Assembly (NCBI RefSeq): GCF_028767125.1
Contig: NZ_JAKCWP010000004.1
Coordinates: 152,001 to 216,000, forward strand
DNA: 64,000 bases
Direction of reading: 5' to 3'
From: Chelativorans sp. YIM 93263
Lineage (GTDB): Bacteria > Pseudomonadota > Alphaproteobacteria > Rhizobiales > Rhizobiaceae
Part shown: piece after piece, positions 1 through 64,000 of the stretch
How positions within the stretch are numbered: position 1 is the stretch's first letter
How the letters are laid out: each line of letters starts with the position of its first letter
Notes under the pieces: model-generated
Told to the model about the DNA's origin: nothing
The model's database searches: none
Seen by the model: the letters and a program-made list of their open reading frames with translations, nothing else
Position numbers and translations under genes: made by a program

Positions 1-396
1 AGGCCTCCCCCTCCAGGGTCGGTTCCTGGAGGCATGTGAGGGCTCGCGACAGGCCGGCGGTGCCGGGGCGGTGGGTGACAGACGCCGCTTCGGAAAAACG
101 GGCGCAGGTTCGGAGACTGCGTCGCGGAAGCCGCGGAGAAGCCGCTAGGGTTTCTCCTTCGGCCCGGCCAAGACCACCCCCTAAGTGGGTGCAGCCGGGA
201 AGGAGACGAAGCCCGAGGGACCGGCCGACGGCGGGACAGACTCCGGCGGGGCGCGTGGAACGCGCCACTTAAACTAATAGAGAGGCTCGGACCACGCGCC
301 CTGTTTCCCGACCTTTGAAATGGCCAGACGGCGGCAAGCCGGGCGTGGCGACGATGACGCGCGCCCCCCTTTTTCGAACGTGTAGAGAGGAGAGAT
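1..396. other. GC-rich leader region without a convincing gene
   Basis: No recognisable protein gene is seen. An ORF at 36-272 is open but extremely arginine- and proline-rich, as expected of chance translation of GC-rich DNA. Positions 10-32 form a perfect 8-bp hairpin with a 7-nt loop. A second short stem lies around 136-158 (ggagaa/ttctcc). A C-run followed by five T residues near 363-374 could end a transcript. The repeated GC-rich stems could belong to a structured RNA or to the 3' end of an upstream transcript. I cannot match them to a family by eye. Confidence 0.4.
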
Positions 397-459
397 ATGG
401 GCAAAGCTGCGACTGACCCGTTGCGCTCGCCGCCATCCTTCATTAAAGGCTCGCCATGA
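397..459 (+). CDS. possible 20-residue leader peptide coupled to guaA
   Basis: An ATG at 397 follows a strong Shine-Dalgarno stretch (gaggagag). It opens a 20-codon frame reading [20 protein letters not shown]. Its TGA stop overlaps the guaA start in an ATGA arrangement, the typical geometry of translational coupling. The frame is too short for domain analysis, and no attenuator was recognised. Its SD is stronger than the one directly before guaA (aaagg, 9-10 nt upstream), so ribosomes may reach guaA through this frame. It may be chance, and is offered as a candidate upstream ORF only. Confidence 0.4.
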
Positions 460-2018
460 GCATCACGACCCATCCCGATACCGTTCTCATCATCGATTTC
501 GGCAGCCAGGTCACGCAGCTGATTGCGCGCCGCGTGCGCGAGGCTGGCGTCTATTCCGAAATCGCCCCTTTCCAATCCGCCGAAGACGCCTTCAAGCGGC
601 TGAAGCCCAAAGCGGTCATCCTGTCGGGAAGCCCCGCTTCCACCGTGGATGCAGGAAGCCCGCGCGTACCGGATATCATTTTCGAATCCGGCGTTCCGAT
701 CTTCGGCATCTGCTACGGGCAGCAGTCCATGTGCGCGCAGCTTGGCGGCGCGGTGGAAGGAAGCGAACATCGCGAGTTCGGCCGTGCCTTCCTGGATGTC
801 GAGGAAGACTGTGCGCTCTTCCAGGGCATTTGGGAGCCGGAGACCAGGCATCAGGTCTGGATGAGCCATGGAGACCGGGTGACCGCGCTTCCGCCGGGCT
901 TCAAGGTGGTCGGCACCTCGTCCGGGGCGCCCTTCGCGGCAATCGCCAACGACGATCGGAAATACTACGGCGTGCAATTCCACCCGGAGGTGGTCCACAC
1001 GCCGGACGGCGCCAGGCTGATTGCCAATTTCGTGCACAAGGTTGCCGGGCTCAAGGGCGACTGGACCATGGCGGCCTATCGCGAGCAGGCCATTCAGGCA
1101 ATCCGCGATCAGGTCGGCTCGGGGAAGGTGATCTGCGCGCTGTCAGGGGGCGTGGATTCCTCCGTCGCCGCTCTGCTGGCGCACGAGGCGGTGGGCGATC
1201 AGCTCACCTGCATCCTCGTCGACCACGGCCTGATGCGCAAGAACGAGGCGGCTGAGGTCGTCGAGATGTTCCGGGGACACTACAATGTGCCGCTCATCCT
1301 GGTCGATGCATCCGACCGCTTCATCGGCGCGCTGGAAGGCGAGAGCGACCCGGAAAAGAAGCGCAAGACCATCGGCCGCCTGTTTATCGAGGTCTTCGAG
1401 GAGGAGGCCAAAAAGCTCGGCGGCGCCGACTTCCTCGTCCAGGGAACGCTGTACCCCGACGTGATCGAAAGCGTCTCCTTCACCGGCGGGCCCTCCGTCA
1501 CCATCAAGTCCCACCACAATGTCGGCGGCTTGCCCGAGCGCATGAACATGAGCCTGGTCGAGCCGCTGCGCGAGCTCTTCAAGGACGAGGTGAGGGTGCT
1601 CGGCAAGGAGCTCGGCCTGCCCGACCGTTTCATCGGCCGCCATCCCTTCCCGGGTCCGGGCCTCGCCATCCGCTGCCCCGGCGGCGTCACCCGCGACAAA
1701 CTCGAAATCCTCCGCTCCGCCGACGCCATCTATCTCGACGAGATCCGCAAGGCCGGCCTCTACGACGCCATCTGGCAGGCCTTCGCCGTCCTCCTGCCGG
1801 TGCAGACCGTCGGCGTCATGGGCGACGGTCGCACCTACGAATATGTCTGCGCCCTGCGCGCCGTCACCTCCGTCGACGGCATGACAGCGGATTTCTACCA
1901 CTATGACATGGACTTCCTGGGCCGCACCGCCACCCGCATCATCAACGAAGTCAAAGGCATCAACCGCGTCGTCTACGACGTGACAAGCAAACCGCCGGGC
2001 ACGATCGAGTGGGAGTGA
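456..2018 (+). CDS. guaA: GMP synthase (glutamine-hydrolysing)
   Basis: Cytoplasmic enzyme of purine synthesis that aminates XMP to GMP with glutamine and ATP. The 520-residue product has the normal family length and full two-part architecture. The N-terminal class I glutamine amidotransferase has nucleophile Cys86 in GICYGQQ and the His/Glu pair in QFHPEV. It is followed by an ATP pyrophosphatase with P-loop SGGVDSS and a C-terminal dimerisation domain ending KPPGTIEWE. The ATG at 456 keeps the conserved start of the amidotransferase domain ([10 protein letters not shown]) and overlaps the stop of a 20-codon upstream frame. It stands alone as a housekeeping gene, and the genes downstream are unrelated accessory functions. 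Confidence 0.97.
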
Positions 2019-2083
2019 TGGATACAGACGGCGGCAATAGAATGCGGGGATTGCCGTTCGACCGCACGTCGCAGTCAGAGATT

Positions 2084-2289
2084 TCATTCAAGTCTGTTGG
2101 CGCAGGTAGGCCAGTGCTGGTCGAATGAAGTCTGGTTTTCCCACGTAGGATAGCTGTCGCGAATGACCCGTTCCAGTCGCGCAGGCGACAGCCCGGAGCC
2201 GCTCGACAACTCGCGGATCGCCCGGCAAAGCCGGCAAGGACTGCCAGCTTCAACGAAACCCGGCTTGGTGTTGTGATATTGCCTTGCAT
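2084..2289 (-). pseudogene. small unknown ORF or frameshifted remnant
   Basis: On the minus strand an ATG at 2289 follows a good Shine-Dalgarno (agggag, 7 nt), suggesting a real start. After about ten codons the protein-like reading moves to another frame, which reads RAIRELSSGSGLSPARLERV and continues to a stop at 2084. That frame looks more natural than the one opened by the ATG. This is compatible with a single frameshift in a small gene of about 65 residues. I recognise no family. Confidence 0.25.
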
Positions 2290-2405
2290 GTTGCTTCTCC
2301 CTTTTCAGGGTTCGAAAACAGGGACCGTCTGCTGTTCGACCTGGTCGCTCTGCAGGGCGCGGACGCGGACCGCTGGTAGCTTAAGCCTCCGCTGCCGCGT
2401 TGAAC

Positions 2406-3329
2406 TTAGTTGACTGTGACGATGATCTTGCCGCGGGCATGGCCAGAAGCCTGGTGTTCGAACGCTGGAGCGAACTCGCTCAAGGACACTTTCCGGTCCA
2501 CCAGGACCTTCAGACCGTTCTTGTCGAGGTAGTCCAGGACACGGGCCAGACGCTGACCGTCGGAAGCATGGAATACGAAACCGGCGGTGACGCTGTGGGC
2601 CTTCGCAAGAGCTTCATCCGGTGGCATAGCGGTTGCCAGCAAATGCCCACCTGCACGCAGCGTTTCGAAAGATCGTTGCTGGGTTTCGCCGCCAATCGTG
2701 TCGAGTACGACATCGATGTCGGTGGCCTTCCGAACGAAGTTCTCGGCGCGATAATCGATGACCTTGTCGGCGCCAAGCCGGCGGGCGATGTTAAGGCCGG
2801 TACCCGATGCCGTCGCGATGACCCTGGCGCCTGCCTTTCGAGCGAACTGGATCGCGAAACTCCCGACGCCGCCGGCACCGGCATGGATTAATACGGTCTG
2901 GCCCTCGACAAGATTGGCGGTCTCGAAGAAGGCCTGCCAGGCTGTCCCGGCTGCTGTCGGAACGCCGGCTGTTTTCTCGAGCATTAGATTGATGGGCGCC
3001 TTCGAAAGATAATCCACCGGCACCACCGCATATTCTGCAAAAGCACCCCCGGCGGTCGGATCGGTTCGAGCGACAATCTTCTCGCCGACAGCCCATCCTT
3101 CAACATCCGCTCCCACTTGCTCGATCTCTCCGGCGAGGTCAGTGCCGAGCGTGTAGGGAAAAGTCAGGGGAAAGAATTGGGCCATGTAGCCGCGCTGGAG
3201 CTTGACGTCGAGCGGGTTGAGGCTAGCAGCCCGGACGCGGACCAGAACCTGTCCGCTTGCCGGTACCGGCCTGGCGATATCTTCAAGTGCGGGCTGGGCT
3301 TGGTAGCCGGAGAGACGGATAGCCTTCAT
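2406..3329 (-). CDS. NADP-dependent alcohol dehydrogenase / quinone oxidoreductase (MDR family)
   Basis: A 307-residue medium-chain reductase without zinc ligands, resembling NADPH:quinone reductases. The N-terminal GroES-like domain starts MKAIRLSGYQ. The Rossmann domain carries HAGAGGVGSFAIQFARKAGA for NADP binding, and the C-terminus (SGHARGKIIV) is typical of the group. The open frame extends far upstream to 3803, but that stretch is an out-of-frame shadow of the cyclase gene. The start at 3329 overlaps the cyclase stop by one base (TGATG), so the two are translated together. It probably reduces an enone or quinone, with unknown substrate. The LysR gene at 3881 is the likely regulator. 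Confidence 0.85.
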   Translation of the reverse strand: MKAIRLSGYQAQPALEDIARPVPASGQVLVRVRAASLNPLDVKLQRGYMAQFFPLTFPYTLGTDLAGEIEQVGADVEGWAVGEKIVARTDPTAGGAFAEYAVVPVDYLSKAPINLMLEKTAGVPTAAGTAWQAFFETANLVEGQTVLIHAGAGGVGSFAIQFARKAGARVIATASGTGLNIARRLGADKVIDYRAENFVRKATDIDVVLDTIGGETQQRSFETLRAGGHLLATAMPPDEALAKAHSVTAGFVFHASDGQRLARVLDYLDKNGLKVLVDRKVSLSEFAPAFEHQASGHARGKIIVTVN

Positions 3330-3790
3330 CACGCGTTTTCCTGCGGACTTGCCGGCCATGCGCCGACCTGATTGAGCCACCCGAACCAGTCCTCGAGATG
3401 CCAGGTGTGAGTCAGCCTGCCGTCGGCAATGTGGTGAAACTCGTGGATCGGCATCTGGAAGGATTTGCCGGTCGGGGCGATGCCGAACCACTCGCCTTGA
3501 TGTGTGCCGGAGATCGTGGCCCGTACGGCCGCACGGCCCGGCGTCCCTATGATCTCGTGAATCGAGACCTCGGCATCGGGAAACGCAACTCCAAAAGCGG
3601 CGATGAGCGGTTTCATTCCCTCGCGTCCCGGTATCTGGCCGGGCGCGAGTGGAATGTCCTGCCAGTCCTTGGCGACCGCATCGTCGAGCAAGTCCGGCTT
3701 GCCAGCGAAAGCGCGATAAAACGTCTCGACGGCATTGCGGTCTTCCGAAAGCAGGCCAGAGACGTCGGGTTTCGTTTCTTGACTGATCAT
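3329..3790 (-). CDS. SnoaL-like ester cyclase / NTF2-fold protein
   Basis: A 153-residue single-domain protein of the SnoaL/NTF2-like superfamily. Supporting segments are the N-terminal NAVETFYRAFAGKPDLLDDA helix region, PGREGMKPLIAAFGVAFPDA, and the C-terminal IADGRLTHTWHLEDWFGWLNQ. Family members are small alpha+beta cones that bind hydrophobic or polyketide-like ligands, and many are plain hypothetical proteins near reductases. It is the first gene of a two-gene operon with the quinone oxidoreductase, and is divergent from the LysR gene 90 bp away. Substrate unknown. Confidence 0.8.
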   Translation of the reverse strand: MISQETKPDVSGLLSEDRNAVETFYRAFAGKPDLLDDAVAKDWQDIPLAPGQIPGREGMKPLIAAFGVAFPDAEVSIHEIIGTPGRAAVRATISGTHQGEWFGIAPTGKSFQMPIHEFHHIADGRLTHTWHLEDWFGWLNQVGAWPASPQENA

Positions 3791-3880
3791 AGGGCATCCT
3801 CAACGAAGAATCTGCCCATAGGATAAGGAGGTCGTACGCATGCTTGAGATCGATATCCAGTATGCGTAACCATTCATCTG

Positions 3881-4807
3881 ATGGATTTGCATGGCATAGA
3901 CCTCAACCTTCTTGTCGCGTTCGATGCACTGATAGCCGAGCGAAGCGTCACGCGTGCAGGAACCCGGATCGGTCGCACGCAGCCGGCAATGAGCGCAGCA
4001 CTTTCGCGGCTGCGCGCTCTGCTTCAGGACGAGCTGTTTGTGCGCGGACCTAACGGGCTACAGCCGACGCCACGGGCCCTGGATCTGGCCCAACCGATCA
4101 GTCATGCTCTGGCTGAGATCCAGCGTACGCTGGAATTCACCCAGGCCTTCGACCCGTCGACATCGACGGCCTCTCTATCCATCGGTTTGTCCGATCACCC
4201 GACGTTCAGGTTTTTACCACGGCTCGTTGCCATGCTGCGCGAGACAGCACCGGGGATCACCCTCGAGGTGCGCAACTTCACGGACCGGGATGATGCCGTC
4301 GCCATGCTCGACGCTGGGGAAGTGGACATGACCATTGGCGTCCCACCCACGCCGGCTGGCCGCATACTGAGCGCTCCCTTATTCGATGAGCGTTTCGTCT
4401 GCATCCTTCGGAAGGATCATCCGGCTGCCAGTCAGGACCTGTCCCTTGAAACGTTCTTGTCTCTGTCGCATCTCCTGGTCTCACCCGAGAACGACCGTTT
4501 CGGCGTCGTGGACGCGGCCCTGGCAAAGCAGGGGCTGAAGCGCCGCCTCGCCCTGACGCTTCCACATCTCTACGCCGCCCCAGCTCTCGCCGCCTCGTCG
4601 GATATGATCGCGACGATTCTGGAAGGTGTGATAGAAGCGTCCGGGCAAGCCGAACATCTCTGTGTGAAGAAGCCACCCATCCAACTGGACCCGGTCTCTT
4701 TCACGTTGTCATGGCATAGGCGCAACGACACGCACCCTGCACAGCGTTGGTTCCGTGACTGCATCACTGGCATGTTCACGCAAGGTCCAGCACGGAAGAG
4801 CGACTAA
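3881..4807 (+). CDS. LysR-family transcriptional regulator
   Basis: A 308-residue regulator. The N-terminal winged HTH starts MDLHGIDLNLLVAFDALIAE and contains TRAGTRIGRTQPAMSAALSR; a periplasmic-binding-protein-like effector domain follows. It resembles the NodD/SyrM-like branch (IDLNLL start). It is transcribed away from the cyclase/quinone oxidoreductase pair, the usual LysR arrangement, so the 90-bp intergenic region at 3791-3880 should hold its binding site. Inducer unknown. Confidence 0.9.
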   Translation: MDLHGIDLNLLVAFDALIAERSVTRAGTRIGRTQPAMSAALSRLRALLQDELFVRGPNGLQPTPRALDLAQPISHALAEIQRTLEFTQAFDPSTSTASLSIGLSDHPTFRFLPRLVAMLRETAPGITLEVRNFTDRDDAVAMLDAGEVDMTIGVPPTPAGRILSAPLFDERFVCILRKDHPAASQDLSLETFLSLSHLLVSPENDRFGVVDAALAKQGLKRRLALTLPHLYAAPALAASSDMIATILEGVIEASGQAEHLCVKKPPIQLDPVSFTLSWHRRNDTHPAQRWFRDCITGMFTQGPARKSD

Positions 4808-5317
4808 CGGCCATTCATTCGCCCAGTGAATGACAGGGCAGTATCGATTCTACGGTGCTACCGCTTGCAACAGGCTGCCTTGCTCCGGTCTTCCAGCCGA
4901 TTCATCAACCCGCAGAGGATGAATGCCGCCATAACGAAATGGACACTGGCTGTCGGTGCCCTGAACGCGCTCGCCACCACGGTTCCTGGTTGTGCTGTTA
5001 CACAGACGCATTATCAACGACCACGCGGCAGCTCCGGTAGCACCTATCTATGATGCGCTGTCGTCCCCCGAGGAGGTCCGCGCCCGCCTAGAACCTGACG
5101 GCATCCATGAGTTCGACGACGGTAAGGTTGTTCGCACCTACCATGTCGAAGATGGACGTCGCCATGCGGTAGTTGCGCGGTGAGTCCTCATAAGTTGGCG
5201 GAAACTTGACGCGGGGGCCCCGCTAGCACCCGAACCGGCGCCCAAAGCGGCATTTCCTCTTGCGCCGATTATGGTCGCCAGGGTTGCTCCGCAGAGATAC
5301 TCTCTGAACTCTCGACC
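4808..5317. other. intergenic region with short unassigned frames
   Basis: About 510 bp without a convincing gene. A 6-bp hairpin (cattca/tgaatg, 4812-4832) follows the LysR stop. A 44-codon frame from 4919 has a lipoprotein-like look (VPGC near residue 30), but its start lies directly on the purine run. A second frame ending at 5183 reads PIYDALSSPEEVRARLEPDG and on to a stop; it looks protein-like but matches nothing I know. The region may contain a decayed gene. Confidence 0.3.
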
Positions 5318-6049
5318 TCACCAGGGCGTGTCACCATCCGGCTCCACAAAGCGACCGGAAACGACATCCTCACCCAGAAGCGCGTACTCGACCGGCAACC
5401 TTGCACCTTCTTCAGGCGTCATGAAGCCAGTGTTTCCCGTGAGATCGGTTTTCACATATCCAGGGCACACCGAGTTCACAACGATAGGCGTGCCCTGCAA
5501 TTCTGCGGCGAGTTGCACGGTCAACATGTTGAGCGCTGCTTTGGAGGCATTGTAGCCGATTAGGCGCGCCGAATAGTAGGGCGAGGACGGATCACCGTTT
5601 ATCGTGAGCGATCCCAACGTGGTGGCAAGGTTAACGATGCGGCCAGCCTGCGAATTGCGCAGCAGGGGCAGCATCGCCTGCGTGACCGCCAGAGTGCCGA
5701 TGAAGTTCGTCTCCATGATCCGGCGCACCGCTGCCGTCGAGGCAGCGGTCGGCGGACCATCAGCAGCATCGACGATACCGGCATTATTGACCAGAATATC
5801 CAACCGTCCATGCCTGTCCGCAATCTGTTCGGCGGCAGCAGCAATGCTCGCTTCATCGTTGACGTCGATCTCGATATTTTCGACGGGCAGACCCGCCGAT
5901 GACAGGTCCGCCGCAGCCTTCTTGCCGCGTTCAGGGTTACGAGCACCGATCAAGACGGTGGCGCCCGCTTCTGCGAGTTGCCGTGCGATTTCAAATCCGA
6001 TGCCTTTGTTGGCTCCGGTAACGAGCGCTATACGCTTTTTGTCCGTCAT
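5318..6049 (-). CDS. SDR-family NAD(P)-dependent oxidoreductase
   Basis: A 243-residue classical short-chain dehydrogenase. It has the cofactor motif TGANKGIG near the N-terminus, NNAG, and the catalytic Tyr-Lys motif YNASK. The start at 6049 (MTDKKRIALV) is chosen because a good Shine-Dalgarno (aaaggaa) lies 5-6 nt upstream; the longer frame to 6088 lacks one. It resembles carbonyl-reductase-like SDRs. It faces a TetR gene across 73 bp, so it is probably that regulator's target. Substrate unknown. Confidence 0.88.
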   Translation of the reverse strand: MTDKKRIALVTGANKGIGFEIARQLAEAGATVLIGARNPERGKKAAADLSSAGLPVENIEIDVNDEASIAAAAEQIADRHGRLDILVNNAGIVDAADGPPTAASTAAVRRIMETNFIGTLAVTQAMLPLLRNSQAGRIVNLATTLGSLTINGDPSSPYYSARLIGYNASKAALNMLTVQLAAELQGTPIVVNSVCPGYVKTDLTGNTGFMTPEEGARLPVEYALLGEDVVSGRFVEPDGDTPW

Positions 6050-6122
6050 CTGATTTCCTTTCGAGGCTTGGTTTGATGCGATCGCCAATATATGAACAAT
6101 CCTTCGCTTTGAGGATTCGCAT

Positions 6123-6761
6123 ATGGCTGCGACGCCACCCGCTCACCTAAGCCCTCGGAAAAGGCCGCGTCAGGCACGCGCGGCCGCGACCCTGGACGCA
6201 ATTTTCGAGGCGACTATTCAGGTTTTGCTGGCCGAAGGGTTGCATCGGCTAACCACCACGCGCGTGGCGGAGCGTGCCGGCGTTTCCGTCGGCACGATGT
6301 ACCAGTATTTCCCGAACAAGCAGTCGCTGCTTTATGCCCTGAACGAGCGCTATCTCGATATAGTGGCTGAAAAGGTAGAAAAGGCATGCCGAGACAAGCA
6401 TGGTGCTTCCACAGCGGAGATGGTCGAAGCACTCATTGACGCATACTGGCGGGCAAAAACCGAGCGGAGCGACGTAACCCGCGCGCTCTATCGTTCAGCA
6501 GTCGAACTGGACAACGAGGCTTTGATCGAGGCTTTCGCACAGCGTGTGGATGCAGCAACTATCGCCATGCTCAGCAGCGCGTCCGATGCCAGTTACGTCG
6601 ACCTCGCCCTTATCAACACAACCCTTCTGACCGTGATCTTCGGAACGGTGCGCAACGTATTCGAGCGAAATCTGCCGACCATGTTGGAAGCCGATATTCG
6701 CAACCAACTGGCGACGATGTGCCTTTCCTACCTGAAAGCAGCCAGAATTCCAGAGGTCTAG
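6123..6761 (+). CDS. TetR/AcrR-family regulator
   Basis: A 212-residue repressor with an N-terminal TetR HTH. The helix pair reads RQARAAATLDAIFEATIQVL followed by TTTRVAERAGVSVGTMYQYF and then PNKQSLL. The C-terminal ligand-binding half is divergent, as usual. It is divergent from the SDR gene at 5318-6049 and likely controls both across the 73-bp spacer, which contains the small palindrome gcgatcgc. Ligand unknown. Confidence 0.88.
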   Translation: MAATPPAHLSPRKRPRQARAAATLDAIFEATIQVLLAEGLHRLTTTRVAERAGVSVGTMYQYFPNKQSLLYALNERYLDIVAEKVEKACRDKHGASTAEMVEALIDAYWRAKTERSDVTRALYRSAVELDNEALIEAFAQRVDAATIAMLSSASDASYVDLALINTTLLTVIFGTVRNVFERNLPTMLEADIRNQLATMCLSYLKAARIPEV

Positions 6762-6989
6762 GCAATTTGGTACGTCGGCTTTGTGGTCAGATCGGCTGAG
6801 AGCGAATGCTGGCTTCACCGCTTCGTGTCTTGGGCTGCAATACGACGACGCAATCATTCTTTGACAAACGCGGTTTGCCGTTCCGAACCCAGTCGGCAGA
6901 TCATACATCCGCGGTCGATGTCGCCGGAGAATCCGAACAAGCTCTCGATCGGGGGCTCCGCGGCACAATGGTAGCTTCCGGCGACAACG

Positions 6990-7384
6990 GGCGCCTCATC
7001 AAGGTATGCATCTCTACCGGCTGTGAGTCGGGCTGCGTACGCGACGATGGCATCAACCAGTGAACCACGACGTCGCCATGATCGCCATCTCGCGCGCCGC
7101 TTGTCGAGATCGAGCGCTTTCGCCATCGCATGGCCGGCGGTTCAGGTGGGTATCTCGAACGGCAGCCCGTTCAACTACGATTTCCGGGTCAGTTTCACGC
7201 CCGAGGAGATTACCACCGAACACGTCGGCGGTGTGGAGGTGATGATGGCACCTACGCCATGCTCGACCTCACGCCGAAGGGTCGCAACGAGGGCGAGGGA
7301 ATGGATTGGGTGCGCCACCATGATCGCTACGCGCAGACGCCCCGGGAACGGCGGAATGGTAGCCGGTTAGCAAACAAGCAATGA
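6990..7384 (+). pseudogene. remnant of a DUF899 (thioredoxin-like) protein
   Basis: Pieces of one DUF899-type protein appear in order but in different frames. They are NHDVAMIAISRA, then PLVEIERFRHRMA, then GRRFRWVS, then NGSPFNYDFRVSFTPEEI, then GTYAMLDLTPKGRNEGEGMD and WVRHHDRYA. The family has exactly these blocks near its C-terminus, so the gene has suffered several frameshifts. The N-terminal part with the CxxC-like region is missing or unrecognisable. It has no role today. Nothing else is seen in 6762-6989. Confidence 0.7.
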
Positions 7385-7589
7385 GGTGATTGCCGGGACT
7401 TCACTGGCGACCCACTGAAAGTGTGCAGACGACAACAATTTCGCAAGCGGCCCGACATGGAGCCGTTCGTAGGATTGAGGGCAGGGGTTGCCTGTCGGCT
7501 ATCATGGATCCAATAGCCCGCAGCGGCGGAACCGGTTCGCGCGGGTGGCGTTGGCTTCCCGTCACGAAAAAAACAGTAAAGCCGGATCC

Positions 7590-8264
7590 ATGACCTTCTC
7601 GATCGTCGCCAAATGCGCAAAGACCGGCCAGTTCGGGATCGCGGCGGCTACCGCGATGCCTGCTGTTGGCAAGTTGCTGACGCATGCTTTCACCGGCGTG
7701 GGAGCCGTCGCCACCCAGGCGCGGCTCAATCCGTATCTCGGGGTCGACGGCCTTGATCTCCTGCGACAGGGGCTTTCCGCCGATGAAGTCGTGGAGCGTT
7801 TGAAGCACCGTGACCCCCGAGCCGACCTGCGCCAGTTCGCCGTCGTCGACGCGTCGGGTGGTCGGGCCGCCTGGACGGGCTCCGGGTGCCCCGACTGGTC
7901 GGGTCATCACTTAGATGACGGGTTCACCGTGCAGGGCAACCGCTTAGCCGGCCCGCATGTTCTGCGCGCCGCGGCGGAGACATTCAAGCAAATGGCCGAC
8001 AGTCCGCTCGACAAGCGCTTGGTCGAGGCGCTGACAGCCGGCGATCAAGCGGGCGGCGACACCAAGGGCGAGCGCTCGGCGACGGTTTACGTCGTCGACA
8101 CGGAGGAATACCCGCTTTGGGACATCCGGGTGGATGAACACGAGCGGCCGGTGGAGGAGCTCAGGCGCCTGCACGACGTGTTCAGCCGGGATCTTCTACC
8201 GCAGATCCTAAAAATGCCCACCCGCGCCAACCCGGCCGGCGAGTTTGGTGAAGATGTCGCCTGA
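7590..8264 (+). CDS. DUF1028 family protein (Ntn-hydrolase-like)
   Basis: A 224-residue protein beginning MTFSIVAKCAKTGQFGIAAA, the signature opening of DUF1028, with VGAVATQARLNPYLGVDGLD following. The family is predicted to have an Ntn-hydrolase fold but has no proven activity. The frame is open from 7488, but the conserved start of the family is at 7590. It lies 8 bp before an N-formylglutamate amidohydrolase-type gene in the same direction, so the two form an operon. That pairing suggests a role in degrading an N-acylated amino acid or peptide-derived compound, which is inference. Confidence 0.85.
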   Translation: MTFSIVAKCAKTGQFGIAAATAMPAVGKLLTHAFTGVGAVATQARLNPYLGVDGLDLLRQGLSADEVVERLKHRDPRADLRQFAVVDASGGRAAWTGSGCPDWSGHHLDDGFTVQGNRLAGPHVLRAAAETFKQMADSPLDKRLVEALTAGDQAGGDTKGERSATVYVVDTEEYPLWDIRVDEHERPVEELRRLHDVFSRDLLPQILKMPTRANPAGEFGEDVA

Positions 8265-8272
8265 GGACGAAG

Positions 8273-9166
8273 ATGAGCGGGACGCATCGCGAGTTGGGGC
8301 CCTCTGCCAGTGAAACACTGCAGGAGATGACCGTGCGGCGATACGACCCTACCGGGTCGCGCGCGCCGGTGGTTTTTGATTCCCCCCATAGCGGCGCGGT
8401 CTATCCGCCGGATTTCCGGCCGGCCGTACCGCTCCACCTGCTCAAGGGCGGCGAGGACCGCTTCGTCGACGAACTCGTCGCCGACGTGCCGCGACATGGA
8501 GCGGTACTCGTTGTCGCCCGTTTTGCCCGGACCTACATCGATCCCAACAGGACGCTCGTCGATCTCGACGAGGAACTGCTCGAAGAGCCCTGGCCGGGTC
8601 CGGTCAGCCCGAGCGATCATACTAAGCGCGGAGTTGGCCTGATCTTCCGCGAGATCGGAAACGAAGTGCCGATCTACGACAGGCTTCTCAGTGTCGCGGA
8701 GGTGCAGCGCCGCATCGATCTATGCTGGCGGCCTTATCACGAGGTGCTGGATTCCGCGCTCGATGAGGCGCACCGGCGCTGGGGAGTGGCATGGCACATC
8801 AACTGCCACTCGATGACCGGCTCCGGCAATGCTTTGTCGCCCGACCCCGGGAAGCCGCGGCCCGCCTTCGTTCTCGGCGATCGTGATGGCACCTCTTGCG
8901 CGCCTGAGTTCACAGCCTTCGTGGCATCCGTGCTCGAGGAGATGGACTATAGCGTCACCACCAACGATCCATACAAGGGCGCGGAACTGGTGTTACGGCA
9001 TGGCCGACCGGCGGAAGGGCGGCACAGCCTGCAGATCGAAATCAATCGCGATCTCTATATGGACCCCGAAACATTGGAGAAGAACGACGGCTTCCCGGCG
9101 CTACGCGCTTGTCTTGGGCGTCTCGCCGAGCGCATCTGCGGCTATGCGCGCGATGCTGCGGCGTAG
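8273..9166 (+). CDS. N-formylglutamate amidohydrolase family protein
   Basis: A 297-residue hydrolase related to HutG-type N-formylglutamate amidohydrolases, which release formate from N-formyl amino acids. Family blocks include FDSPHSGAVYPPDF near the N-terminus, DRFVDELVADVPRHGA, RTYIDPNR, the metal/catalytic region INCHSMTG and the C-terminal LQIEINRDLYMD. There are no other histidine-utilisation genes nearby, so the true substrate may be another N-formyl or N-acyl compound. It is the second gene of the operon with the DUF1028 protein. Confidence 0.87.
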   Translation: MSGTHRELGPSASETLQEMTVRRYDPTGSRAPVVFDSPHSGAVYPPDFRPAVPLHLLKGGEDRFVDELVADVPRHGAVLVVARFARTYIDPNRTLVDLDEELLEEPWPGPVSPSDHTKRGVGLIFREIGNEVPIYDRLLSVAEVQRRIDLCWRPYHEVLDSALDEAHRRWGVAWHINCHSMTGSGNALSPDPGKPRPAFVLGDRDGTSCAPEFTAFVASVLEEMDYSVTTNDPYKGAELVLRHGRPAEGRHSLQIEINRDLYMDPETLEKNDGFPALRACLGRLAERICGYARDAAA

Positions 9167-9274
9167 CAACCGGCCTTGTGCGTTCGGTTCTGATCTAGCG
9201 AGTGCTAATCCCCGAGAACGCGTCGCTCCGCCCGCAGCTGGGGGAAAGCCCACGACGCTGATACCGCTTGCTGG

Positions 9275-9907
9275 TCAGACGCGCTGACGCTCGATCTCCG
9301 CGATCGCGTGTTCCACGAGTCCGAGCAACGCCGCACAGCACGCGCCGTCCTGCGCCTGCACCGACATGCCCTGAATCATCGCGCCGATAAAGCGAGCAAG
9401 GGCTTCGGCATCGGTCTCGGGTCGCAACTGTCCTTCGGCAACGCCGCGTTCGATCCTTGCCTTGATGGCATCAAGGGTCCGGTCACGCAGACCACTCACA
9501 TGGCGGGCTATCGGCTCGTTCTCGACGGCGCAGGTTAGCACGGCTGTCGAGACCATACAGCCGTGCGGGCGACCGGGTTTGGTGAACTCCCGCGCGGATT
9601 CGCGAAGAACGCGCGCCAATGCCGCCGCCACGTCGATCTCTTCCTCCATCGCACGGGCGGTCGCGGCTCCGATACGGGCCTGATACCAGGCCAGCGCCTC
9701 GCGATAGAGCTCCGCCTTGGATGCGAAAGCTGCATAGAGGCTTTGCGGCGTGATCCCCATTGCGGCCGTGAGATCGGCGATGGACGCGCCTTCATAACCG
9801 AGCCGCCAGAAGGTCTCCGCAGCCTTCCCCAACACCTCTTCTCGGTCGAAAGCGCGAGGGCGGCCGCGTGGCCGGGACGTGGGTTTTTTATTTTTCACAA
9901 TGATCAC
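9275..9907 (-). CDS. TetR/AcrR-family regulator
   Basis: A 210-residue regulator starting at a GTG (9907). A basic lead GRPRAFDREEVLGKAAETFW precedes the HTH, which reads ASIADLTAAMGITPQSLYAA. The C-terminal half (PHGCMVSTAVLTCAVENE) matches the TetR C-terminal type with PxGC. It faces the serine hydrolase gene across 66 bp, where an 11-bp near-perfect inverted repeat lies. It probably represses that gene and itself. Confidence 0.88.
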   Translation of the reverse strand: MIIVKNKKPTSRPRGRPRAFDREEVLGKAAETFWRLGYEGASIADLTAAMGITPQSLYAAFASKAELYREALAWYQARIGAATARAMEEEIDVAAALARVLRESAREFTKPGRPHGCMVSTAVLTCAVENEPIARHVSGLRDRTLDAIKARIERGVAEGQLRPETDAEALARFIGAMIQGMSVQAQDGACCAALLGLVEHAIAEIERQRV

Positions 9908-9953
9908 TCTAGAAATATCTTTTCAGCCGCGCTATTCGGGAATGGTCATTGTG
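9896..9953. promoter_or_regulatory. inverted repeat between TetR and serine hydrolase genes
   Basis: CACAATGATCA at 9896-9906 and TGGTCATTGTG at 9943-9953 are inverted copies (10 of 11 positions) in the divergent promoter region. The left arm covers the TetR start codon. A distant repeat pair fits binding of the TetR product or looping, but no experiment supports this. Confidence 0.4.
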
Positions 9954-9973
9954 ATTATAAAAGGCTGTTCCTC

Positions 9974-11116
9974 ATGAGTCTTCCTGATTTTTCCCAAGCC
10001 CCCGCCCGCATCACAGCAGCAATCGACAACGCGCTCGCCGAGCGGCGTATTGTCGGCGCGGTCGTGCTCGTAGCCCGTGACGGCGAGATCATCCATAGCC
10101 GTGCCGCCGGCTACTCGGATCGCGAAACCCGGACCCCGATGCGCGAAGATGCGATCTTCCGGCTCGCGTCTATCACCAAGCCAATCGTGACGGCAGCCGC
10201 CATGCGGCTTGTGGAGAAAGGCCGGCTGGACCTTCATGCGTCGGTAAGGCAATGGCTGCCGGACTTCCGCCCCGCTCTGCCCGATGGTAGGCGGCCGGAG
10301 ATCACTATCCATCATCTACTCACTCATACGTCCGGCCTGGGCTACAGCTTTCTCGAACCGTCCGACGGGCCGTATCACAAGCTGAACATTTCGGACGGTC
10401 TCGATCAGCCAGGCCTATCGTTACAGGAGAACCTGTCACGCCTTGGAGCCGCACCGCTGGCGTTCGAACCCGGCGCTGGCTGGCGCTACTCCCTCGGCCT
10501 CGACGTGCTCGGCGGCATATTGGAGAAGCTGGAAGGCCGAAGCCTCGCCGAGATCGTTCGTGAGGAGGTGACGGCCCCGCTTGGACTTGCCGACACGGAT
10601 TTTGCTGTCCGAGACACCGCGCGTCTGGCCGCAGCGTATGCGGATGGAAACCCGAAGCCCGTGCCGATGACGGATGGAATGCAGGTGCCAATTTTCGGTA
10701 CGGCCGCATCATTCGCTCCGTCCCGTATCCTTGATCCCGAGTCCTACCCATCGGGTGGTGCCGGCATGGCAGGTACGGCAGGTGACGTTCTGCGCTTTCT
10801 GGAAGCCATCCGCACCGGCGGCACACCGATCCTTGCCCCCGAGACGGTCGAAGCGATGGCTGCCGACCATGTCGGCACCCAAGCCGAGACGCAGGGGCCG
10901 GGGTGGGGGTTCGGCTATGGATGGGCGGTGTTGGTCGATCCCAGGCCGACCGGCTCACCCCAAGCGCCCGGCACGCTGCAATGGGGAGGGGCCTACGGCC
11001 ACAACTGGTTCATCGACCGCGCGAACGGCCTGTCCGTCGTTGCGCTCACGAATACCGCCTTCGAGGGCATGGCCGGTGCGTTTCCGGTCGAGATCAGGAA
11101 CGCCGTCTATGGTTAG
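9974..11116 (+). CDS. serine hydrolase (beta-lactamase class C family)
   Basis: A 380-residue protein of the penicillin-binding-protein/class C beta-lactamase superfamily, most similar in layout to esterases of this fold. The nucleophile motif SxxK is S66-I-T-K69 in FRLASITKP. HHLLTHTSGLGYSF follows, and the second motif is in GWRYSLGLDVLG (Tyr-Ser). A late GGAYGHNWFIDR segment corresponds to the third motif region. The frame is open from 9563, but that part is antisense to the TetR gene. The start ATGAGTCTT at 9974 fits the domain. No export signal is apparent, so it is probably a cytoplasmic esterase. Confidence 0.88.
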   Translation: MSLPDFSQAPARITAAIDNALAERRIVGAVVLVARDGEIIHSRAAGYSDRETRTPMREDAIFRLASITKPIVTAAAMRLVEKGRLDLHASVRQWLPDFRPALPDGRRPEITIHHLLTHTSGLGYSFLEPSDGPYHKLNISDGLDQPGLSLQENLSRLGAAPLAFEPGAGWRYSLGLDVLGGILEKLEGRSLAEIVREEVTAPLGLADTDFAVRDTARLAAAYADGNPKPVPMTDGMQVPIFGTAASFAPSRILDPESYPSGGAGMAGTAGDVLRFLEAIRTGGTPILAPETVEAMAADHVGTQAETQGPGWGFGYGWAVLVDPRPTGSPQAPGTLQWGGAYGHNWFIDRANGLSVVALTNTAFEGMAGAFPVEIRNAVYG

Positions 11117-11192
11117 CGCAGCGACAACATCTCTCGCTGCATTGGCCCTTGCCGCTATCGGCACTGGTACGAAGGGGCTGGGATGCACCGTT

Positions 11193-11406
11193 CAGCCATA
11201 CGCGCCGGCGGTTTGAGGAAAGCGGCGACGGCTCAATCATCTGGGAGGGTCACAAGGCGGGACGTGAGATCGGCTACTGCCACATCGAAAAACTGCACAA
11301 TCTCGAGGCACTTCCGGCCAATGGCATTTATGTTTCATGTCTTCCGGTGAAGATCGCCGGCGCATCGGCCGGCTGGACGCGCGCCGTTGCGATTTTCTTC
11401 GCATAG
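11193..11406 (+). pseudogene. C-terminal fragment of a cyclase / kynurenine formamidase-like protein
   Basis: The last about 65 codons of a cyclase-family protein remain: REIGYCHIEKLHNLEALPAN, then GIYVSCLPVKIAGASAGWTR and AVAIFFA before a stop at 11406. The family's metal-binding N-terminal half is absent, and the frame upstream belongs to an antisense reading of the serine hydrolase. This is a decayed or truncated gene without activity. The rest of 11117-11542 shows no gene. Confidence 0.6.
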
Positions 11407-11542
11407 AGCGCAGATTACGCACGCCCGTTTTTAAGAGCATACCTCTTTTCGATGCAGAAGTTGGACGGTGCATTGATGCACGATCGCGCATTTGCCGTTG
11501 AAGAGGTAGGCAGGGACGTTCTGTATCCTCCTCCCGAGCCCG

Positions 11543-12637
11543 TCAGCTATCACGCATAAGGATCGGCATTTTGAGCTTGAAGCGCTCGGCGAGCCCGCGG
11601 AAAGCTTCCAGCGTTGCCGGGTCCAGCGGAATGCCTTGGCTTTCCCGCCGATCGGCCTCGGCCCACTCGCGGTCGCCCGGCGCCATGACCGTTCTCTCCG
11701 CTCGCGCCGGCGAGTTGCGCAACGCGGTGAGATAGCGCCGCATCCCGTCCGAAAAGGTGTGTTGGTTGGTGAAGGCGTCCGGTCTGATCGCCAGAACAAA
11801 TGCCCCGAGCCTGCGCGGGGTCGAGAAGTCGGGCCCGCCCATGGGGGCGATTTCGGAGCTGAAACGCATGCCTGAAAGCATGGCGCTGAATATCTCGACC
11901 ATCCCGGCAAGCCCCGCGCCCTTGAAGCCGAAGGCGCCGCCGAGGGGAGCGAGCATCTCCACGAGCTCCGGCTCCCGTGTCTCCTCGCCCCGGCCATCCG
12001 AACCGGTGTCGGGTGGCAGCTGCCGATCGAGGCTGCCGTATAGCTGAACCCGATTATAGGGAATAGCGCTGGTCGCCATGTCGAGGAGCCATGGGCGCGC
12101 CCCTTCTACCGGAACTGCGCAGGAAATTGGATTCGTGCCGTGAAAGCGCGCGGCCCCGTCATGCAAGCGCACGAAGCTGTCGGAGTTGCACATGACGACG
12201 CCGATCATGCCGGCATTGGCCGCCGCATGCGCAAAGGCGCCCGCCGGTCCGAAATGCGAGCTGTTGCCAATTGCAACGGCGCCAATTCCGAACTCACTGG
12301 CCAGGCGGACGGCTTCATCCATGGCCGTGTATGCGGCAAGGGCGCCATGCGCGTCGTCTGCGTCGAGTGTGGCGATCGCGCCGTTCCGCGCCAGTTCCAT
12401 TTTCGGAGTCTTGTTGACGCGACCGTGAGTAAGCGCCCGGACGTAGTGATCGAGCAGCCGCACGCCATGGCTGTCCACGCCCAGCCGGGAAGCGTGCATC
12501 ATAGCCCGTGTCGCCGCGTCGATGGTCGCCTCGCTGGCACCGAGTGCTGCCAATACGGAGCGGCAGAATGTATCAAGTGCGTCCGGCATTATGCGGCTGG
12601 ACATCAGCTCGTCTTGCGAGCGCTCGGGTGTGCTCAC
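11543..12637 (-). CDS. Ldh-family NAD(P)-dependent oxidoreductase
   Basis: A 364-residue member of the malate/L-lactate/ureidoglycolate dehydrogenase family, which is not the classical LDH fold. Characteristic blocks are SRLGVDSHGVRLLDHYVRAL, GIGAVAIGNSSHFGPAGAFA, NPISCAVPVEGARPWLLDMA and GGAFGFKGAGLAGMVEIFSA. It is the last gene of the minus-strand sugar-acid operon, and its ATG overlaps the stop of the preceding SDR (ATGA). Family members reduce 2-oxo acids or delta1-pyrroline-type substrates. Here it may interconvert a keto acid released from the sugar acid, which is inference. Confidence 0.88.
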   Translation of the reverse strand: MSTPERSQDELMSSRIMPDALDTFCRSVLAALGASEATIDAATRAMMHASRLGVDSHGVRLLDHYVRALTHGRVNKTPKMELARNGAIATLDADDAHGALAAYTAMDEAVRLASEFGIGAVAIGNSSHFGPAGAFAHAAANAGMIGVVMCNSDSFVRLHDGAARFHGTNPISCAVPVEGARPWLLDMATSAIPYNRVQLYGSLDRQLPPDTGSDGRGEETREPELVEMLAPLGGAFGFKGAGLAGMVEIFSAMLSGMRFSSEIAPMGGPDFSTPRRLGAFVLAIRPDAFTNQHTFSDGMRRYLTALRNSPARAERTVMAPGDREWAEADRRESQGIPLDPATLEAFRGLAERFKLKMPILMRDS

Positions 12638-13377
12638 AGAGTCTGCCCCCCGTCGACCACCATGACCGCACCCGTGGTAAAGGCGGATTCGTCGCTTGCA
12701 AGGTGGAGGGCTGCGGCGGCCATTTCCTCGACCTCGCCCAGGCGTCCCATGGGTTGACGTTCGGTGAAGGCGCGTCGCGTCGCGTCTGGATCGTCAGTAA
12801 CGGCGATGCGTGCTTCCAGGGAAGGGGACTTCGTCGTGCCGGGGCATAATGCGTTCACGCGCACGCCCGTTCGGATCACGTCGCGCGCCACTGCCTTTGT
12901 AAGGCCGATGACCGCCGCCTTGCCGGCGCCGTAGGCAGCGCGGTTTGCCACACCGGTTACGGAGGACGCGACCGAAGCGACATTGACGATGGACCCCTTC
13001 CGGCGCTCGATCATACCGGGCAGAGCCGCGCGGATGGTGAGGAAGCAGGAGGTCGCGTTCTGGTCCAGGCTTCGCGTCCAGTCCTCGTCGGAACAGTCGA
13101 GGATCGTGCCATTGTGTACCCAGCCGGCGCAGTTGACGAGAACGTCGAGAGGGCCAGCCCCTCCGATCGCTCGGTTTACCGCTTCCTTGTCGGTCACATC
13201 GAGGCCGACCGGCCGTATGGATGGGGCAATGTTCGGAAGATCAGCCATCTTCTCGGCCGTGCGGCTGGCCGCGACCACCTCGGCGCCTTCCCTCGCAAAC
13301 GCCAGCGCGATCGCGCGGCCGATCCCCTGACCCGCTCCTGTCACGAAAGCACGCTTGCCGTCGAGCCTGCCGTCCAT
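12634..13377 (-). CDS. SDR-family oxidoreductase, possibly 2-keto-3-deoxy sugar acid dehydrogenase
   Basis: A 247-residue SDR with TGAGQGIG, NCAG and the catalytic YGAGK. The C-terminus runs SDESAFTTGAVMVVDGGQTL. The overall pattern (LDVTDKEAV, VLVNCAGWVHNGTILDCSDE) resembles 2-keto-3-deoxy-L-fuconate dehydrogenases and DHRS6-like enzymes. It sits downstream of a UxaA-family dehydratase, which would make a 2-keto-3-deoxy acid, so oxidation of that product is a reasonable role. A GntR-type operator candidate lies 42-53 bp upstream. Confidence 0.82.
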   Translation of the reverse strand: MDGRLDGKRAFVTGAGQGIGRAIALAFAREGAEVVAASRTAEKMADLPNIAPSIRPVGLDVTDKEAVNRAIGGAGPLDVLVNCAGWVHNGTILDCSDEDWTRSLDQNATSCFLTIRAALPGMIERRKGSIVNVASVASSVTGVANRAAYGAGKAAVIGLTKAVARDVIRTGVRVNALCPGTTKSPSLEARIAVTDDPDATRRAFTERQPMGRLGEVEEMAAAALHLASDESAFTTGAVMVVDGGQTL

Positions 13378-13418
13378 ACTAGCCTCCTTGAGAAATCGCG
13401 TTCAGTACTGATGTTCGC

Positions 13419-13430
13419 TGTGTACACGAT
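13419..13430. promoter_or_regulatory. possible GntR-type operator
   Basis: TGTGTACACGAT lies in the 101-bp gap between the UxaA-family gene and the second SDR. It shares TGTGTAnAC with a site at 15836 in the main divergent promoter. FCD-type GntR proteins often bind such GTnnAC palindromes. Linking it to the regulator at 19019 is inference. Confidence 0.35.
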
Positions 13431-13478
13431 ACGGTAATTGGATGGAGGGGCAATGCCGCATCAGAGACGGCGTACGGA

Positions 13479-15002
13479 TTACATCACCGCGCCCACCTGC
13501 CAGGGCACGAATTCATTGTCGCCAAGCCCGAGCATTTCGCTCTTTGTGGCCCGGCCCGAGGCGACGGCCAGAATCATGTCCAGGATTTCGTCCGCTTTGT
13601 CGGCGAGGGGAGTGCTGGCTGAGATGATCGCACCGCAATCGATGTCCATATCGTCAGGCATCCGCCGATAAAGCTCGCTGTTGGAAGCAAGTTTGATGGT
13701 CGGCGCGGGTTTTGATCCGAAGGCCGAGCCCCGGCCGGTGGTGAAGCAGACGATTTGGCATCCACCGGCAATCTGTCCTGTCACGGATACCGGATCGTAA
13801 CCCGGCGAATCCATGAAATTGAGCCCCGCCTGTGTGACCGGTGCCGCGTAATCGATCACGTCGACGAGGGGTGTGGATCCGCCTTTGGCGACTGCCCCGA
13901 GCGATTTCTCCAGAATCGTGGTCAGGCCGCCCACCTTGTTGCCGGGGCTGGGGTTGTTGTCCATCGAGCCGCCATGCATGGCCGTATAGTTTTCCCACCA
14001 GCGAATTCGCTCAACCAGCGTTTCCGCTACCGCCTCACTCGCCGCGCGTTGCAGCAGGAGCTGTTCGGCGCCATAGATTTCCGGAGTTTCGGCCAGCACG
14101 GGACTTGCTCCCAAGCCCACCAGCCGGTCCGAAGCCATTCCGAGCGCCGGATTTGCGGTGATTCCCGAATACCCGTCCGAACCGCCGCATTGCAGCGCCA
14201 CCTTCAGCGCGGATGCCGACTGCTCCGTCCGTCTCGCGGCGCCGACCTGCGGCAGGAGAGCGCGAACCGCTTCCTTAATCCGCTCTACGGTCGCCCGCGT
14301 GCCGCCCGTCTCCTGAATTGTGAGTCCGTGAAGGCGTGGCTCGGCCGCCCCGCCATAGCGCGAGCGCATGCGGGCGACCTGCATGACCTCGCAACCGAGG
14401 CCGACGAAGAGCGTTGCAGCGACATTCGGATGAGTTGCGTGGCCCCAAAGTACACGTTCCAGCATACGCGCGCCTTCACCCTGGGAAACCATTCCGCAGC
14501 CGGTGCCGTGGGCAAACGCAACGACACCGTCGATATCAGGCCAATCTTCGAGAATTCCGGACTGCTCGATCTCTTGTGCGGCTTTGCGAACGACCGTGGC
14601 CGAACAGTTCACAGTTGCACAAAGCGCTATGAAATTGCGCGTGCCAACCTGGCCGTCTTCCCGTGCATACCCCATGAACGTACGCCGCGTGATCTTTGGG
14701 ATTGCCGCCGTGGCCGCCTCCAAGCCCCCGCTGAAGACATAACTCTGGTCGTGGGCGCCGAACGCGCAATTATGGGTGTGCACCGGATCGCCCACCGCGA
14801 TCTCGTCGGTCGCATAACCGATCACCTGGCCGAATTTGATGATCGGGGCGCCCGGCTTCAGCGCTGCGCGCGCGATCTTGTGGCCAGGTGACCAGGGCTT
14901 GTCCAGCGGGCGTCCTTCCCCCAAGGGGCGGGCTCCGGCCGCCGCACGGGCTGTCAGTATTGCGACACTGTCGCGTTCGGACAAGATGACTGGAGTCGAC
15001 AT
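13479..15002 (-). CDS. UxaA-family altronate/galactarate dehydratase
   Basis: A 507-residue enzyme with the full UxaA/GarD layout, close to the length of E. coli altronate dehydratase. An N-terminal SAF domain (GHKIARAALKPGAPIIKFGQ) is followed by the dehydratase core with GYAREDGQVGTRNFIALCAT, HGTGCGM, ALQCGGSDGYSGITANPALG and the C-terminal GRGSAFGSKPAPTIKLASNS. The family removes water from sugar acids to give 2-keto-3-deoxy acids. The start at 15002 has the Shine-Dalgarno gggagg; the frame is open to 15056. It is the second gene of the operon after a gluconate-5-dehydrogenase-like SDR. The exact sugar acid is unknown. Confidence 0.88.
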   Translation of the reverse strand: MSTPVILSERDSVAILTARAAAGARPLGEGRPLDKPWSPGHKIARAALKPGAPIIKFGQVIGYATDEIAVGDPVHTHNCAFGAHDQSYVFSGGLEAATAAIPKITRRTFMGYAREDGQVGTRNFIALCATVNCSATVVRKAAQEIEQSGILEDWPDIDGVVAFAHGTGCGMVSQGEGARMLERVLWGHATHPNVAATLFVGLGCEVMQVARMRSRYGGAAEPRLHGLTIQETGGTRATVERIKEAVRALLPQVGAARRTEQSASALKVALQCGGSDGYSGITANPALGMASDRLVGLGASPVLAETPEIYGAEQLLLQRAASEAVAETLVERIRWWENYTAMHGGSMDNNPSPGNKVGGLTTILEKSLGAVAKGGSTPLVDVIDYAAPVTQAGLNFMDSPGYDPVSVTGQIAGGCQIVCFTTGRGSAFGSKPAPTIKLASNSELYRRMPDDMDIDCGAIISASTPLADKADEILDMILAVASGRATKSEMLGLGDNEFVPWQVGAVM

Positions 15003-15027
15003 CGAAAAGCCTCCCGGCTGCATCATC

Positions 15028-15783
15028 TCATATGCCGCCGGCCAGATACCCGCCATCCACCGCGATATCGGTTCCCGTGACGAAGCCTGCCGTGTCCGAA
15101 GCCAGATACCGTGCGGCCCCTACCAATTCCTCGACCTTGCCGAAGCGATTGGTCGGTGTGCGCATCAGGGCCGAGCGTTTGCGCGCCTCCGGCATCTTGT
15201 CGCGGTTGAGTTCCGTGAGGAAAAAGCCCGGCGATATAGAGTTTACGCGAACGCCCTGCTGCGCCCACTCCGCGGCCAGCGTGCGCGTCAGACCGAGGAT
15301 TCCGTGTTTGCTCATCGAGTAGACCGAGGCGCTGGGCCAGCCGCGATGCGCCGCCAGGGAGGCGATATTGATGATTGCGCCGCTCTGTCGCTCGAGCATC
15401 GCTCCCCCCAGGATCGTGCAGCAGAAGAAGACGCTACGCAGATTGGTGTCCATTACCCGGTCATAGTCCTCCTCCGCGATCTCGACTGCGGGACGGATGA
15501 CCGTGGTGCCCTGGCAGTTGATCAGGATATCGGGTACGCCGCGCCGCTCGGCCACAGCCGCGCCCAGGCGCTCGATCTCCTCGCGTTTGGTGACATCTGC
15601 CACCAGCCCGTGAGCTTCCGGATCCAAACGCTTGAGCGCCTCGGCCGCGGTTTCGACCTTCTCCTGCGTACGCGCGGCGATCGCGATGCCTATCCCCGAC
15701 TGCGCTAGCCCTTGCGCCAATGCAAACCCAATTCCGCTGGACCCGCCAATGACCAATGCGGTCTTATCTTCCAATCCGTTCAT
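15028..15783 (-). CDS. SDR-family oxidoreductase (gluconate 5-dehydrogenase-like)
   Basis: A 251-residue classical SDR with IGGSSGIGFALAQGLAQSGI, NCQG, the catalytic YSMSK and the C-terminal TGTDIAVDGGYLAGGI. Its pattern resembles gluconate/idonate 5-dehydrogenase-type enzymes. The start at 15783 has the strong Shine-Dalgarno gagggg; the longer frame to 15846 would run into the operator. It is the first gene of the sugar-acid operon and would oxidise or epimerise the imported acid before dehydration by the UxaA protein, which is inference. Confidence 0.85.
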   Translation of the reverse strand: MNGLEDKTALVIGGSSGIGFALAQGLAQSGIGIAIAARTQEKVETAAEALKRLDPEAHGLVADVTKREEIERLGAAVAERRGVPDILINCQGTTVIRPAVEIAEEDYDRVMDTNLRSVFFCCTILGGAMLERQSGAIINIASLAAHRGWPSASVYSMSKHGILGLTRTLAAEWAQQGVRVNSISPGFFLTELNRDKMPEARKRSALMRTPTNRFGKVEELVGAARYLASDTAGFVTGTDIAVDGGYLAGGI

Positions 15784-15835
15784 TTCCCCTCGCTTTGAAT
15801 GCCGGGTGAAAAAACCCTTGTCTCGTGTCTTGTTG

Positions 15836-15847
15836 TGTGTATACAAT
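15836..15847. promoter_or_regulatory. possible GntR-type operator in the divergent promoter
   Basis: TGTGTATACAAT, directly followed by the palindrome AACAATTGTT, sits between the sugar-acid operon and the TRAP transporter genes. GTATAC-centred palindromes are typical of FCD-family GntR regulators. The nearby GntR-type gene at 19019 is the obvious candidate regulator. Confidence 0.45.
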
Positions 15848-15889
15848 TAACAATTGTTAGGCAAGCATGCAATTTGGGAGGAAAACATC

Positions 15890-16846
15890 ATGCTCAAGAA
15901 ACTGTTTGCAACTGGCGTTGCAGCTACTTTGGCAGCCGCAATGGCACCGCAGATCGCCAGTGGCCAGGATTTCGTACGGATCGCGACCGCCGGCTCGGGT
16001 GGCAACTACTATCGTCTGGGCGGTGGACTTGCTTCAATCTACAATAATGTATTGGAAGGCACCCAGGCTTCGATCCAAGCAACAGGTGGCTCGGTGGAAA
16101 ACCTCGATCTGTTGGCGGATCAAGAGGTCGAAGTGGCCTATCTTACCGGCAGTGTCGGGCAGCAGGCTTACACAAACACCGGTCAGTTCGCTGATCGCCC
16201 CGAAGGGCGCTACGAGGGGCTGCGTGCCATAGCGACGGTTTATCCCAATCCGCAGTGGTTTATTGCGATCGACGAAGACATCCAATCCATGCAGGACCTG
16301 GAGGGCAAACGGGTTTCGGTCGGAACACAGGGCGGAACCGGTGAAACATGGTGGCGCAGCATCATGGAACACCTCGGGTGGACGTATGAGGACATTCATC
16401 CGGAGTTCACGGTTCACCAGTCGGCTATCGACCAGGTCCGCAACCGCCAGATCGACGCCATGGTCTGGCCGGATGCGCCGGGATCCGCTTCGATCCAGCA
16501 GGTGGCAGACACCGGCATGGCGCGTGCGTTGGACGTTGATGAAGACGTTATCGAAGCCATGACCGCTGACAGCCTCGATTACGCTTATACGATGCCGGCG
16601 TCCGCAAATCCTTTCGGCGAAGAAGAAATTAAAACTTTCGCTTCGCCTATCACCTTCGCGACTCATTCAGGCATGAGCGAAGATCAGGTCTATGAACTGA
16701 CGAAGGCGATGTTTGAAAACAAGGAAGAGCTCATCAAGGTGCACCCCCTGGCGGAATACATGACGCTTGAGAATGCTACGGATGGCCTGCCTTTCCCGCT
16801 GCATCCGGGCGCCGAGCGCTACTTCCGCGAGCAAGGCGTTATGTAA
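15890..16846 (+). CDS. TAXI-type TRAP transporter substrate-binding protein
   Basis: A 318-residue periplasmic binding protein of the TAXI family. A signal peptide (residues 1 to about 23, MLKKLFATGVAATLAAAMAP) precedes the mature start FVRIATAGSGGNYYRLGGGL, the family's ligand-loop signature. GKRVSVGTQGGTGETWWRSI is the second conserved block. The start at 15890 has Shine-Dalgarno gggagg. It works with the fused permease at 16929. TAXI systems are best known for organic acids and amino acids. Its position opposite a sugar-acid dehydratase operon suggests an aldonate-like substrate here. Confidence 0.9.
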   Translation: MLKKLFATGVAATLAAAMAPQIASGQDFVRIATAGSGGNYYRLGGGLASIYNNVLEGTQASIQATGGSVENLDLLADQEVEVAYLTGSVGQQAYTNTGQFADRPEGRYEGLRAIATVYPNPQWFIAIDEDIQSMQDLEGKRVSVGTQGGTGETWWRSIMEHLGWTYEDIHPEFTVHQSAIDQVRNRQIDAMVWPDAPGSASIQQVADTGMARALDVDEDVIEAMTADSLDYAYTMPASANPFGEEEIKTFASPITFATHSGMSEDQVYELTKAMFENKEELIKVHPLAEYMTLENATDGLPFPLHPGAERYFREQGVM

Positions 16847-16872
16847 GGTGTCGTGCTTGTGACGCATCTCTT

Positions 16873-16897
16873 CGGGGCGGCCATGCCGGCCGCCCCG
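16873..16897 (+). terminator. hairpin after the TRAP binding-protein gene
   Basis: CGGGGCGGCC and its perfect complement form a 10-bp stem with a 5-nt loop in the 82-bp gap between the binding protein and permease genes. No T-run follows. It is more likely a partial terminator or an mRNA-stabilising stem that raises the binding-protein to permease ratio than a full terminator. Confidence 0.6.
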
Positions 16898-16928
16898 GTC
16901 TTGCATCAACACATGCCGGAACCGCGCC

Positions 16929-18920
16929 ATGGCTCGTGAAGACCGTAAAACCCGTACGACAGAGGAATGGACGCGCCCCGACCTGGAGGGCGAGGGGATA
17001 ATCGACCTCGATACGATTCAGGGCGCGCGTGAAGTCCCGTCCGACACCCGAGAACTGACAGGCCTCTGGTCCAGAATCTTCGTCGTCGTCGCCATCCTGT
17101 CTTCCGCATTTCACTTTTACACGGCTGGCTACCGACCGCTGCCGGCAATGGAGCAGCGGCCCGTTCATCTGGCGTTCATGCTGTTTCTCGGCTTTCTCCT
17201 TTATCCCACTCTCCGTGGTCAGAAGGTGGGAAACCCCCGCCTTCCGGACATAGCCTTCGCTCTCGCGGGCAGCATCTCGTCCGGCTACCTGGCCTGGAAC
17301 TACCTGGATATCGTGATGCGCGGGGGATATCCTACGCAGACGGATATCGTGATGGGTACGATCTTCTGCATCGTGGTGCTGGAGGCGGCCCGCCGCACCA
17401 TGGGCATGTTCCTGGTTGTGCTTTCCGTCTTGTTCGTGGGGTATCTGTTCGTCGGCCCCTGGATGCCCGGCGTCCTGGGCCATGGCGGCTTCGGCTTTGA
17501 GCGTGTCATCAGGCAGATGTACATGTCGACGGAGGGTGTCTTCGGAATCGCCATCGGCGTCTCGGCGACGTATGTCTATCTTTTCGTGCTCTTCGGCGCT
17601 TTCCTTCAGAAATCGGGGACGACAAGTTTCTTCACCAATCTTGCCTTCGCGGCGGCGGGGCATAGCCCCGGCGGTCCGGCCAAGGTAGGGATTATCGCCA
17701 GCGGCATGATGGGCATGATCCAGGGTTCCTCTGCAGCCAATGTCGCATCCACGGGCGTCTTCACGATCCCGCTGATGAAGCGGTTGGGCTTCAAAGGGTA
17801 TTTTGCCGCCGCCGTGGAAGCAGTGGCATCCTGCGGCGGACAGTTCCTGCCGCCGATCATGGGTGCTTCGGCCTTCATCATGGCCGAGTATCTGCAGATG
17901 CCGTATTCCCAGGTGGCGCTCGGGGCAATTCTGCCTGCCGCGCTCTACTACGGGGCTGTCTATCTCCAGGTCCACCTGCGGGCCCGCAAGCTCGGTATGG
18001 AAGGCATTGCGCGGAACCGCCTGCCGCGCGTCAAGGGCGTGATCCTGTCTCACGGCCATCTGGTGCTGCCGATCTTCCTGCTGATCGGCATGCTGATGAT
18101 GGGCTTTACCGCGCTCTTCTCCGCCTTCTTCTCCACGATCGGCGTCGTCGTCATCAGCGCGCTCCGCTCCCATACGCGCATGGGATTGGTGGATATCGCA
18201 GATGCAATGGTGATCGGTGCCCGCAACACGATCTCGACCGCAATCGCATGCGCTGCCGTCGGTTTCATCGTCGGGGCAGTGGCGCTGTCCGGTGTAGGCC
18301 TGATCTTCACACAGTCGATCATCGGCCTTGCAGACGGCGCGCTTCTGCCAGCACTCCTGCTCGCCGCCGCGGTTTCGCTCTTTCTCAGTTTCGGGCTTCC
18401 GACCACGTCCGTGTACATCATCACGGCCACGCTGGTCGCGCCTAGCCTGGTGGAAATGGGTGTTTCGCCGCTTGTCGCTCATCTTTTCTGTTACTACTGG
18501 GGTGGCGTCTCTTCGATAACCCCACCTGTAGCGCTTGCTGCCTACGTGGGTGCGGGAATCGCCAATGCATCGGTGATGAAATCCGGTTTCACGGCCATGC
18601 GGCTGGGAATGGCGGCCTATATCGTGCCCTTCATATTTGTCTATTGGCCCTCGCTGGTGTTGTGGCAAGAGGCCGAACCGCTGCGCCTGATCGCAGCATT
18701 GGGTGGCGGGGTGCTCACCGTGGTGTGCATGGCGGGACTTGGCGAGCGCTATCTTTTCCGCGCTCTCACAGTTCCGAAGTTGTCTGCTTTCGCGGTGAGC
18801 ATTGTGCTCATTATGCATCCCGCAGTATGGGCCAATCTGCTGGCGGCGGCACTGGTTCTCGGCATTGTCATGCTCGAGTATCTTAATGTCCGGGTTGCGG
18901 CACAGAAGCGTGCAGCATGA
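16929..18920 (+). CDS. TRAP transporter fused 4TM/12TM permease
   Basis: A 663-residue inner-membrane protein combining the small (DctQ-like) and large (DctM-like) TRAP subunits, the usual form of TAXI-TRAP permeases. After a hydrophilic N-terminus of about 45 residues, many hydrophobic segments follow. The DctM-type core shows GMMGMIQGSSAANVASTGVF, CGGQFLPPIMGASAFIMAEY and LSFGLPTTSVYIITATLVAP. It takes up the ligand delivered by the binding protein at 15890 using an ion gradient. It ends 98 bp before the regulator gene. Confidence 0.92.
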   Translation: MAREDRKTRTTEEWTRPDLEGEGIIDLDTIQGAREVPSDTRELTGLWSRIFVVVAILSSAFHFYTAGYRPLPAMEQRPVHLAFMLFLGFLLYPTLRGQKVGNPRLPDIAFALAGSISSGYLAWNYLDIVMRGGYPTQTDIVMGTIFCIVVLEAARRTMGMFLVVLSVLFVGYLFVGPWMPGVLGHGGFGFERVIRQMYMSTEGVFGIAIGVSATYVYLFVLFGAFLQKSGTTSFFTNLAFAAAGHSPGGPAKVGIIASGMMGMIQGSSAANVASTGVFTIPLMKRLGFKGYFAAAVEAVASCGGQFLPPIMGASAFIMAEYLQMPYSQVALGAILPAALYYGAVYLQVHLRARKLGMEGIARNRLPRVKGVILSHGHLVLPIFLLIGMLMMGFTALFSAFFSTIGVVVISALRSHTRMGLVDIADAMVIGARNTISTAIACAAVGFIVGAVALSGVGLIFTQSIIGLADGALLPALLLAAAVSLFLSFGLPTTSVYIITATLVAPSLVEMGVSPLVAHLFCYYWGGVSSITPPVALAAYVGAGIANASVMKSGFTAMRLGMAAYIVPFIFVYWPSLVLWQEAEPLRLIAALGGGVLTVVCMAGLGERYLFRALTVPKLSAFAVSIVLIMHPAVWANLLAAALVLGIVMLEYLNVRVAAQKRAA

Positions 18921-19018
18921 ATCTCGTGCGCTTGACTTGCTTCCGCCTGGACGGACTGTGCTATGAACAGCTGATTGCCGTAGAGCGTTTGAGATGATCT
19001 GCCCGAGGCCTTTGAAGC

Positions 19019-20008
19019 ATGACGGAAACCATTGGACGACCGGGTCGGGCGCCACGCCTCCATGAACAGATTGAACGGTTGCTGACGGAAGAAATCTACG
19101 CCGGCCGGTTTACCGAGGGTGACCATCTGACCGAGCAGAGCGTGGCAGAACGGTTTGGCGTAAGTCGCGGTCCCGTGCGTAATGCCTTCCGCAGGCTCGA
19201 AGGCGATGGTCTTCTCAGCCGAAATGCAAGGGGCATGACGGTGGCCGCAATTGGCAGCCGCTCATGGCCAAAGATCGCCTTTGGCGAGCAGGAGCTTTCC
19301 CGCCCGCTCGTAGAGGCGACGGCGAGTTGGGAAGCAATCTACCATGAAGTGGCCGAAGCGGCCGTCATGCACGCGGCCTATGGTGATTGGCGGATTGTCG
19401 AAACAGAGCTTGCGCGGTATTTCGGTGTCAGCCGGACGGTCGCGCGCGAGGTGCTGGCGAGGTTGGAACATCGCGGCATTTTGCGGAAGGATCCGGGACA
19501 CCGCTGGCACCTCCCCAAGCTCGACGAGACGCGCGTGGTCAATCTTTACGAGATGCGTAAACTGCTTGAGCCCGAGGCTCTGGTGCAGGCGGCCGAAAAA
19601 GCGCCGCGCGCGTTTCTCGATGAAATGCGGGGTGGGTTGCTGGCGGCGCTGGAGCATCAGGAGCTTCTGCCTGCAACGGAATTCGACCGGCTGGAGCGGC
19701 AATTGCACGTGGATCTGCTTTCATACGCGCGGAACGATCTGCTGCGCGAGACACTTCACCATTTCCATGCGCTTCTTTTCACCAACGTGAACGTTTATCG
19801 CGCGACCCGGTCCAAGTTCGGCCAGGATCCGTTTCCGGGAGAGCATCTTGAGATCATCGATCGCCTGTTGGATAAAGACTTGCAGTCTGCACGGCGAAAG
19901 ATGTCCGAACACATGGGCATTTCGATCGAGCGTGCTTTGGACCGCCTGGCCTATATGAATGAATGTGTTCCCCTGGAGCAGAAGCCCTATTTGGCACCTT
20001 CGAACTGA
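19019..20008 (+). CDS. GntR-type regulator with two winged-HTH domains
   Basis: A 329-residue regulator with unusual architecture. Residues about 14-76 form a GntR HTH (LTEQSVAERFGVSRGPVRNA). Residues about 105-168 form a second HTH (ETELARYFGVSRTVAREVLA). A helical FCD-like effector domain runs from about 170 to the end. Ordinary FCD regulators have one HTH and about 230 residues. It follows the TRAP genes in the same direction, so it probably controls the sugar-acid/TRAP locus through the GTGTAnAC sites at 13419 and 15836. Inducer unknown, likely a sugar acid or its keto-deoxy derivative. Confidence 0.85.
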   Translation: MTETIGRPGRAPRLHEQIERLLTEEIYAGRFTEGDHLTEQSVAERFGVSRGPVRNAFRRLEGDGLLSRNARGMTVAAIGSRSWPKIAFGEQELSRPLVEATASWEAIYHEVAEAAVMHAAYGDWRIVETELARYFGVSRTVAREVLARLEHRGILRKDPGHRWHLPKLDETRVVNLYEMRKLLEPEALVQAAEKAPRAFLDEMRGGLLAALEHQELLPATEFDRLERQLHVDLLSYARNDLLRETLHHFHALLFTNVNVYRATRSKFGQDPFPGEHLEIIDRLLDKDLQSARRKMSEHMGISIERALDRLAYMNECVPLEQKPYLAPSN

Positions 20009-20237
20009 CCAGGAGCGGTGACAAACAGCTAGCACATTCCATTTGCGGCAAATTGGATCCATCATACCTCTGGCGTGCAGCTCACGAGTGGAAAATATCA
20101 AACGACTTTTGGTGAGATTACGCCCGGCGGTTTCCCGCCCCACATGGCATCAACGCGGCCCCTCAATTGCCGAGCGATTCTTGTCGACTGACGATGCCAG
20201 TTCCGGTGGCGCTTTGCCCGGCCCAGTGTTCTTTCGC

Positions 20238-21359
20238 TCACGCCCGGTACAGACTTGCAATATTCGGCTGAATTCCGAGTCCAAATCCATCAGGCGCGCG
20301 CATTTCGCCGCTCGATATCGCCGGCATCATCTCGCTTATATCGTCGCGTAGTGGATTAGGATTGGAGTCTACTTCCAGCAGCCCGTCTCCGCCGAGTGCG
20401 GCCAGGAGATGCCACGAGGCGATCAGGCCGATGCCGCCACCCAGCCAGTGAGGACAGACCGTAAGTCCCGCATCCAAAGCGGCCCCGCCGACCGGAATGC
20501 AGCCGCTGAAGCCGCCCCATTTGGCGATATCCGGTTGCACGTAGCGCGCCACGCCGGCGTTGGTCATTTCCGCGAAAGCAGCGTCGCCGCGAAGGTTCTC
20601 CCCCAGCGCTAACGCTATCGGAGAATTTTCGGCGAGAGCGCGCCAGTCTGCGAGCGGCGCGTCAGCGCGAAGAGGCTCCTCCAACCAGAGGGGGTCGAAC
20701 TCGGACAGGATTCGGCTCATCTCCAGCGCTTCCGCCGCCGTCCATGCCTGGTTTGCATCGACCATGAGCGGAGTCTCAGCGCCGAATGCAGCGCGCAGTG
20801 TCTCCAGGTTACGGACATCGCGCTCGCGACCGAAGCCGACCTTGAGCTTGAACCGGCGATGTCCTTCCGCATGTTTTTCTTCCGCCAGCTTCTCCGGCTG
20901 CGAGGCATTGAGCCCACTTGCGTAAACCGGCAGGCTTTCAACCTCACGTTCCGTGAACAAGCGGTACAGGGGCAACTCCGCCCGCCGTGCAACGAGATCC
21001 CATAGCGCAATATCGACCCCGGCAATCACTTGCGCCAGTGGTCCCGGCTCGCCGCTTTGGATTGCCAGCACCTCCGTGCGCGCCGTCACCTTGGCAAAGG
21101 CATCTCGTGGGGTCTCGAAGGTTTCGCCGACCAGCAATGGAGTAAGCACCGATTGAACGAGCCGCGCCCGATGTGCAGCCCCGACGGTCGGGAAGTTGCA
21201 CCACACCTCACCCCATCCCGAAAACCCGTCCCTGGTTTTCACTTCGACGAAGACTGCGGGTCGGCTGTGCATCTCGCCGAAGGAGGTGACGACCGGATTA
21301 TCGATCGGAACGCGCAGGACGTGAGCCTCAAGGGCTGCAATCTCCACTGACTGATCCAA
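20238..21359 (-). CDS. mandelate racemase / muconate lactonizing enzyme family protein
   Basis: A 373-residue enolase-superfamily enzyme. The N-terminal capping domain contains FGEMHSRPAVFVEVKTRDGF. The barrel carries a KLK motif (RRFKLKVGFGRERD), metal ligands in LMVDANQAW, WLEEPL and LGENLRG, and a late His in CPHWLGGG, so a mandelate-racemase-type acid/base pair is plausible. A TTG start at 21359 is chosen because a perfect aaggaggt lies just upstream; an ATG at 21380 lacks one. It is divergent from the thiamine-diphosphate enzyme at 21504, whose start is also TTG. It may dehydrate or racemise a hydroxy acid such as an aldarate or tartrate; substrate unknown. Confidence 0.85.
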   Translation of the reverse strand: MDQSVEIAALEAHVLRVPIDNPVVTSFGEMHSRPAVFVEVKTRDGFSGWGEVWCNFPTVGAAHRARLVQSVLTPLLVGETFETPRDAFAKVTARTEVLAIQSGEPGPLAQVIAGVDIALWDLVARRAELPLYRLFTEREVESLPVYASGLNASQPEKLAEEKHAEGHRRFKLKVGFGRERDVRNLETLRAAFGAETPLMVDANQAWTAAEALEMSRILSEFDPLWLEEPLRADAPLADWRALAENSPIALALGENLRGDAAFAEMTNAGVARYVQPDIAKWGGFSGCIPVGGAALDAGLTVCPHWLGGGIGLIASWHLLAALGGDGLLEVDSNPNPLRDDISEMMPAISSGEMRAPDGFGLGIQPNIASLYRA

Positions 21360-21380
21360 TGTCCTACCTCCTTGTCTCAT

Positions 21381-21503
21381 ATGCGGGCTTGGCTGTAGAT
21401 TATTTCTATTTTTCTAAAGTTACAAATTTTTGTTTGACATAAATAGTAAATAACATAGGCTTCCTCAGGTGCCGGGGAGAGCACATCCGCAGGGGAGAGC
21501 ACG
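21381..21503. promoter_or_regulatory. AT-rich divergent promoter region with a duplicated SD element
   Basis: This 123-bp spacer is the most AT-rich stretch around, with a TTGACA at 21434-21439 as a possible -35 element; no clean -10 was placed. GGGGAGAGCAC occurs at 21474-21484 and again at 21492-21502, an 18-bp-spaced direct repeat. Only the second copy precedes the TTG start of the thiamine-diphosphate gene. Confidence 0.45.
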
Positions 21504-23147
21504 TTGCTGGCTGCAGAGGGGAATGGAGCATCAGTTCTGACAGAAACGCTCGCGGCTGCGGGTGTGCGGACTGTTTTCAGTCTGTCGGGTAATCAAATCA
21601 TGCCTGTCTATGATGCCTGCATCGATTCCGGCATTCGCATCGTACATGTTCGCCACGAGGCGGCGGCCGTCGCCATGGCGGATGCTCATGCGCAGCTGAC
21701 AGGTGAGATCGGCGTGGCGCTGGTCACGGCTGCGCCTGGGTTCGCCAACGCCCTTTCGCCGCTTTACTCTGCGCGTGCCGCTGAAAGCCCGGTCCTTCTT
21801 TTGAGCGGCGACTCGCCGGTCGAGCAGGACGGCAACGGTGCATTTCAGGAACTGCAGCAGAACGCAGTAGCCGCCCCGCTGGTCAAAGCATCATTGCGCC
21901 CGCTCAAGGCTCGCGATCTTGCGCCGATGACGGCACAGGCGATCAGGCTTTCCCGTTCCGGCCGCAAGGGGCCCGTACACATGGCGTTGCCCTTCGATGC
22001 TCTGAACGCTCGGGATGCTCAGGCTTTCGATGGTGACGCACTTGCGTTCGAGCCTGTACCGATTTCCATGTCTGACGAGGACGTCAGGAAGATTGGCGAG
22101 CTCCTGGACGGAGCGGAGCGTCCACTGGTGCTTCTCGGGCCTCAGTTCAACGAAAGCCGCGAAATGAAGCGGGTGAAGAGCTTGGCCGATGCGCTCAACG
22201 CACCCGCTATTGCCATGGAAAGCCCGCGCGGCTTGCGGGATCCTTCGCTCGGCGCGTTTGCGGAGGTGGTTGCCGAGGCCGATTTGATAATCCTCCTTGG
22301 CAAAACGGTCGATTTCACTCTCGGTTTTCTGAAGCAGGGGGTCATCGCGGCCGATGCCGACATTGTCGTCATCGATCCGGAACACGAGGCGATTGACCGT
22401 GCGAGGACACTGTGCGGGAGCAGGGTTCGCTGCAGTGTAAGAGCGGATGTTGCTTCTGCCGTCGACGGGCTCTCGTCGTTGAGCCGTGCCCACAAGTCGC
22501 CGGAGTGGCGTGAGGTTGTTGCTGAGGCGATCGCCTTTAGGCAGCGCCCGCAGGTTGAAACTTCAGATCTTCATCCGATAGCCGTCTGTGACGCCGTTGC
22601 GGCGGTGCTGCGTGAGGCGGATGAGCCGATACTCATCTGTGATGGCGGAGAGTTCGGCCAATGGGCGCAGGCGTTCTGCAATGCTCCCGTTCGCGTGATC
22701 AACGGGCCGTCGGGGGCGATCGGGAATGGACTCAGCTACGCAATTGCAGCCAAGCTGGCGCGTCCGAAGGCGACCGTCATCGCGATGATGGGGGACGGGA
22801 CCGCTGGTTTTCACCTTGCTGAGTTTGAGACCGCGGCACGCGAAGACGCTGCCATAATTGCCGTCGTGGGCAATGACAGCTGCTGGAATGCCGAGCACCA
22901 GATCCAACTACGCGACTTCGGGCCGGAGCGACTGATCGGCTGCACGCTTTCATCGCGGGTCCGCTACGACCAGGCCGTGGAGGGGCTGGGGTGCCAGGGG
23001 ATTTATGTGGAGCGGCCGAAGGCGCTTTCCGGGGCTCTGCACGAGGCCGTGAACGGCGCACGTCCGGCTCTTGTCAATGTGATCATGGCAGGCGCCCCCG
23101 CGCCCGTCTTTTCGCGAACAGACAACGCTGCGCCATCGGCGCACTAA
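21504..23147 (+). CDS. thiamine-diphosphate-dependent enzyme (acetolactate synthase-like)
   Basis: A 547-residue ThDP enzyme with the three domains of the acetolactate synthase/decarboxylase family. The N-terminal domain has the catalytic Glu in VRHEAAAVAMADAHAQLTGE. A central FAD/nucleotide-like domain lies around residues 190-330. The C-terminal ThDP/Mg domain has the MMGDGTAGFHLAEFETAARE to VVGND motif. The gene starts at TTG, as no suitable ATG exists. Such enzymes decarboxylate or ligate 2-oxo acids. It heads the plus-strand run with succinate-dehydrogenase-like and fumarase-like genes. A role on a 2-oxo acid formed in that pathway is inference; biosynthetic acetolactate synthase is less likely because no small subunit or ilv gene is near. 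Confidence 0.83.
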   Translation: MLAAEGNGASVLTETLAAAGVRTVFSLSGNQIMPVYDACIDSGIRIVHVRHEAAAVAMADAHAQLTGEIGVALVTAAPGFANALSPLYSARAAESPVLLLSGDSPVEQDGNGAFQELQQNAVAAPLVKASLRPLKARDLAPMTAQAIRLSRSGRKGPVHMALPFDALNARDAQAFDGDALAFEPVPISMSDEDVRKIGELLDGAERPLVLLGPQFNESREMKRVKSLADALNAPAIAMESPRGLRDPSLGAFAEVVAEADLIILLGKTVDFTLGFLKQGVIAADADIVVIDPEHEAIDRARTLCGSRVRCSVRADVASAVDGLSSLSRAHKSPEWREVVAEAIAFRQRPQVETSDLHPIAVCDAVAAVLREADEPILICDGGEFGQWAQAFCNAPVRVINGPSGAIGNGLSYAIAAKLARPKATVIAMMGDGTAGFHLAEFETAAREDAAIIAVVGNDSCWNAEHQIQLRDFGPERLIGCTLSSRVRYDQAVEGLGCQGIYVERPKALSGALHEAVNGARPALVNVIMAGAPAPVFSRTDNAAPSAH

Positions 23148-23171
23148 GAGGTTACGAACGAGAAGCACGAG

Positions 23172-23909
23172 ATGTCGACCACGGCCGAAACGGAAAAAAC
23201 GATCTGGGTGCACATCTGGCGCGGCAAGGATGAAGGGCGGCACGTCAGCTACGAAGTGCCGGCGCGCGAGAACCAGACCGTGCTCGATCTGGTGACCGAG
23301 GTGCAGCGCTACCACGAGCCGGCGCTTGCCTATCGGTTTGCCTGCCGGGTCGGCGTCTGTGGTTCCTGCGCCATGACGGTGAATGGACGGCCGCGCTGGA
23401 CCTGCCGTACCCACGTCAAACGCGTGGTGGAGGGCGGCGAGATCACAATCGAGCCGTTGCGAAATATGCCACGCATAAAAGATCTTGCCTGCGATATGGG
23501 CGAGTTCTTCGACAAGTGGCAGAAGGCCGGCGGCAAATTCAAGGGAAAGGCAACCCGCCGTGAGCCGCCCATGGCCGTCGACCCTGAAAGCCGGGAACGC
23601 AAGAATGCCGACGCCGGCATCGAGTGCATCAACTGCGGTGTGTGTTACGCCGCCTGTGATGTGGTGGCCTGGAATAAGGATTATCTCGGCCCGGCGGCGC
23701 TCAATCGCGCATGGACACTGCTCAATGACGAGCGACATGCCGACCACGCGGGTCTTCTCGAGATGGCAACGTCAGAGGGTGGCTGTGCCTCCTGCCACAC
23801 CCAAGGCAATTGCATGACGCATTGTCCTGTCGGCATTTCGCCGACCCGTTCCATCGCTGGGATCAAGAAAATGAGCCTCGTCGACCTCCTCAGGGGGAGG
23901 GCACGATGA
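23172..23909 (+). CDS. succinate dehydrogenase/fumarate reductase-like iron-sulfur subunit
   Basis: A 245-residue SdhB/FrdB-type electron-transfer subunit. The [2Fe-2S] ligands are Cys58, 63, 66 and 78. The [4Fe-4S] ligands are Cys152, 155, 158 and 162 (CINCGVCYAAC). The [3Fe-4S] site uses cysteines among 205, 208, 214 and 218 (CASCHTQGNCMTHC). It passes electrons from the flavoprotein (24595) to the membrane subunits. It overlaps the next gene by 4 bp. The complex is encoded with a fumarase-like enzyme and a tricarboxylate-type transporter, so it is a dedicated catabolic copy rather than the TCA-cycle enzyme. Confidence 0.9.
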   Translation: MSTTAETEKTIWVHIWRGKDEGRHVSYEVPARENQTVLDLVTEVQRYHEPALAYRFACRVGVCGSCAMTVNGRPRWTCRTHVKRVVEGGEITIEPLRNMPRIKDLACDMGEFFDKWQKAGGKFKGKATRREPPMAVDPESRERKNADAGIECINCGVCYAACDVVAWNKDYLGPAALNRAWTLLNDERHADHAGLLEMATSEGGCASCHTQGNCMTHCPVGISPTRSIAGIKKMSLVDLLRGRAR

Positions 23910-24244
23910 TGGAAGCTCGGCTTTTTGCCCTGCAGCGACTGACAGCCATGCTCATGGGCCCGTTCGTGATAGTGCATCTCCTCGTAATTCTGTACGCCGT
24001 GCGTGGCGGTCTGAGTGCGGAGGAAATCCTGGCGCGCACCACGTCGAGCGTGATTTGGCCGCTCTTTTACATGCTGTTTGTCGTCGCCGCAGCGATCCAT
24101 GGGCCCATCGGAATCCGCAACGTGCTGCGTGAATGGAGCCCGCTTCCTTTGCACGTGGGAAACTGGATCGCGGCTCTGTTTGCCGCTGTCCTGCTGGTAT
24201 TGGGATTGCGTGCTGTTTGGGCGATCTCGGGGTGGGCTGGATGA
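23906..24244 (+). CDS. SdhC-like membrane anchor subunit
   Basis: A 112-residue protein with three hydrophobic helices (about residues 12-33, 45-65 and 82-107). His in IVHLLVILY and in AAIHGPIGIRNVLREW are placed like the haem and quinone-site residues of succinate dehydrogenase cytochrome b subunits. The ATG at 23906 overlaps the previous stop; an ATG at 23909 is also possible. It anchors the complex and passes electrons to quinone. Confidence 0.75.
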   Translation: MMEARLFALQRLTAMLMGPFVIVHLLVILYAVRGGLSAEEILARTTSSVIWPLFYMLFVVAAAIHGPIGIRNVLREWSPLPLHVGNWIAALFAAVLLVLGLRAVWAISGWAG

Positions 24245-24591
24245 GACATTCGCCCCGCCGACACAGGAACTATGTCGCTTTCCTCGGGCATCGCCTCTCT
24301 GGGATCGCGCTGGCGATCTTCCTTCCCTTTCATTTCCTGGCTCTGGGGCTGGCACTCGAGGGGGCCGGCAGTTTCGATGCGTTTCTCGCTTTCGCTGACA
24401 TACCCCTCGTCAAGATGGCCGAGTGGGGGCTTGTCGTGCTCCTGGCGCTGCATCTTTTCTTCGGCTTGCGGATACTGGTTCTGGAATTCATGCCCTGGCG
24501 ATCCGATGCCGACGACCGTGCCGGCCTGATCGGTTGGGGTGCCGGCGGTGCACTGGCGCTCGGCCTTGTCTTTCTTCTGGGAGTCTTCTGA
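24241..24591 (+). CDS. SdhD-like membrane anchor subunit
   Basis: A 116-residue protein with three hydrophobic helices. Key segments are GHRLSGIALAIFLPFHFLAL and LVVLLALHLFFGLRILVLEF. The His and Arg residues fit the second haem ligand and quinone region of the Sdh family. Its ATG overlaps the previous stop (ATGA). Together with the 23906 product it gives a two-subunit, six-helix anchor. Confidence 0.72.
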   Translation: MRHSPRRHRNYVAFLGHRLSGIALAIFLPFHFLALGLALEGAGSFDAFLAFADIPLVKMAEWGLVVLLALHLFFGLRILVLEFMPWRSDADDRAGLIGWGAGGALALGLVFLLGVF

Positions 24592-24594
24592 GCG

Positions 24595-26340
24595 ATGCGC
24601 ATCGAACGCTCCAAAACGGACATTTTGATTCTGGGCACGGGCGGTGCCGGCCTTTTCGCGGCCTTGCACGCCAAGCAGGCCGACCCGGATTGCGAAGTGA
24701 CTCTGGTTGCAAAAGGACTGCTCGGTAAATCCGGCTGCACACGCATGGTGCAAGGCGGCTACAATGTCGCGCTCGGCGAGGGTGACAGCATCGAGCGGCA
24801 TTTCATGGACACGATCCACGGCGGCAAATGGCTGCCCCGCCAGGACCTGGCGTGGCGGCTGTGTGTCGGCGCGGTCGAGCGCGTTCGCGAGCTGGAGAAC
24901 GAGGTCGGATGCTTCTTCGATCGCAACCCTGACGGCACGCTTCACCAGAAGGCCTTCGCCGGGCAGACCTTCGACCGTACGGTTCACAAATCCGACCTCA
25001 CCGGCATCGAAATCATCAACCGGCTGATGGAGCAGGTCTGGAATCTCGGCGTTGAAAAGCTGGAGGAACATCGCGCCATCGAGCTGATCCCGGCCAAGGA
25101 TGGCAGCGGAGTCGCTGGCGTTTTGTTGATCGACATCCGCGAAGGTGTCTACCGCTTTGTGCAGGCACGGGCGGTGCTCCTGGCGACCGGCGCCGGGCCG
25201 ACGATGTATCTCTACCACACGCCGTCAGGCGACAAGACCTGCGACGGACTGGCCATGGCCTTGCGTTACGGACTGAAACTGCGCGACATGGAAATGGTGC
25301 AGTTTCATCCGACAGGCCTGCTCGGCGGATTGCGCACACGCATGACCGGCACCGTGCTTGAAGAAGGGTTGCGCGGTGCTGGCGGCCATCTCCTAAACGT
25401 CGACGGCGAACGTTTCATGACGCGCTATGATCCGCGCGGCGAGCGCGCCACGCGCGATGTGGTCAGTCGTGGCATCTATGCCGAAATGCGGGCCGGACGA
25501 ACGACGCCAATGAATGGTGTCTACATCAAGATGAGCCATCTCGGCCCGGAAAATGTGAGACGCATGTTCCCGGGCATGGTCAAGCGCTGTGCCGATTCCG
25601 GCTTCGACCTGGCGGGCGGGGTCGTGGAGGTGGTGCCGACCGCGCACTACCTCATGGGCGGCGTCGAGTTTGAAGTCGACGCATCAACGGCCTCACCTGG
25701 GCTTTTCGCAGCCGGGGAAGATTGCGGCGGAGTTCACGGCGCCAATCGCCTTGGCGGAAACGGTGTCGCCAATTCCACTGTTTTTGGAGGAATCGCAGGC
25801 GATTCCATGGCCCAGTTCGTTCGCGATGGGGCGCCGCTGCGCGATCCTGACGAGACGGTGATCGATGAGGGCATCGCGCGAGCCGAAGTGCCCTTCGGGC
25901 AAAAGAGGGGCGATCTCTTCGAGCTGCGCGAGCGGCTTTCGCAGGCCATGTGGGACGACGTCGGAGTGATGCGGGACGCAGCCGGCATCGCGCGCGGCAA
26001 GGCGAAACTCGTCGAACAGACAGATGAACTCGACGGTTGCGGCCTGCCCGACGGTGACCGCACCTTCAATCTCACATGGCACGACTGGCTCAATATGAAG
26101 AGCCTGACGATGATCTCGGAAGTCATTGCCACGGCGGCCGAGGCGCGCACGGACAGTCGCGGTGCCCACTACCGGGAGGACTTTCCGGAAACGGGTGACC
26201 TGGAAACAACCGCCTATACAAGCGTGTCGCTGCAAGACGGGAAGCCGCGTGTCGAAATGGTTCCGGTCGATTTTTCCGTCGTCAAGCCAGGGGAAACACT
26301 CATCGAGGACGAGCCTGCCGGGAAATCGGCGGTCGCGTAG
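24595..26340 (+). CDS. succinate dehydrogenase/fumarate reductase-like flavoprotein lacking the FAD-linking His
   Basis: A 581-residue flavoprotein subunit. The FAD Rossmann motif is LGTGGAGLFAAL (about residues 13-24). The dicarboxylate-site residues of the family are present: the His of MVQFHPTGL, the Arg of RATRDVVSR, the His of TAHYLMGGVEF and the Arg of GANRLGGNGV. In SdhA/FrdA the FAD is covalently bound to the His of SHTVAAxGG; here the aligned segment is GCTRMVQGG, with Cys48 at that position. FAD is therefore probably bound non-covalently. Published mutants of FrdA/SdhA lacking this His keep fumarate reduction but lose succinate oxidation. The enzyme may therefore work as a reductase or on a substrate easier to oxidise. 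Confidence 0.88.
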   Translation: MRIERSKTDILILGTGGAGLFAALHAKQADPDCEVTLVAKGLLGKSGCTRMVQGGYNVALGEGDSIERHFMDTIHGGKWLPRQDLAWRLCVGAVERVRELENEVGCFFDRNPDGTLHQKAFAGQTFDRTVHKSDLTGIEIINRLMEQVWNLGVEKLEEHRAIELIPAKDGSGVAGVLLIDIREGVYRFVQARAVLLATGAGPTMYLYHTPSGDKTCDGLAMALRYGLKLRDMEMVQFHPTGLLGGLRTRMTGTVLEEGLRGAGGHLLNVDGERFMTRYDPRGERATRDVVSRGIYAEMRAGRTTPMNGVYIKMSHLGPENVRRMFPGMVKRCADSGFDLAGGVVEVVPTAHYLMGGVEFEVDASTASPGLFAAGEDCGGVHGANRLGGNGVANSTVFGGIAGDSMAQFVRDGAPLRDPDETVIDEGIARAEVPFGQKRGDLFELRERLSQAMWDDVGVMRDAAGIARGKAKLVEQTDELDGCGLPDGDRTFNLTWHDWLNMKSLTMISEVIATAAEARTDSRGAHYREDFPETGDLETTAYTSVSLQDGKPRVEMVPVDFSVVKPGETLIEDEPAGKSAVA

Positions 26341-26345
26341 CGAGG

Positions 26346-27320
26346 ATGCGTCACATGATAGCCAACAGAAAAATCGAGGAAGCTGCATATCAGATCATGA
26401 CGAATGCAGCGATCGACATACCGCAGGATTACCTCGACGGGATCAAGGGAATGATCGACCTGGAGCAGGGCGATCTCTCGGCATTCGTGCTTCAATCGAT
26501 GGTCGACAACTGGGAAGCGGCGACGGAGGATCGCCGCCCCATGTGCGCCGATACCGGTCTGCCCCGATACTACGTAAAGGTCGGCAATGAAGCACGAGTG
26601 GACGCCGGATTCGTGGGTATCGAGAAATCCCTGCGCTCGGCGACCGCACGTGCGACGAATGACGTGCCTTTGCGGCCAAACCGCGTGCATCCGCTCTGGC
26701 GCACGGAGCACAACAACAATGTCGGGATTAATGCGCCGGAGGTCGAATGGAGCTTTGAGCCCGGCGCCGACTGGGTCGACATCACGACCGTGCACAAGGG
26801 CGGGCTCTTCGGAACCGATTACCGCATGCTGTTTCCTGGCGACGGGATCGATGGGATCAAGCGCTTCTATCTCGACACGTTGATCGCCTTCGGAAAGCGC
26901 GGTCTTGCCTGCCAGCCGGCCATCGTCGGTGTCGGCCTTGGAGGTTCGAAGGACACCTGCATGCAACTGGGCAAGCAGGCGGCCTGCTTGCGGACTGTGG
27001 GGGACCGGAATCCGGATCCCGAGATCGCAGCGCTGGAGAAAGAGCTCAAGGAAATCGGCAACAAAATCGGCATGGGCGCCATGGGCTTTATTGGCTCGTC
27101 AATGGTGGTCGATTGTCATATCGAGGTGGGCCACACCCATACCGGAGGCATGCCGATGTCGGTCCACACATTTTGCCTCAGCTCGCGCCGGGCGACCGCC
27201 CGCATCTATGCCGACGGATCGATTGCGTACCGCACCGATCCGCAATGGTTCACGCCTTACATGCGAAGGGAGACGATCGGATGGGAAACCGCCGAGGAAA
27301 TCTCAAGCAATTCCGCTTGA
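26346..27320 (+). CDS. class I fumarase / tartrate dehydratase alpha subunit
   Basis: A 324-residue alpha subunit of a two-subunit Fe-S hydro-lyase (fumarase class I, L-tartrate dehydratase or mesaconase type). The cluster ligands are Cys67 (MCADTG), Cys205 (GGSKDTCMQ) and Cys277 (VHTFCLSSRR), and HIEVGHTHTGGMPMSV is the conserved substrate region. It follows the flavoprotein gene by 5 bp and overlaps the beta subunit gene by 40 bp. It would hydrate the unsaturated dicarboxylate made, or dehydrate the hydroxy acid used, by the Sdh-like complex. Fumarate itself, mesaconate and tartrate are all possible. Confidence 0.9.
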   Translation: MRHMIANRKIEEAAYQIMTNAAIDIPQDYLDGIKGMIDLEQGDLSAFVLQSMVDNWEAATEDRRPMCADTGLPRYYVKVGNEARVDAGFVGIEKSLRSATARATNDVPLRPNRVHPLWRTEHNNNVGINAPEVEWSFEPGADWVDITTVHKGGLFGTDYRMLFPGDGIDGIKRFYLDTLIAFGKRGLACQPAIVGVGLGGSKDTCMQLGKQAACLRTVGDRNPDPEIAALEKELKEIGNKIGMGAMGFIGSSMVVDCHIEVGHTHTGGMPMSVHTFCLSSRRATARIYADGSIAYRTDPQWFTPYMRRETIGWETAEEISSNSA

Positions 27321-27961
27321 AGCTACCCGTAACTGCGGAAGATCTGGCGCAGCTCGAACCGGGCGCGGTCGTGTTCCTCGACGGTGTCGTCTATACGGCG
27401 CGCGAGGGCGTCTACAAGCGCGTGCTTGAGGACAAACAAGACCTGCCGCTCGATCTCACTGCGGTCAGCAATGTCAACTTCCACTGCTCTCCGGCAGCGG
27501 CGCCTGACGCGGAGGGCTCTTATCGCATCGGTGGTGTTACGGCGACGGCGAGTTTCCGGTTTTCCAAATGGATGGATGAGTGGCTGACACGCACGGGCAC
27601 AAAGATCATCATAGGCAAGGGCGGCATGCCACGCGAAGCCTATTGCGACATTCTCGTGCCACATGGTGCCGTTTATCTCACCACGGTTGGTTACGGCACC
27701 GGCGCGCTGCTCGGCCGCGGCATAAAACGGGTGCGCGACGTCCATTGGCTCGATGACCTCGGCATAGCGCAGGCGATGTGGCTTTTCGAGGTGGAGAATT
27801 TCGGTCCGTTCATCGTCGACAGCGATCTCAACGGAAATTCTCTCTTTGCCGCGCACGGCGACGAAATCAATGCAGGCCTCGCACATCTTTACGAGGGGCT
27901 TCGTCCGCCGGCACTGCGCCGCTACGGGGAGACCGACGATCGTAAGCGAGAGGTAATGTAG
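27281..27961 (+). CDS. class I fumarase / tartrate dehydratase beta subunit
   Basis: A 226-residue partner of the 26346 product, matching the C-terminal domain of class I fumarases. Family blocks are GAVVFLDGVVYTAREGVYKR, GTKIIIGKGGMPREAYCDIL, GAVYLTTVGYGTGALLGRGI and the late FIVDSDLNGNSLF. The longer frame to 27113 is antisense-like shadow; ATG 27281 gives the standard start. The 40-bp overlap with the alpha gene points to coupled translation of an alpha-beta enzyme. Confidence 0.9.
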   Translation: MGNRRGNLKQFRLKLPVTAEDLAQLEPGAVVFLDGVVYTAREGVYKRVLEDKQDLPLDLTAVSNVNFHCSPAAAPDAEGSYRIGGVTATASFRFSKWMDEWLTRTGTKIIIGKGGMPREAYCDILVPHGAVYLTTVGYGTGALLGRGIKRVRDVHWLDDLGIAQAMWLFEVENFGPFIVDSDLNGNSLFAAHGDEINAGLAHLYEGLRPPALRRYGETDDRKREVM

Positions 27962-28050
27962 CTTGCGACGATCTTCGGGCAGAGGCCCGAGCCGACGCTG
28001 CGGGAGGCAGCAAACACACAAAATCCAAGTTCAAAAAATGGGAGGAACGC

Positions 28051-29031
28051 ATGAGAGTAAACGCATTCATCATTTCGCTGGGCGCGGCCGCGCTGGCCGC
28101 ATCCTCGGCACTGGCTCAGGACTATCCGAGCCAGCCCATCCAGTTGGTGATCCCCTATGGCGCCGGCGGCGCAACCGACCTTTCGGCGCGTGCCCTATCG
28201 AACGCTCTGACTCCAATCCTTGATAGACCGCTTGTTCTCGCCAATCGGACGGGTGCTGGCGGTGCGACCGGTTCGGCAGCAGTCGCCAACGCCGACGGGG
28301 ACGGATATACGATGCTGGCAGCGCGGGTCGGTTCCCATACGGTCAATCCGGCCATGAAGGAGACACTGCCTTACACACTGGACGATTTCCGCTTCGTCGG
28401 CGTCTATGAAATCAACCCGGTGGTCTGTGCCGTACGCGCTGGCTCCGAAATCGATTCCATGGAGGCCCTTGTCCAGCAGGTGCAGGAAAACCCCGGCACC
28501 GTCAGCTTCAGCAGCTCCGGCGTAGGCTCAATGCTGCATCTGGCCGGAGCCATGGTGCTCGACGCATTCGGTGTGGAAAATCCGCTGGAAAACGCAACGC
28601 ACATTCCGATGGGCGGCGGCGGCGAAGCGGCGACCGCGGTCCTGCAGGGTACGGCCACCTTCGTGTGCACCAATTCCTCGGCCTTGGCGAGCTTCGTCTC
28701 GAACGATCAGTTGCAGCCGATCATGGTCACCACCCCGGAGCCGCTCGAAGGTTTTGACGCACCGACCGCGGCCTCACTTGGCCACCCTGAACTGGAGCAG
28801 CTCGTCGGTTGGACCGGGATTGCCGGGCCGGCCGATCTCAGCGACGAGGCGGCCGAGGCTTGGGGTGAGTGGCTGGAGCAGGCCACGCAGAACGAGGAAT
28901 TCCTCGCCTATATGAAAAAGATTGGCTCACAGGTCGATCTGATGAGCCCGGAGGAATCTGTGGAATTCGTCAACGCGCAGTACGAGACCTTCCGCAAGCT
29001 CGTAGATGACCTCGACATGCGTGTCGAATAG
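28051..29031 (+). CDS. TctC-family (Bug) substrate-binding protein
   Basis: A 326-residue periplasmic binding protein of the tripartite tricarboxylate transporter family. The signal peptide spans about residues 1-24 (AAALAASSALAQ), then YPSQPIQLVIPYGAGGATDL, the classical Bug-protein opening. The mRNA has a strong Shine-Dalgarno (gggagg). It supplies the TctBA permease encoded next. It probably binds the di- or tricarboxylate handled by the Sdh-like/fumarase genes. Confidence 0.92.
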   Translation: MRVNAFIISLGAAALAASSALAQDYPSQPIQLVIPYGAGGATDLSARALSNALTPILDRPLVLANRTGAGGATGSAAVANADGDGYTMLAARVGSHTVNPAMKETLPYTLDDFRFVGVYEINPVVCAVRAGSEIDSMEALVQQVQENPGTVSFSSSGVGSMLHLAGAMVLDAFGVENPLENATHIPMGGGGEAATAVLQGTATFVCTNSSALASFVSNDQLQPIMVTTPEPLEGFDAPTAASLGHPELEQLVGWTGIAGPADLSDEAAEAWGEWLEQATQNEEFLAYMKKIGSQVDLMSPEESVEFVNAQYETFRKLVDDLDMRVE

Positions 29032-29043
29032 GTGATCATGCTG

Positions 29044-29069
29044 TGCGCCGGCCTTTCCGGGCCGGCGCA
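29044..29069 (+). terminator. hairpin after the TctC gene
   Basis: TGCGCCGGCC and its exact complement form a 10-bp stem with a 6-nt loop, followed by TTTCG. It sits in the 69-bp gap between the binding-protein and TctB genes, the same place as the hairpin in the TRAP operon. It is probably a partial terminator or 3'-end stabiliser for the binding-protein mRNA. Confidence 0.6.
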
Positions 29070-29100
29070 TTTCGCCACGAGTTGAGGAGGAGGTCCGCCG

Positions 29101-29589
29101 ATGCTGTCCAGGCGCATCGAGATCGGGATTGGCGTCGTCACCGCCGTGCTGGCGCTGTTGATCCTGTTCGTAGCCATACCGTTTGGAATCGTGACGCCTA
29201 AAAACGTGCGATCGCTTGTTCTGTCGCCGACGTTTTGGCCGACCATTCTCGGCATCGCATTGTTCCTGATAGGCGCGTCCCTTGCTGTTCGCGCCTATTT
29301 CGGGTTCGGCAGAGCGGCGGTGAAGGAGTTCCCGAGCTTCGATCGCGCGTCGCTCCTGCGTCTCGCCGCCTTCATTGGCGTGATCGTCTTTTACTATATC
29401 TTGATCGCGCCCCTCGGCATGGTCTGGGCCTCGATGCTGGCGTTCGCAGCCATTCTGTACGTTACGCGCGCTGGCGAGCGCCTTACCGGATTGATCTGCG
29501 CCATTGCGCTGCCGCTTCTTCTCTACGCGTTCTTCTTCCATGTCGCGGGCGTACCGATCCCGCAAGGTGAACTGGTGAGGCTGCCATGA
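29101..29589 (+). CDS. TctB-family transporter small subunit
   Basis: A 162-residue membrane protein with four predicted helices (around residues 7-28, 42-63, 82-103 and 128-148). A typical TctB hydrophilic loop lies after the second. It is the small subunit of the tripartite tricarboxylate transporter and pairs with the large subunit, whose gene starts within its last codons (ATGA at 29586). Confidence 0.85.
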   Translation: MLSRRIEIGIGVVTAVLALLILFVAIPFGIVTPKNVRSLVLSPTFWPTILGIALFLIGASLAVRAYFGFGRAAVKEFPSFDRASLLRLAAFIGVIVFYYILIAPLGMVWASMLAFAAILYVTRAGERLTGLICAIALPLLLYAFFFHVAGVPIPQGELVRLP

Positions 29590-31106
29590 CCTTTATGGAT
29601 TCGCTCGCGGCCGGGCTCGCGCTCGTCCTTCAATGGCAGAGCTTCGCCTGCCTGGCCGGCGGTGTGGCGATCGGCGTCTTCGCCGGGGCGATCCCTGGCA
29701 TGTCGGCCACCATGGCTGTGGCGCTGACCTTGCCCTTCACCTTTGCCATGCAGCCGATTTTCGGCATTCTTCTCCTGCTCGGCGTGTACAAGGGTGGCAT
29801 CTTCGGCGGCTCGATACCTGCCATCCTGATCCGCACTCCAGGGACGCCGGCCTCCTCGGCAACGGCTCTTGATGGCTACCCGATGGCGGAGAAGGGCGAG
29901 GCCGGCCGCGCGCTTGGCATGGCGCTCTACGCCTCCTGCATTGCCGATTTCATTTCCAATCTGTCGCTCATCCTGATTGCAGGCTGGTTGGCCTCCTTTG
30001 CGCTCAATTTCGGCCCGCCGGAGTTTTTCACCCTCATCGTATTTTCCCTCACGATTATCGCGGGTGTCTCGGGTGACAGCCTACTCAAGGGCGGCGTGAG
30101 CGCGATTCTCGGCTTATTGCTGGCGACAATCGGGCTCGATCTCGTCTATGGCACCAACCGTTTCATCTTTGGCTCGACTGATCTGATGGGCGGGCTCAAT
30201 TTCATAGCGGTCCTGATCGGGCTTTTCGCTCTGCCCGAGATCTTCTCCTTCATCCATCGGCCGAAAGAGCTTGACGGTAGTGTGCGTCGGCTCGGGAACG
30301 ATCACATAACTTTCGCGGATCTCCGCCACAGCTTCAAATCGATCATTCGCGGCAGCTTTATCGGCGTCTTCCTGGGGTCGATCCCGGGAATTGGCGCCGC
30401 GCCTTCCGCATTTCTGTCTTATGCTGAGGCACGACGGAATTCGCCCAATAAGGCGAACTTCGGCCAGGGTGAGATTGAGGGTGTCGCTGCCTCTGAGGCC
30501 GGCAACAACGGCGTGGCGGGTTCCACTCTCATCCCACTGCTCGCGCTGGGTGTGCCGGGCGACGTGATCACGGCGATCATCATCGGAGCCTTCATGGTGC
30601 ATGGACTACAGCCGGGTCCGATGATGTTCACCACCAACACCGATATCATCTATGCCATATTCATGGGGCTAGTGATGAGCTCCCTGATCCTGCTGGTTGT
30701 CGGCGGGGTGGCCATCCGCGGCTTTCGCTATATCGCCGACGTGCCACGCTCAATTCTCTTCCCCGGCGTGCTGGTGCTCTGCGTCTTTGGTGTCTATGCG
30801 GTCAATAATGCGATCTTCGATGTCGCCGTCATGTTCGTCATGGGCGCGCTCGGCTATGCCATGGCGCTTTTCAAGTTACCGCCAGCCCCTTTCGTGATCG
30901 CCTTCATTCTCGGGCCTCTTCTCGAGAACAATTTCCGCCAGGCTATGCTGATGTCGCAGGGATCTCTCGACATCCTTGCGCGCGGGCCGATCACCTGGTT
31001 TTTCTGGGCGCTGACGGCGCTTGCCATAGCGCTGATCGTCAAAGGCGCTCTTCATCCGGGCGAAGAGGTTGAGCAGGAAGTGATTGCATCAAAGTCGGCC
31101 AAATGA
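29586..31106 (+). CDS. TctA-family transporter large subunit
   Basis: A 506-residue multi-helix permease. Family signatures are AGAIPGMSATMAVALTLPFT near the N-terminus, GSIPAILIRTPGTPASSATA, and in the second half GSIPGIGAAPSAFLSYAEAR followed by GVPGDVITAIIIGAFMVHG. It forms the transport path of the TctABC system driven by ion gradients. The 4-bp overlap with tctB and the binding-protein gene upstream show a complete transporter. Confidence 0.93.
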   Translation: MTFMDSLAAGLALVLQWQSFACLAGGVAIGVFAGAIPGMSATMAVALTLPFTFAMQPIFGILLLLGVYKGGIFGGSIPAILIRTPGTPASSATALDGYPMAEKGEAGRALGMALYASCIADFISNLSLILIAGWLASFALNFGPPEFFTLIVFSLTIIAGVSGDSLLKGGVSAILGLLLATIGLDLVYGTNRFIFGSTDLMGGLNFIAVLIGLFALPEIFSFIHRPKELDGSVRRLGNDHITFADLRHSFKSIIRGSFIGVFLGSIPGIGAAPSAFLSYAEARRNSPNKANFGQGEIEGVAASEAGNNGVAGSTLIPLLALGVPGDVITAIIIGAFMVHGLQPGPMMFTTNTDIIYAIFMGLVMSSLILLVVGGVAIRGFRYIADVPRSILFPGVLVLCVFGVYAVNNAIFDVAVMFVMGALGYAMALFKLPPAPFVIAFILGPLLENNFRQAMLMSQGSLDILARGPITWFFWALTALAIALIVKGALHPGEEVEQEVIASKSAK

Positions 31107-31167
31107 ATCTGCTTTGGTCTATCGCTTCTTACGCGGCTCTCGACTTGAAATCTGCCGATGATCTGAC

Positions 31168-31932
31168 ATGAATCTCTTCGCCGACCTTACCAACCTCGAT
31201 GTCGCCACCATCGCGGCAATTTTCCTGCTTGGCGGACTCGTGAAGGGCGCGCTCGGCTTCGGGTTGCCATTGGTAACTATGTCCATCCTGCCCCTCATCG
31301 TCAGCGTGGAGTTTGCGCTCGCGATCAATGCGCTTGTCCTGCCGTTTACGAACGTGAAGCAGTTCTTCGGAGCAGCGTGCATGCGTGAAACAGTCTGGCG
31401 CTTCCGATACGTGCTGGGCGGCATTGTCGTCGGCGTGCCGATCGGTGCCGTGCTCGTCAGCATAATCACCGATCAGGTTCTCATGTTATCGTTGGGCATC
31501 TCGATTATCTGTTTCGTCGTGCTGACCATCGCTTCGCCCGAGTTAAAGGTTCCGAGGCGGCACGATAACGAAATTGCAGGCGCGGTGGGCCTCCTCGGCG
31601 GCATCGTTGGTGCGCTGACGACCGCGAACGGACCGATTTTTCTGATGCACCTCGTAGCGATGAAGGTCGAGCGCACGATGTTCATCTCCGCGCTCGGTCT
31701 GCTTTTTATCGTCTCCGGAGTGTTGATTTCCGGGGCGTTTTGGCTGGCAGGCCTGATGGACGCGGCGCGCGTTGCTGTCGCCGCGATCTCCCTGCCTGCA
31801 GCCCTGGCGGGAATGAGCGCAGGGGACGTCGTCGGGCAGCATATCCCGGCAGAGATATTTCGGCGTATTGTTATTGGGGTATTGTGCCTGCTTGCGCTCA
31901 ACCTCATCTTGCGGGGACTTGCGGGTTCTTGA
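31168..31932 (+). CDS. TauE/SafE-family membrane protein
   Basis: A 254-residue, roughly eight-helix protein of the sulfite exporter TauE/SafE family. The LGGLVKGALGFGLPLVTMSI segment near the N-terminus and LLGGIVGALTTANGPIFLMH in the second half are the two family repeats. Some relatives export sulfite, sulfoacetate or organic acids, and many are uncharacterised. Its place after the TctABC genes suggests export of a by-product of the pathway. A sulfonated or other anionic product is possible but not shown. Confidence 0.82.
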   Translation: MNLFADLTNLDVATIAAIFLLGGLVKGALGFGLPLVTMSILPLIVSVEFALAINALVLPFTNVKQFFGAACMRETVWRFRYVLGGIVVGVPIGAVLVSIITDQVLMLSLGISIICFVVLTIASPELKVPRRHDNEIAGAVGLLGGIVGALTTANGPIFLMHLVAMKVERTMFISALGLLFIVSGVLISGAFWLAGLMDAARVAVAAISLPAALAGMSAGDVVGQHIPAEIFRRIVIGVLCLLALNLILRGLAGS

Positions 31933-31940
31933 GGTAAACC

Positions 31941-32837
31941 GTGGATGTGAAATCGCTCTACACTTTCACCGCTGTTGTTGACCACGGTAGCTTTGCCGAG
32001 GCCGCAAATGCGTTGGGAATGTCGATTTCAAGCATCAGCGTACAAATGCGGGCGTTGGAGCAGGACGTCGGGCTTCTTCTTTTTGACCGCAGTCGCCGGC
32101 CACCCGTTCTTACGTCGGAGGGGTACGAGTTTGCCGAGCAGGCGCGGGATGTCATCAAAAGCTGGGAGCAACTCAGCGAAAACCTGAAGCGGCGGGGCAA
32201 TGCTGGCGTGCTGAAGGTTGGTGCCGTGCACACCGCGGTTGCCGGGGTCGTACCGCCCGCACTGTTGCGTTTGCGCCAGACCGTACCGGAACTCAGCATT
32301 AGGCTTTCCACGGGTCTTACGCATGAGCTGGAGGTCGCGCTGCGTGCTGGTCGCATCGATGCCGCGATCATTACCGAGCCGGAAGCGATGGCACCGAACA
32401 TGACCTTTCGCGCCTTCTGCGCTGAACCGCTCGTCGTCATCGCACATGAGGAGGCAACCGGTGGCGATTTCCGCGAAATCCTCGAAAATAATCCTTATGT
32501 CCGCTTCAGCCGGATGGCGCGGGTAGCCAATCTCATCGAGGCCCGACTGCAAGAACTCGGAATCGAGGTCACCTCCCACATGCAGGTGGATAGCCTGGAA
32601 GGCGTCATTTCACTCGTCGGTTCAGGCCTCGGTGTCTCCATCGTGCCTTACCGGCGGGGAGGCGAGCCTCTCGGAGAGCAGGTGAAGGTTTATCCGTTAG
32701 GAACGACCCCCACCTACCGGCGTCTGGGCCTGCTGATGGATACGAATAATGCCAGGCAGCGCTTTGCGGACCAGCTTTTTAGCGCGCTAAGCGCCGAAGC
32801 CGAGGAGGCGGAAAAGCGTCAATCCTTTCGCTTCTAA
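31941..32837 (+). CDS. LysR-family transcriptional regulator
   Basis: A 298-residue LysR protein starting at GTG 31941, 8 bp after the TauE gene. The HTH is in SFAEAANALGMSISSISVQM, and the effector domain has AGRIDAAIITEPEA. It is the last gene of the apparent long operon, co-directional rather than divergent. It may therefore control the whole set from the promoter near 21381-21503. Inducer unknown, likely a dicarboxylate. Confidence 0.88.
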   Translation: MDVKSLYTFTAVVDHGSFAEAANALGMSISSISVQMRALEQDVGLLLFDRSRRPPVLTSEGYEFAEQARDVIKSWEQLSENLKRRGNAGVLKVGAVHTAVAGVVPPALLRLRQTVPELSIRLSTGLTHELEVALRAGRIDAAIITEPEAMAPNMTFRAFCAEPLVVIAHEEATGGDFREILENNPYVRFSRMARVANLIEARLQELGIEVTSHMQVDSLEGVISLVGSGLGVSIVPYRRGGEPLGEQVKVYPLGTTPTYRRLGLLMDTNNARQRFADQLFSALSAEAEEAEKRQSFRF

Positions 32838-32942
32838 GACGAGGTAGCCGGGCTCGGAGGATTTCTCAGGCTTGTCGCGCCTAACCATTTAACGATTATA
32901 CGGTGTTGGGGCTCGTCGACCGGACGAGCGCTAATATACATC

Positions 32943-33004
32943 GGCAGCCGCCCTAGTTTGGCGGCCGCGCTATGGTGAGTTTGCTGCGCGAGGAAAGTCC
33001 GGGC
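32943..33004 (+). pseudogene. possible truncated 5' fragment of RNase P RNA
   Basis: The 15-mer GAGGAAAGTCCGGGC (32990-33004) is identical to the near-universal conserved segment that follows helix P3 in bacterial RNase P RNA. Upstream, CAGCCGCC and GGCGGC form a stem in the right position for P3. The sequence after 33004 does not continue as RNase P RNA, and nothing upstream supplies P1. This looks like a fragment rather than the working rnpB. A chance match of 15 bases in this window is unlikely, but the assignment needs a covariance search. Confidence 0.45.
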
Positions 33005-33104
33005 ATCACAAATACGCCCCGGATATCCCATTCCCGGGATCCGAGGCGGATCAGCGAAGCTCGGTCACCAGGTTCGGCAGCAGCGCAGGACACTATATGC
33101 CGTC

Positions 33105-34085
33105 TCAGTCCGTCATCTTCACTGTCTCGTCGAGAAAGTCGTTGGTGTAGACGCTGGTGACGTCGAAAGGGGACTCGATGCCGAAATAAGTTTCGACCAT
33201 CTCGTAATCCTCCTGCATACGCGCAGGATCGAAAGCTCCGAGAGCGACAGAGGTGGTTGTCGGGTCGGTCATGAGTTCCTTGATCCGATTCCACTGGTCG
33301 CGCTGGTTGTCCCGCTCGAGACCGGAAACGTTGTTCATCAACGAGTCGAGGCACGGCTCGAAATCCTCAACGCATGATTTGAAAGCGCGCTGCGTCACCT
33401 TGGTGAAGTCTTCGACAGTCTCGCGGTTTTCCTCGAGATAGTCTGCGTTGACGATCACCGAGTTTCCGTAAGGATTGATGCCGATGTCGCGCCAGGCCAC
33501 GAAGCCCAGATCGTCGCCGAACTCACGCAGCTTCAGGTCATGCTCGTTGTAGAAATCGCTGGTGATGTCGATGGCGCCGCTCTTCAGCGAAGCGAGCTTC
33601 GCCTGAGGGCTGACATTGACGAAGCTGACCGAATCGGGGTCCAGCCCCACCACTTCCGCGAACATCGGCCACATGACCCGCGAGGCATCGGCCGGTGGAT
33701 TGCCGATCGTCCGCCCAGCAAAATCTTCCGGTCCGCTGATGCCGTTGCTTTTCAGCCAGTAGAATCCTTGCGGCGAATTCGCATAGACGGTCATGACGGC
33801 GACGGTGTCGGCGCCCTTGCTCTTGGCGACGAGCGAAGTGGCCATATCCGCCACGCCCATTTGCGACCTGCCGGCGCCGACGCGCTGTGCAGCGGCGCCG
33901 GATCCGCTCCCCGGCTCGATGGCAAGTGTGATTCCGGCATCCTCATACCAGCCCAATTCCTTGGCGTAGAAGTAGGGCGCGTGGTCCGCCGTCGGGACCC
34001 AGTTGAGGATGAAGTTGATGTCTTTCGCTGACGCGGCACCTGGGAAAAGTACGGCCGCGGCGGCCAGATACAACAGATGTTTCAA
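33105..34085 (-). CDS. ABC transporter substrate-binding protein (NMT1/THI5-like)
   Basis: A 326-residue periplasmic binding protein. The signal peptide lies at residues 1 to about 20 (LLYLAAAAVLFPGAASA), followed by INFILNWVPTADHAPYFYAK, the typical opening of NMT1/THI5-like proteins. These bind pyrimidines, riboflavin, nitriles or sulfonate-like ligands. GAGRSQMGVADMATSLVAKS is a second block. It is transcribed away from the TetR gene but belongs with the permease (34992) and ATPase (38813). No TPP riboswitch is seen upstream, arguing against thiamine-precursor control. Confidence 0.87.
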   Translation of the reverse strand: MKHLLYLAAAAVLFPGAASAKDINFILNWVPTADHAPYFYAKELGWYEDAGITLAIEPGSGSGAAAQRVGAGRSQMGVADMATSLVAKSKGADTVAVMTVYANSPQGFYWLKSNGISGPEDFAGRTIGNPPADASRVMWPMFAEVVGLDPDSVSFVNVSPQAKLASLKSGAIDITSDFYNEHDLKLREFGDDLGFVAWRDIGINPYGNSVIVNADYLEENRETVEDFTKVTQRAFKSCVEDFEPCLDSLMNNVSGLERDNQRDQWNRIKELMTDPTTTSVALGAFDPARMQEDYEMVETYFGIESPFDVTSVYTNDFLDETVKMTD

Positions 34086-34218
34086 AGCAGTCTCCTTGGC
34101 TGGCTGTGAGTGGTTTTGCTTGACACCTCACCCGAACCGGTTTTCTCACGCCGCTCGGGATCCACGGGGGAGATCGTAAGAAAACGATATCCATTCGAAC
34201 CTATTTAATCAATACTGA

Positions 34219-34234
34219 AACCAACCGGTTGGTT
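34219..34234. promoter_or_regulatory. perfect palindrome, probable TetR operator
   Basis: AACCAACCGGTTGGTT is a perfect 16-bp palindrome in the spacer between the binding-protein gene and the TetR gene, 9 bp before the latter. A 13/16 copy lies at 34905, before the permease operon. The position and duplication strongly suggest the binding site of the TetR product. Confidence 0.7.
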
Positions 34235-34242
34235 GAGAGAGG

Positions 34243-34902
34243 ATGCCAATGACACAGAAGCTAGCCGCCAAAGACGAGTCACCGCGCCGCCGTGACCCCG
34301 CGGCGTCCAGACTCGCCTTGCTCGAAGCTGCTATTGCCGAATTCGCTCAGCTTGGTTTCGCCGGAGCGCGCGTCGATGAAATCGCCCGTCGGGCAAAAGT
34401 GAACAAGCAAATGGTCTATCACTATTTTGGTAGCAAGGAAGACCTCTTCACGGCCGCGTTGGAGCAGGTCTATGAGCATATTCGCTCGCGCGAGAAAGAG
34501 TTGGACCTGCGTGCCCTCGAGCCCGAAGCGGCGATGGAGCGCCTGGTCGGATTCTCGTTCGATTATCTTGCCGAGCATCCCGAATTCATCGCCCTGCTCA
34601 ATGATGAAAACCGCATGCAGAGCTCGCATCTCAGAGAGTCGACGGATCTTGTCGCCATGCATTCCCCGTTGGTCGAAATGATCGAGGAAACGGTGGACCG
34701 CGGCGTGCAAAAGGGCGTCTTCAACGACCGGTTCGGGTCCGTCAATCTATACATTTCGATCGCCGGACTGGCCTATTTCTTCTTCTCTAACAACAGCACG
34801 TTGTCGTCGATCTTTGATCGCGACATGTCATCGGCTCCTCAGATTGCGCGCCGGCGCCAGCACGTTATCGATTTCGTGCTTTCGGCATTGCGTAGACCAT
34901 AA
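34243..34902 (+). CDS. TetR/AcrR-family regulator
   Basis: A 219-residue repressor. The HTH region reads AGARVDEIARRAKVNKQMVY HYFGSKEDLF, and the C-terminal domain resembles the RutR/NemR-like group (LVGFSFDYLAEHPEFIALLN). It sits between the two divergent halves of an ABC transporter locus and is flanked on both sides by matching palindromes. It very likely represses the whole locus and itself. Ligand unknown, possibly the transported compound. Confidence 0.9.
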   Translation: MPMTQKLAAKDESPRRRDPAASRLALLEAAIAEFAQLGFAGARVDEIARRAKVNKQMVYHYFGSKEDLFTAALEQVYEHIRSREKELDLRALEPEAAMERLVGFSFDYLAEHPEFIALLNDENRMQSSHLRESTDLVAMHSPLVEMIEETVDRGVQKGVFNDRFGSVNLYISIAGLAYFFFSNNSTLSSIFDRDMSSAPQIARRRQHVIDFVLSALRRP

Positions 34903-34904
34903 TC

Positions 34905-34920
34905 AACCAACTGGATAGTT
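34905..34920. promoter_or_regulatory. second probable TetR operator
   Basis: AACCAACTGGATAGTT matches the palindrome at 34219 in 13 of 16 positions. It lies immediately after the TetR stop codon and about 70 bp before the permease start. This would put the permease-to-ATPase operon under the same repressor as the binding-protein gene. Confidence 0.6.
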
Positions 34921-34991
34921 GACCGGTGCAGCCTGTCCGCCTATTCTGAGCGGCAGAATGCAAGACAATAGTGCCGCAGGGGAGCGGAGTT

Positions 34992-35771
34992 GTGACAGCA
35001 CATTCAAGGCGGCGGGGCTGGTTTCCGCGCAATCAGAGCCTGACGATAGCTATTCACCTCGTCGCTTTGGCCATGTGGGAGGCTGTGGTCAGGATCTTTG
35101 ATATCCAGCGATATATCCTGCCGCCGCCCTCCGAGATCCTCGCTACGCTTGCCGGTGATCATTACAGCTGGCTGTCGAATACCTGGGTCACCGGTCTTGA
35201 GATATTCGGCGGATATGTCCTGGCTACGGTGGCTGGCGTTGCCTGCGCACTCATCTTCACGTGGTCGCGGCTCGCACTGGTGACACTTTTTCCGTTGCTG
35301 GTCACGTTGAACATGATTCCCAAAGTGGCCCTCGGACCGCTGGTCATCGTCTGGTTCAGCTACGGTATCGGCACGAACATCCTGATCACCTTCAGTCTCT
35401 GCTTCTTTCCAATCCTGCTGACGACGGTCCGTGGCCTGCGTGAGGTCGAGCCGGATCTGCTGGACCTGGTGAAGTCGCTACGCGGCTCGAAATGGCAGAC
35501 CTTCATCTACATCCAACTGCCAGGCGCTCTGCCCTACATCTTCTCCGGCATGAAGGTCGGGGCCATTCTCGCCGTCGCCGGGGCGGTCGTGGGCGAATTC
35601 ATCGCCTCCGCACGTGGTCTCGGCTACCTGATGATCCAGGTACAGTCTTCGCTCGACACGCCGGCCATGTTCATGGCCGTGACCTTGATCACGATGCTGG
35701 GCGTGCTCCTCTACTTCGCCGTTCTGGCCTTGGAACATCTCCTGGTGACCAAGGATGCGCGGCTCTCGTGA
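34992..35771 (+). CDS. ABC transporter permease (SsuC/TauC type)
   Basis: A 259-residue inner-membrane permease with about six helices. The cytoplasmic EAA-like loop reads [20 protein letters not shown], and [20 protein letters not shown] and [17 protein letters not shown] follow. A GTG at 34992 has a good Shine-Dalgarno (gggag); GTG 34971 is an alternative. It works with the binding protein at 33105 and the ATPase at 38813. It is the first gene of a five-gene operon carrying three unusual enzymes between transporter parts. Confidence 0.88.
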
Positions 35772-35808
35772 CATCACAATGCAAACGCTTAGCAGGACAT
35801 CTTTGCCC

Positions 35809-36885
35809 ATGAGCCAGCACAACGACAAACGGTATGCGGATTCCGGGCCTTTGCTTCAGGCAATCGATCTTCCCGACAGCATTGGCGACGTCGACGCACT
35901 CGAAGATTTTTTGGCGCGGCCGAGCGCTGCGCTTATCGATGATTTGAAGGCGCTGGACGGCGACATCATGGTTTTGGGCGCTGCCGGAAAAATGGGGCCC
36001 TCTCTGTGCCGCCTCGCGCGCAACGCGGCGCCGGAAAAACGCATCATCGCGGTGGCACGTTTCAGCGATCCGGCCGTGAAGGAGAAACTGGAGGCCGATG
36101 GCATCGAGACCATCGCGTGCGACCTTCTCGACTCCGCAGCACTGGCATCGCTGCCGCAGTGCAAGAACATCGTCTTCATGGCCGGCCGCAAGTTCGGGGC
36201 CGAGGGCGACCAGCCTTTGACATGGGCGATGAACGTTCATGTGCCCGCCATGGTCGCGGAAGTATTCAAGGACTCGCGGATCGTCGCTTTCTCCACCGGG
36301 TGCGTCTATTCCTTCACTCCCACCGACGGCATGGGAGCCTCGGAAGATGCGCCGCTGACGCCACCTGGCGAATATGCCAATTCCTGCATCGGACGCGAGC
36401 GGATGTTCAGCTACTTTTCCGGGCGGTACGGCACACCCGGCCGTCTCTTCCGGCTGAATTATGCGATCGATCTGCGCTACGGCGTGCTGCACGATGTGGC
36501 GCGCAAGGTCTGGCAGGGAGATCCCGTCGATGTCTCGATGGGGCATGTCAACGTCATTTGGCAGGGCGATGCAAACAGCCAGGCGCTGCGTTGCCTGCGC
36601 CATGCGACGTCTCCGACAAGCCCGCTGAATGTGACCGGGCCGGAGGTCATCTCGGTACGCTGGTTGGCCGAAGAATTCGGCAGGGTTCTTGGCAAGGAGC
36701 CCGTCATCACAGGGACCGAAGCCCAGACCGCCTGGCTTACCAATTCTGCGCAGGCGTGCGATCTCATGGGTTATCCGGTGGTGCCGCTCGGGCGCATGAT
36801 GACGTGGACGGCAGACTGGCTGAAGCGCGATCAGCCAACCTACGACAAACCGACCCGCTTCGAGGCGCGCGATGGCGCCTACTGA
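35809..36885 (+). CDS. NAD-dependent epimerase/dehydratase-family protein
   Basis: A 358-residue extended-SDR-like protein. The cofactor motif is [20 protein letters not shown] (about residues 56-75), and STGCVY is the usual strand before the active site. The canonical YxxxK is not present: Tyr189 is followed by Cys193 where Lys is expected ([10 protein letters not shown]). The C-terminal part ([20 protein letters not shown]) fits epimerases. The start is uncertain (35779 or 35809). Between a permease and an acetyltransferase/aldolase pair, it probably oxidises or epimerises the imported compound. Confidence 0.78.
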
Positions 36886-37720
36886 CGACGATCCAGGCGT
36901 TCTGAACCCGGCGCACCTGCCGGACCTGATGGCGCTGTCGCGCGAAGCGGGTTGGAACCAGTGTGAAGAGGACTGGCGGCTCTTCCTGTCGGAAGGGGCG
37001 GTGTTCGGAATTGTGGATGCGGGGCGGGTCGTCGGCAGCGCGGCCATAATGCCCTATGGAAAAGACCTCGCCTGGATCGGCATGGTGCTCGTTCTGAAAT
37101 CCCACCGGCGGCGCGGAATCGCCACCCGGCTGCTGAAAGCATGTCTCGACGAAATCGACCGGCAGAACCGGACCGCGTTTCTGGACGCAACGCCGGAAGG
37201 AGAGCCCGTCTACAGGGCGCTCGGCTTCGAAGGGGATTTGCGCATTACCCGCTGGCAGGGGCAGGCCAGCAAAGGGGGTTCTTCGCCAGCTTCCCGTCAT
37301 AACAGCGAAGCGATGAATACCGATCACCTCGAAGAGGCGCTGGCGTTGGATCTTGCGACGCTTGGCGTGAGACGAAACGCACTTCTTTCGTCCTTCGCAC
37401 GGCGCCTGCCGGAAGCGGCGCGCGTGCCGGCGAAGGGCAGGGGGGCGATCTTCGGCCGTGACGGCGATCTTGCCTGCCAGATCGGCCCGCTCTTTGCCGA
37501 AGACGAGGACGTGGCCTCCGAGTTGTTGAGTGACGTCCTCGCGGCCCTCAAGGGGCGTGTTTTCATCGATGTCATCGATGGTCGCACCAAGGTCGTGAAA
37601 GCACTGGAAGACCAAGGATTCGTTCCGCAACGCCCCTTCCTGCGCATGTCGCGAGGAGTGCACAAGCCCTCCAACGACATCTCGAGGCTCTTTGCAATCG
37701 CCGGCCCCGAGTTCGGATAG
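36872..37720 (+). CDS. GNAT N-acetyltransferase with a second C-terminal acetyltransferase-like domain
   Basis: A 282-residue protein overlapping the previous gene by 14 bp. The N-terminal GNAT domain (residues about 10-130) has the acetyl-CoA loop [16 protein letters not shown] and the YRALGF end motif. The remainder (about 145-280) resembles the YitH-type second domain ([20 protein letters not shown]). It would acetylate an amine. In the operon it lies between an epimerase-like protein and a DHDPS-type aldolase, suggesting an amino-sugar or amino-acid-like substrate. Confidence 0.8.
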
Positions 37721-37751
37721 GCCGCAGGTACTGGATCAGGAGGCCGGAAGC

Positions 37752-38816
37752 ATGGCACGACATTACACCGACATTGACCCGGAGCTGATGCAAATTTTCC
37801 GCCAGGGCGCGGTCATTCCGGCTCATCCCCTCGCTCTCGACGCGGACCGCCGGTTCGATCGCCGGCGGCAAAGAGCCTTGACCCGGTATTATGTCGACGC
37901 CGGCGTGGGTGGCTTGGCGGTTGGCGTCCACACGACGCAATTCGCCATCCGCGAGAAGGGCTATTACGAAACGGTTTTAAAGGCAGCCATCGAAGACAGC
38001 CGGGACTGGACCGATCGGCCACTGTTTATGGTGGCCGGTATTGCCGGTCAGACCGAACAGGCCCTGAACGAGGCGCGGAAGGCCGTGGAGCTTGGCTATC
38101 ATGCCGGGCTGGTCAGCCTGTCGGCATTGAAAGACGCCGATACGGATACGCTGATCGCGCATTGCGAAAAAGTATCCGCCGAAATACCCATTATCGGATT
38201 TTACATGCAGACCGCCGTGGGCGGAATCGAACTGGACGCGTCTTTCTGGGAACGCTTCGGCAGGATCGATAATGCGATCGGCATCAAGGCGGCGCCATTC
38301 AATCGTTATCGGACTTTGGATGTTATGCGCGGGATCGTCGCCGCCGGCGCTGAAGACCGTATCACGCTCTATACCGGCAACGACGATCACATCGTCGCCG
38401 ATCTCCTGACCCCGTTCGTGGTGCGCCGCGACGGCCGGTCCGTTACGGTCCGCTTTCGTGGCGGTCTGCTGGGCCATTGGTCGGTCTGGACGCGGCGTGC
38501 CGTTCAGCTTCTCGAGCGCATTCACGCGGCCGTTGACGGCGATGGCTCACTCGATACGGAGCTTCTGGCGCTCGACAGCCGGGTGACGGATTGCAACGCA
38601 GCTTTTTTCGACGTCGCGAACGACTTTCACGGCTGCATCGCCGGTTGTCACGAGGTGCTACGCCGACAGGGGCTGCTCGACGGCATCTGGTGCTTGGACC
38701 TGGCGGAGGGCTTGGGCCCCGGACAATCGCGGGAAATCAGCAGGGTTTACGCTGAACATCCTGATCTTTCGGACGATGATTTCGTCCGGGAAAACCTGGA
38801 AAGGTGGCTTTCATGA
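37752..38816 (+). CDS. dihydrodipicolinate synthase (DapA)-family aldolase
   Basis: A 354-residue, longer-than-usual DHDPS-family protein. The Schiff-base Lys is K179 in AIGIKAAPFNRY, and the catalytic Tyr is Y151 in IIGFYMQTAVGG. The pyruvate carboxylate-binding motif, normally GTTGE, is GVHTTQF here, and the family's usual length is about 290, so the substrate is likely not standard pyruvate chemistry. ATG 37752 is preferred to the frame start at 37692 because it has a good purine run (ggagg) upstream. It overlaps the ATPase gene by 4 bp. Confidence 0.8.
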   Translation: MARHYTDIDPELMQIFRQGAVIPAHPLALDADRRFDRRRQRALTRYYVDAGVGGLAVGVHTTQFAIREKGYYETVLKAAIEDSRDWTDRPLFMVAGIAGQTEQALNEARKAVELGYHAGLVSLSALKDADTDTLIAHCEKVSAEIPIIGFYMQTAVGGIELDASFWERFGRIDNAIGIKAAPFNRYRTLDVMRGIVAAGAEDRITLYTGNDDHIVADLLTPFVVRRDGRSVTVRFRGGLLGHWSVWTRRAVQLLERIHAAVDGDGSLDTELLALDSRVTDCNAAFFDVANDFHGCIAGCHEVLRRQGLLDGIWCLDLAEGLGPGQSREISRVYAEHPDLSDDDFVRENLERWLS

Positions 38817-39604
38817 GTGAGACGGCAACACCGAAGGCCGAAGCCGAGCCATTCATCCGGCTGCGAAACGTACGCAAGCTTTTCCGAAACGACGGCGAAG
38901 ATTTCGTCGCCGTCTCGGATGTGACGCTCGACATTCAAGAAGGCGATCTCGTTTCCGTCGTCGGACCTTCCGGCTGCGGCAAGACCACGGTGTTGAAGAT
39001 ACTCGCCGGGCTGTACGAGGTCGAGGAGGGGCAGGTCACCATAGGCGGTGGCGGAAGCGCATTCCGGCCCGGACGCGACGTGGGAATGGTCTTCCAGCAG
39101 CCGCTCCTGTTGAAGTGGCGGACCATTCTCGAAAACGTGATGCTGCCGGCCGATATATTGCACATCCCCCGCAAGGAAAGCCGCGAGCGCGCGCGCGAAC
39201 TTCTGGACATGGTCGGTCTTGCCGGCTTCGAGGATAAGCACCCCTACGAGCTGTCGGGAGGCATGCAGCAACGGGCGTCCATCGCGCGGGCGCTGATCCA
39301 CGACCCCAAACTCGTTCTAATGGACGAGCCCTTCGGTGCGCTCGATGCCATGACACGGGAGAAGATGAATCTCGAGATGCTGCGCATCTGGGAGCGCAGC
39401 CGCAAGACAATCGTTTTCGTAACCCACGGCATACAGGAAGCCGTTTTTCTGGGATCTCACTGCGCCGTTCTGACGGCCGGACCGGCCCGCATGTCCGACC
39501 ATTTCGCCATCGATCTGCCGCAGCCACGCACGCTGGACATGAAAACGTCGGATAGCTTCGGGAGCTACGTCAAGCGGATCTATAGGCAGTTGGGGATGGA
39601 TTAG
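38813..39604 (+). CDS. ABC transporter ATP-binding protein (SsuB/TauB type)
   Basis: A 263-residue ATPase with Walker A GPSGCGKT, Q-loop FQQPLL, signature LSGGMQQRASIARAL and Walker B LVLMDEPFGALD, plus the H-loop FVTHGIQEAVFL. It powers the permease at 34992 with the binding protein at 33105. It ends the five-gene operon and overlaps the aldolase stop (ATGA). Confidence 0.95.
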   Translation: MSETATPKAEAEPFIRLRNVRKLFRNDGEDFVAVSDVTLDIQEGDLVSVVGPSGCGKTTVLKILAGLYEVEEGQVTIGGGGSAFRPGRDVGMVFQQPLLLKWRTILENVMLPADILHIPRKESRERARELLDMVGLAGFEDKHPYELSGGMQQRASIARALIHDPKLVLMDEPFGALDAMTREKMNLEMLRIWERSRKTIVFVTHGIQEAVFLGSHCAVLTAGPARMSDHFAIDLPQPRTLDMKTSDSFGSYVKRIYRQLGMD

Positions 39605-39851
39605 ATACAGCCGACGTTCGCCGTCGTGAACCCACGATAAAGTTGTCCCGGGCGGTCGCTCCGGTGGTAGGTCGCATTTCTGAGAAAAGACATTGACCTC
39701 ACCTCCGAAACTGCAGCTGGCTCGTGAGCCTGCAGAATGAGGGAGCTGGCGGAAGCAAGTGCTGTCTCGCCTATCCTGATAAGTAGCGCACAAGGAGTTT
39801 GCTTCAAGCCCGTAAAGCGCACGCCCCCTTTCGATACGGGGAGGTGTGCTC

Positions 39852-40145
39852 ATGACCGATCATACTGTGATCATAGCCGGCGGCGGCCCGACCGGGTTGA
39901 TGCTCGGTGCCGAGTTGACGCTGGCCGGCGTCGACGTCGTCATCATCAAAAAGCGGGTGAACAAGGAGCGTATCCAGCCCGGTGCGCTCGGTCCCATGCG
40001 CGCACGATTGAGGTGCTCGATCAGCGCCTGGTCGGGGAGGGGACGGAGAGGGCCTCTTCGAAGCTTTCACCACCTGGTTCGGACCGCGGTAGTCGATATC
40101 AACGGCGAGGTCAGCCCGCGCTTGCCTCGGCGTCATCCGGCTTGA
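39852..40145 (+). pseudogene. truncated FAD-dependent monooxygenase
   Basis: The first about 40 codons read MTDHTVIIAGGGPTGLMLGA and ELTLAGVDVVIIKKR, the FAD-binding start of PheA/TetX-like aromatic hydroxylases. The conserved continuation HARTIEVLDQRLVGEGTE is in another frame, showing a frameshift near 40000. No C-terminal NADPH or substrate domain follows, and by 40145 the reading is lost. It is an inactive remnant. Its active version may once have been regulated by the LysR gene at 40350. Confidence 0.72.
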
Positions 40146-40349
40146 CCAGCTCCACCGGCGCAATGTCTCTAACAGCTGCTTCTCGACGTTCAACCGGTTC
40201 CCGCGTCACCTCCGCTTGATCGCGTTGTCGTGGTAAAGTAGCTGCCAGTCCACTTCCGGCCCCAACCATCAGCTGCGGGTCGGGTCCATAACATTGCCAT
40301 AATACGTCGAGGCACTCGCCCCGCTGCTCTGCAGTGGCGGCGGTGATCA

Positions 40350-41264
40350 CTACGGGCCAATATCGCCAACTGCCGCGACGATTGTTCTGCGCAGCCAGAC
40401 ATGTCTTGGGGCATCCTGATGGCGCGCATGCCAGACAAGGCTCATCACCACGCTGCCCAGGTCGAGCGGCGGCGGCGCCATCACGAAACGCCGCATGTCA
40501 GCGGCCGTTCGAGCAAGGCTGGACGGCAACGTCATGACCAGGTCGGAACGCGCGGCGATTTCAACTGCCGCGAAGAAGCTTGGGACCCGCACTTTTACCC
40601 GGCGTTGCCTGCCCGAGCGAGCGAGGATCTCATCGACCCACGCTCGGCCGGTCCCGGTGATGCTGACGACGACATGTTCCAGTTCAAGGAACCGTTCCAA
40701 CGTGAGCTTCCTGCCCGCGGCAGGATGCTCGGCACGCATCAAGGTCGCGAACTCATCCTGGTAGAGTTTGCGTTTCCGGATTCCGGCAGGCGCGTCGTCG
40801 ACGACGCCGATGAGGGCATCCACAGCGTCGGCTTCAAGCGCATCGAGGGGCCGCACCCCTGGCGGCACCACCTCGAGATCGACGGCCGGCGCTTGCTGCG
40901 CGAGACTGGCGATCAGCCGCGGGCCGAGGACTGCGGCCTCCAGATCCAGCATCAAAAGGCGCACGGAGCCGGCCGCCTGCCTCGGATCGAATGCTCTGCC
41001 GTCGAGAAGTTCGTTGACGCCTGCCAAGGTGTTGCGCAGTAGAGGCCGCATCTCCTCCGCGCGCGCGGTCAGCAGATATCCGCCCGGCCCGTCGACCAGA
41101 AGTGCATCGGAGAAAAGTACCCGCAAGCGCGCAAGTGCCCGGCTCGCAGCGGGTTGGCTCATGCCGAGCCGCGTTGCGGCTCGGGTCACACTCCGCTCGT
41201 CCAGCAGCGCATCAAGCACAACCAGCAGATTGAGGTCGGCATTCCTCAAATTCACTTCACGCAT
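40350..41264 (-). CDS. LysR-family transcriptional regulator
   Basis: A 304-residue LysR protein of the NodD/LeuO-like branch (starts MREVNLRNADLNLLVVLDAL). The HTH reads VTRAATRLGMSQPAASRALA, and the effector domain starts after residue 90. The frame extends to 41282, but ATG 41264 fits the family start. It is divergent from the NAD(P)-binding protein gene at 41342 (77-bp spacer), its probable target. It also lies beside the broken FAD monooxygenase. Confidence 0.88.
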   Translation of the reverse strand: MREVNLRNADLNLLVVLDALLDERSVTRAATRLGMSQPAASRALARLRVLFSDALLVDGPGGYLLTARAEEMRPLLRNTLAGVNELLDGRAFDPRQAAGSVRLLMLDLEAAVLGPRLIASLAQQAPAVDLEVVPPGVRPLDALEADAVDALIGVVDDAPAGIRKRKLYQDEFATLMRAEHPAAGRKLTLERFLELEHVVVSITGTGRAWVDEILARSGRQRRVKVRVPSFFAAVEIAARSDLVMTLPSSLARTAADMRRFVMAPPPLDLGSVVMSLVWHARHQDAPRHVWLRRTIVAAVGDIGP

Positions 41265-41341
41265 GCTCGGTATGTAATACATGCATTAGACGCATGGCAA
41301 TACGCAACCTATTCTCCAAGCCGTTAGCAAGGAGAACTGAC

Positions 41342-42232
41342 ATGTACGTAGTGCTTGGAGCAAACGGGCGAGCTGGAGGCGAGACCGCCCACGCCCTGAT
41401 CGAATCGGGGAAACCCGTCCGCGTCGTGCTGCGACAACGGGAGCAGGCGGAAAAGTGGACGAAGCTGGGCGCTGATGTAGCGATCGGCAGCATCGAGGAC
41501 GTGCCAAGCCTTACCGCAGCACTGAGGAACGCGGCGAGTGCCTTCCTGCTCTGTCCTCCGCCCGTCAGCGGCGATCCCTGCAGACGCGCGGAAGAGGTCG
41601 GCAGCGCACTTGCAGAAGCGGTGCGACAGGCCGGGCTGCCAAAGTTGGTCGCCCTGTCTTCCGTCGGTGCCCAGCACGAGACGGGCACGGGCGTCATCGC
41701 AACGCTCAATCGCCTGGAGAAGCATCTCGAGGGGGCAGCACCGTCAACCACCTTCCTGCGGCCAGGTTACTTCGCCGAGACTTGGGGCGAGGTAGCACCG
41801 GCAGTGATCACTGAGGGCGTGCTTCCGAGCTTTCTCGAACCCTCGCAGACAATCCCGATGGTGAGCACGATCGACGTGGGGCGCACCGCTGCCTGGCTGC
41901 TGGGTGACGACCTCAGCGGCAAGCGGATCGTTGAACTGCGGGGCCCTCAGGACTGGAGCGCGAACGATGTTGCGGCCGCATTCAGCGGCGTCCTCGGCCG
42001 CCCTGTGGAGACGGCATTCGTTCCGCCTGAGGCTCGTGCTGCGGTGCTCGCGCAGGAAGGAGTGCCTCCAGAGGTCGCCGATGCGCTGCTCGGGATGTAT
42101 GATGGCATCGCCAGCGGCCGGGTCGAGCACGAAGAAGGTATAGAACAGCGGCGTGGCTTCGTTGCGTTGTCCGACGCGGTCGAAAGGATCGTGCGCGGAA
42201 TGGGAAAGGATGCCGGCGGTCTGGCTGCCTGA
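41342..42232 (+). CDS. NmrA-like NAD(P)-binding protein
   Basis: A 296-residue atypical SDR of the NmrA/HSCARG or quinone oxidoreductase 2 type. The N-terminal dinucleotide motif is VVLGANGRAGGETAHALIES, and VALSSVGAQHETGTGVI lies in the middle. The usual catalytic Tyr-Lys pair is not evident. The start at 41342 has an excellent Shine-Dalgarno (aaggag). Such proteins are redox sensors or act as NAD(P)H:quinone reductases. It is controlled, by position, by the divergent LysR gene. Confidence 0.83.
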   Translation: MYVVLGANGRAGGETAHALIESGKPVRVVLRQREQAEKWTKLGADVAIGSIEDVPSLTAALRNAASAFLLCPPPVSGDPCRRAEEVGSALAEAVRQAGLPKLVALSSVGAQHETGTGVIATLNRLEKHLEGAAPSTTFLRPGYFAETWGEVAPAVITEGVLPSFLEPSQTIPMVSTIDVGRTAAWLLGDDLSGKRIVELRGPQDWSANDVAAAFSGVLGRPVETAFVPPEARAAVLAQEGVPPEVADALLGMYDGIASGRVEHEEGIEQRRGFVALSDAVERIVRGMGKDAGGLAA

Positions 42233-42677
42233 GACTGCGGACTTTCGTCCTGGGCAACGGGTTCACGCCCAATTGGAACGCCCAGAACTCACGAAATATT
42301 ATCGCGGAGGCCGACCAAACGTCTGACTGCTGATGCAACGGGCATGGAGCGTGCAAATAGTGCCTTTCAGGCAACGCCCAGCTCCCCGGCAATTGCAAGG
42401 CGGCTCAGAAAGCCCAACTACGGACTGCCCAGATCGGCGGCAGCGGCTCGTCACTCCATGGCCGATTATGCGGCCATGGCTTAGCCGGGTATTATTTCAA
42501 GCTGAAGGCGGAGGCATGACGATGCCGGAGCCGCCAGTGGGGAAGTAGAGTTTTTCTTTGTCTTTAGTGGCGATCGGCAATTGGACGGCCGCCGAAAGAG
42601 CCAAGCAGGGAATGGTAGCGCCAGACATAACGATCGATCCAGACACCCTCGGGAGACTTTGCCGCCGAGTGGCACAG
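42233..42677. other. intergenic region with only weak short frames
   Basis: About 445 bp between the NmrA-like gene and the phosphodiesterase. A minus-strand frame ending at 42497 reads KDKEKLYFPTGGSGIVMPPP before its stop and might be the tail of a small exported protein. Its start (ATG 42628 or 42688) lacks a clear Shine-Dalgarno. No other gene, repeat or RNA motif was recognised. Confidence 0.3.
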
Positions 42678-43493
42678 CTATGGTTCAAAGCCCGCGAACG
42701 GATAAGGCCCCTGGAAACGACCGACAGGTATCCAGTGGGTGAGGAACGCTCCCTCGCGGATTTCGTGCAGGAGCATGCCCCCCGGTTCCATTGTCAGGCT
42801 GTTTTCGGCAGCGGCACGATGGTCCAGGGTAACTGCATGGGACGTACCGGGACAGACCTGGCAGATCCGGCCGCCAAAAATGCCGGTTATTGAGCGGTGC
42901 AGATGTCCGCAGACGAGGCGAATTTCGCCCGGGTAATCCGTGATGGCCGAAAGAAGTGGCGTGGGATCGATAAGGTTCTGGGCGTCCATGGCCGCAATAC
43001 CGGCGGCGTAGGGCGGGTGGTGCAGGCCGATCAGCACGGGTTTGCCGCCGGAGCGCGCAAGCGCATTTTGCAGGAAATGGCGCGTGTCACCGTCGAGCGC
43101 CCCATGGGCCTTGCCCTCCACCAGACTGTCCAGCCCGACGGTGATACAGTCGGCAAATTCGGCGATCCAGCCGATCGGTCCGGTGGCGGGCATCCAGTTC
43201 GCGTTTGAAAAACTCTCTCGCATTGCCTCGCGCCGATCATGGTTTCCCGGCACGGCGCGGCATGGCACGTCCAGATTCGATACAATGTCCTGGAAGTGGC
43301 GATACTCTTCCGGGGTTCCGTGCTCGGTCAGATCTCCGGTGACGATCACGAGATCGACAGGCCCGATCTGAGGCAGCAGGCGGTTGATGGTCGCGACCGT
43401 GTCTGCGAGGGCCGCTGCGGTGTCGACCTTTTCATAGGCAAGCTCCCCTTCGGGGACGATATGGGTGTCGGAAATCTGCAGGATCTTGGTCAT
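42678..43493 (-). CDS. GpdQ-like metallophosphoesterase
   Basis: A 271-residue class III phosphodiesterase. The two-metal site is intact: LQISDTH, VTGDLTEHG, PGNHDRR, GLHHPP and CGHLHRS. Length and motif spacing match the glycerophosphodiesterase GpdQ and relatives that hydrolyse phosphodiesters. It is the last gene of a LacI-controlled ABC importer operon, overlapping the ATPase stop. It therefore probably cleaves an imported phosphodiester such as a glycerophosphodiester, in the same logic as UgpQ with UgpBAEC. Cyclic nucleotides are an alternative. Confidence 0.88.
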   Translation of the reverse strand: MTKILQISDTHIVPEGELAYEKVDTAAALADTVATINRLLPQIGPVDLVIVTGDLTEHGTPEEYRHFQDIVSNLDVPCRAVPGNHDRREAMRESFSNANWMPATGPIGWIAEFADCITVGLDSLVEGKAHGALDGDTRHFLQNALARSGGKPVLIGLHHPPYAAGIAAMDAQNLIDPTPLLSAITDYPGEIRLVCGHLHRSITGIFGGRICQVCPGTSHAVTLDHRAAAENSLTMEPGGMLLHEIREGAFLTHWIPVGRFQGPYPFAGFEP

Positions 43494-44527
43494 GTGGTCT
43501 GGCCGTTCTTGTCGACAAGAAAAAGGAGATCATCGGCTGCAATACGCAGGCGCACGGTGTCGCCGGGGCGCGGCGCCTGCCTTCCGGGATGGGTTGCAAT
43601 GAGTATGTCATCGGTGACGTCCCGGATCCCGAGGCGATAGTGACCGACCGAAAATGAAACCGTCTCGATCGTGCCCCGAAGGGCACCTTCCGGGTCGAGA
43701 TGAATGTTTTCCGCCCGGACGAAGGCCTGGCCGGGCTGTGCATCATTGGGAAGTGTCAGTTCCCCGCCTTTCAGGATCAGCCGTCCCGGTTCCCGTTGGC
43801 CCATCATCGGCATGGCGTTGCCAACGAAGCGCGCGACGAACGGGGAGGCGGGGTTGCGGTAGAGCTCCTCCGGTTTGCCGATCTGCTGTAAGGTACCCTT
43901 CGACATGACCGCGACCCGATCGGCAATCGACATCGCCTCGACCTGATCGTGGGTGACGAAGACGGCAGTGATCTGAAATTGACGCAACATGGCCGCGAGT
44001 TCGTCGCGCAGACTGTCGCGCAGGGCCGCATCGAGGGCGGACAGTGGTTCGTCCAGGAGCAGGATGCGCGGGCGCGGGGCAACGGCACGCGCCAAGGCGA
44101 CCCGTTGCCTCTGACCGCCGGACAGGACTGTAACAGGGCGGTTCGCATAATCCGTCAGGTGGCAAAGAGCGAGAACTTCGTCGACCCGGCGCGTCTGTTC
44201 CGCCTTGGAAACCTTCCGGACCTTCAGGCCGTATGCGACATTCCCGCGGACCGACATATTGGGAAAAAGGGCGTAGGACTGGAACACCATGCCGACATTG
44301 CGCCGTTCGACCGCAAGACGGGTGACGTCTTCATTGCCGAAGCGGATCTCGCCGCCGGGATCCGGTCGTTCAAGTCCGGCGATGATCCGGAGCAAGGTGG
44401 TCTTGCCGCAGCCCGACGGACCAAGGAGGGACAGGATTTCTCCCGGGCCGACCGTGAGGCTGGTTGGCCGGAGGGCGTGCGTTCCATCGGCAAACGTTTT
44501 GCTGGCGTTCTTTATGATGAGCGTCAT
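43490..44527 (-). CDS. ABC transporter ATP-binding protein (PotA/FbpC type)
   Basis: A 345-residue ATPase of the CUT1/Pot-Fbp group. Motifs are LLGPSGCGKTTLLRIIAGLE (Walker A), VFQSYALFPNMSV (Q-loop), LSGGQRQRVALARAVAPRPR (signature) and ILLLDEPLSALDA (Walker B). The TOBE domain is at the C-terminus. ATG 44527 overlaps the permease stop (ATGA). It energises the two permeases at 44524-46120. Confidence 0.94.
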   Translation of the reverse strand: MTLIIKNASKTFADGTHALRPTSLTVGPGEILSLLGPSGCGKTTLLRIIAGLERPDPGGEIRFGNEDVTRLAVERRNVGMVFQSYALFPNMSVRGNVAYGLKVRKVSKAEQTRRVDEVLALCHLTDYANRPVTVLSGGQRQRVALARAVAPRPRILLLDEPLSALDAALRDSLRDELAAMLRQFQITAVFVTHDQVEAMSIADRVAVMSKGTLQQIGKPEELYRNPASPFVARFVGNAMPMMGQREPGRLILKGGELTLPNDAQPGQAFVRAENIHLDPEGALRGTIETVSFSVGHYRLGIRDVTDDILIATHPGRQAPRPGDTVRLRIAADDLLFLVDKNGQTT

Positions 44528-45315
44528 TGCGTGATCCTTCGGGCTCTGTCGGACGCCCATTGCATCGCCACAAGAAGCGGCACAATCATCACGAAGAAGA
44601 CCAGCGTGTAGGCCGACGCGATCTCAAGGCGCATCGAGGCGTAGCTGTCTGCAAGTCCAACGGGGAGTGTTTTCAAATATGGGGTATGGAGCATCCAGGT
44701 CAGGTTGAATTCGCCGATGGAAAGCGTGACGACGGTCAGCGCGCCGGCGAGAATCCCCGGCAGGGCGTTGGGCACGACGACAGTCCGGAATCGTGTCCAG
44801 GGGGCAGCACCCAGCGTGGCCGCCCCTTCCTCCAGGGTTTTCAGGTCCATCGCGAGCAGCACGGCGAGAACGGCACGCACCATGAAGGGCAGGGTGTACA
44901 GAACGTGGCCGACCAGAATGAAGGCCCAGGAGGTGCGAAAACCTGACATCGAGCCATAGAGCTGGAGCAGCGCGAGGGCGAGCGCAAGGCCTGGAACCGC
45001 GAGCGGCAGCGAGATGAATTCCTCCAGCACGCGGGACAGGCGCCCCGGATTTCGCGCTAGCGCGTAAGCGGCGGGAACGCCGATCACCAGCGTGAAGAAA
45101 AGGCAGGCGGCGGCCAGCCACAGCGAGAGAAAGATGCTGTGCGCATAGAGGTCCCAGACCTCCCCGAGCCATTTCAGTGTCAGGCCGGAGGAAAGGCCGC
45201 GGAAGTAGTTGGATGTGAAGCCGGCGAGAATCGACTGAAGAGCTGGGATGATCAGGAATGCCGCCGTCAAAAGGGTGACGGCGAGTTGCAACAGCCAGGA
45301 GGGCGAGGGTCTCAT
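44524..45315 (-). CDS. ABC transporter permease (PotC/FbpB type)
   Basis: A 263-residue, six-helix permease with the cytoplasmic EAA-like loop LEEGAATLGAAPWTRFRTVV. The frame is open upstream to 45522, but that part is out-of-frame shadow of the other permease. ATG 45315 (MRPSPSWLLQLAV) begins just before the upstream gene's stop codon, so the genes overlap or abut. It pairs with the 45317 permease. Confidence 0.88.
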   Translation of the reverse strand: MRPSPSWLLQLAVTLLTAAFLIIPALQSILAGFTSNYFRGLSSGLTLKWLGEVWDLYAHSIFLSLWLAAACLFFTLVIGVPAAYALARNPGRLSRVLEEFISLPLAVPGLALALALLQLYGSMSGFRTSWAFILVGHVLYTLPFMVRAVLAVLLAMDLKTLEEGAATLGAAPWTRFRTVVVPNALPGILAGALTVVTLSIGEFNLTWMLHTPYLKTLPVGLADSYASMRLEIASAYTLVFFVMIVPLLVAMQWASDRARRITQ

Positions 45316-45316
45316 C

Positions 45317-46120
45317 TCAACCTCCCGCGGCGACGGTGGTGCCGGTAAAGCTGCGCGCGACCAGAAGCAGGGCCCAGGTGGCGAGCCCCAGAACCACGGA
45401 AAGCGCGGAGGCCATTGCGATGTTCGCCGACAGCGTGAATTCCGTATAGATGACCATGGGCAGGACGTCGATGTCAGTGGCGAGCGTGAAGGCCGTTCCG
45501 AAGGCGCCCATGGCGGTGGCAAAGGCGATGGCGCCGGCGGCGATCAGAGAGGGCGCAAGGCCGGGTAGGATGACATCAGTGACGATGCGAACGGACGAGG
45601 CGCCGAGCGTGCGCGCGGCTTCTTCCAGCGCCGGATCGAGCTTCTCCGCTGCGGCCATGACGGTGAGGAGGACCCTGGGGATTGAAAAGTAGAGATAGCC
45701 GAGAAAAAGGCCGGTCAGGGAATAGGCGAAGACAACGTGGCCTGGAAGAAGCTGGTTGAAGAGCCCTTGGCGCCCGCCGAGCAAAATGATCAGAAAACCG
45801 ATGACGACGCCCGGGAAGGCAAGCGGCAGGGTCAGTATGGAAAGCAGAGCGCCTCGTCCGGGAAAATGGTTACGGGCGAGGAACAGACCTGCTGTCGTGG
45901 ATATCGCCAGTGCCGCCGCGCTGACTGCCAATGAGACGAGCACGGTCTGCAGAAGCGTTTGCAGATAGCGGCGCGTTTGCAGGATCTGCAGATAGATCCC
46001 CCAGCCGTCTGGCCCTTCGACCGAGGCTCCAACAAGGCGCACGAGCGGCAGGGCGAGAAAGGCCAGCGAAAACACCGCAAGCGGCAGCAGGCAAACAGAA
46101 ACGAAGATGCGGTGAGCCAT
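45317..46120 (-). CDS. ABC transporter permease (PotB/FbpB type)
   Basis: A 267-residue permease with about six helices and the cytoplasmic loop LEEAARTLGASSVRIVTDVI. A short N-terminal hydrophobic segment (VCLLPLAVFSLAFLALPLVR) starts the first helix. It is the first permease of the importer, following the binding-protein gene after a hairpin at 46151. The pair forms the channel for the ligand of the 46194 product. Confidence 0.9.
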   Translation of the reverse strand: MAHRIFVSVCLLPLAVFSLAFLALPLVRLVGASVEGPDGWGIYLQILQTRRYLQTLLQTVLVSLAVSAAALAISTTAGLFLARNHFPGRGALLSILTLPLAFPGVVIGFLIILLGGRQGLFNQLLPGHVVFAYSLTGLFLGYLYFSIPRVLLTVMAAAEKLDPALEEAARTLGASSVRIVTDVILPGLAPSLIAAGAIAFATAMGAFGTAFTLATDIDVLPMVIYTEFTLSANIAMASALSVVLGLATWALLLVARSFTGTTVAAGG

Positions 46121-46150
46121 GGCGGGCTTTCAGAGGGGCTTGGGTGGTGT

Positions 46151-46176
46151 GCCGGGAGCAGAGAGCCGCTCCCGGC
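46151..46176 (-). terminator. hairpin after the ABC binding-protein gene
   Basis: GCCGGGAGC and its exact complement make a 9-bp stem with an 8-nt loop in the 73-bp gap between the binding-protein and first permease genes. No T-run follows on either strand. The place is the same as in the TRAP and TTT operons, which supports a role in lowering permease expression or protecting the binding-protein mRNA. Confidence 0.6.
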
Positions 46177-46193
46177 GCGAAGAGGCGGGCGCG

Positions 46194-47189
46194 TTAATTG
46201 ACCTCGTTCAGGTACCGCTCCCCGAAATCGGCCTGAGCCTTTTCCATTTCGGCATAGTCCACGGCGACGGCGCGGTCATAGTCACTGGCGGGAAGAAATT
46301 TTGCCGCGATATCGGTCGGCAGATCGACTGGACGGGCCGGCTGCAGATAGGCATTGGCCCAGATGGCCTGGCCTTCGTCGGAGAGGATGAAGTCGAGAAC
46401 CTTCTTACCGGCTTCTTCGTGCGGTGCGCCGGCAACCAGGCTCATGACGTAAGGCACGCGAACGGACCCTTCACACGGCAAAACGAATTCAAAATTGCCT
46501 TCCTCTTCATATTTGCCGCGATAGGCATTGAAGTCGTAGTCGAAGAGGATCGGAATTTCGCCGGAGACGACGCGGGCGAAGGAGGTCTGCTTGGGTACGA
46601 TCGGATCATTCTTGGCGAGTTCCTTGAAATACTCGATCGCCGGGTCGAAGTTTTCCAGGTCGCCGCCAAAGGCGAGGTTGGCAGCCACCGCGCCGGCATA
46701 GCCAACGAAAGCGGAGGACGGGTCGAGATAGCCGACCATGCCGCGATACTCGGGTTGCGTGAGATCGGCAAAGCACTGAGGGACCGGCGCCCCGCCCAGA
46801 GCGTCGACGTTGACGAAGAAACCAAGCGTACCGTAGTGGATGGCGAACCACTTGCCTTCGGGATCTTTCAGGCCGGCTGGAACTTCGTCGAAGCCTTCCG
46901 GCTTGTAGGCGGCGGCGGCGCCCTCGTTGCCGGCCTTGATGCCCGTCGTGACGCCGTAATAGGCAACATCTGCCACGGGGCTGGCCTTTTCGGCCAGGAG
47001 TTGGCTGAGTGTCTGGCCGGAATTCTTGTTGTCATGCGGCATCGTGATGCCAAGCTTGTCCTCGATGGCTGTGAGCATCGAAGCCCAGTCGGCCCATTGC
47101 GGCGGGCAGTTGTAGCAGACGGCATCCTCGGCCTGTGCTGGCAGAATGGAAGCGATTGTCACGGCTGCGGCGATGCATATATGTTTCAT
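46194..47189 (-). CDS. ABC transporter substrate-binding protein
   Basis: A 331-residue periplasmic binding protein. The signal peptide lies at about residues 1-20 (HICIAAAVTIASILPAQA). The mature part (DAVCYNCPPQWADWASMLTA) resembles iron(III)/polyamine/2-aminoethylphosphonate-type solute-binding proteins (family 1). The start at 47189 is preferred to the frame start at 47267 because it opens the signal peptide. It follows lacI by 22 bp. The downstream GpdQ-like enzyme suggests an organophosphate ligand such as a glycerophosphodiester, which is inference. Confidence 0.87.
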   Translation of the reverse strand: MKHICIAAAVTIASILPAQAEDAVCYNCPPQWADWASMLTAIEDKLGITMPHDNKNSGQTLSQLLAEKASPVADVAYYGVTTGIKAGNEGAAAAYKPEGFDEVPAGLKDPEGKWFAIHYGTLGFFVNVDALGGAPVPQCFADLTQPEYRGMVGYLDPSSAFVGYAGAVAANLAFGGDLENFDPAIEYFKELAKNDPIVPKQTSFARVVSGEIPILFDYDFNAYRGKYEEEGNFEFVLPCEGSVRVPYVMSLVAGAPHEEAGKKVLDFILSDEGQAIWANAYLQPARPVDLPTDIAAKFLPASDYDRAVAVDYAEMEKAQADFGERYLNEVN

Positions 47190-47211
47190 TGCGGTAACTC
47201 CTGAAGGGATT

Positions 47212-48288
47212 TCAACGGCTTCGGGGTTGCTGGTAGGATGACGGGGGAGTGACGGCTTCTCCGTCATCCGGGCGATCCGGTCCGGGAGAAGCGAGGCTCC
47301 CTCCGGACCGGAAACTGAAGGTTTCTGCAGGATCAGGTTGCTCAGGCGCTGCGGCGCCGGTCAGTTGCGCAAGAACGGTCGATGCCGCGCCGCGGCCGAT
47401 TGCTTGAGGATTTGTGATGACTGTTGCCAGGTTGGGCTCCACCATGAGACCTGTGGAAATGCCGTCGAACCCGACAATGGAAAGATCTCCCGGTACCGTC
47501 TTGCCCAGACCGCGGGCGGTTTTCATAGCCGCGAGCGCGAGATAGTCGTTAGACGCGAAGATGCCTGTCAGGTTCTGGTTTTCGGCTAAGAGCCCGCCCA
47601 GAAGCTCCAGGAGATTGCCTTCCTGTTCTTCGATTTCGAGCAGGCTTGGACGAGACATCCCGAGGGACGTGCACGCCGCCACATATCCTTCATAACGCTC
47701 TCGGGAGCGGTCCGAACGTTTGAAGCGTAGGGCAAGAAAGCCAGTGTGAACGTGGCCATGCTTGGCAAATGCCCGCGCAACTGCCCATGCGGCGCCAACG
47801 TTGTCGACAGTCCAGGATGGCAGGCCGTTGCCCGGCCGATTGTAGATAAGACAGCACGGTATACTCCGGGCACGGATGAGATCTAGTCCTGCGCTGCTCT
47901 GTGCATCGCTTACGGTTACGATCAGCCCGTCGACCTGCTTCGAGAGAAGCGTGCGGATCGCCTTTGTTTCCAGCCCCTCATCATAGTCTGAGCAGGCAAG
48001 GATGAGTTGGTAGTCCTGGCGCAACATCTCTGTTTGTGCGGCCTGGACCACCTCGGCAAACACCGGATTGGCCAGTGATGGTACGATACAGCCGATCGTT
48101 CTCGTGCTGTTGCTTTGGAGTGAGCGCCCCAAGGGGCTGAATTCAAAGCCGAGTTCAGCGGCCGCGGCGAAGACCTTTTGGCGCGTTTGCGCGCTCGCCG
48201 ATCCCCGCCCGTTCAGGACACGGCTGACGGTCGCGATGCCGCAATCGGCACGCTCGGCAACATCCTTGATCGTCGGCGGACGGGACAC
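47212..48288 (-). CDS. LacI-family transcriptional regulator
   Basis: A 358-residue repressor. The N-terminal HTH is PPTIKDVAERADCGIATVSR, with hinge and sugar-type effector domain (IGCIVPSLANPVFAEVVQAA). It is the first gene of the importer-phosphodiesterase operon, and a perfect palindrome TTGGAAACGTTTCCAA lies 33 bp upstream, so it is autoregulated. It probably senses the imported compound or its hydrolysis product. LacI control suggests a polyol-containing ligand such as glycerol-3-phosphate derivatives. Confidence 0.93.
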   Translation of the reverse strand: MSRPPTIKDVAERADCGIATVSRVLNGRGSASAQTRQKVFAAAAELGFEFSPLGRSLQSNSTRTIGCIVPSLANPVFAEVVQAAQTEMLRQDYQLILACSDYDEGLETKAIRTLLSKQVDGLIVTVSDAQSSAGLDLIRARSIPCCLIYNRPGNGLPSWTVDNVGAAWAVARAFAKHGHVHTGFLALRFKRSDRSRERYEGYVAACTSLGMSRPSLLEIEEQEGNLLELLGGLLAENQNLTGIFASNDYLALAAMKTARGLGKTVPGDLSIVGFDGISTGLMVEPNLATVITNPQAIGRGAASTVLAQLTGAAAPEQPDPAETFSFRSGGSLASPGPDRPDDGEAVTPPSSYQQPRSR

Positions 48289-48321
48289 GAAAAGCCTCTT
48301 GAGCTATCAACGGAAGCCACA

Positions 48322-48337
48322 TTGGAAACGTTTCCAA
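48322..48337. promoter_or_regulatory. perfect LacI-type operator palindrome
   Basis: TTGGAAACGTTTCCAA is a perfect 16-bp palindrome with the central CG typical of LacI/GalR operators (consensus like wwGnAAnCGnTTnC). It lies 34-49 bp before the lacI start. It is the likely autoregulatory site of the operon. Confidence 0.85.
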
Positions 48338-48644
48338 CACCTATTACTCGTCCTGCATGTCGGTTTGATGAAGGTCGTGATCAGGAGGGTGATGTCGCGG
48401 TGGATTCTCTCCACGGGCGGATGGTCGCGAATTTTGGAATCACTCAACTCGTTTTTTGGAGGATACCCCCGTTGGGGAAATGCGTGGCGCCTGCTCCAAT
48501 TGCGCAGGTTAAGCTCTGCCGTTCGGCAGCGCGCTGCCAGCGTGCACCACGACCACCACGTCCTGACTCGCCAGAAAGTTCGGCGAGGAAGCGACCGTCC
48601 GCGGGTACATCCGGGATTCACCGATGACCACCCGCGCGCGCCAA
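48338..48644. other. intergenic region without a recognised gene
   Basis: About 300 bp between the lacI promoter and the end of the FadR-type gene on the same strand. Short frames here are shadows, and I saw no strong hairpin or operator beyond the palindrome at 48322. Confidence 0.4.
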
Positions 48645-49382
48645 CTAACCGCCGACCCATCCTTGCACATGAGACAGATGGTTGCGCAGAACCTTTCGTG
48701 CCGCGTTGATGTCTCTGCTTTTTAAGTGTCGCACGATTGTTTCGTGCTCCTCCTGATAACTGCCCCACCGCTGAAAAGAGAATGTCTGCTGCTTCAAAGC
48801 AAGCCACGACTGACCGCGACGCGCCTGAGTCAACCAATCGCCAATGAAAAAGCATACGCTATTGTGGGTGACCGCAAACAAGTGGGCATGAAAAGCAGCA
48901 TCCGCAGCTTCGCAAGCCCACCAGGTTGCCGCCGCCCGGCCCTTCAAAGCCAGGTGCTCCAGTTCGTCGAGTTCATCGTCGGAAGCGTTCATCACGATCA
49001 TGGGAACGAGCGCGGGCTCACATTCAGAGCGAAATTCCACCAGTTCACGAGGGGATGGCTGCTGCCCTCGCCACTGGTTGGCATCATCGCTGCGGTCGGA
49101 CCCTTTTCTTTGCCGCTGGGGTAAGGTGGAAACGAAGGTGCCACGTCCAACATGTCGAACAATGAGGCCGCGGTTTGCCAACCGCGACAACGCGTCACGA
49201 ACCGTATTGCGGGCAAGACCGGTATATTCGGCGATCGCACGTTCTGTTGGGAAGCGCGAGCCTTGCAAAAAAGCCCCGGTCTGAATCGCTTCAGCCAAAA
49301 TCAGTTCCAGCCTTTGCTTATCGCCATGGACAGTGGCCAACATTTCCTGAAGGTCATTTTCATTCGTACCGTTCGCCGGCAA
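48645..49382 (-). CDS. FadR/GntR-family transcriptional regulator
   Basis: A 245-residue regulator (start uncertain: TTG 49382 or 49388 next to an aggagg, or ATG 49343). The GntR HTH contains PTERAIAEYTGLARNTVRDA and the wing LIVRHVGRGTFVST, with an FCD domain afterwards. It is divergent from the FAD oxidase and polyamine-type ABC operon. A 13-bp palindrome (49403) lies directly upstream. It probably represses that operon in response to its substrate. Confidence 0.88.
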   Translation of the reverse strand: MPANGTNENDLQEMLATVHGDKQRLELILAEAIQTGAFLQGSRFPTERAIAEYTGLARNTVRDALSRLANRGLIVRHVGRGTFVSTLPQRQRKGSDRSDDANQWRGQQPSPRELVEFRSECEPALVPMIVMNASDDELDELEHLALKGRAAATWWACEAADAAFHAHLFAVTHNSVCFFIGDWLTQARRGQSWLALKQQTFSFQRWGSYQEEHETIVRHLKSRDINAARKVLRNHLSHVQGWVGG

Positions 49383-49402
49383 AGCCAACCTCCTGCTGAG
49401 CC

Positions 49403-49415
49403 AATTGGACCAATT
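49403..49415. promoter_or_regulatory. palindrome, probable FadR/GntR operator
   Basis: AATTGGACCAATT is a 6-bp inverted repeat around one base. It sits within the divergent promoter region 15-27 bp from the regulator start. The TTGGnCCAA-type core resembles sites of FCD-class GntR proteins (TTGGTnnACCAA). It may control both the regulator and the FAD oxidase operon. Confidence 0.55.
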
Positions 49416-49496
49416 AATTTACAATTTCCCATATACGTCCCCTTTGCAAGCGCATTCTGTCGTGCAACACTGCCCATTGGTTCCGAATGGGTTAGA

Positions 49497-50804
49497 ATGG
49501 TAGCAGCGGTGAAGGATATCCTGAGACAGTCGGTGGACGTGGCGATCGTCGGAGGCGGGATCGTCGGTTGTTCAACGGCATGGCATCTTGCGCAAAAGAA
49601 TCTGAGTGTCGCTGTGTTTGAGCGTGGTCGAGTTGCATCGGAGCAGTCGAGTCGCGCGTGGGGCTTTATTCGGCAGCAGGGGCGCAACGAGGCAGAAGTG
49701 CCCCTTGCTGCGGAAGCGAACGAAATCTGGATCGAGCTCAGCCGCCGCTTCGGCGCAGCATCAACCGAATTCGTCCAAGGTGGAATCCTCGTCCCCGCAG
49801 AAACCGAAAAGGATGAGGAGCGCGTTGTCGACGGTCACGAGGTCGCACGCCGCTTTGGGCTCGCAACCACGATCCTAAATTCAGCCGGCATCGAGGAACT
49901 GCTGCCGGAAATCAATGGCCGCTGGCGCTCCGGTCTCTACACGCCGGGCGATGCTCACGGAAATCCTTTACTTTCCACCCAAACCATCGCCGATGCCGCT
50001 CGCGCTGCAGGTGCGAAAATTTACGAAAACACCCCGGTTTACTCCGTCGAGCGCTCGGCAGGTCGCCCCAATAGCGTGATGACGGCCGATGGGCGTTGCG
50101 AAGCAAAGGCGATAGTCTTGGCCAATGGTATTGGCGCGCCGATACTTGCCGCGCCGCTCGGCCACAAACTGCCGATTCAGATCGTGAAGTCCTCAGTCGG
50201 ACGAACAGTTCCGGCTGCCCCCTTCACGAAAGTTGCGATGTGGGGTCCGAATGTTGCCTTCCGCCCCGGTTTGGACGGACGTTTTACCCTCGGCAACGGC
50301 TATCGCGGCGTCGGCGTCGACTACGAGATGACCGTCGACTCTCTTCGCGGTCTTAGCCATTTCCTGCCAGCATATCGCAATAATTGGCGTCTCTTGCGGC
50401 TGACGCTCGGACCGGATTTCTTCCACCAGCTATATGCACGGACCAGCCGCGCCGCCGCTGTCAAAGCTCTACCCGAACCGAGGCCGAACGAACGCAAGGT
50501 GTTGAGCAATCTGGAAAGCTTCCGAGAGCTCTTTCCTCATCTGGGTACGATTGCATTAGAGACCATGTGGGCAGGCCGCTTGGATATGACGCCCGACGTT
50601 ATTCCCATCATTGACCGCCCGCGTGCTGATGAGGACCTGTTCATAGCTGCCGGTTTTAGCGGTCATGGTTTTGCCCTTGGCCCCGCAATCGGCAAACAAT
50701 TATCGGAATGGATAACCGAAGGGTCTCCTTCACTCGATCTCACGCCGTTCCGGTTGGCGCGGTTCCGGGAGGGGATCGTTCATAAGCCGCAGAAGGCACT
50801 TTAA
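49497..50804 (+). CDS. FAD-dependent oxidoreductase (DAO family)
   Basis: A 435-residue flavoenzyme of the D-amino acid/glycine oxidase family. The N-terminal FAD motif is VDVAIVGGGIVGCSTAWHLA, and the C-terminal RADEDLFIAAGFSGHGFALG is the conserved FAD-binding end. Relatives are opine oxidases, gamma-glutamylputrescine oxidases and amine dehydrogenases. The frame is open from 49152, but that part is antisense to the regulator; ATG 49497 gives a family-like start. It is directly followed by a polyamine-type ABC importer, so it probably oxidises the imported amine or opine. Confidence 0.85.
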   Translation: MVAAVKDILRQSVDVAIVGGGIVGCSTAWHLAQKNLSVAVFERGRVASEQSSRAWGFIRQQGRNEAEVPLAAEANEIWIELSRRFGAASTEFVQGGILVPAETEKDEERVVDGHEVARRFGLATTILNSAGIEELLPEINGRWRSGLYTPGDAHGNPLLSTQTIADAARAAGAKIYENTPVYSVERSAGRPNSVMTADGRCEAKAIVLANGIGAPILAAPLGHKLPIQIVKSSVGRTVPAAPFTKVAMWGPNVAFRPGLDGRFTLGNGYRGVGVDYEMTVDSLRGLSHFLPAYRNNWRLLRLTLGPDFFHQLYARTSRAAAVKALPEPRPNERKVLSNLESFRELFPHLGTIALETMWAGRLDMTPDVIPIIDRPRADEDLFIAAGFSGHGFALGPAIGKQLSEWITEGSPSLDLTPFRLARFREGIVHKPQKAL

Positions 50805-50824
50805 CAATGTCGGAGGAAATCAGA

Positions 50825-51901
50825 ATGCCTGGAAACCACAGAATACGCCGGCGGACATTCCTTGCAGGAACCGCCATGCTGGCCGGAGCCAGTTTGATGC
50901 CGGGACTTCGAGCCGCCAGCGCGGCTGAAACGATCAAGGTCGCCACTTGGGGAGGGTCCTGGCGGGATTCTCTCGACAAGCTGGTCGCCGAAAAGGTCCG
51001 CGAAGCAGGCGGTGCCGTCGACTACGTGCTCGACACACCGCAAGGAAACCTGGCCAAGCTGGTCGCGGCACGCGGCGGCGTGGTTCCTTTCGACAACATG
51101 GAAAGCGGGCTGGAACTGGTTCAATTGATGGCGGCGGATCGGTTCATCGCCGATCTCGACTACAGCAGTATTCCGAATGCCGCTGCACTTCCTGAACTCG
51201 CCCGCGCCAAGAACTACGTGATGACACTGGGCAGCATGGACGGCATTGTCTACAATCATGAGGTTTTTGAGGAACTGGGTATCGCACCACCGCAAAAATA
51301 CTCTGATCTTGCTGATCCAAAGCTTGCAGGTAAGGTGGCGTTCCCAGACATTACACATACCCAGCACTGGAATGCGGTGACAGGTCTCGCCTATGAGGCC
51401 GGAGGATCGGAGGCGGACCTTAAAAAGGCGGTGCCGCTGATCAATGAAATCAACCCCGCTTACTTCTACTCATCATCGACCGATCTCTCCACGAGAATGG
51501 CATCCGGCAACATTGTCGCGGCGCCATGGCATGCGGGCTTCGTTGTCCGCTTGCGGCGTGATGATGTTCCCCTTTCGATTACCTATCCCAAGTTTGGCGA
51601 CAAGCAAGGCGGCCTTTGGCCAGTACTGCATCATATTGTGCGCGGCACTTCGAACGTCGAGATGGCGAGGGCCTTCCTCAACGCCTACCTCGATCCCGAG
51701 GTGCAGCTCGCACATGCCAAGGCGACAGGGGTTTTGCCAATCAATCCCGAGGCGCTGCGCAATCTTGCCTCCGACCCCGAGAACCAGGAAGTGCTGCGGC
51801 TCGATGAAACGACTTTCGAGAACCTGTTCGTGGTAGATTTTTCAAAGGTGGACCTGAGGGAATGGCGAAACGCTTGGATGCGTGACGTCAGTCGAGGATA
51901 G
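50825..51901 (+). CDS. ABC transporter substrate-binding protein (PotD-like, Tat signal)
   Basis: A 358-residue periplasmic binding protein. A twin-arginine signal (RIRRRTFLAGTAMLAGASLM) precedes the mature start TIKVATWGGSWRDSLDKLVA, typical of the spermidine/putrescine-binding family. ATG 50825 follows the Shine-Dalgarno ggagga; ATG 50807 is the frame start. Tat export suggests it folds, possibly with a cofactor or to avoid miscapture, in the cytoplasm. It supplies the PotABC-like genes downstream. Confidence 0.9.
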   Translation: MPGNHRIRRRTFLAGTAMLAGASLMPGLRAASAAETIKVATWGGSWRDSLDKLVAEKVREAGGAVDYVLDTPQGNLAKLVAARGGVVPFDNMESGLELVQLMAADRFIADLDYSSIPNAAALPELARAKNYVMTLGSMDGIVYNHEVFEELGIAPPQKYSDLADPKLAGKVAFPDITHTQHWNAVTGLAYEAGGSEADLKKAVPLINEINPAYFYSSSTDLSTRMASGNIVAAPWHAGFVVRLRRDDVPLSITYPKFGDKQGGLWPVLHHIVRGTSNVEMARAFLNAYLDPEVQLAHAKATGVLPINPEALRNLASDPENQEVLRLDETTFENLFVVDFSKVDLREWRNAWMRDVSRG

Positions 51902-51907
51902 CGCCTC

Positions 51908-52993
51908 GTGTCGAGTGTAACTCTGGAACGACTGGCTAAAAAGTATGGCCAGGTGGAGGTTGTTAAGGGCGTAAGCACCGAAATCGGGGAGGGCGAGCTT
52001 ATCGTCCTCCTTGGTCCGTCGGGATGCGGCAAGACGACGATATTGCGCATGATCGCCGGCTTTATCGAGCCGAGCAGCGGGACTGTCCTGATCGGCGGCA
52101 AGGCCGTCAACAAGGTCCCACCGCGCGCGCGCGACATCGGTATGGTCTTTCAGGATTATGCCTTGTTTCCCAACATGAGCGTCCAGGATAATGTCGCCTT
52201 CGGACTGGTCGAGCGCGGAGTCCCACGCAACGTGGCGCTTGGCCGTACCCAAGAGATGCTTAAACTTATTCAGATGGAGCAGTTTGGTGAACGTTATCCA
52301 ACTGCCTTGTCGGGTGGTCAACAACAGCGCGTCGCGCTGGCTCGGGCTCTCGCCTATGAACCACGCGTCCTCCTCATGGACGAGCCGCTTGGAGCGCTCG
52401 ATCAAAAGCTGCGCGAGGACATGCAACGTGATTTTTCTCTCATCCAGCGCAAGGTTGCGATAACCACGGTGTTCGTCACCCATGACCAGCAAGAGGCAAT
52501 GGCTCTTGCTGACCGGATCATCGTGATGAATGCGGGTCGGATCGAACAGATCGGACGCCCGCAAGAACTGTACGACAGTCCATCTACCCTCTTCATCGCC
52601 GACTTTATTGGACGCTCGAATAAGTTGAAGGGGCATGTGGAGCATATCACCGGCGAAGCTGCGCAGATCCGACTGGAAGGCGGTGAGACGATCGGCGCCA
52701 AGGTCGTCGGTACGGCTCGGGAGGGCCAGAACGTTGTGTGCGTAGTGCGTCCTGAAAGGCTATCCATCGGCGGTGTTCTGGAGGCAAACAAAATATCCGC
52801 CCGCCTGGCGAAGCGCAGCTTTCTCGGCGACGCAGTCGACTACATTTTTGAACGGCAGAGCGGGGAGCAGATCATTCTAAGAAGTTCGCGTTCAGCAATG
52901 CCGGAATCAATAGGGCAGGACACTTTGGAGATAGGCTTCGAGCCACGGGATACCTTGTGTTTTCCTGGATCAGCTTCAACAGTGCAGGGCTAG
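51908..52993 (+). CDS. ABC transporter ATP-binding protein (PotA-like)
   Basis: A 361-residue ATPase starting at GTG 51908. Motifs are LLGPSGCGKTTILRMIAGFI, VFQDYALFPNMSVQ, LSGGQQQRVALARALAYEPR and VLLMDEPLGALDQ, with a C-terminal TOBE domain. It lies 6 bp after the binding-protein gene and 4 bp before the permease gene. It powers the polyamine/opine-type importer. Confidence 0.94.
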   Translation: MSSVTLERLAKKYGQVEVVKGVSTEIGEGELIVLLGPSGCGKTTILRMIAGFIEPSSGTVLIGGKAVNKVPPRARDIGMVFQDYALFPNMSVQDNVAFGLVERGVPRNVALGRTQEMLKLIQMEQFGERYPTALSGGQQQRVALARALAYEPRVLLMDEPLGALDQKLREDMQRDFSLIQRKVAITTVFVTHDQQEAMALADRIIVMNAGRIEQIGRPQELYDSPSTLFIADFIGRSNKLKGHVEHITGEAAQIRLEGGETIGAKVVGTAREGQNVVCVVRPERLSIGGVLEANKISARLAKRSFLGDAVDYIFERQSGEQIILRSSRSAMPESIGQDTLEIGFEPRDTLCFPGSASTVQG

Positions 52994-52997
52994 TAGC

Positions 52998-53861
52998 ATG
53001 TCGGTAAAACGCAACTACGACATCGCTCTGGCTATTGCGCTGGCAATCTCGGTACTGCTGTTTCTGGTCCCCCAGTTCTTCTTTCTCCGGGAGAGTCTGT
53101 TCGAAAGCCTGGGAATGGGAATGAGCGGTGACACGCTCACCCTCGTAAATTATCGGATGATCCTGACTGACACCTACTATCTCGAGGTCTTCTGGCGCAC
53201 CTTCGTCATCTCGGCAGCGGGAGCAGGGGCGGCGCTACTGCTTGGCTATCCGACCGCGTACTGGCTCACCCGAATGCGCTCGCGCTTTGTGTCGATGCTC
53301 ATTATCCTTCTACTGGTTTCCTCGTTCGTCAGCATTGTCGTGAAGGTGCTTGGGCTATCAATGCTATTGAGTTCTCAGGGGCCACTGAGCGCAATTATCA
53401 ATGTTCTTAGTCTGGGTCAGTGGCAGCCTCAGATGCTTCACAACGACTTCGCCGTAGGGGTTGGGCTCGTCCAATACACTCTGCCGCTGGTCGTGATGCT
53501 GTTATTCGGCGTCATTCAGACGATCCCGGAATCCTTCGAAGAGGCCGCTATCGTTCATGGCGCGACCGATTGGCGCCTGTTTCGCAGGGTTATCCTCCCC
53601 CTTTCACTGAACGGCGTACTGACGGCGGGGTTGATCGCCTTCAACATGAATATGGGCGCCTTCACCTCCGCCGTGCTTCTCGGGGGCGGCAATGTGCTGA
53701 CGGTCCCGGTTCTCATTCAACAAACGATTATCCTGGACGTGGATTATCCATTGGCCGCAACCCTTGCGGTGCTGCTCACGAGTGTAGTCCTCTTGATCAA
53801 TTTGGCGCTTGTCTTTCTCCATCGCTTCTCGGCCATACGCCAGCCTAGGAGTGGATCATGA
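52998..53861 (+). CDS. ABC transporter permease (PotB-like)
   Basis: A 287-residue permease with about six helices and the cytoplasmic loop FEEAAIVHGATDWRLFRRVI. The first helix is ALAIALAISVLLFLVPQFFF. It overlaps the next permease gene by 4 bp and forms the importer channel with it. Confidence 0.92.
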   Translation: MSVKRNYDIALAIALAISVLLFLVPQFFFLRESLFESLGMGMSGDTLTLVNYRMILTDTYYLEVFWRTFVISAAGAGAALLLGYPTAYWLTRMRSRFVSMLIILLLVSSFVSIVVKVLGLSMLLSSQGPLSAIINVLSLGQWQPQMLHNDFAVGVGLVQYTLPLVVMLLFGVIQTIPESFEEAAIVHGATDWRLFRRVILPLSLNGVLTAGLIAFNMNMGAFTSAVLLGGGNVLTVPVLIQQTIILDVDYPLAATLAVLLTSVVLLINLALVFLHRFSAIRQPRSGS

Positions 53862-54679
53862 AGAGCACATTCTCTCGCGCACTTCTCCTCATAGCGATGG
53901 TGGTGACTTATCTTTTCCTGCTGGTGCCCCTTATTGTCGTTATCGGTGCATCCTTCGATGGCGCCGCACAAACCTATTTTCGCTTTCCGCCGCAGGAGCT
54001 TTCGCTTCGCTGGTACTATGAACTGCCCGCCCGATATTGGCAGTCTCTCGGCTTCAGCTTCATAATCGCGTTTATTGCGGCCGCAATCTCAACGCTGATC
54101 GGGACGCTCGCGGCGCTTGGTATCGCTCGCGGTTCCCTAGGCGGGTCAGCATCTCTCGAGACCTACTTTCGCTTTCCACTGCAAGTGCCGTTCGTGGTGA
54201 CCGGCGTTGTTTTCCTTCAATTCTATTACCTTCTCTTCGACGTCATCGGCATAAATCTACTGGGAACGATCTGGGGTTTTGTCATCGCCCACGCCTTCTT
54301 TTGTATTCCGTATTCAGTAGGAGCAGTAGGTTCGATGGTGACTCCGAGTCTTGACCAGATAGAGCAGGCCGCCAGGATCGCCGGTGCCACTGAACGCCGC
54401 GTGTTTCAGCGCATCACTCTTCCAGCCCTCATGCCGGGTCTATTTTCCGGTTTCTTCTTCGGCTTTATCGTTTCCTTCGGCGACGTGCCGGTCAGCGTCT
54501 TTTTGTCAGCCGGTGGCGCTGTCCCGCTTCCGGTTGAAATTTTCCAGACTCTTCAGTTCGACTACGACCCGACAACGCTGGCGATTTCCTCGATTGTCGT
54601 TGTGATTTCGTCGATTTTTATCGTGGGTACACAAAGGATCGTCGGGCTGAACATTGTGCTCCCTAGTTCCAAACGTTGA
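53858..54679 (+). CDS. ABC transporter permease (PotC-like)
   Basis: A 273-residue permease with about six helices and the loop IEQAARIAGATERRVFQRIT. The start overlaps the previous stop (ATGA). It ends the operon of FAD oxidase, binding protein, ATPase and two permeases. Confidence 0.92.
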   Translation: MKSTFSRALLLIAMVVTYLFLLVPLIVVIGASFDGAAQTYFRFPPQELSLRWYYELPARYWQSLGFSFIIAFIAAAISTLIGTLAALGIARGSLGGSASLETYFRFPLQVPFVVTGVVFLQFYYLLFDVIGINLLGTIWGFVIAHAFFCIPYSVGAVGSMVTPSLDQIEQAARIAGATERRVFQRITLPALMPGLFSGFFFGFIVSFGDVPVSVFLSAGGAVPLPVEIFQTLQFDYDPTTLAISSIVVVISSIFIVGTQRIVGLNIVLPSSKR

Positions 54680-54847
54680 CTGCGCCGGAGACCGGCCAGA
54701 AATGAGGTGCTCCCCACGCGACCTGCCGCTCCTCCTGCCACGCGAGGATGGTAAATTGGAGGTGAGCCTTCGGTGCCGTCGTCGGAGATGATCATGCAGG
54801 GGTAGCCACGCCGCTCAGGGATGCGGTCGGTTTCGCGGGCGACCCGT

Positions 54848-55210
54848 TCAACGTCTGAGGGCGAGTGCGACAGTCTGCTGCAACTCCGTCATCGAGAAGG
54901 GCTTGCAGAGTACAGGATGGCTGGAGAATTCACGGGGCAAGCCACTCGTGCCATACCCGGTACTAAATACGAGCGGTATCTGGCGCTCGCGGAGGAGTTC
55001 GGCAACTGGAAAGACAGGCTGTCCGTCCAGGTTGACGTCCAACACCGCTAAATCGACCTCGGCGGTAGCTGCAACTTTGAGCGCTTCAGCGAGGCGCGCC
55101 ACCGATGCAACGATCTCACAGCCGAGATCCTGTAACATGTCCTCAATCAGGAGGGCTACGCTGCCCTCGTCCTCTACGACGAGAACGCTGAGACCCTGCA
55201 GTTGGGTCAT
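54848..55210 (-). CDS. stand-alone response regulator receiver protein
   Basis: A 120-residue single receiver domain. The acidic pair is VVEDEG, the phosphoacceptor is Asp58 in AVLDVNLDG, the Thr/Ser position is in VFSTGYG and the Lys in VLCKPFS. There is no output domain. Its start overlaps the stop of the HWE kinase gene (ATGA), so it is that kinase's partner. It probably acts through protein contacts or as a phosphate sink, like other receivers in Hyphomicrobiales. Confidence 0.92.
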   Translation of the reverse strand: MTQLQGLSVLVVEDEGSVALLIEDMLQDLGCEIVASVARLAEALKVAATAEVDLAVLDVNLDGQPVFPVAELLRERQIPLVFSTGYGTSGLPREFSSHPVLCKPFSMTELQQTVALALRR

Positions 55211-57390
55211 CCCTCTTCCGGTCCCACTGGAATTGAGACGCGGCAGGTTACCCCCATGGGATCGAAGACGAGGTCAAAGTCGCCTTGGAGGTCCCGCTCA
55301 ATGCAACGCTCCATCAGCCGGGTACCGAAACCCCGCCGCGTCGGCGGAGTCACCGGTGGTCCTCCGCGCTCCTGCCATTCAAGGATCAGCATCGTTGAAT
55401 GCGATCTATTGTGCAGGCGCCAAGAAACTGAAAGCGTTCCCGTCTCCGACGACAGCGCACCGTATTTAACCGCGTTTGTGACAAGCTCGTTGAGAGCCAT
55501 CGTGAAGCTGAGCGCGCCCCGCGGGTTGAGCTCAACGGGGGGGCCGTCGATCACGATTCTTTCGGCTGCTTCACCAGCAAGAGGTGTCAACACCTCGCGG
55601 GCGAGCGAATCCAGGGGGGCATCTTCCCAGTGACGCTTGGTCAGCAAATCGTGCGCGCGCGATAGAGCGAGTAGTCTCGCCTCGAACCTATGGGAAAAAT
55701 CGTGGAGGTTTTCGGCATGGCGTGCCGTTTGTCCCGCCAGTGATTGTACGGTCGCCAGTGTATTCTTTACCCGGTGGTTGAGTTCGGCAATGAGGATCTT
55801 CTGTCTGTTTTCCGCTTGCTTGCGCTCAGTAATATCAACAAGCATGTTAATGGCACCGACAAGCTTCCCGTCAGCGTCGTGCAGGGGCGTGGGATAGGGA
55901 ATAAGCGGGACGCGCGTGCCGTCGGGTCGTTCCGCTATCGCCTCCACTCCTCGCACCGGGCGATTCTCTTTCAGAGTCAGCGCCATAGGGCATCTGTCGT
56001 GCGGCAGAGGGCTGCCGTCCTGATTGTAGAGACGCCACGTGAGGCACCACAAATCGCCGGCCTGCGGCGTCCGCCCGGACATCTCAATGGCCGCGTTATT
56101 GTAGAACGTGATGCGACCTGACGCGTCGGTCGTATAGATCGCGGCGGGCAGTGCCTCAAGCAGGTTGCGCATGTGCCGCTCGCTCTCGCGGATCTGATCC
56201 TCCATATGCTTCGCTTGAGTCACGTCAAGTATCACGCGAACGCCATAGCGAAAGCCGCCGGATACATCCCGTACCGAAGAGCTATGGATATCAAGGTAAA
56301 CCGTCGTGCCGTCGGGCTTGCGTGCCCGTTTACGCAGCACGTAGTTATCAAGTTCTCCACGGATTTGACGCGCGTAGAGGGCGGCATCTTCTTCACGATC
56401 GTCTTCTTGAGTATAATCGAAGAAGGTCATGGCCAGGAGCTCTTCGCGGGAGCGCCCCAGCATTTTGCAGATGGCGTCGTTCACGCGGAGCATGCGTCCT
56501 TCCGCATCGGTTTCGGCAATCCCGATCGTAGCCGCCTCGTAAGTCGCCGCCAGACGGTCCTCGCTCTCGCGACGTGCGCTCTCGGCTTCGTAGAGGTCGG
56601 TCACATCGGTTGTGAAGCAGCGGGTGTTGATGAATTGCCCGTCTTCAAAGCGACTGTTGGATGTAATCAGCACATACTTGATGGAGCCGTCCTTGGCGCG
56701 AAGGCGTGCGGGATAGCGGTCCAGCTTTTCGCCGCAGGACAGTTTGTTGAGGATGTCACCGATCACAGGCTCATCGGCGTGAAATTCCGCTATGTGCCGG
56801 CCGACATATTCTTCGGCAGTATAGCCGAGGAGAGCGAGCTCGGCCTTGTTCGCACGCTGGATAATTCCCTCGCCACTCACGATGTGGAGGCCAATAGCGC
56901 TGTTCTCGAAAAAATCCTCAAGGTCGGCACTCTTGCGGCGAACCTCCTCTTCCATTGCCTTATGCGCGGAGATGTCCTGGAAACAGTTTATCGCCCCCTG
57001 AATATTGCCGTGCTGGTCTCTCAGCGCACGAATGTTCACGAGGGCGACGAAGCGCGAACCGTCGGGCCTTTCCATGATGACTTCGGTATTTCGCGTCGCC
57101 GTGCCTCGCTCGACAGCCTCCGCCATGGGGCAGTCTTCCTTCTTCAGCAGCGTGCCATCCAGGAGGAAAAGGCGGTGCGAGCCACAGAAGCGCTCGCGCT
57201 TCTGTTCAAGCGAAGGGGACCGTCCCCAAAGTTCGGCCGCTTCCGTGTTGTAACGCACAAGCCAGCCGTCATTGTCACAGAGATAAACGGCACCAGGAAT
57301 GGCGTCGAGCGCGCTGGGTGCCGCTGCCATGAGCGCGGCGTATTCGCTCAATTTGTGAGCGGCAACTGGAAATTCCTCTACATTCGACAT
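55207..57390 (-). CDS. PAS-containing HWE-family histidine kinase
   Basis: A 727-residue soluble sensor kinase with four PAS domains, each opened by a helix such as ARRESEDRLAATYEAATIGI or IRESERHMRNLLEALPAAIY. The HWE kinase core follows. The phosphoacceptor His lies near residue 540 in ELNHRVKNTLATVQSLAGQT, the N-box in FTMALNELVTNAVKYGALS and the G-box in RRGFGTRLMERCIERDLQGD. There are no membrane segments, so it senses a cytoplasmic cue. ATG 57390 is preferred to the TTG at 57396. It is encoded with its own receiver and adjacent to a c-di-GMP enzyme. Confidence 0.92.
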   Translation of the reverse strand: MSNVEEFPVAAHKLSEYAALMAAAPSALDAIPGAVYLCDNDGWLVRYNTEAAELWGRSPSLEQKRERFCGSHRLFLLDGTLLKKEDCPMAEAVERGTATRNTEVIMERPDGSRFVALVNIRALRDQHGNIQGAINCFQDISAHKAMEEEVRRKSADLEDFFENSAIGLHIVSGEGIIQRANKAELALLGYTAEEYVGRHIAEFHADEPVIGDILNKLSCGEKLDRYPARLRAKDGSIKYVLITSNSRFEDGQFINTRCFTTDVTDLYEAESARRESEDRLAATYEAATIGIAETDAEGRMLRVNDAICKMLGRSREELLAMTFFDYTQEDDREEDAALYARQIRGELDNYVLRKRARKPDGTTVYLDIHSSSVRDVSGGFRYGVRVILDVTQAKHMEDQIRESERHMRNLLEALPAAIYTTDASGRITFYNNAAIEMSGRTPQAGDLWCLTWRLYNQDGSPLPHDRCPMALTLKENRPVRGVEAIAERPDGTRVPLIPYPTPLHDADGKLVGAINMLVDITERKQAENRQKILIAELNHRVKNTLATVQSLAGQTARHAENLHDFSHRFEARLLALSRAHDLLTKRHWEDAPLDSLAREVLTPLAGEAAERIVIDGPPVELNPRGALSFTMALNELVTNAVKYGALSSETGTLSVSWRLHNRSHSTMLILEWQERGGPPVTPPTRRGFGTRLMERCIERDLQGDFDLVFDPMGVTCRVSIPVGPEEG

Positions 57391-57798
57391 CGGCAATCCT
57401 GAACTTGCTAACTTGTCGGCGGCACAGTGGCACCGCCGCCTTGAGGCAAATCACCTATGCTGAATGACCCCGGCGCCCCAACAACCAATCGTCACCCGAA
57501 CAAAACGTAACTCCTGGCGCTGCAAGTGGTTCCGCACATATACCGAGAATTTCACCGCGTTCCGCCAAGGCTGAAAATTGTATCATTCGGGCCTGGCACT
57601 ACTTTAGCAGATTACTAGAAGGCTGGAACGCCGTATCAGAGCGCGCCGTGATCATAGGAGATGTGGCCTGGGAACGGCGAAATGCACTCAAGCCGCCACA
57701 AAGCGACGGTATGAAACAGCGGGTTAAGCGAATAACCCGCTGATAATTAACTCGTCTTTCAGCGCGCTTGTCTAAGTTCGCGCTACACCAAGCATCCA
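57391..57798. other. intergenic region with two hairpins before the GGDEF-EAL gene
   Basis: About 400 bp between divergent signalling genes. A perfect 9-bp stem (agcgggtta/taacccgct, 57718-57741, 6-nt loop) and a second stem (agcgcgctt/aagttcgcgct, 57761-57784) lie 57 and 14 bp before the GGDEF-EAL start. They could form a 5'-UTR structure. No known c-di-GMP riboswitch motif was recognised. Confidence 0.45.
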
Positions 57799-59730
57799 AT
57801 GGAAGCTGATCCCACTATGGCGGTTGAGAAAGAGAGCGCACTGGAAGGCAGAATCCTTCAGGATCAGCTTGCTGACCTCAGGGGCGGTCTCTTCGTCTCT
57901 ATGCCGATAAGCACTGCTCTGTCAGTCTTGATTCTTACTGCGCAGGCATTTTCGGGTAGCGGCTTTACCGCCGCGATCTGGTTCGTGGTGGTCAACGCGA
58001 TAAACGGTTTTCGCGTCGCACTTGGCCTTTATCGGCCGGGACCCGATGTGGCAGGGCGCAAGGACAATTTCAAAAGGGTTTCACAGCGGCTCCACCTATA
58101 CAGCGCCCTTGCGCTTCTATCCGGGTTTGCGTGGTCCTTTCTTGCCGTCCTCACGGCTGGATACACGACGCCCCAGGCATCGCTTCATCTGATTGTTCTG
58201 GCGGGAATCTCGGCTGGTGCGGTCACATACGGCAGTTCTTATGCCGCAGCACCGATCAGCTTCATCACACCGCCACTCCTCATCACGGCGGCGTGCTTGG
58301 CGGCGAACGGGGATCTTGAAGACTACCTTTTAGCGTTTGCAGTCCTGCTCTTCTTAGGCGGCTTGTTTCGAAGCTCGTGGATTGGGCAAACGCGCTTCCG
58401 CGAAGCGAGTCGTCTCAGACACGAGGCAGAGCAGACTGCGGCGGAGATGGAGCGGAATTCCAGGGAAGATCCGCTCACCGGCCTTCTCAACAGGCGAGGT
58501 CTGGAACATGCGCTCGAGCAGATAAAGGATGCTGACGGTCCCTTTGTGACGATGCTGATCGATCTGGACGGCTTCAAGTCCGTTAACGACACGTATGGCC
58601 ACAAGATTGGAGATGATCTGCTCGTCAGGTTAGCTCGCCGGATAAAGGAGGAAGGACCAGAAGACGCGATGCTCGCCCGGATTGGTGGCGATGAGTTCGT
58701 ACTGCTTTTTTCCTCACTTGGGGGGGCGCTTTCTCCCACTGACCTCGCGTCCCGTCTCATAGCCAAAATTGCCGCCCCTTTTCATGGGGTGATGTCCGTC
58801 CAAATCGGCGCATCCGTGGGAATCTATCGATCCCAAAGGCCCAATCTGACGGAGATGCTATTGCGAGCGGATATCGCGCTGTACACAGCCAAACGTCGGG
58901 GCAGGAACGAGTTTTGCCTGTTTGATGACGAACTCGCGGGGGAGTTGCAACGTCGCCAGTGTATCGAGCGGGATCTTCGGTTAGCGATAGAGAGGAAACA
59001 GTTGGGCACGTGGTTCCAGCCCATTGTAGGAGTCGATACCGGAGCTGTGCTCTCTTTTGAAGCGTTGCTGAGGTGGACCCATCCCGTTCATGGTGCCATT
59101 TCGCCACCCGAGATCGTGACGGCTGCGCGCGAGACCGGAATGCTTCAGTTGCTCACTGAGACTGTATTCCTCGGCTGTTGCGCCATGATCGAGGACCTCG
59201 CTCAGGCTGACTGCCGTGAAGTTAGGGTCGCGATGAATGTCTCACCGCGCGAATTGGAAGCCGGCAGTATCGACGATTTGATATTGAATGGCCTTGCGGC
59301 GAAGAATCTTCCTACGGCGATGCTGGAAATCGAGATTACCGAAGAGGCTCCGGTAGATCGGGACCGGGTAGACGAGAAACTTGAACGTCTTTCGCAAGCC
59401 GGCATTTCAATCGCGCTCGACGATTTCGGCACCGGCTTCTCCACGTTGGCCTCCCTCAAGGACAGACGGATAGGTAAGGTGAAAATCGACAAGGGCTTCA
59501 TCCGTGGTTTGGCGGAATCCCGGGATGACCAACTGCTTGTTAAAGCCGTTATCGATGTTGGCAGATCGCTCGGAATAGAGGTTATGGCGGAGGGGGTCGA
59601 AACAGAGGCAGATCAACAATTGCTGCGGGCGCTTGGATGCAGAATGGCCCAGGGCTTTCTGTTCTCTAAAGCGCTGCACCCGAGGCAAGCACTTGAACTG
59701 GTATTAAGAGAACACGCGAAGAGTTCATGA
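57799..59730 (+). CDS. membrane GGDEF-EAL protein (c-di-GMP turnover)
   Basis: A 643-residue protein. The N-terminal part (about residues 28-195) has roughly five to six hydrophobic helices resembling a MASE-type sensor. The GGDEF domain (about 220-380) has an intact signature IGGDEF at 295-300 and could make c-di-GMP. The EAL domain (about 385-635) has SFEALLRW (EAL at 421-423) and the conserved LDDFGTGFSTLASLK, so phosphodiesterase activity is also likely. ATG 57799 or 57817 may be the start. It lies next to the HWE kinase locus, and a 5'-UTR with two hairpins precedes it. Confidence 0.92.
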   Translation: MEADPTMAVEKESALEGRILQDQLADLRGGLFVSMPISTALSVLILTAQAFSGSGFTAAIWFVVVNAINGFRVALGLYRPGPDVAGRKDNFKRVSQRLHLYSALALLSGFAWSFLAVLTAGYTTPQASLHLIVLAGISAGAVTYGSSYAAAPISFITPPLLITAACLAANGDLEDYLLAFAVLLFLGGLFRSSWIGQTRFREASRLRHEAEQTAAEMERNSREDPLTGLLNRRGLEHALEQIKDADGPFVTMLIDLDGFKSVNDTYGHKIGDDLLVRLARRIKEEGPEDAMLARIGGDEFVLLFSSLGGALSPTDLASRLIAKIAAPFHGVMSVQIGASVGIYRSQRPNLTEMLLRADIALYTAKRRGRNEFCLFDDELAGELQRRQCIERDLRLAIERKQLGTWFQPIVGVDTGAVLSFEALLRWTHPVHGAISPPEIVTAARETGMLQLLTETVFLGCCAMIEDLAQADCREVRVAMNVSPRELEAGSIDDLILNGLAAKNLPTAMLEIEITEEAPVDRDRVDEKLERLSQAGISIALDDFGTGFSTLASLKDRRIGKVKIDKGFIRGLAESRDDQLLVKAVIDVGRSLGIEVMAEGVETEADQQLLRALGCRMAQGFLFSKALHPRQALELVLREHAKSS

Positions 59731-59848
59731 AGAGCACTCGCGGAACGTTTGGGCGTCGTCATGTGTGGATGGCGTGGAGTGGATCGCCGTCGGCGTTCGG
59801 TGTGGTCCTGCATTGGCGTGCCGATCACGGCAACCAGGCGGGCAAGGG

Positions 59849-59888
59849 GCAGAGAAAAACAAAGCGGGCGCGGATTGCTCCGCGCCCG
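59849..59888 (-). terminator. Rho-independent terminator for katG
   Basis: On the minus strand a perfect 10-bp GC-rich stem (CGGGCGCGGA and complement, 4-nt loop, 59865-59888) is followed by cttt-gtttttct. This is a classical terminator, placed 44 bp after the katG stop. Confidence 0.85.
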
Positions 59889-59931
59889 TCCAGTTGCTTG
59901 GAAGGATCGACCTATCCGTGACCTGCTCAGG

Positions 59932-62124
<2,193 letters not shown>

Positions 62125-62146
62125 TCAGCCGACAGCCGCTCGTTGC

Positions 62147-62159
62147 TAGAATGATTCTA
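62147..62159. promoter_or_regulatory. palindrome in the katG-oxyR promoter region
   Basis: TAGAAT-g-ATTCTA is a perfect inverted repeat in the 110-bp divergent spacer. OxyR sites are loosely conserved (ATAGntnnnanCTAT-like), and this element has the matching TAG/CTA ends. It is a candidate OxyR site controlling katG and oxyR. Confidence 0.45.
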
Positions 62160-62222
62160 AGGTAAAAGAGCCAGCCGATAATTGCCAATTGTGTTTTCTG
62201 TTTTCCTTGATAAGTTTCCCTT

Positions 62223-63188
62223 ATGACAAGACTAACGATCCGCCAGATGGAATATTTCGACAGTCTCGCCGAAACGCTCCACTTCGGGAGGGCAGCAGCA
62301 CTTGCTGGAGTCACCCAACCTGCGCTGTCGGCGCAGATTGCAGAGATGGAGACGCGGCTCGGCTGCCGGCTCTTCGAGCGCGGCGACGGCGCGGTGGGGC
62401 TTACCGGAGAGGGGCGCGCCCTTCGTCCTCGGGTCAAGCGCATCCTCGCCGAAATCCGCGACCTGGAAAGCGTGGCGAGACGAGGACAGCAGGTTCTGGA
62501 AGGGCGCTTTCGCCTCGGCATCATCCCGACCGTCGCGCCTTATCTGCTGCCGAGCCTCCTGCCGGAGCTGAAACGCCATTTTCCTGCCCTGCAACTGGAG
62601 CTGCACGAGGCGCGGACCGGGACTCTTCTCGAGGAGACCGCCAGCGGCCGTCTCGACGCTATGATTGCGGCCCTGCCGCTCGACGAGCCCGCGCTCGCTG
62701 TCAAGGCGCTGTTCGAGGACCGGTTCCTGCTTGCAGTGTCCGAACATGATCCCGCTTTCCTGGCGCCACCCGTGCCGCCGGACAGCCCGGCACTGGAGCG
62801 GTTGATGCTGCTTGAGGAAGGCCACTGCATGCGCGAGCAGGCGCTGGCCGTCTGCGGCAAGGTCAGGCCGGTGGCGATGGCGAGCTACGGCGCAACCAGC
62901 CTGACGACGCTGATGCAAATGGTGGCGCATGGGCTAGGCGTGACGCTGATCCCGGAAATGGCCGCAGAATTCGCGCGCGCCATGCCCGACCTGAAGGTGG
63001 TGCCTTTTGCCGAGCCGGCTCCGGCGCGCACGATCTGTCTTGCCTGGAGAAAGAGCAGTGGCAGGCGGGAAGACTGCGCCGTACTAGCCAACACACTCGG
63101 CAAGCTTCATCCGGTGGTGCAGCCGAATGGACAGAACAACCTCAGGAGTTGGAAGGTAGACAATAAGCGCGTCGCGGCGAGCCCTTGA
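62223..63188 (+). CDS. oxyR: hydrogen-peroxide-sensing regulator OxyR
   Basis: A 321-residue LysR-type activator. The HTH is in FGRAAALAGVTQPALSAQIA. The redox pair Cys202 and Cys211 is in GHCMREQALAVCG, matching the two peroxidatic cysteines of OxyR. It is divergent from katG, its classical target, across a 110-bp spacer with a palindrome. Oxidation to the disulfide would induce katG. Confidence 0.95.
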   Translation: MTRLTIRQMEYFDSLAETLHFGRAAALAGVTQPALSAQIAEMETRLGCRLFERGDGAVGLTGEGRALRPRVKRILAEIRDLESVARRGQQVLEGRFRLGIIPTVAPYLLPSLLPELKRHFPALQLELHEARTGTLLEETASGRLDAMIAALPLDEPALAVKALFEDRFLLAVSEHDPAFLAPPVPPDSPALERLMLLEEGHCMREQALAVCGKVRPVAMASYGATSLTTLMQMVAHGLGVTLIPEMAAEFARAMPDLKVVPFAEPAPARTICLAWRKSSGRREDCAVLANTLGKLHPVVQPNGQNNLRSWKVDNKRVAASP

Positions 63189-63236
63189 GTCAACGTCATC
63201 ACCGGCTCAGACGTCGGGACCGGGGTTGAGGATCAT

Positions 63237-63410
63237 TCAATCCCGGCCAAGTGCCTGCAGCACCTTCATATGCTCGATAAAGGCGCGCAGCTTCGGGAGC
63301 GCCTGCTTGCCGTTCGGACAGTAGAGGAACAGGCCCGGAGAGGTGGCGCGAAAGTCGTCGAGCACTGTGCTCAGGTGGGCCCTGTGTCACATAAGGCATG
63401 ATGTTGTGCT
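63237..63410 (-). pseudogene. C-terminal remnant of a LysR regulator
   Basis: The minus strand reads LSTVLDDFRATSPGLFLYCP then NGKQALPKLRAFIEHMKVLQ before a stop at 63237. This is the characteristic LysR effector-domain end (PGLFLYYPsRRQxxPALRAFI). Upstream, the frame is lost by 63410. The N-terminal HTH and most of the effector domain are absent. It is a decayed gene in the 319-bp gap after oxyR, and nothing else is seen there. Confidence 0.7.
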
Positions 63411-63507
63411 CCGTGGAGTTGCAGGGCCTGATCCGTATTCCCGCTTGACTCACATATATCTCTAGGGTTATGGGCCAGATCTATAGCCAGAGAGTTATCG
63501 ATTTGCG

Positions 63508-63831
63508 ATGCCGCAGACCCATGACATCATTTTCAGAACGCTCGCCGATCCGACACGACGAGCCATCTTCGAGCGGTTGTGCCGCGACGGAGACCAGACG
63601 GTCAGTGCCCTGACGGCTCAGGCCGGGGTCTCGCAACCGGCCGTCTCGAAACATCTCGGGATCCTGAAGCGGGCCGGTCTGGTCCGCGACCGCCACGAAG
63701 GTCGCCAGACGCACTACAGCGCCGAAGTCGGCGCGCTTTCTCCACTGATTGAATGGACGAACCAGATGGGCGGATTTTGGGAAAACCGCTTCGACAACCT
63801 CGAAGATCTGCTCAACAGGATGGACCAATGA
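63508..63831 (+). CDS. ArsR-family transcriptional regulator
   Basis: A 107-residue winged-HTH repressor. FRTLADPTRRAIFERLCRDG and the recognition helix VSQPAVSKHLGILKRAGLVR are typical of the ArsR subgroup that precedes SRPBCC (AHSA1) proteins. No metal-binding CxC motif is seen, so it is not a metal sensor. Its stop overlaps the next start (ATGA), giving the common ArsR-SRPBCC pair. Confidence 0.9.
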   Translation: MPQTHDIIFRTLADPTRRAIFERLCRDGDQTVSALTAQAGVSQPAVSKHLGILKRAGLVRDRHEGRQTHYSAEVGALSPLIEWTNQMGGFWENRFDNLEDLLNRMDQ

Positions 63832-64000
63832 ACGAAAAGTCGACTGGAACGCGTTCCGTCATTGTCGAGCGTGAGATCCCCCATCCGCCGGAAAAGATCT
63901 GGCGCGCGCTCACGCAACCACACCTGATCGAGGAGTGGCTCATGAAGAATGACTTCAAGCCCGTGGTGGACCACCGCTTCAATCTCAGCGCCGACTGGGG
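63828..64000 (+). CDS. SRPBCC (AHSA1-like) protein, partial at window end
   Basis: Only the first about 57 residues are inside the window: SVIVEREIPHPPEKIWRALT, QPHLIEEWLM and NDFKPVVDHRFNLSADWG. This is the START-fold opening of the AHSA1/Aha1-type family. It is co-transcribed with the ArsR gene. Such proteins bind hydrophobic ligands and are often repressed by the adjacent ArsR protein. Confidence 0.85.
   Translation, partial: MNEKSTGTRSVIVEREIPHPPEKIWRALTQPHLIEEWLMKNDFKPVVDHRFNLSADW

Follow-up and report, generated by a model that had tools for sequence, protein, structure and literature searches.

The locus lies in a stretch of 64,000 nucleotides from Chelativorans sp. YIM 93263 (the window), in which a minus-strand gene for a mandelate-racemase (MR)-family enzyme (20238..21380, 380 aa; Pfam MR_MLE_N and MR_MLE_C) is divergent from a run of plus-strand genes. 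The run encodes, in order: a ThDP-dependent enzyme of 547 aa with a listed TTG start (21504..23147; Pfam TPP_enzyme N, M and C); an SdhB-like iron-sulfur subunit of the dhsB type (23172..23909; Fer2_3 and Fer4, TIGR00384 above its cut-off); an SdhC-like membrane anchor of 112 aa, an open frame from ATG 23906 (23906..24244), and an SdhD-like membrane anchor or cytochrome b subunit of 116 aa (24241..24591), both above the Sdh_cyt cut-off; an SdhA-like flavoprotein (24595..26340; FAD_binding_2 and Succ_DH_flav_C), a putative 3-sulfopropanoate dehydrogenase; a class I fumarase alpha-like subunit, FumA (26346..27320; Pfam Fumerase, TIGR00722 above its cut-off), part of a putative sulfoacrylate hydratase; the beta-like subunit FumB (27317..27961; above the Fumerase_C and below the TIGR00723 cut-off), whose frame starts at TTG 27317 and overlaps the FumA stop; the tripartite tricarboxylate transporter (TTT), with its binding protein TctC (28051..29031; Pfam TctC), TctB (29101..29589; Pfam TctB) and TctA (29586..31106; Pfam TctA); a putative sulfite or sulfonate exporter of the TauE/SafE family (31168..31932; Pfam TauE); and a LysR-type regulator (31941..32837; HTH_1 and LysR_substrate). 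The preliminary description had named this gene set, its order and the divergent MR gene, and the Pfam and NCBIfam profiles agreed throughout, including all four Sdh subunits (Sdh_cyt for both SdhC and SdhD) and both fumarase subunits (Fumerase_C for FumB). From the ThDP gene to the LysR gene the intergenic gaps measure only -4 to +89 bases and four gene pairs overlap (SdhB/C, SdhC/D, FumA/B and TctB/A), so that a single transcript is likely from the layout. A scan for promoters and terminators gave 3 and 14 sites, against 3.4 and 11.2 in shuffled sequences. The program-made frame 24133-24591 is too long for SdhD, and SdhC has no row of its own in the 90-aa list of open reading frames.

The SdhBCDA proteins belong to the complex II superfamily, with a flavoprotein, an iron-sulfur subunit and two Sdh_cyt-type anchors encoded together. 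They have the subunit set of respiratory complex II (SdhCDAB or FrdABCD), but the SdhA of the cluster is a separate paralogue in a sulfonate gene context. In the alignment of 118 SdhA relatives, the residue that we take to be the covalent-FAD His is Cys in 118/118 and the presumed substrate-side Thr is Glu in 118/118, whereas succinate dehydrogenase proper carries His and Thr there; the remaining His and Arg residues that we assign to the substrate site are retained. In all 118, R or K also occurs in a loop that exceeds its E. coli SdhA counterpart in length and is partly shared with a mycobacterial Sdh (7d6v). With Glu in place of Thr the site gains a negative charge, which has no obvious fit to a sulfonate. 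Among the NCBIfam models, the flavoprotein scores best with that of the fumarate reductase TfrA, though below the cut-off (470.9/718 bits). In known complex II enzymes the loss of the covalent-FAD His goes with fumarate reduction, and its absence here means that the reaction could run in reverse. A second SdhA is encoded elsewhere in the genome (C1:361 kb, in a frame of 612 aa); a further frame, of 534 aa, matches SdhA in part and is perhaps NadB.

The FumAB pair shows the class I fumarase fold, a Fumerase alpha subunit with three cysteines and a Fumerase_C beta subunit. The three cysteines, which we take to be the ligands of the iron-sulfur cluster, are conserved in 109/109 of the FumA-like relatives kept for the count. 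Split subunits and these cysteines are shared with the class I [4Fe-4S] fumarases and L(+)-tartrate dehydratases, but both subunits of the cluster remain below the equivalog cut-offs of those enzymes (FumA-like: PRK06246 205.5/276 and PRK08230 160.9/365 bits; FumB-like: PRK06043 123.7/269 and PRK08228 111.9/264 bits), their gene context is one of sulfonates, and two subtypes, only 36% (alpha) and 32% (beta) identical, accompany the same kind of SdhA. Where the bacterial clusters have the hydratase, those of haloarchaea have an argH-family protein; of two such proteins, the one scanned (L074) gave a further match, below the cut-off, to the coenzyme-M enzyme XcbC. Other fumarases exist in the genome of the window (three frames of the FumC superfamily, and a class I enzyme within a frame of 532 aa), and together with the second SdhA they indicate that the cluster is not the TCA-cycle set. 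The pathway apart from the TCA cycle envisaged in the preliminary description is thereby upheld, and the Sdh-like complex is not the only succinate dehydrogenase available to the cycle.

Homologous core loci (118 with SdhA relatives) share SdhBCDA-FumAB as a constant core, often with TauE and LysR; SdhD-like sequences were detected by tblastn in 111 of the 118, and a small frame lies at the place of SdhC in 92. The idea that ten genes are conserved together reaches too far: the transporter differs between loci, being of the TTT, ABC, TRAP or DctA type, and few loci have the ThDP enzyme (at least 40% identity; 23/118 loci) or the MR enzyme (6/118). Chance assembly of the gene set is excluded by the order conserved among relatives. 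SdhA-like proteins were present in 32/385 sampled genomes of the class, that of the window included, and in 18 of 72,556 plasmid records (SuyB type in 13, both in 6). Plasmid copies of the gene set were found in Paracoccus, Sulfitobacter, Methylobacterium, Cupriavidus and Pseudomonas, with more distant copies in Rhodococcus and haloarchaea.

The ThDP and MR enzymes are thus optional partners. The solved proteins nearest to the ThDP enzyme are 2-hydroxyacyl-CoA lyases and benzaldehyde lyase, and it shares with the former the WNxE motif, found in 23/23 of the relatives kept for the count; it falls, however, below the cut-off of the 2-hydroxyacyl-CoA lyase equivalog NF058623 (251.1 against 600 bits) and of each of its best 25 NCBIfam models, headed by an acetolactate synthase model (289.9/587 bits), and its use of CoA is only putative. 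Of the eight genomes with the ThDP enzyme among the 385 sampled, seven also carry the SdhA-like protein; a Variovorax relative has no Sdh-like genes or TauE annotated nearby. The MR enzyme is closest, among solved chains, to 3ddm, named only 'putative', and is 48% identical to the product of an MR gene adjoining FumB on a Sulfitobacter plasmid. These two enzymes may form a side branch or may feed a related sulfonate into the pathway. Regarding transport and regulation, the solved relatives of TctC are of the Bug family, TctA is 74% identical to that of the Sulfitobacter cluster, TauE reaches no more than 23-26% identity with any of three TauE references compared, and LysR is 33% identical to the annotated LysR of a Paracoccus cluster.

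The neighbourhood of the core points to sulfonates. The clusters of relatives contain, within 10 kb, TauE and YeiH exporters and the sulfite dehydrogenases SorA, SorT and SoxC; a TauE-type gene occurs in 65/118 core loci and in 0/20 control stretches, and at least one sulfite or sulfonate marker in 56/83 core loci of at least 19 kb against 0/20 controls, a contrast flattered by marker references drawn from the core loci themselves. The preliminary description had read TauE as allowing a sulfonated compound, a remark that these neighbours bear out; fumarate, mesaconate, tartrate and substituted succinates, which it had listed as permitted by the enzyme families, are not supported by them as the likely substrates. 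SuyA-SuyB-type genes run directly into SdhBCDA-FumAB from upstream in L123, lie one gene away from it in L124, where ComC- and SlcC-type genes are also present, adjoin SdhB in L041 and lie within a few kb of the core in L056 and L073; remoter ones adjoin the haloarchaeal SdhAB. Only 6/118 core loci have a SuyB type inside the stretch retrieved. Other neighbours are a succinate-semialdehyde-dehydrogenase (SSADH)-type enzyme (7/125 loci) and a Zn alcohol dehydrogenase (13/125), one locus having the order ALDH-ADH-SdhBCDA-FumAB (L128), and, in some loci, a sulfite-oxidase-like protein, a class III CoA transferase that separates FumA from FumB, or a CitE/RipC-like gene (L143).

The genome of the window also encodes, in a single run (L182), SuyA, SuyB, TctC-A-B, SlcC, ComC and YeiH types, of which SuyA, SuyB, SlcC and ComC are 65, 79, 64 and 59% identical to those near the core of relatives; no library model confirmed these names. 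Its SuyB type (C1:683 kb) is 92% identical to that of L123, and a SorT is present above its cut-off. Pfam and NCBIfam find galactarate/altronate dehydratase domains in the SuyAB-type proteins, which the records call UxaA family hydrolases, and the ComC-type protein reaches 201.7 bits against the 500-bit cut-off for sulfolactate dehydrogenase. The label SuyAB for these UxaA-type genes is putative, taken from the family and from gene company resembling that in PMC12421959. That paper names Sinorhizobium mexicanum as a SuyB carrier, and this species has a plasmid with a 92.6% match. A galactarate-dehydratase-like gene of the window itself (13479-15056) was considered as a sulfo-lyase and found unsupported, being a UxaA/GarD relative below the cut-off (330.8/730.85 bits). 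The SuyB type and the SdhA-like protein co-occur in 20/385 genomes against 2.8 expected, with genomes counted as independent. Xsc (E 1e-150) is present in 13/32 SdhA-positive genomes against 34/353 others, and SuyB or Xsc in 26/32 against 43/353; six SdhA-positive genomes (G053, G080, G194, G205, G287 and G366) have neither at the thresholds used. A sulfoacetaldehyde exit through Xsc was rejected for the genome of the window, where the best Xsc score is 305.5 bits against a TIGR03457 cut-off of 676.4.

3-Sulfopropanoate (3-SP) is succinate with one carboxylate replaced by a sulfonate. We consider it rather probable, on comparison of sequences, that the cluster is a respiratory module for 3-SP oxidation, the sulfonate counterpart of the steps from succinate to malate, with substrate, direction and product as predicted here. 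TctCBA would import the sulfonate; the membrane-bound SdhBCDA-like complex would remove two hydrogens from 3-SP, giving 3-sulfoacrylate and passing the electrons to quinone; and the FumAB-like hydro-lyase would add water, giving 3-sulfolactate. This keeps the order of import, redox at a C-C bond and water addition, rightly anticipated in the preliminary description. Against it stands that 3-SP would require no MR enzyme and has no evident use for a ThDP enzyme. Sulfolactate may then enter the SlcC/ComC-SuyAB route encoded elsewhere in the genome, yielding pyruvate and sulfite, the latter to be exported via TauE/YeiH or oxidised by SorT. That sulfolactate route is described in PMC12421959. Its gene types occur in the genome of the window and are linked to the core in several relatives; it is the proposed downstream part, to which the cluster would add a new upstream arm supplying sulfolactate.

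Published physiology is consistent with this proposal. For Roseovarius nubinhibens ISM, a degradation of 3-SP that passes through sulfoacrylate and sulfolactate has been proposed (Mayer thesis, as cited in PMC11489063), with the same intermediates as here, and this reported degrader carries the cluster (L103: TauE-LysR-TctCBA-SdhBCDA-FumA-CoA transferase-FumB). According to PMC11489063, 3-SP arises from homotaurine and when sulfoquinovose/DHPS is broken down anaerobically; the paper leaves open its dissimilation by sulfite-reducing bacteria. GabT/GabD are reported to convert homotaurine to 3-SP. Among the papers listed in an open-access collection that lacks most subscription papers, none gave a printed gene assignment for 3-SP degradation. 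P. onubensis has the order SdhB-C-D-A-FumA-FumB-TauE-LysR-ABC x3. We know of no 3-SP on the sulfofucose route. According to PMC12421959, a Paracoccus cluster of 11 locus tags (MDP0926751-0926761), with TauE seventh (its tag printed once as MDP0926575), was raised on sulfofucose and read as Krebs cycle, 'fumarate and tartrate metabolism'; it is probably the SdhBCDA-FumAB-TauE cluster.

Dicarboxylate-type enzymes alongside a TTT importer and a sulfite exporter would also suit sulfosuccinate: the MR enzyme would interconvert its enantiomers, as enzymes of this family remove the alpha proton of carboxylates, the Sdh-like complex would form sulfofumarate, and the Fum-like enzyme would hydroxylate the sulfonated carbon, so that sulfite leaves and oxaloacetate remains. 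We regard this as unlikely: it would explain the six SdhA-positive genomes lacking both SuyB and Xsc, but a C3 product is suggested by the genes of SuyAB, SlcC and ComC type that several loci have close to the core, the SSADH-type enzyme of some clusters points to 3-SP, and so few loci have the MR enzyme (6/118); the sulfite and sulfonate neighbours of the orthologues make the C3 sulfonate 3-SP the better fit. Quite unlikely is the reverse direction, in which FumAB would form sulfoacrylate from (S)-sulfolactate by loss of water, for reduction to 3-SP by the Sdh-like complex, a direction that the His-to-Cys change and the sub-threshold TfrA match would favour. Many carriers are Roseobacter-group or Paracoccus bacteria, which are mostly aerobic, and the importers, SSADH-type enzymes and alcohol dehydrogenases would bring 3-SP into the pathway. 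The rise of the probable Paracoccus cluster on sulfofucose, a compound broken down by way of sulfolactate (PMC12421959), would also favour reversal, but R. nubinhibens is said in PMC11489063 to degrade 3-SP.

Sulfite export genes suit any sulfite releaser, and the class III CoA transferase of some loci and the CitE/RipC-like gene would fit another sulfur acid, such as 3-sulfinopropanoate, or a sulfonated analogue of itaconate or mesaconate; this is very unlikely, as the known 3-sulfinopropanoate route needs CoA activation and no hydratase, and the linkage to SuyAB-type genes also speaks against it. A sulfur-free dicarboxylate route (mesaconate, methylsuccinate or tartrate) is permitted by the enzyme families alone and by the library names of the UxaA-type genes, which would then serve sugar-acid breakdown, but the TauE, YeiH, SorA, SorT and SoxC neighbours make it highly improbable. 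Malonate semialdehyde, the expected product of hydration on the sulfonated carbon, was considered too; a CoA-acylating MMSDH type adjoins the core in few loci (L068, L072 and L205), indicating a minor variant only.

On a wider scale, bacteria and some haloarchaea might possess a sulfonate shadow of the GABA shunt and half the TCA cycle, with a paralogue for each step from alcohol or amine through semialdehyde, 3-SP and sulfoacrylate to sulfolactate; in the ThDP variant, the hydroxyacyl-CoA-lyase-like enzyme, with the class III CoA transferase and sulfite-oxidase-like protein of some clusters, would add a second exit, from activated sulfolactate to formyl-CoA and sulfoacetaldehyde. We consider this extension speculative and rather unlikely. 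If the 3-SP oxidation module is correct, complex II would have a paralogue with a sulfonate substrate, the records naming these genes succinate dehydrogenase and fumarase would be corrected, together with what is probably a misinterpretation of published proteome data (PMC12421959), a recognisable gene set would make the 3-SP dissimilation step searchable in genomes, and genes would be supplied for a natural step of the sulfur cycle so far known mainly as chemistry.

The genes named in the preliminary description were all found in the window by ORF and profile searches, in the operon order ThDP enzyme, SdhB, SdhC (a small ORF, 23906-24244), SdhD, SdhA, FumA, FumB, TctC, TctB, TctA, TauE and LysR, with the mandelate-racemase-family (MR) gene divergent from it, 123 bases off. 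Gene pairs overlap at SdhB/C, SdhC/D, FumA/B (the TTG start of FumB overlaps the FumA stop) and TctB/A; a promoter scan of the window added no information. These Sdh and Fum genes are not the TCA set: another SdhA (612-aa frame, about 33% identical to the cluster SdhA, with the usual ITEG substrate site) lies elsewhere in the genome (27 contigs, 99.99% complete), which also holds another class I fumarase (532-aa frame), three FumC-superfamily frames and a 534-aa frame partially matching SdhA. Downstream of LysR (33105-39604) are genes for an NMT1/THI5-like binding protein, a TetR regulator, an ABC permease and ATPase, an epimerase, a GNAT and a DHDPS-like protein.

SdhA (E 1e-100 or better) is present in 32 of 385 genomes of the class, the window's own included. 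The 31 other carriers show 61-78% identity to it, and the neighbourhoods fetched for all of them usually hold a core of SdhB-C-D-A with FumA-FumB; part of the core is missing from the fetched stretch in some loci, and some have a second type of fumarase, whose alpha subunit shows 36% and beta subunit 32% identity to the corresponding subunit in the window. A scan of named genomes gave at least 578 relatives; among the best 80 of these, analysed for neighbours at >=35% identity, the proposed ten-gene co-occurrence held for FumA (78/80) and FumB (74/80) and not for ThDP (17/80) or MR (5/80), a rare neighbour, the remaining counts being LysR 55/80, TauE 50/80, TctC, TctB and TctA 27/80 each, NIPSNAP 9/80, YeiH 6/80, and SuyA and SuyB types 2/80 each, all lower bounds because several contigs are short. 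Copies occur on plasmids of several genera, and the core may therefore be mobile. A cluster also occurs in a contig that bears the name Oceanobacillus sp. HTM 045 (L150; L numbers denote stretches fetched around relatives' loci), and its SdhA is 79% like that of Sulfitobacter: mislabelling, contamination and transfer are the alternatives.

The context of the core is sulfur. In annotated plasmids, TauE, YeiH, SoxC, SorA and SorT lie close to it, as do a hydroxyacid dehydrogenase, an Ldh-family oxidoreductase, tripartite tricarboxylate transporter genes and UxaA-family pairs. We take these pairs to be SuyAB types, a name backed by none of the profile libraries searched; the Ldh-family (ComC) types scored below the sulfolactate dehydrogenase cut-off. 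A putative SuyAB-type pair immediately precedes SdhBCDA-FumAB in L123, with no gene between, and L124 has the order SuyAB-type pair, YeiH, core, YeiH, NIPSNAP, ABC, TauE, ComC type, SlcC type; in Rhodococcus jostii, SdhBA, the second-type FumAB and a SuyA-like stretch lie together, with the SuyB type about 20 kb off. Sulfite/sulfonate markers were found in 56 of the 83 core loci of >=19 kb and in none of the other 27. TauE (65), LysR (66), ThDP (28), YeiH (9), SuyA (6) and SuyB (6) were detected among 118 core loci, and matches of these kinds in 0/20 arbitrary 20-kb control stretches out of seven carrier contigs, a contrast flattered because the marker references were taken from core loci; the controls gave TctA 2, TctC 1, ABC ATPase 3 and methylmalonate-semialdehyde dehydrogenase (MMSDH) 1. 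Among 72,556 plasmid records, SdhA was found in 18, the SuyB type in 13 and both in 6. An aconitase X gene is close to the core in 5/125 loci (L049, L057, L060, L062, L204).

In haloarchaea, UxaA pairs, TauE and an argH-family gene (L074:8284-9786, L201:8218-9720) lie alongside SdhAB-like genes, the latter gene in the place of the bacterial class I fumarase. The L074 protein is above the argH cut-off (323.3 vs 279.5 bits) and below that of the coenzyme-M enzyme XcbC (256.9 of 575 bits), whose family makes sulfoacrylate; it may be the sulfoacrylate-handling enzyme there. A separate cluster in the window (11543-20008) encodes an Ldh_2 dehydrogenase, an SDR, a TAXI-TRAP transporter, a GntR regulator and a fused UxaA/galactarate-dehydratase-like protein (below cut-off); a tie to sulfonates is possible, because a similar family mix adjoins haloarchaeal SdhAB.

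The window's genome would close the route after the core. One run elsewhere in it (contig C1, at 683 kb) holds SuyA (65% identity), SuyB (79% to L073, 92% to L123), TctC-A-B, SlcC (64%), ComC (56-59%) and YeiH (59%) types, and contig C12 carries SorT (613.7 bits vs cut-off 570); no Xsc above cut-off was detected in this genome, and one was present in each of six named genomes searched alongside. The SuyB type occurs in 34/385 genomes, 20 of them among the 32 SdhA carriers vs 2.8 expected (Fisher 1.6e-16, kinship ignored). Xsc (E 1e-150) was found in 13/32 carriers vs 34/353 other genomes, and either SuyB or Xsc in 26/32 vs 43/353; both are missing, at the thresholds used, in 6/32 carriers. Gene anatomy, linkage and co-occurrence are direct observations.

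The simplest fit is that of complex II and fumarase paralogues in one operon supplying a sulfo-lyase. 3-Sulfopropanoate has a sulfonate in place of one carboxylate of succinate, and sulfoacrylate and sulfolactate are the analogues of fumarate and malate, respectively: the complex II paralogue would convert 3-sulfopropanoate to sulfoacrylate, as succinate to fumarate, the fumarase paralogue would yield sulfolactate, and this product would feed the sulfo-lyase. We infer the substrate, direction and stereochemistry. In 118/118 SdhA relatives, the FAD-linking His position is Cys, the substrate-side Thr position is Glu, and R or K is constant in a loop that exceeds its E. coli SdhA counterpart by six residues and much of which is also present in a mycobacterial Sdh. 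The Cys could attach FAD covalently or FAD could be free; free FAD favours reduction in known complex II enzymes, and by analogy would do so here, which is the main doubt about direction.

Upstream enzymes fit a semialdehyde to 3-sulfopropanoate step before the core, since GabT and GabD can help convert homotaurine, the sulfonate analogue of GABA, to 3-sulfopropanoate (PMC5320631). Loktanella (L128) has the order succinate-semialdehyde-type aldehyde dehydrogenase, Zn alcohol dehydrogenase, SdhBCDA, FumAB; both types are close by in L145 and L135, and at >=45% identity, L128 included, they occur in 7/125 and 13/125 loci, respectively, and in 0/20 control stretches. The Pseudorhizobium NT-26 neighbourhood includes an annotated succinate-semialdehyde dehydrogenase; type IV secretion genes adjoin the core on the NT-26 plasmid (L202:1-13396).

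The chemistry is already known in outline: PMC11489063, citing a thesis, states that R. nubinhibens ISM breaks down 3-sulfopropanoate through sulfoacrylate and sulfolactate. This strain is among the best 80 of at least 578 relatives, with the order TauE, LysR, TctCBA, SdhBCDA, FumA, CoA transferase, FumB. The class III CoA transferase gene (L103:12729-13865) recurs in 9/125 loci (L103, L086, L087, L089, L093, L098, L106, L109, L147), 62-100% identical to the L098 copy. The Paracoccus cluster raised on sulfofucose and read as fumarate/tartrate metabolism in PMC12421959 is, we infer, the eleven-gene cluster of P. onubensis (SdhB, C, D, A, FumA, FumB, TauE as seventh, LysR, three ABC genes). No assignment of the gene set, its spread or its likeness to a TCA arc was found in the literature searched.

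The ThDP enzyme, closest among solved proteins to 2-hydroxyacyl-CoA lyase and benzaldehyde lyase, retains WNxE in 23/23 relatives and is found in 8/385 genomes, 7 of them with SdhA. It is probably part of sulfonate metabolism because of its gene company: a sulfite-oxidase-like gene (P0004 type; below family cut-offs, no signal peptide evident) occurs in 11 loci at >=45% identity, 9 of them with ThDP; the two form a pair at a distance from the core in R. nubinhibens, and the ThDP gene has a TauE and LysR of its own in P. seriniphilus and neither beside it in Variovorax. The MR enzyme is, at a guess, a racemase or dehydratase acting on a sulfonated acid. A CoA-acylating MMSDH type adjoins the core in Cupriavidus and Pseudomonas (L068, about 5.6 kb; L072:13415-14905; L205:4.1-5.6 kb), and would suit malonate semialdehyde as product. 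The module is real and conserved, and is probably a sulfonate module mislabelled in the records.
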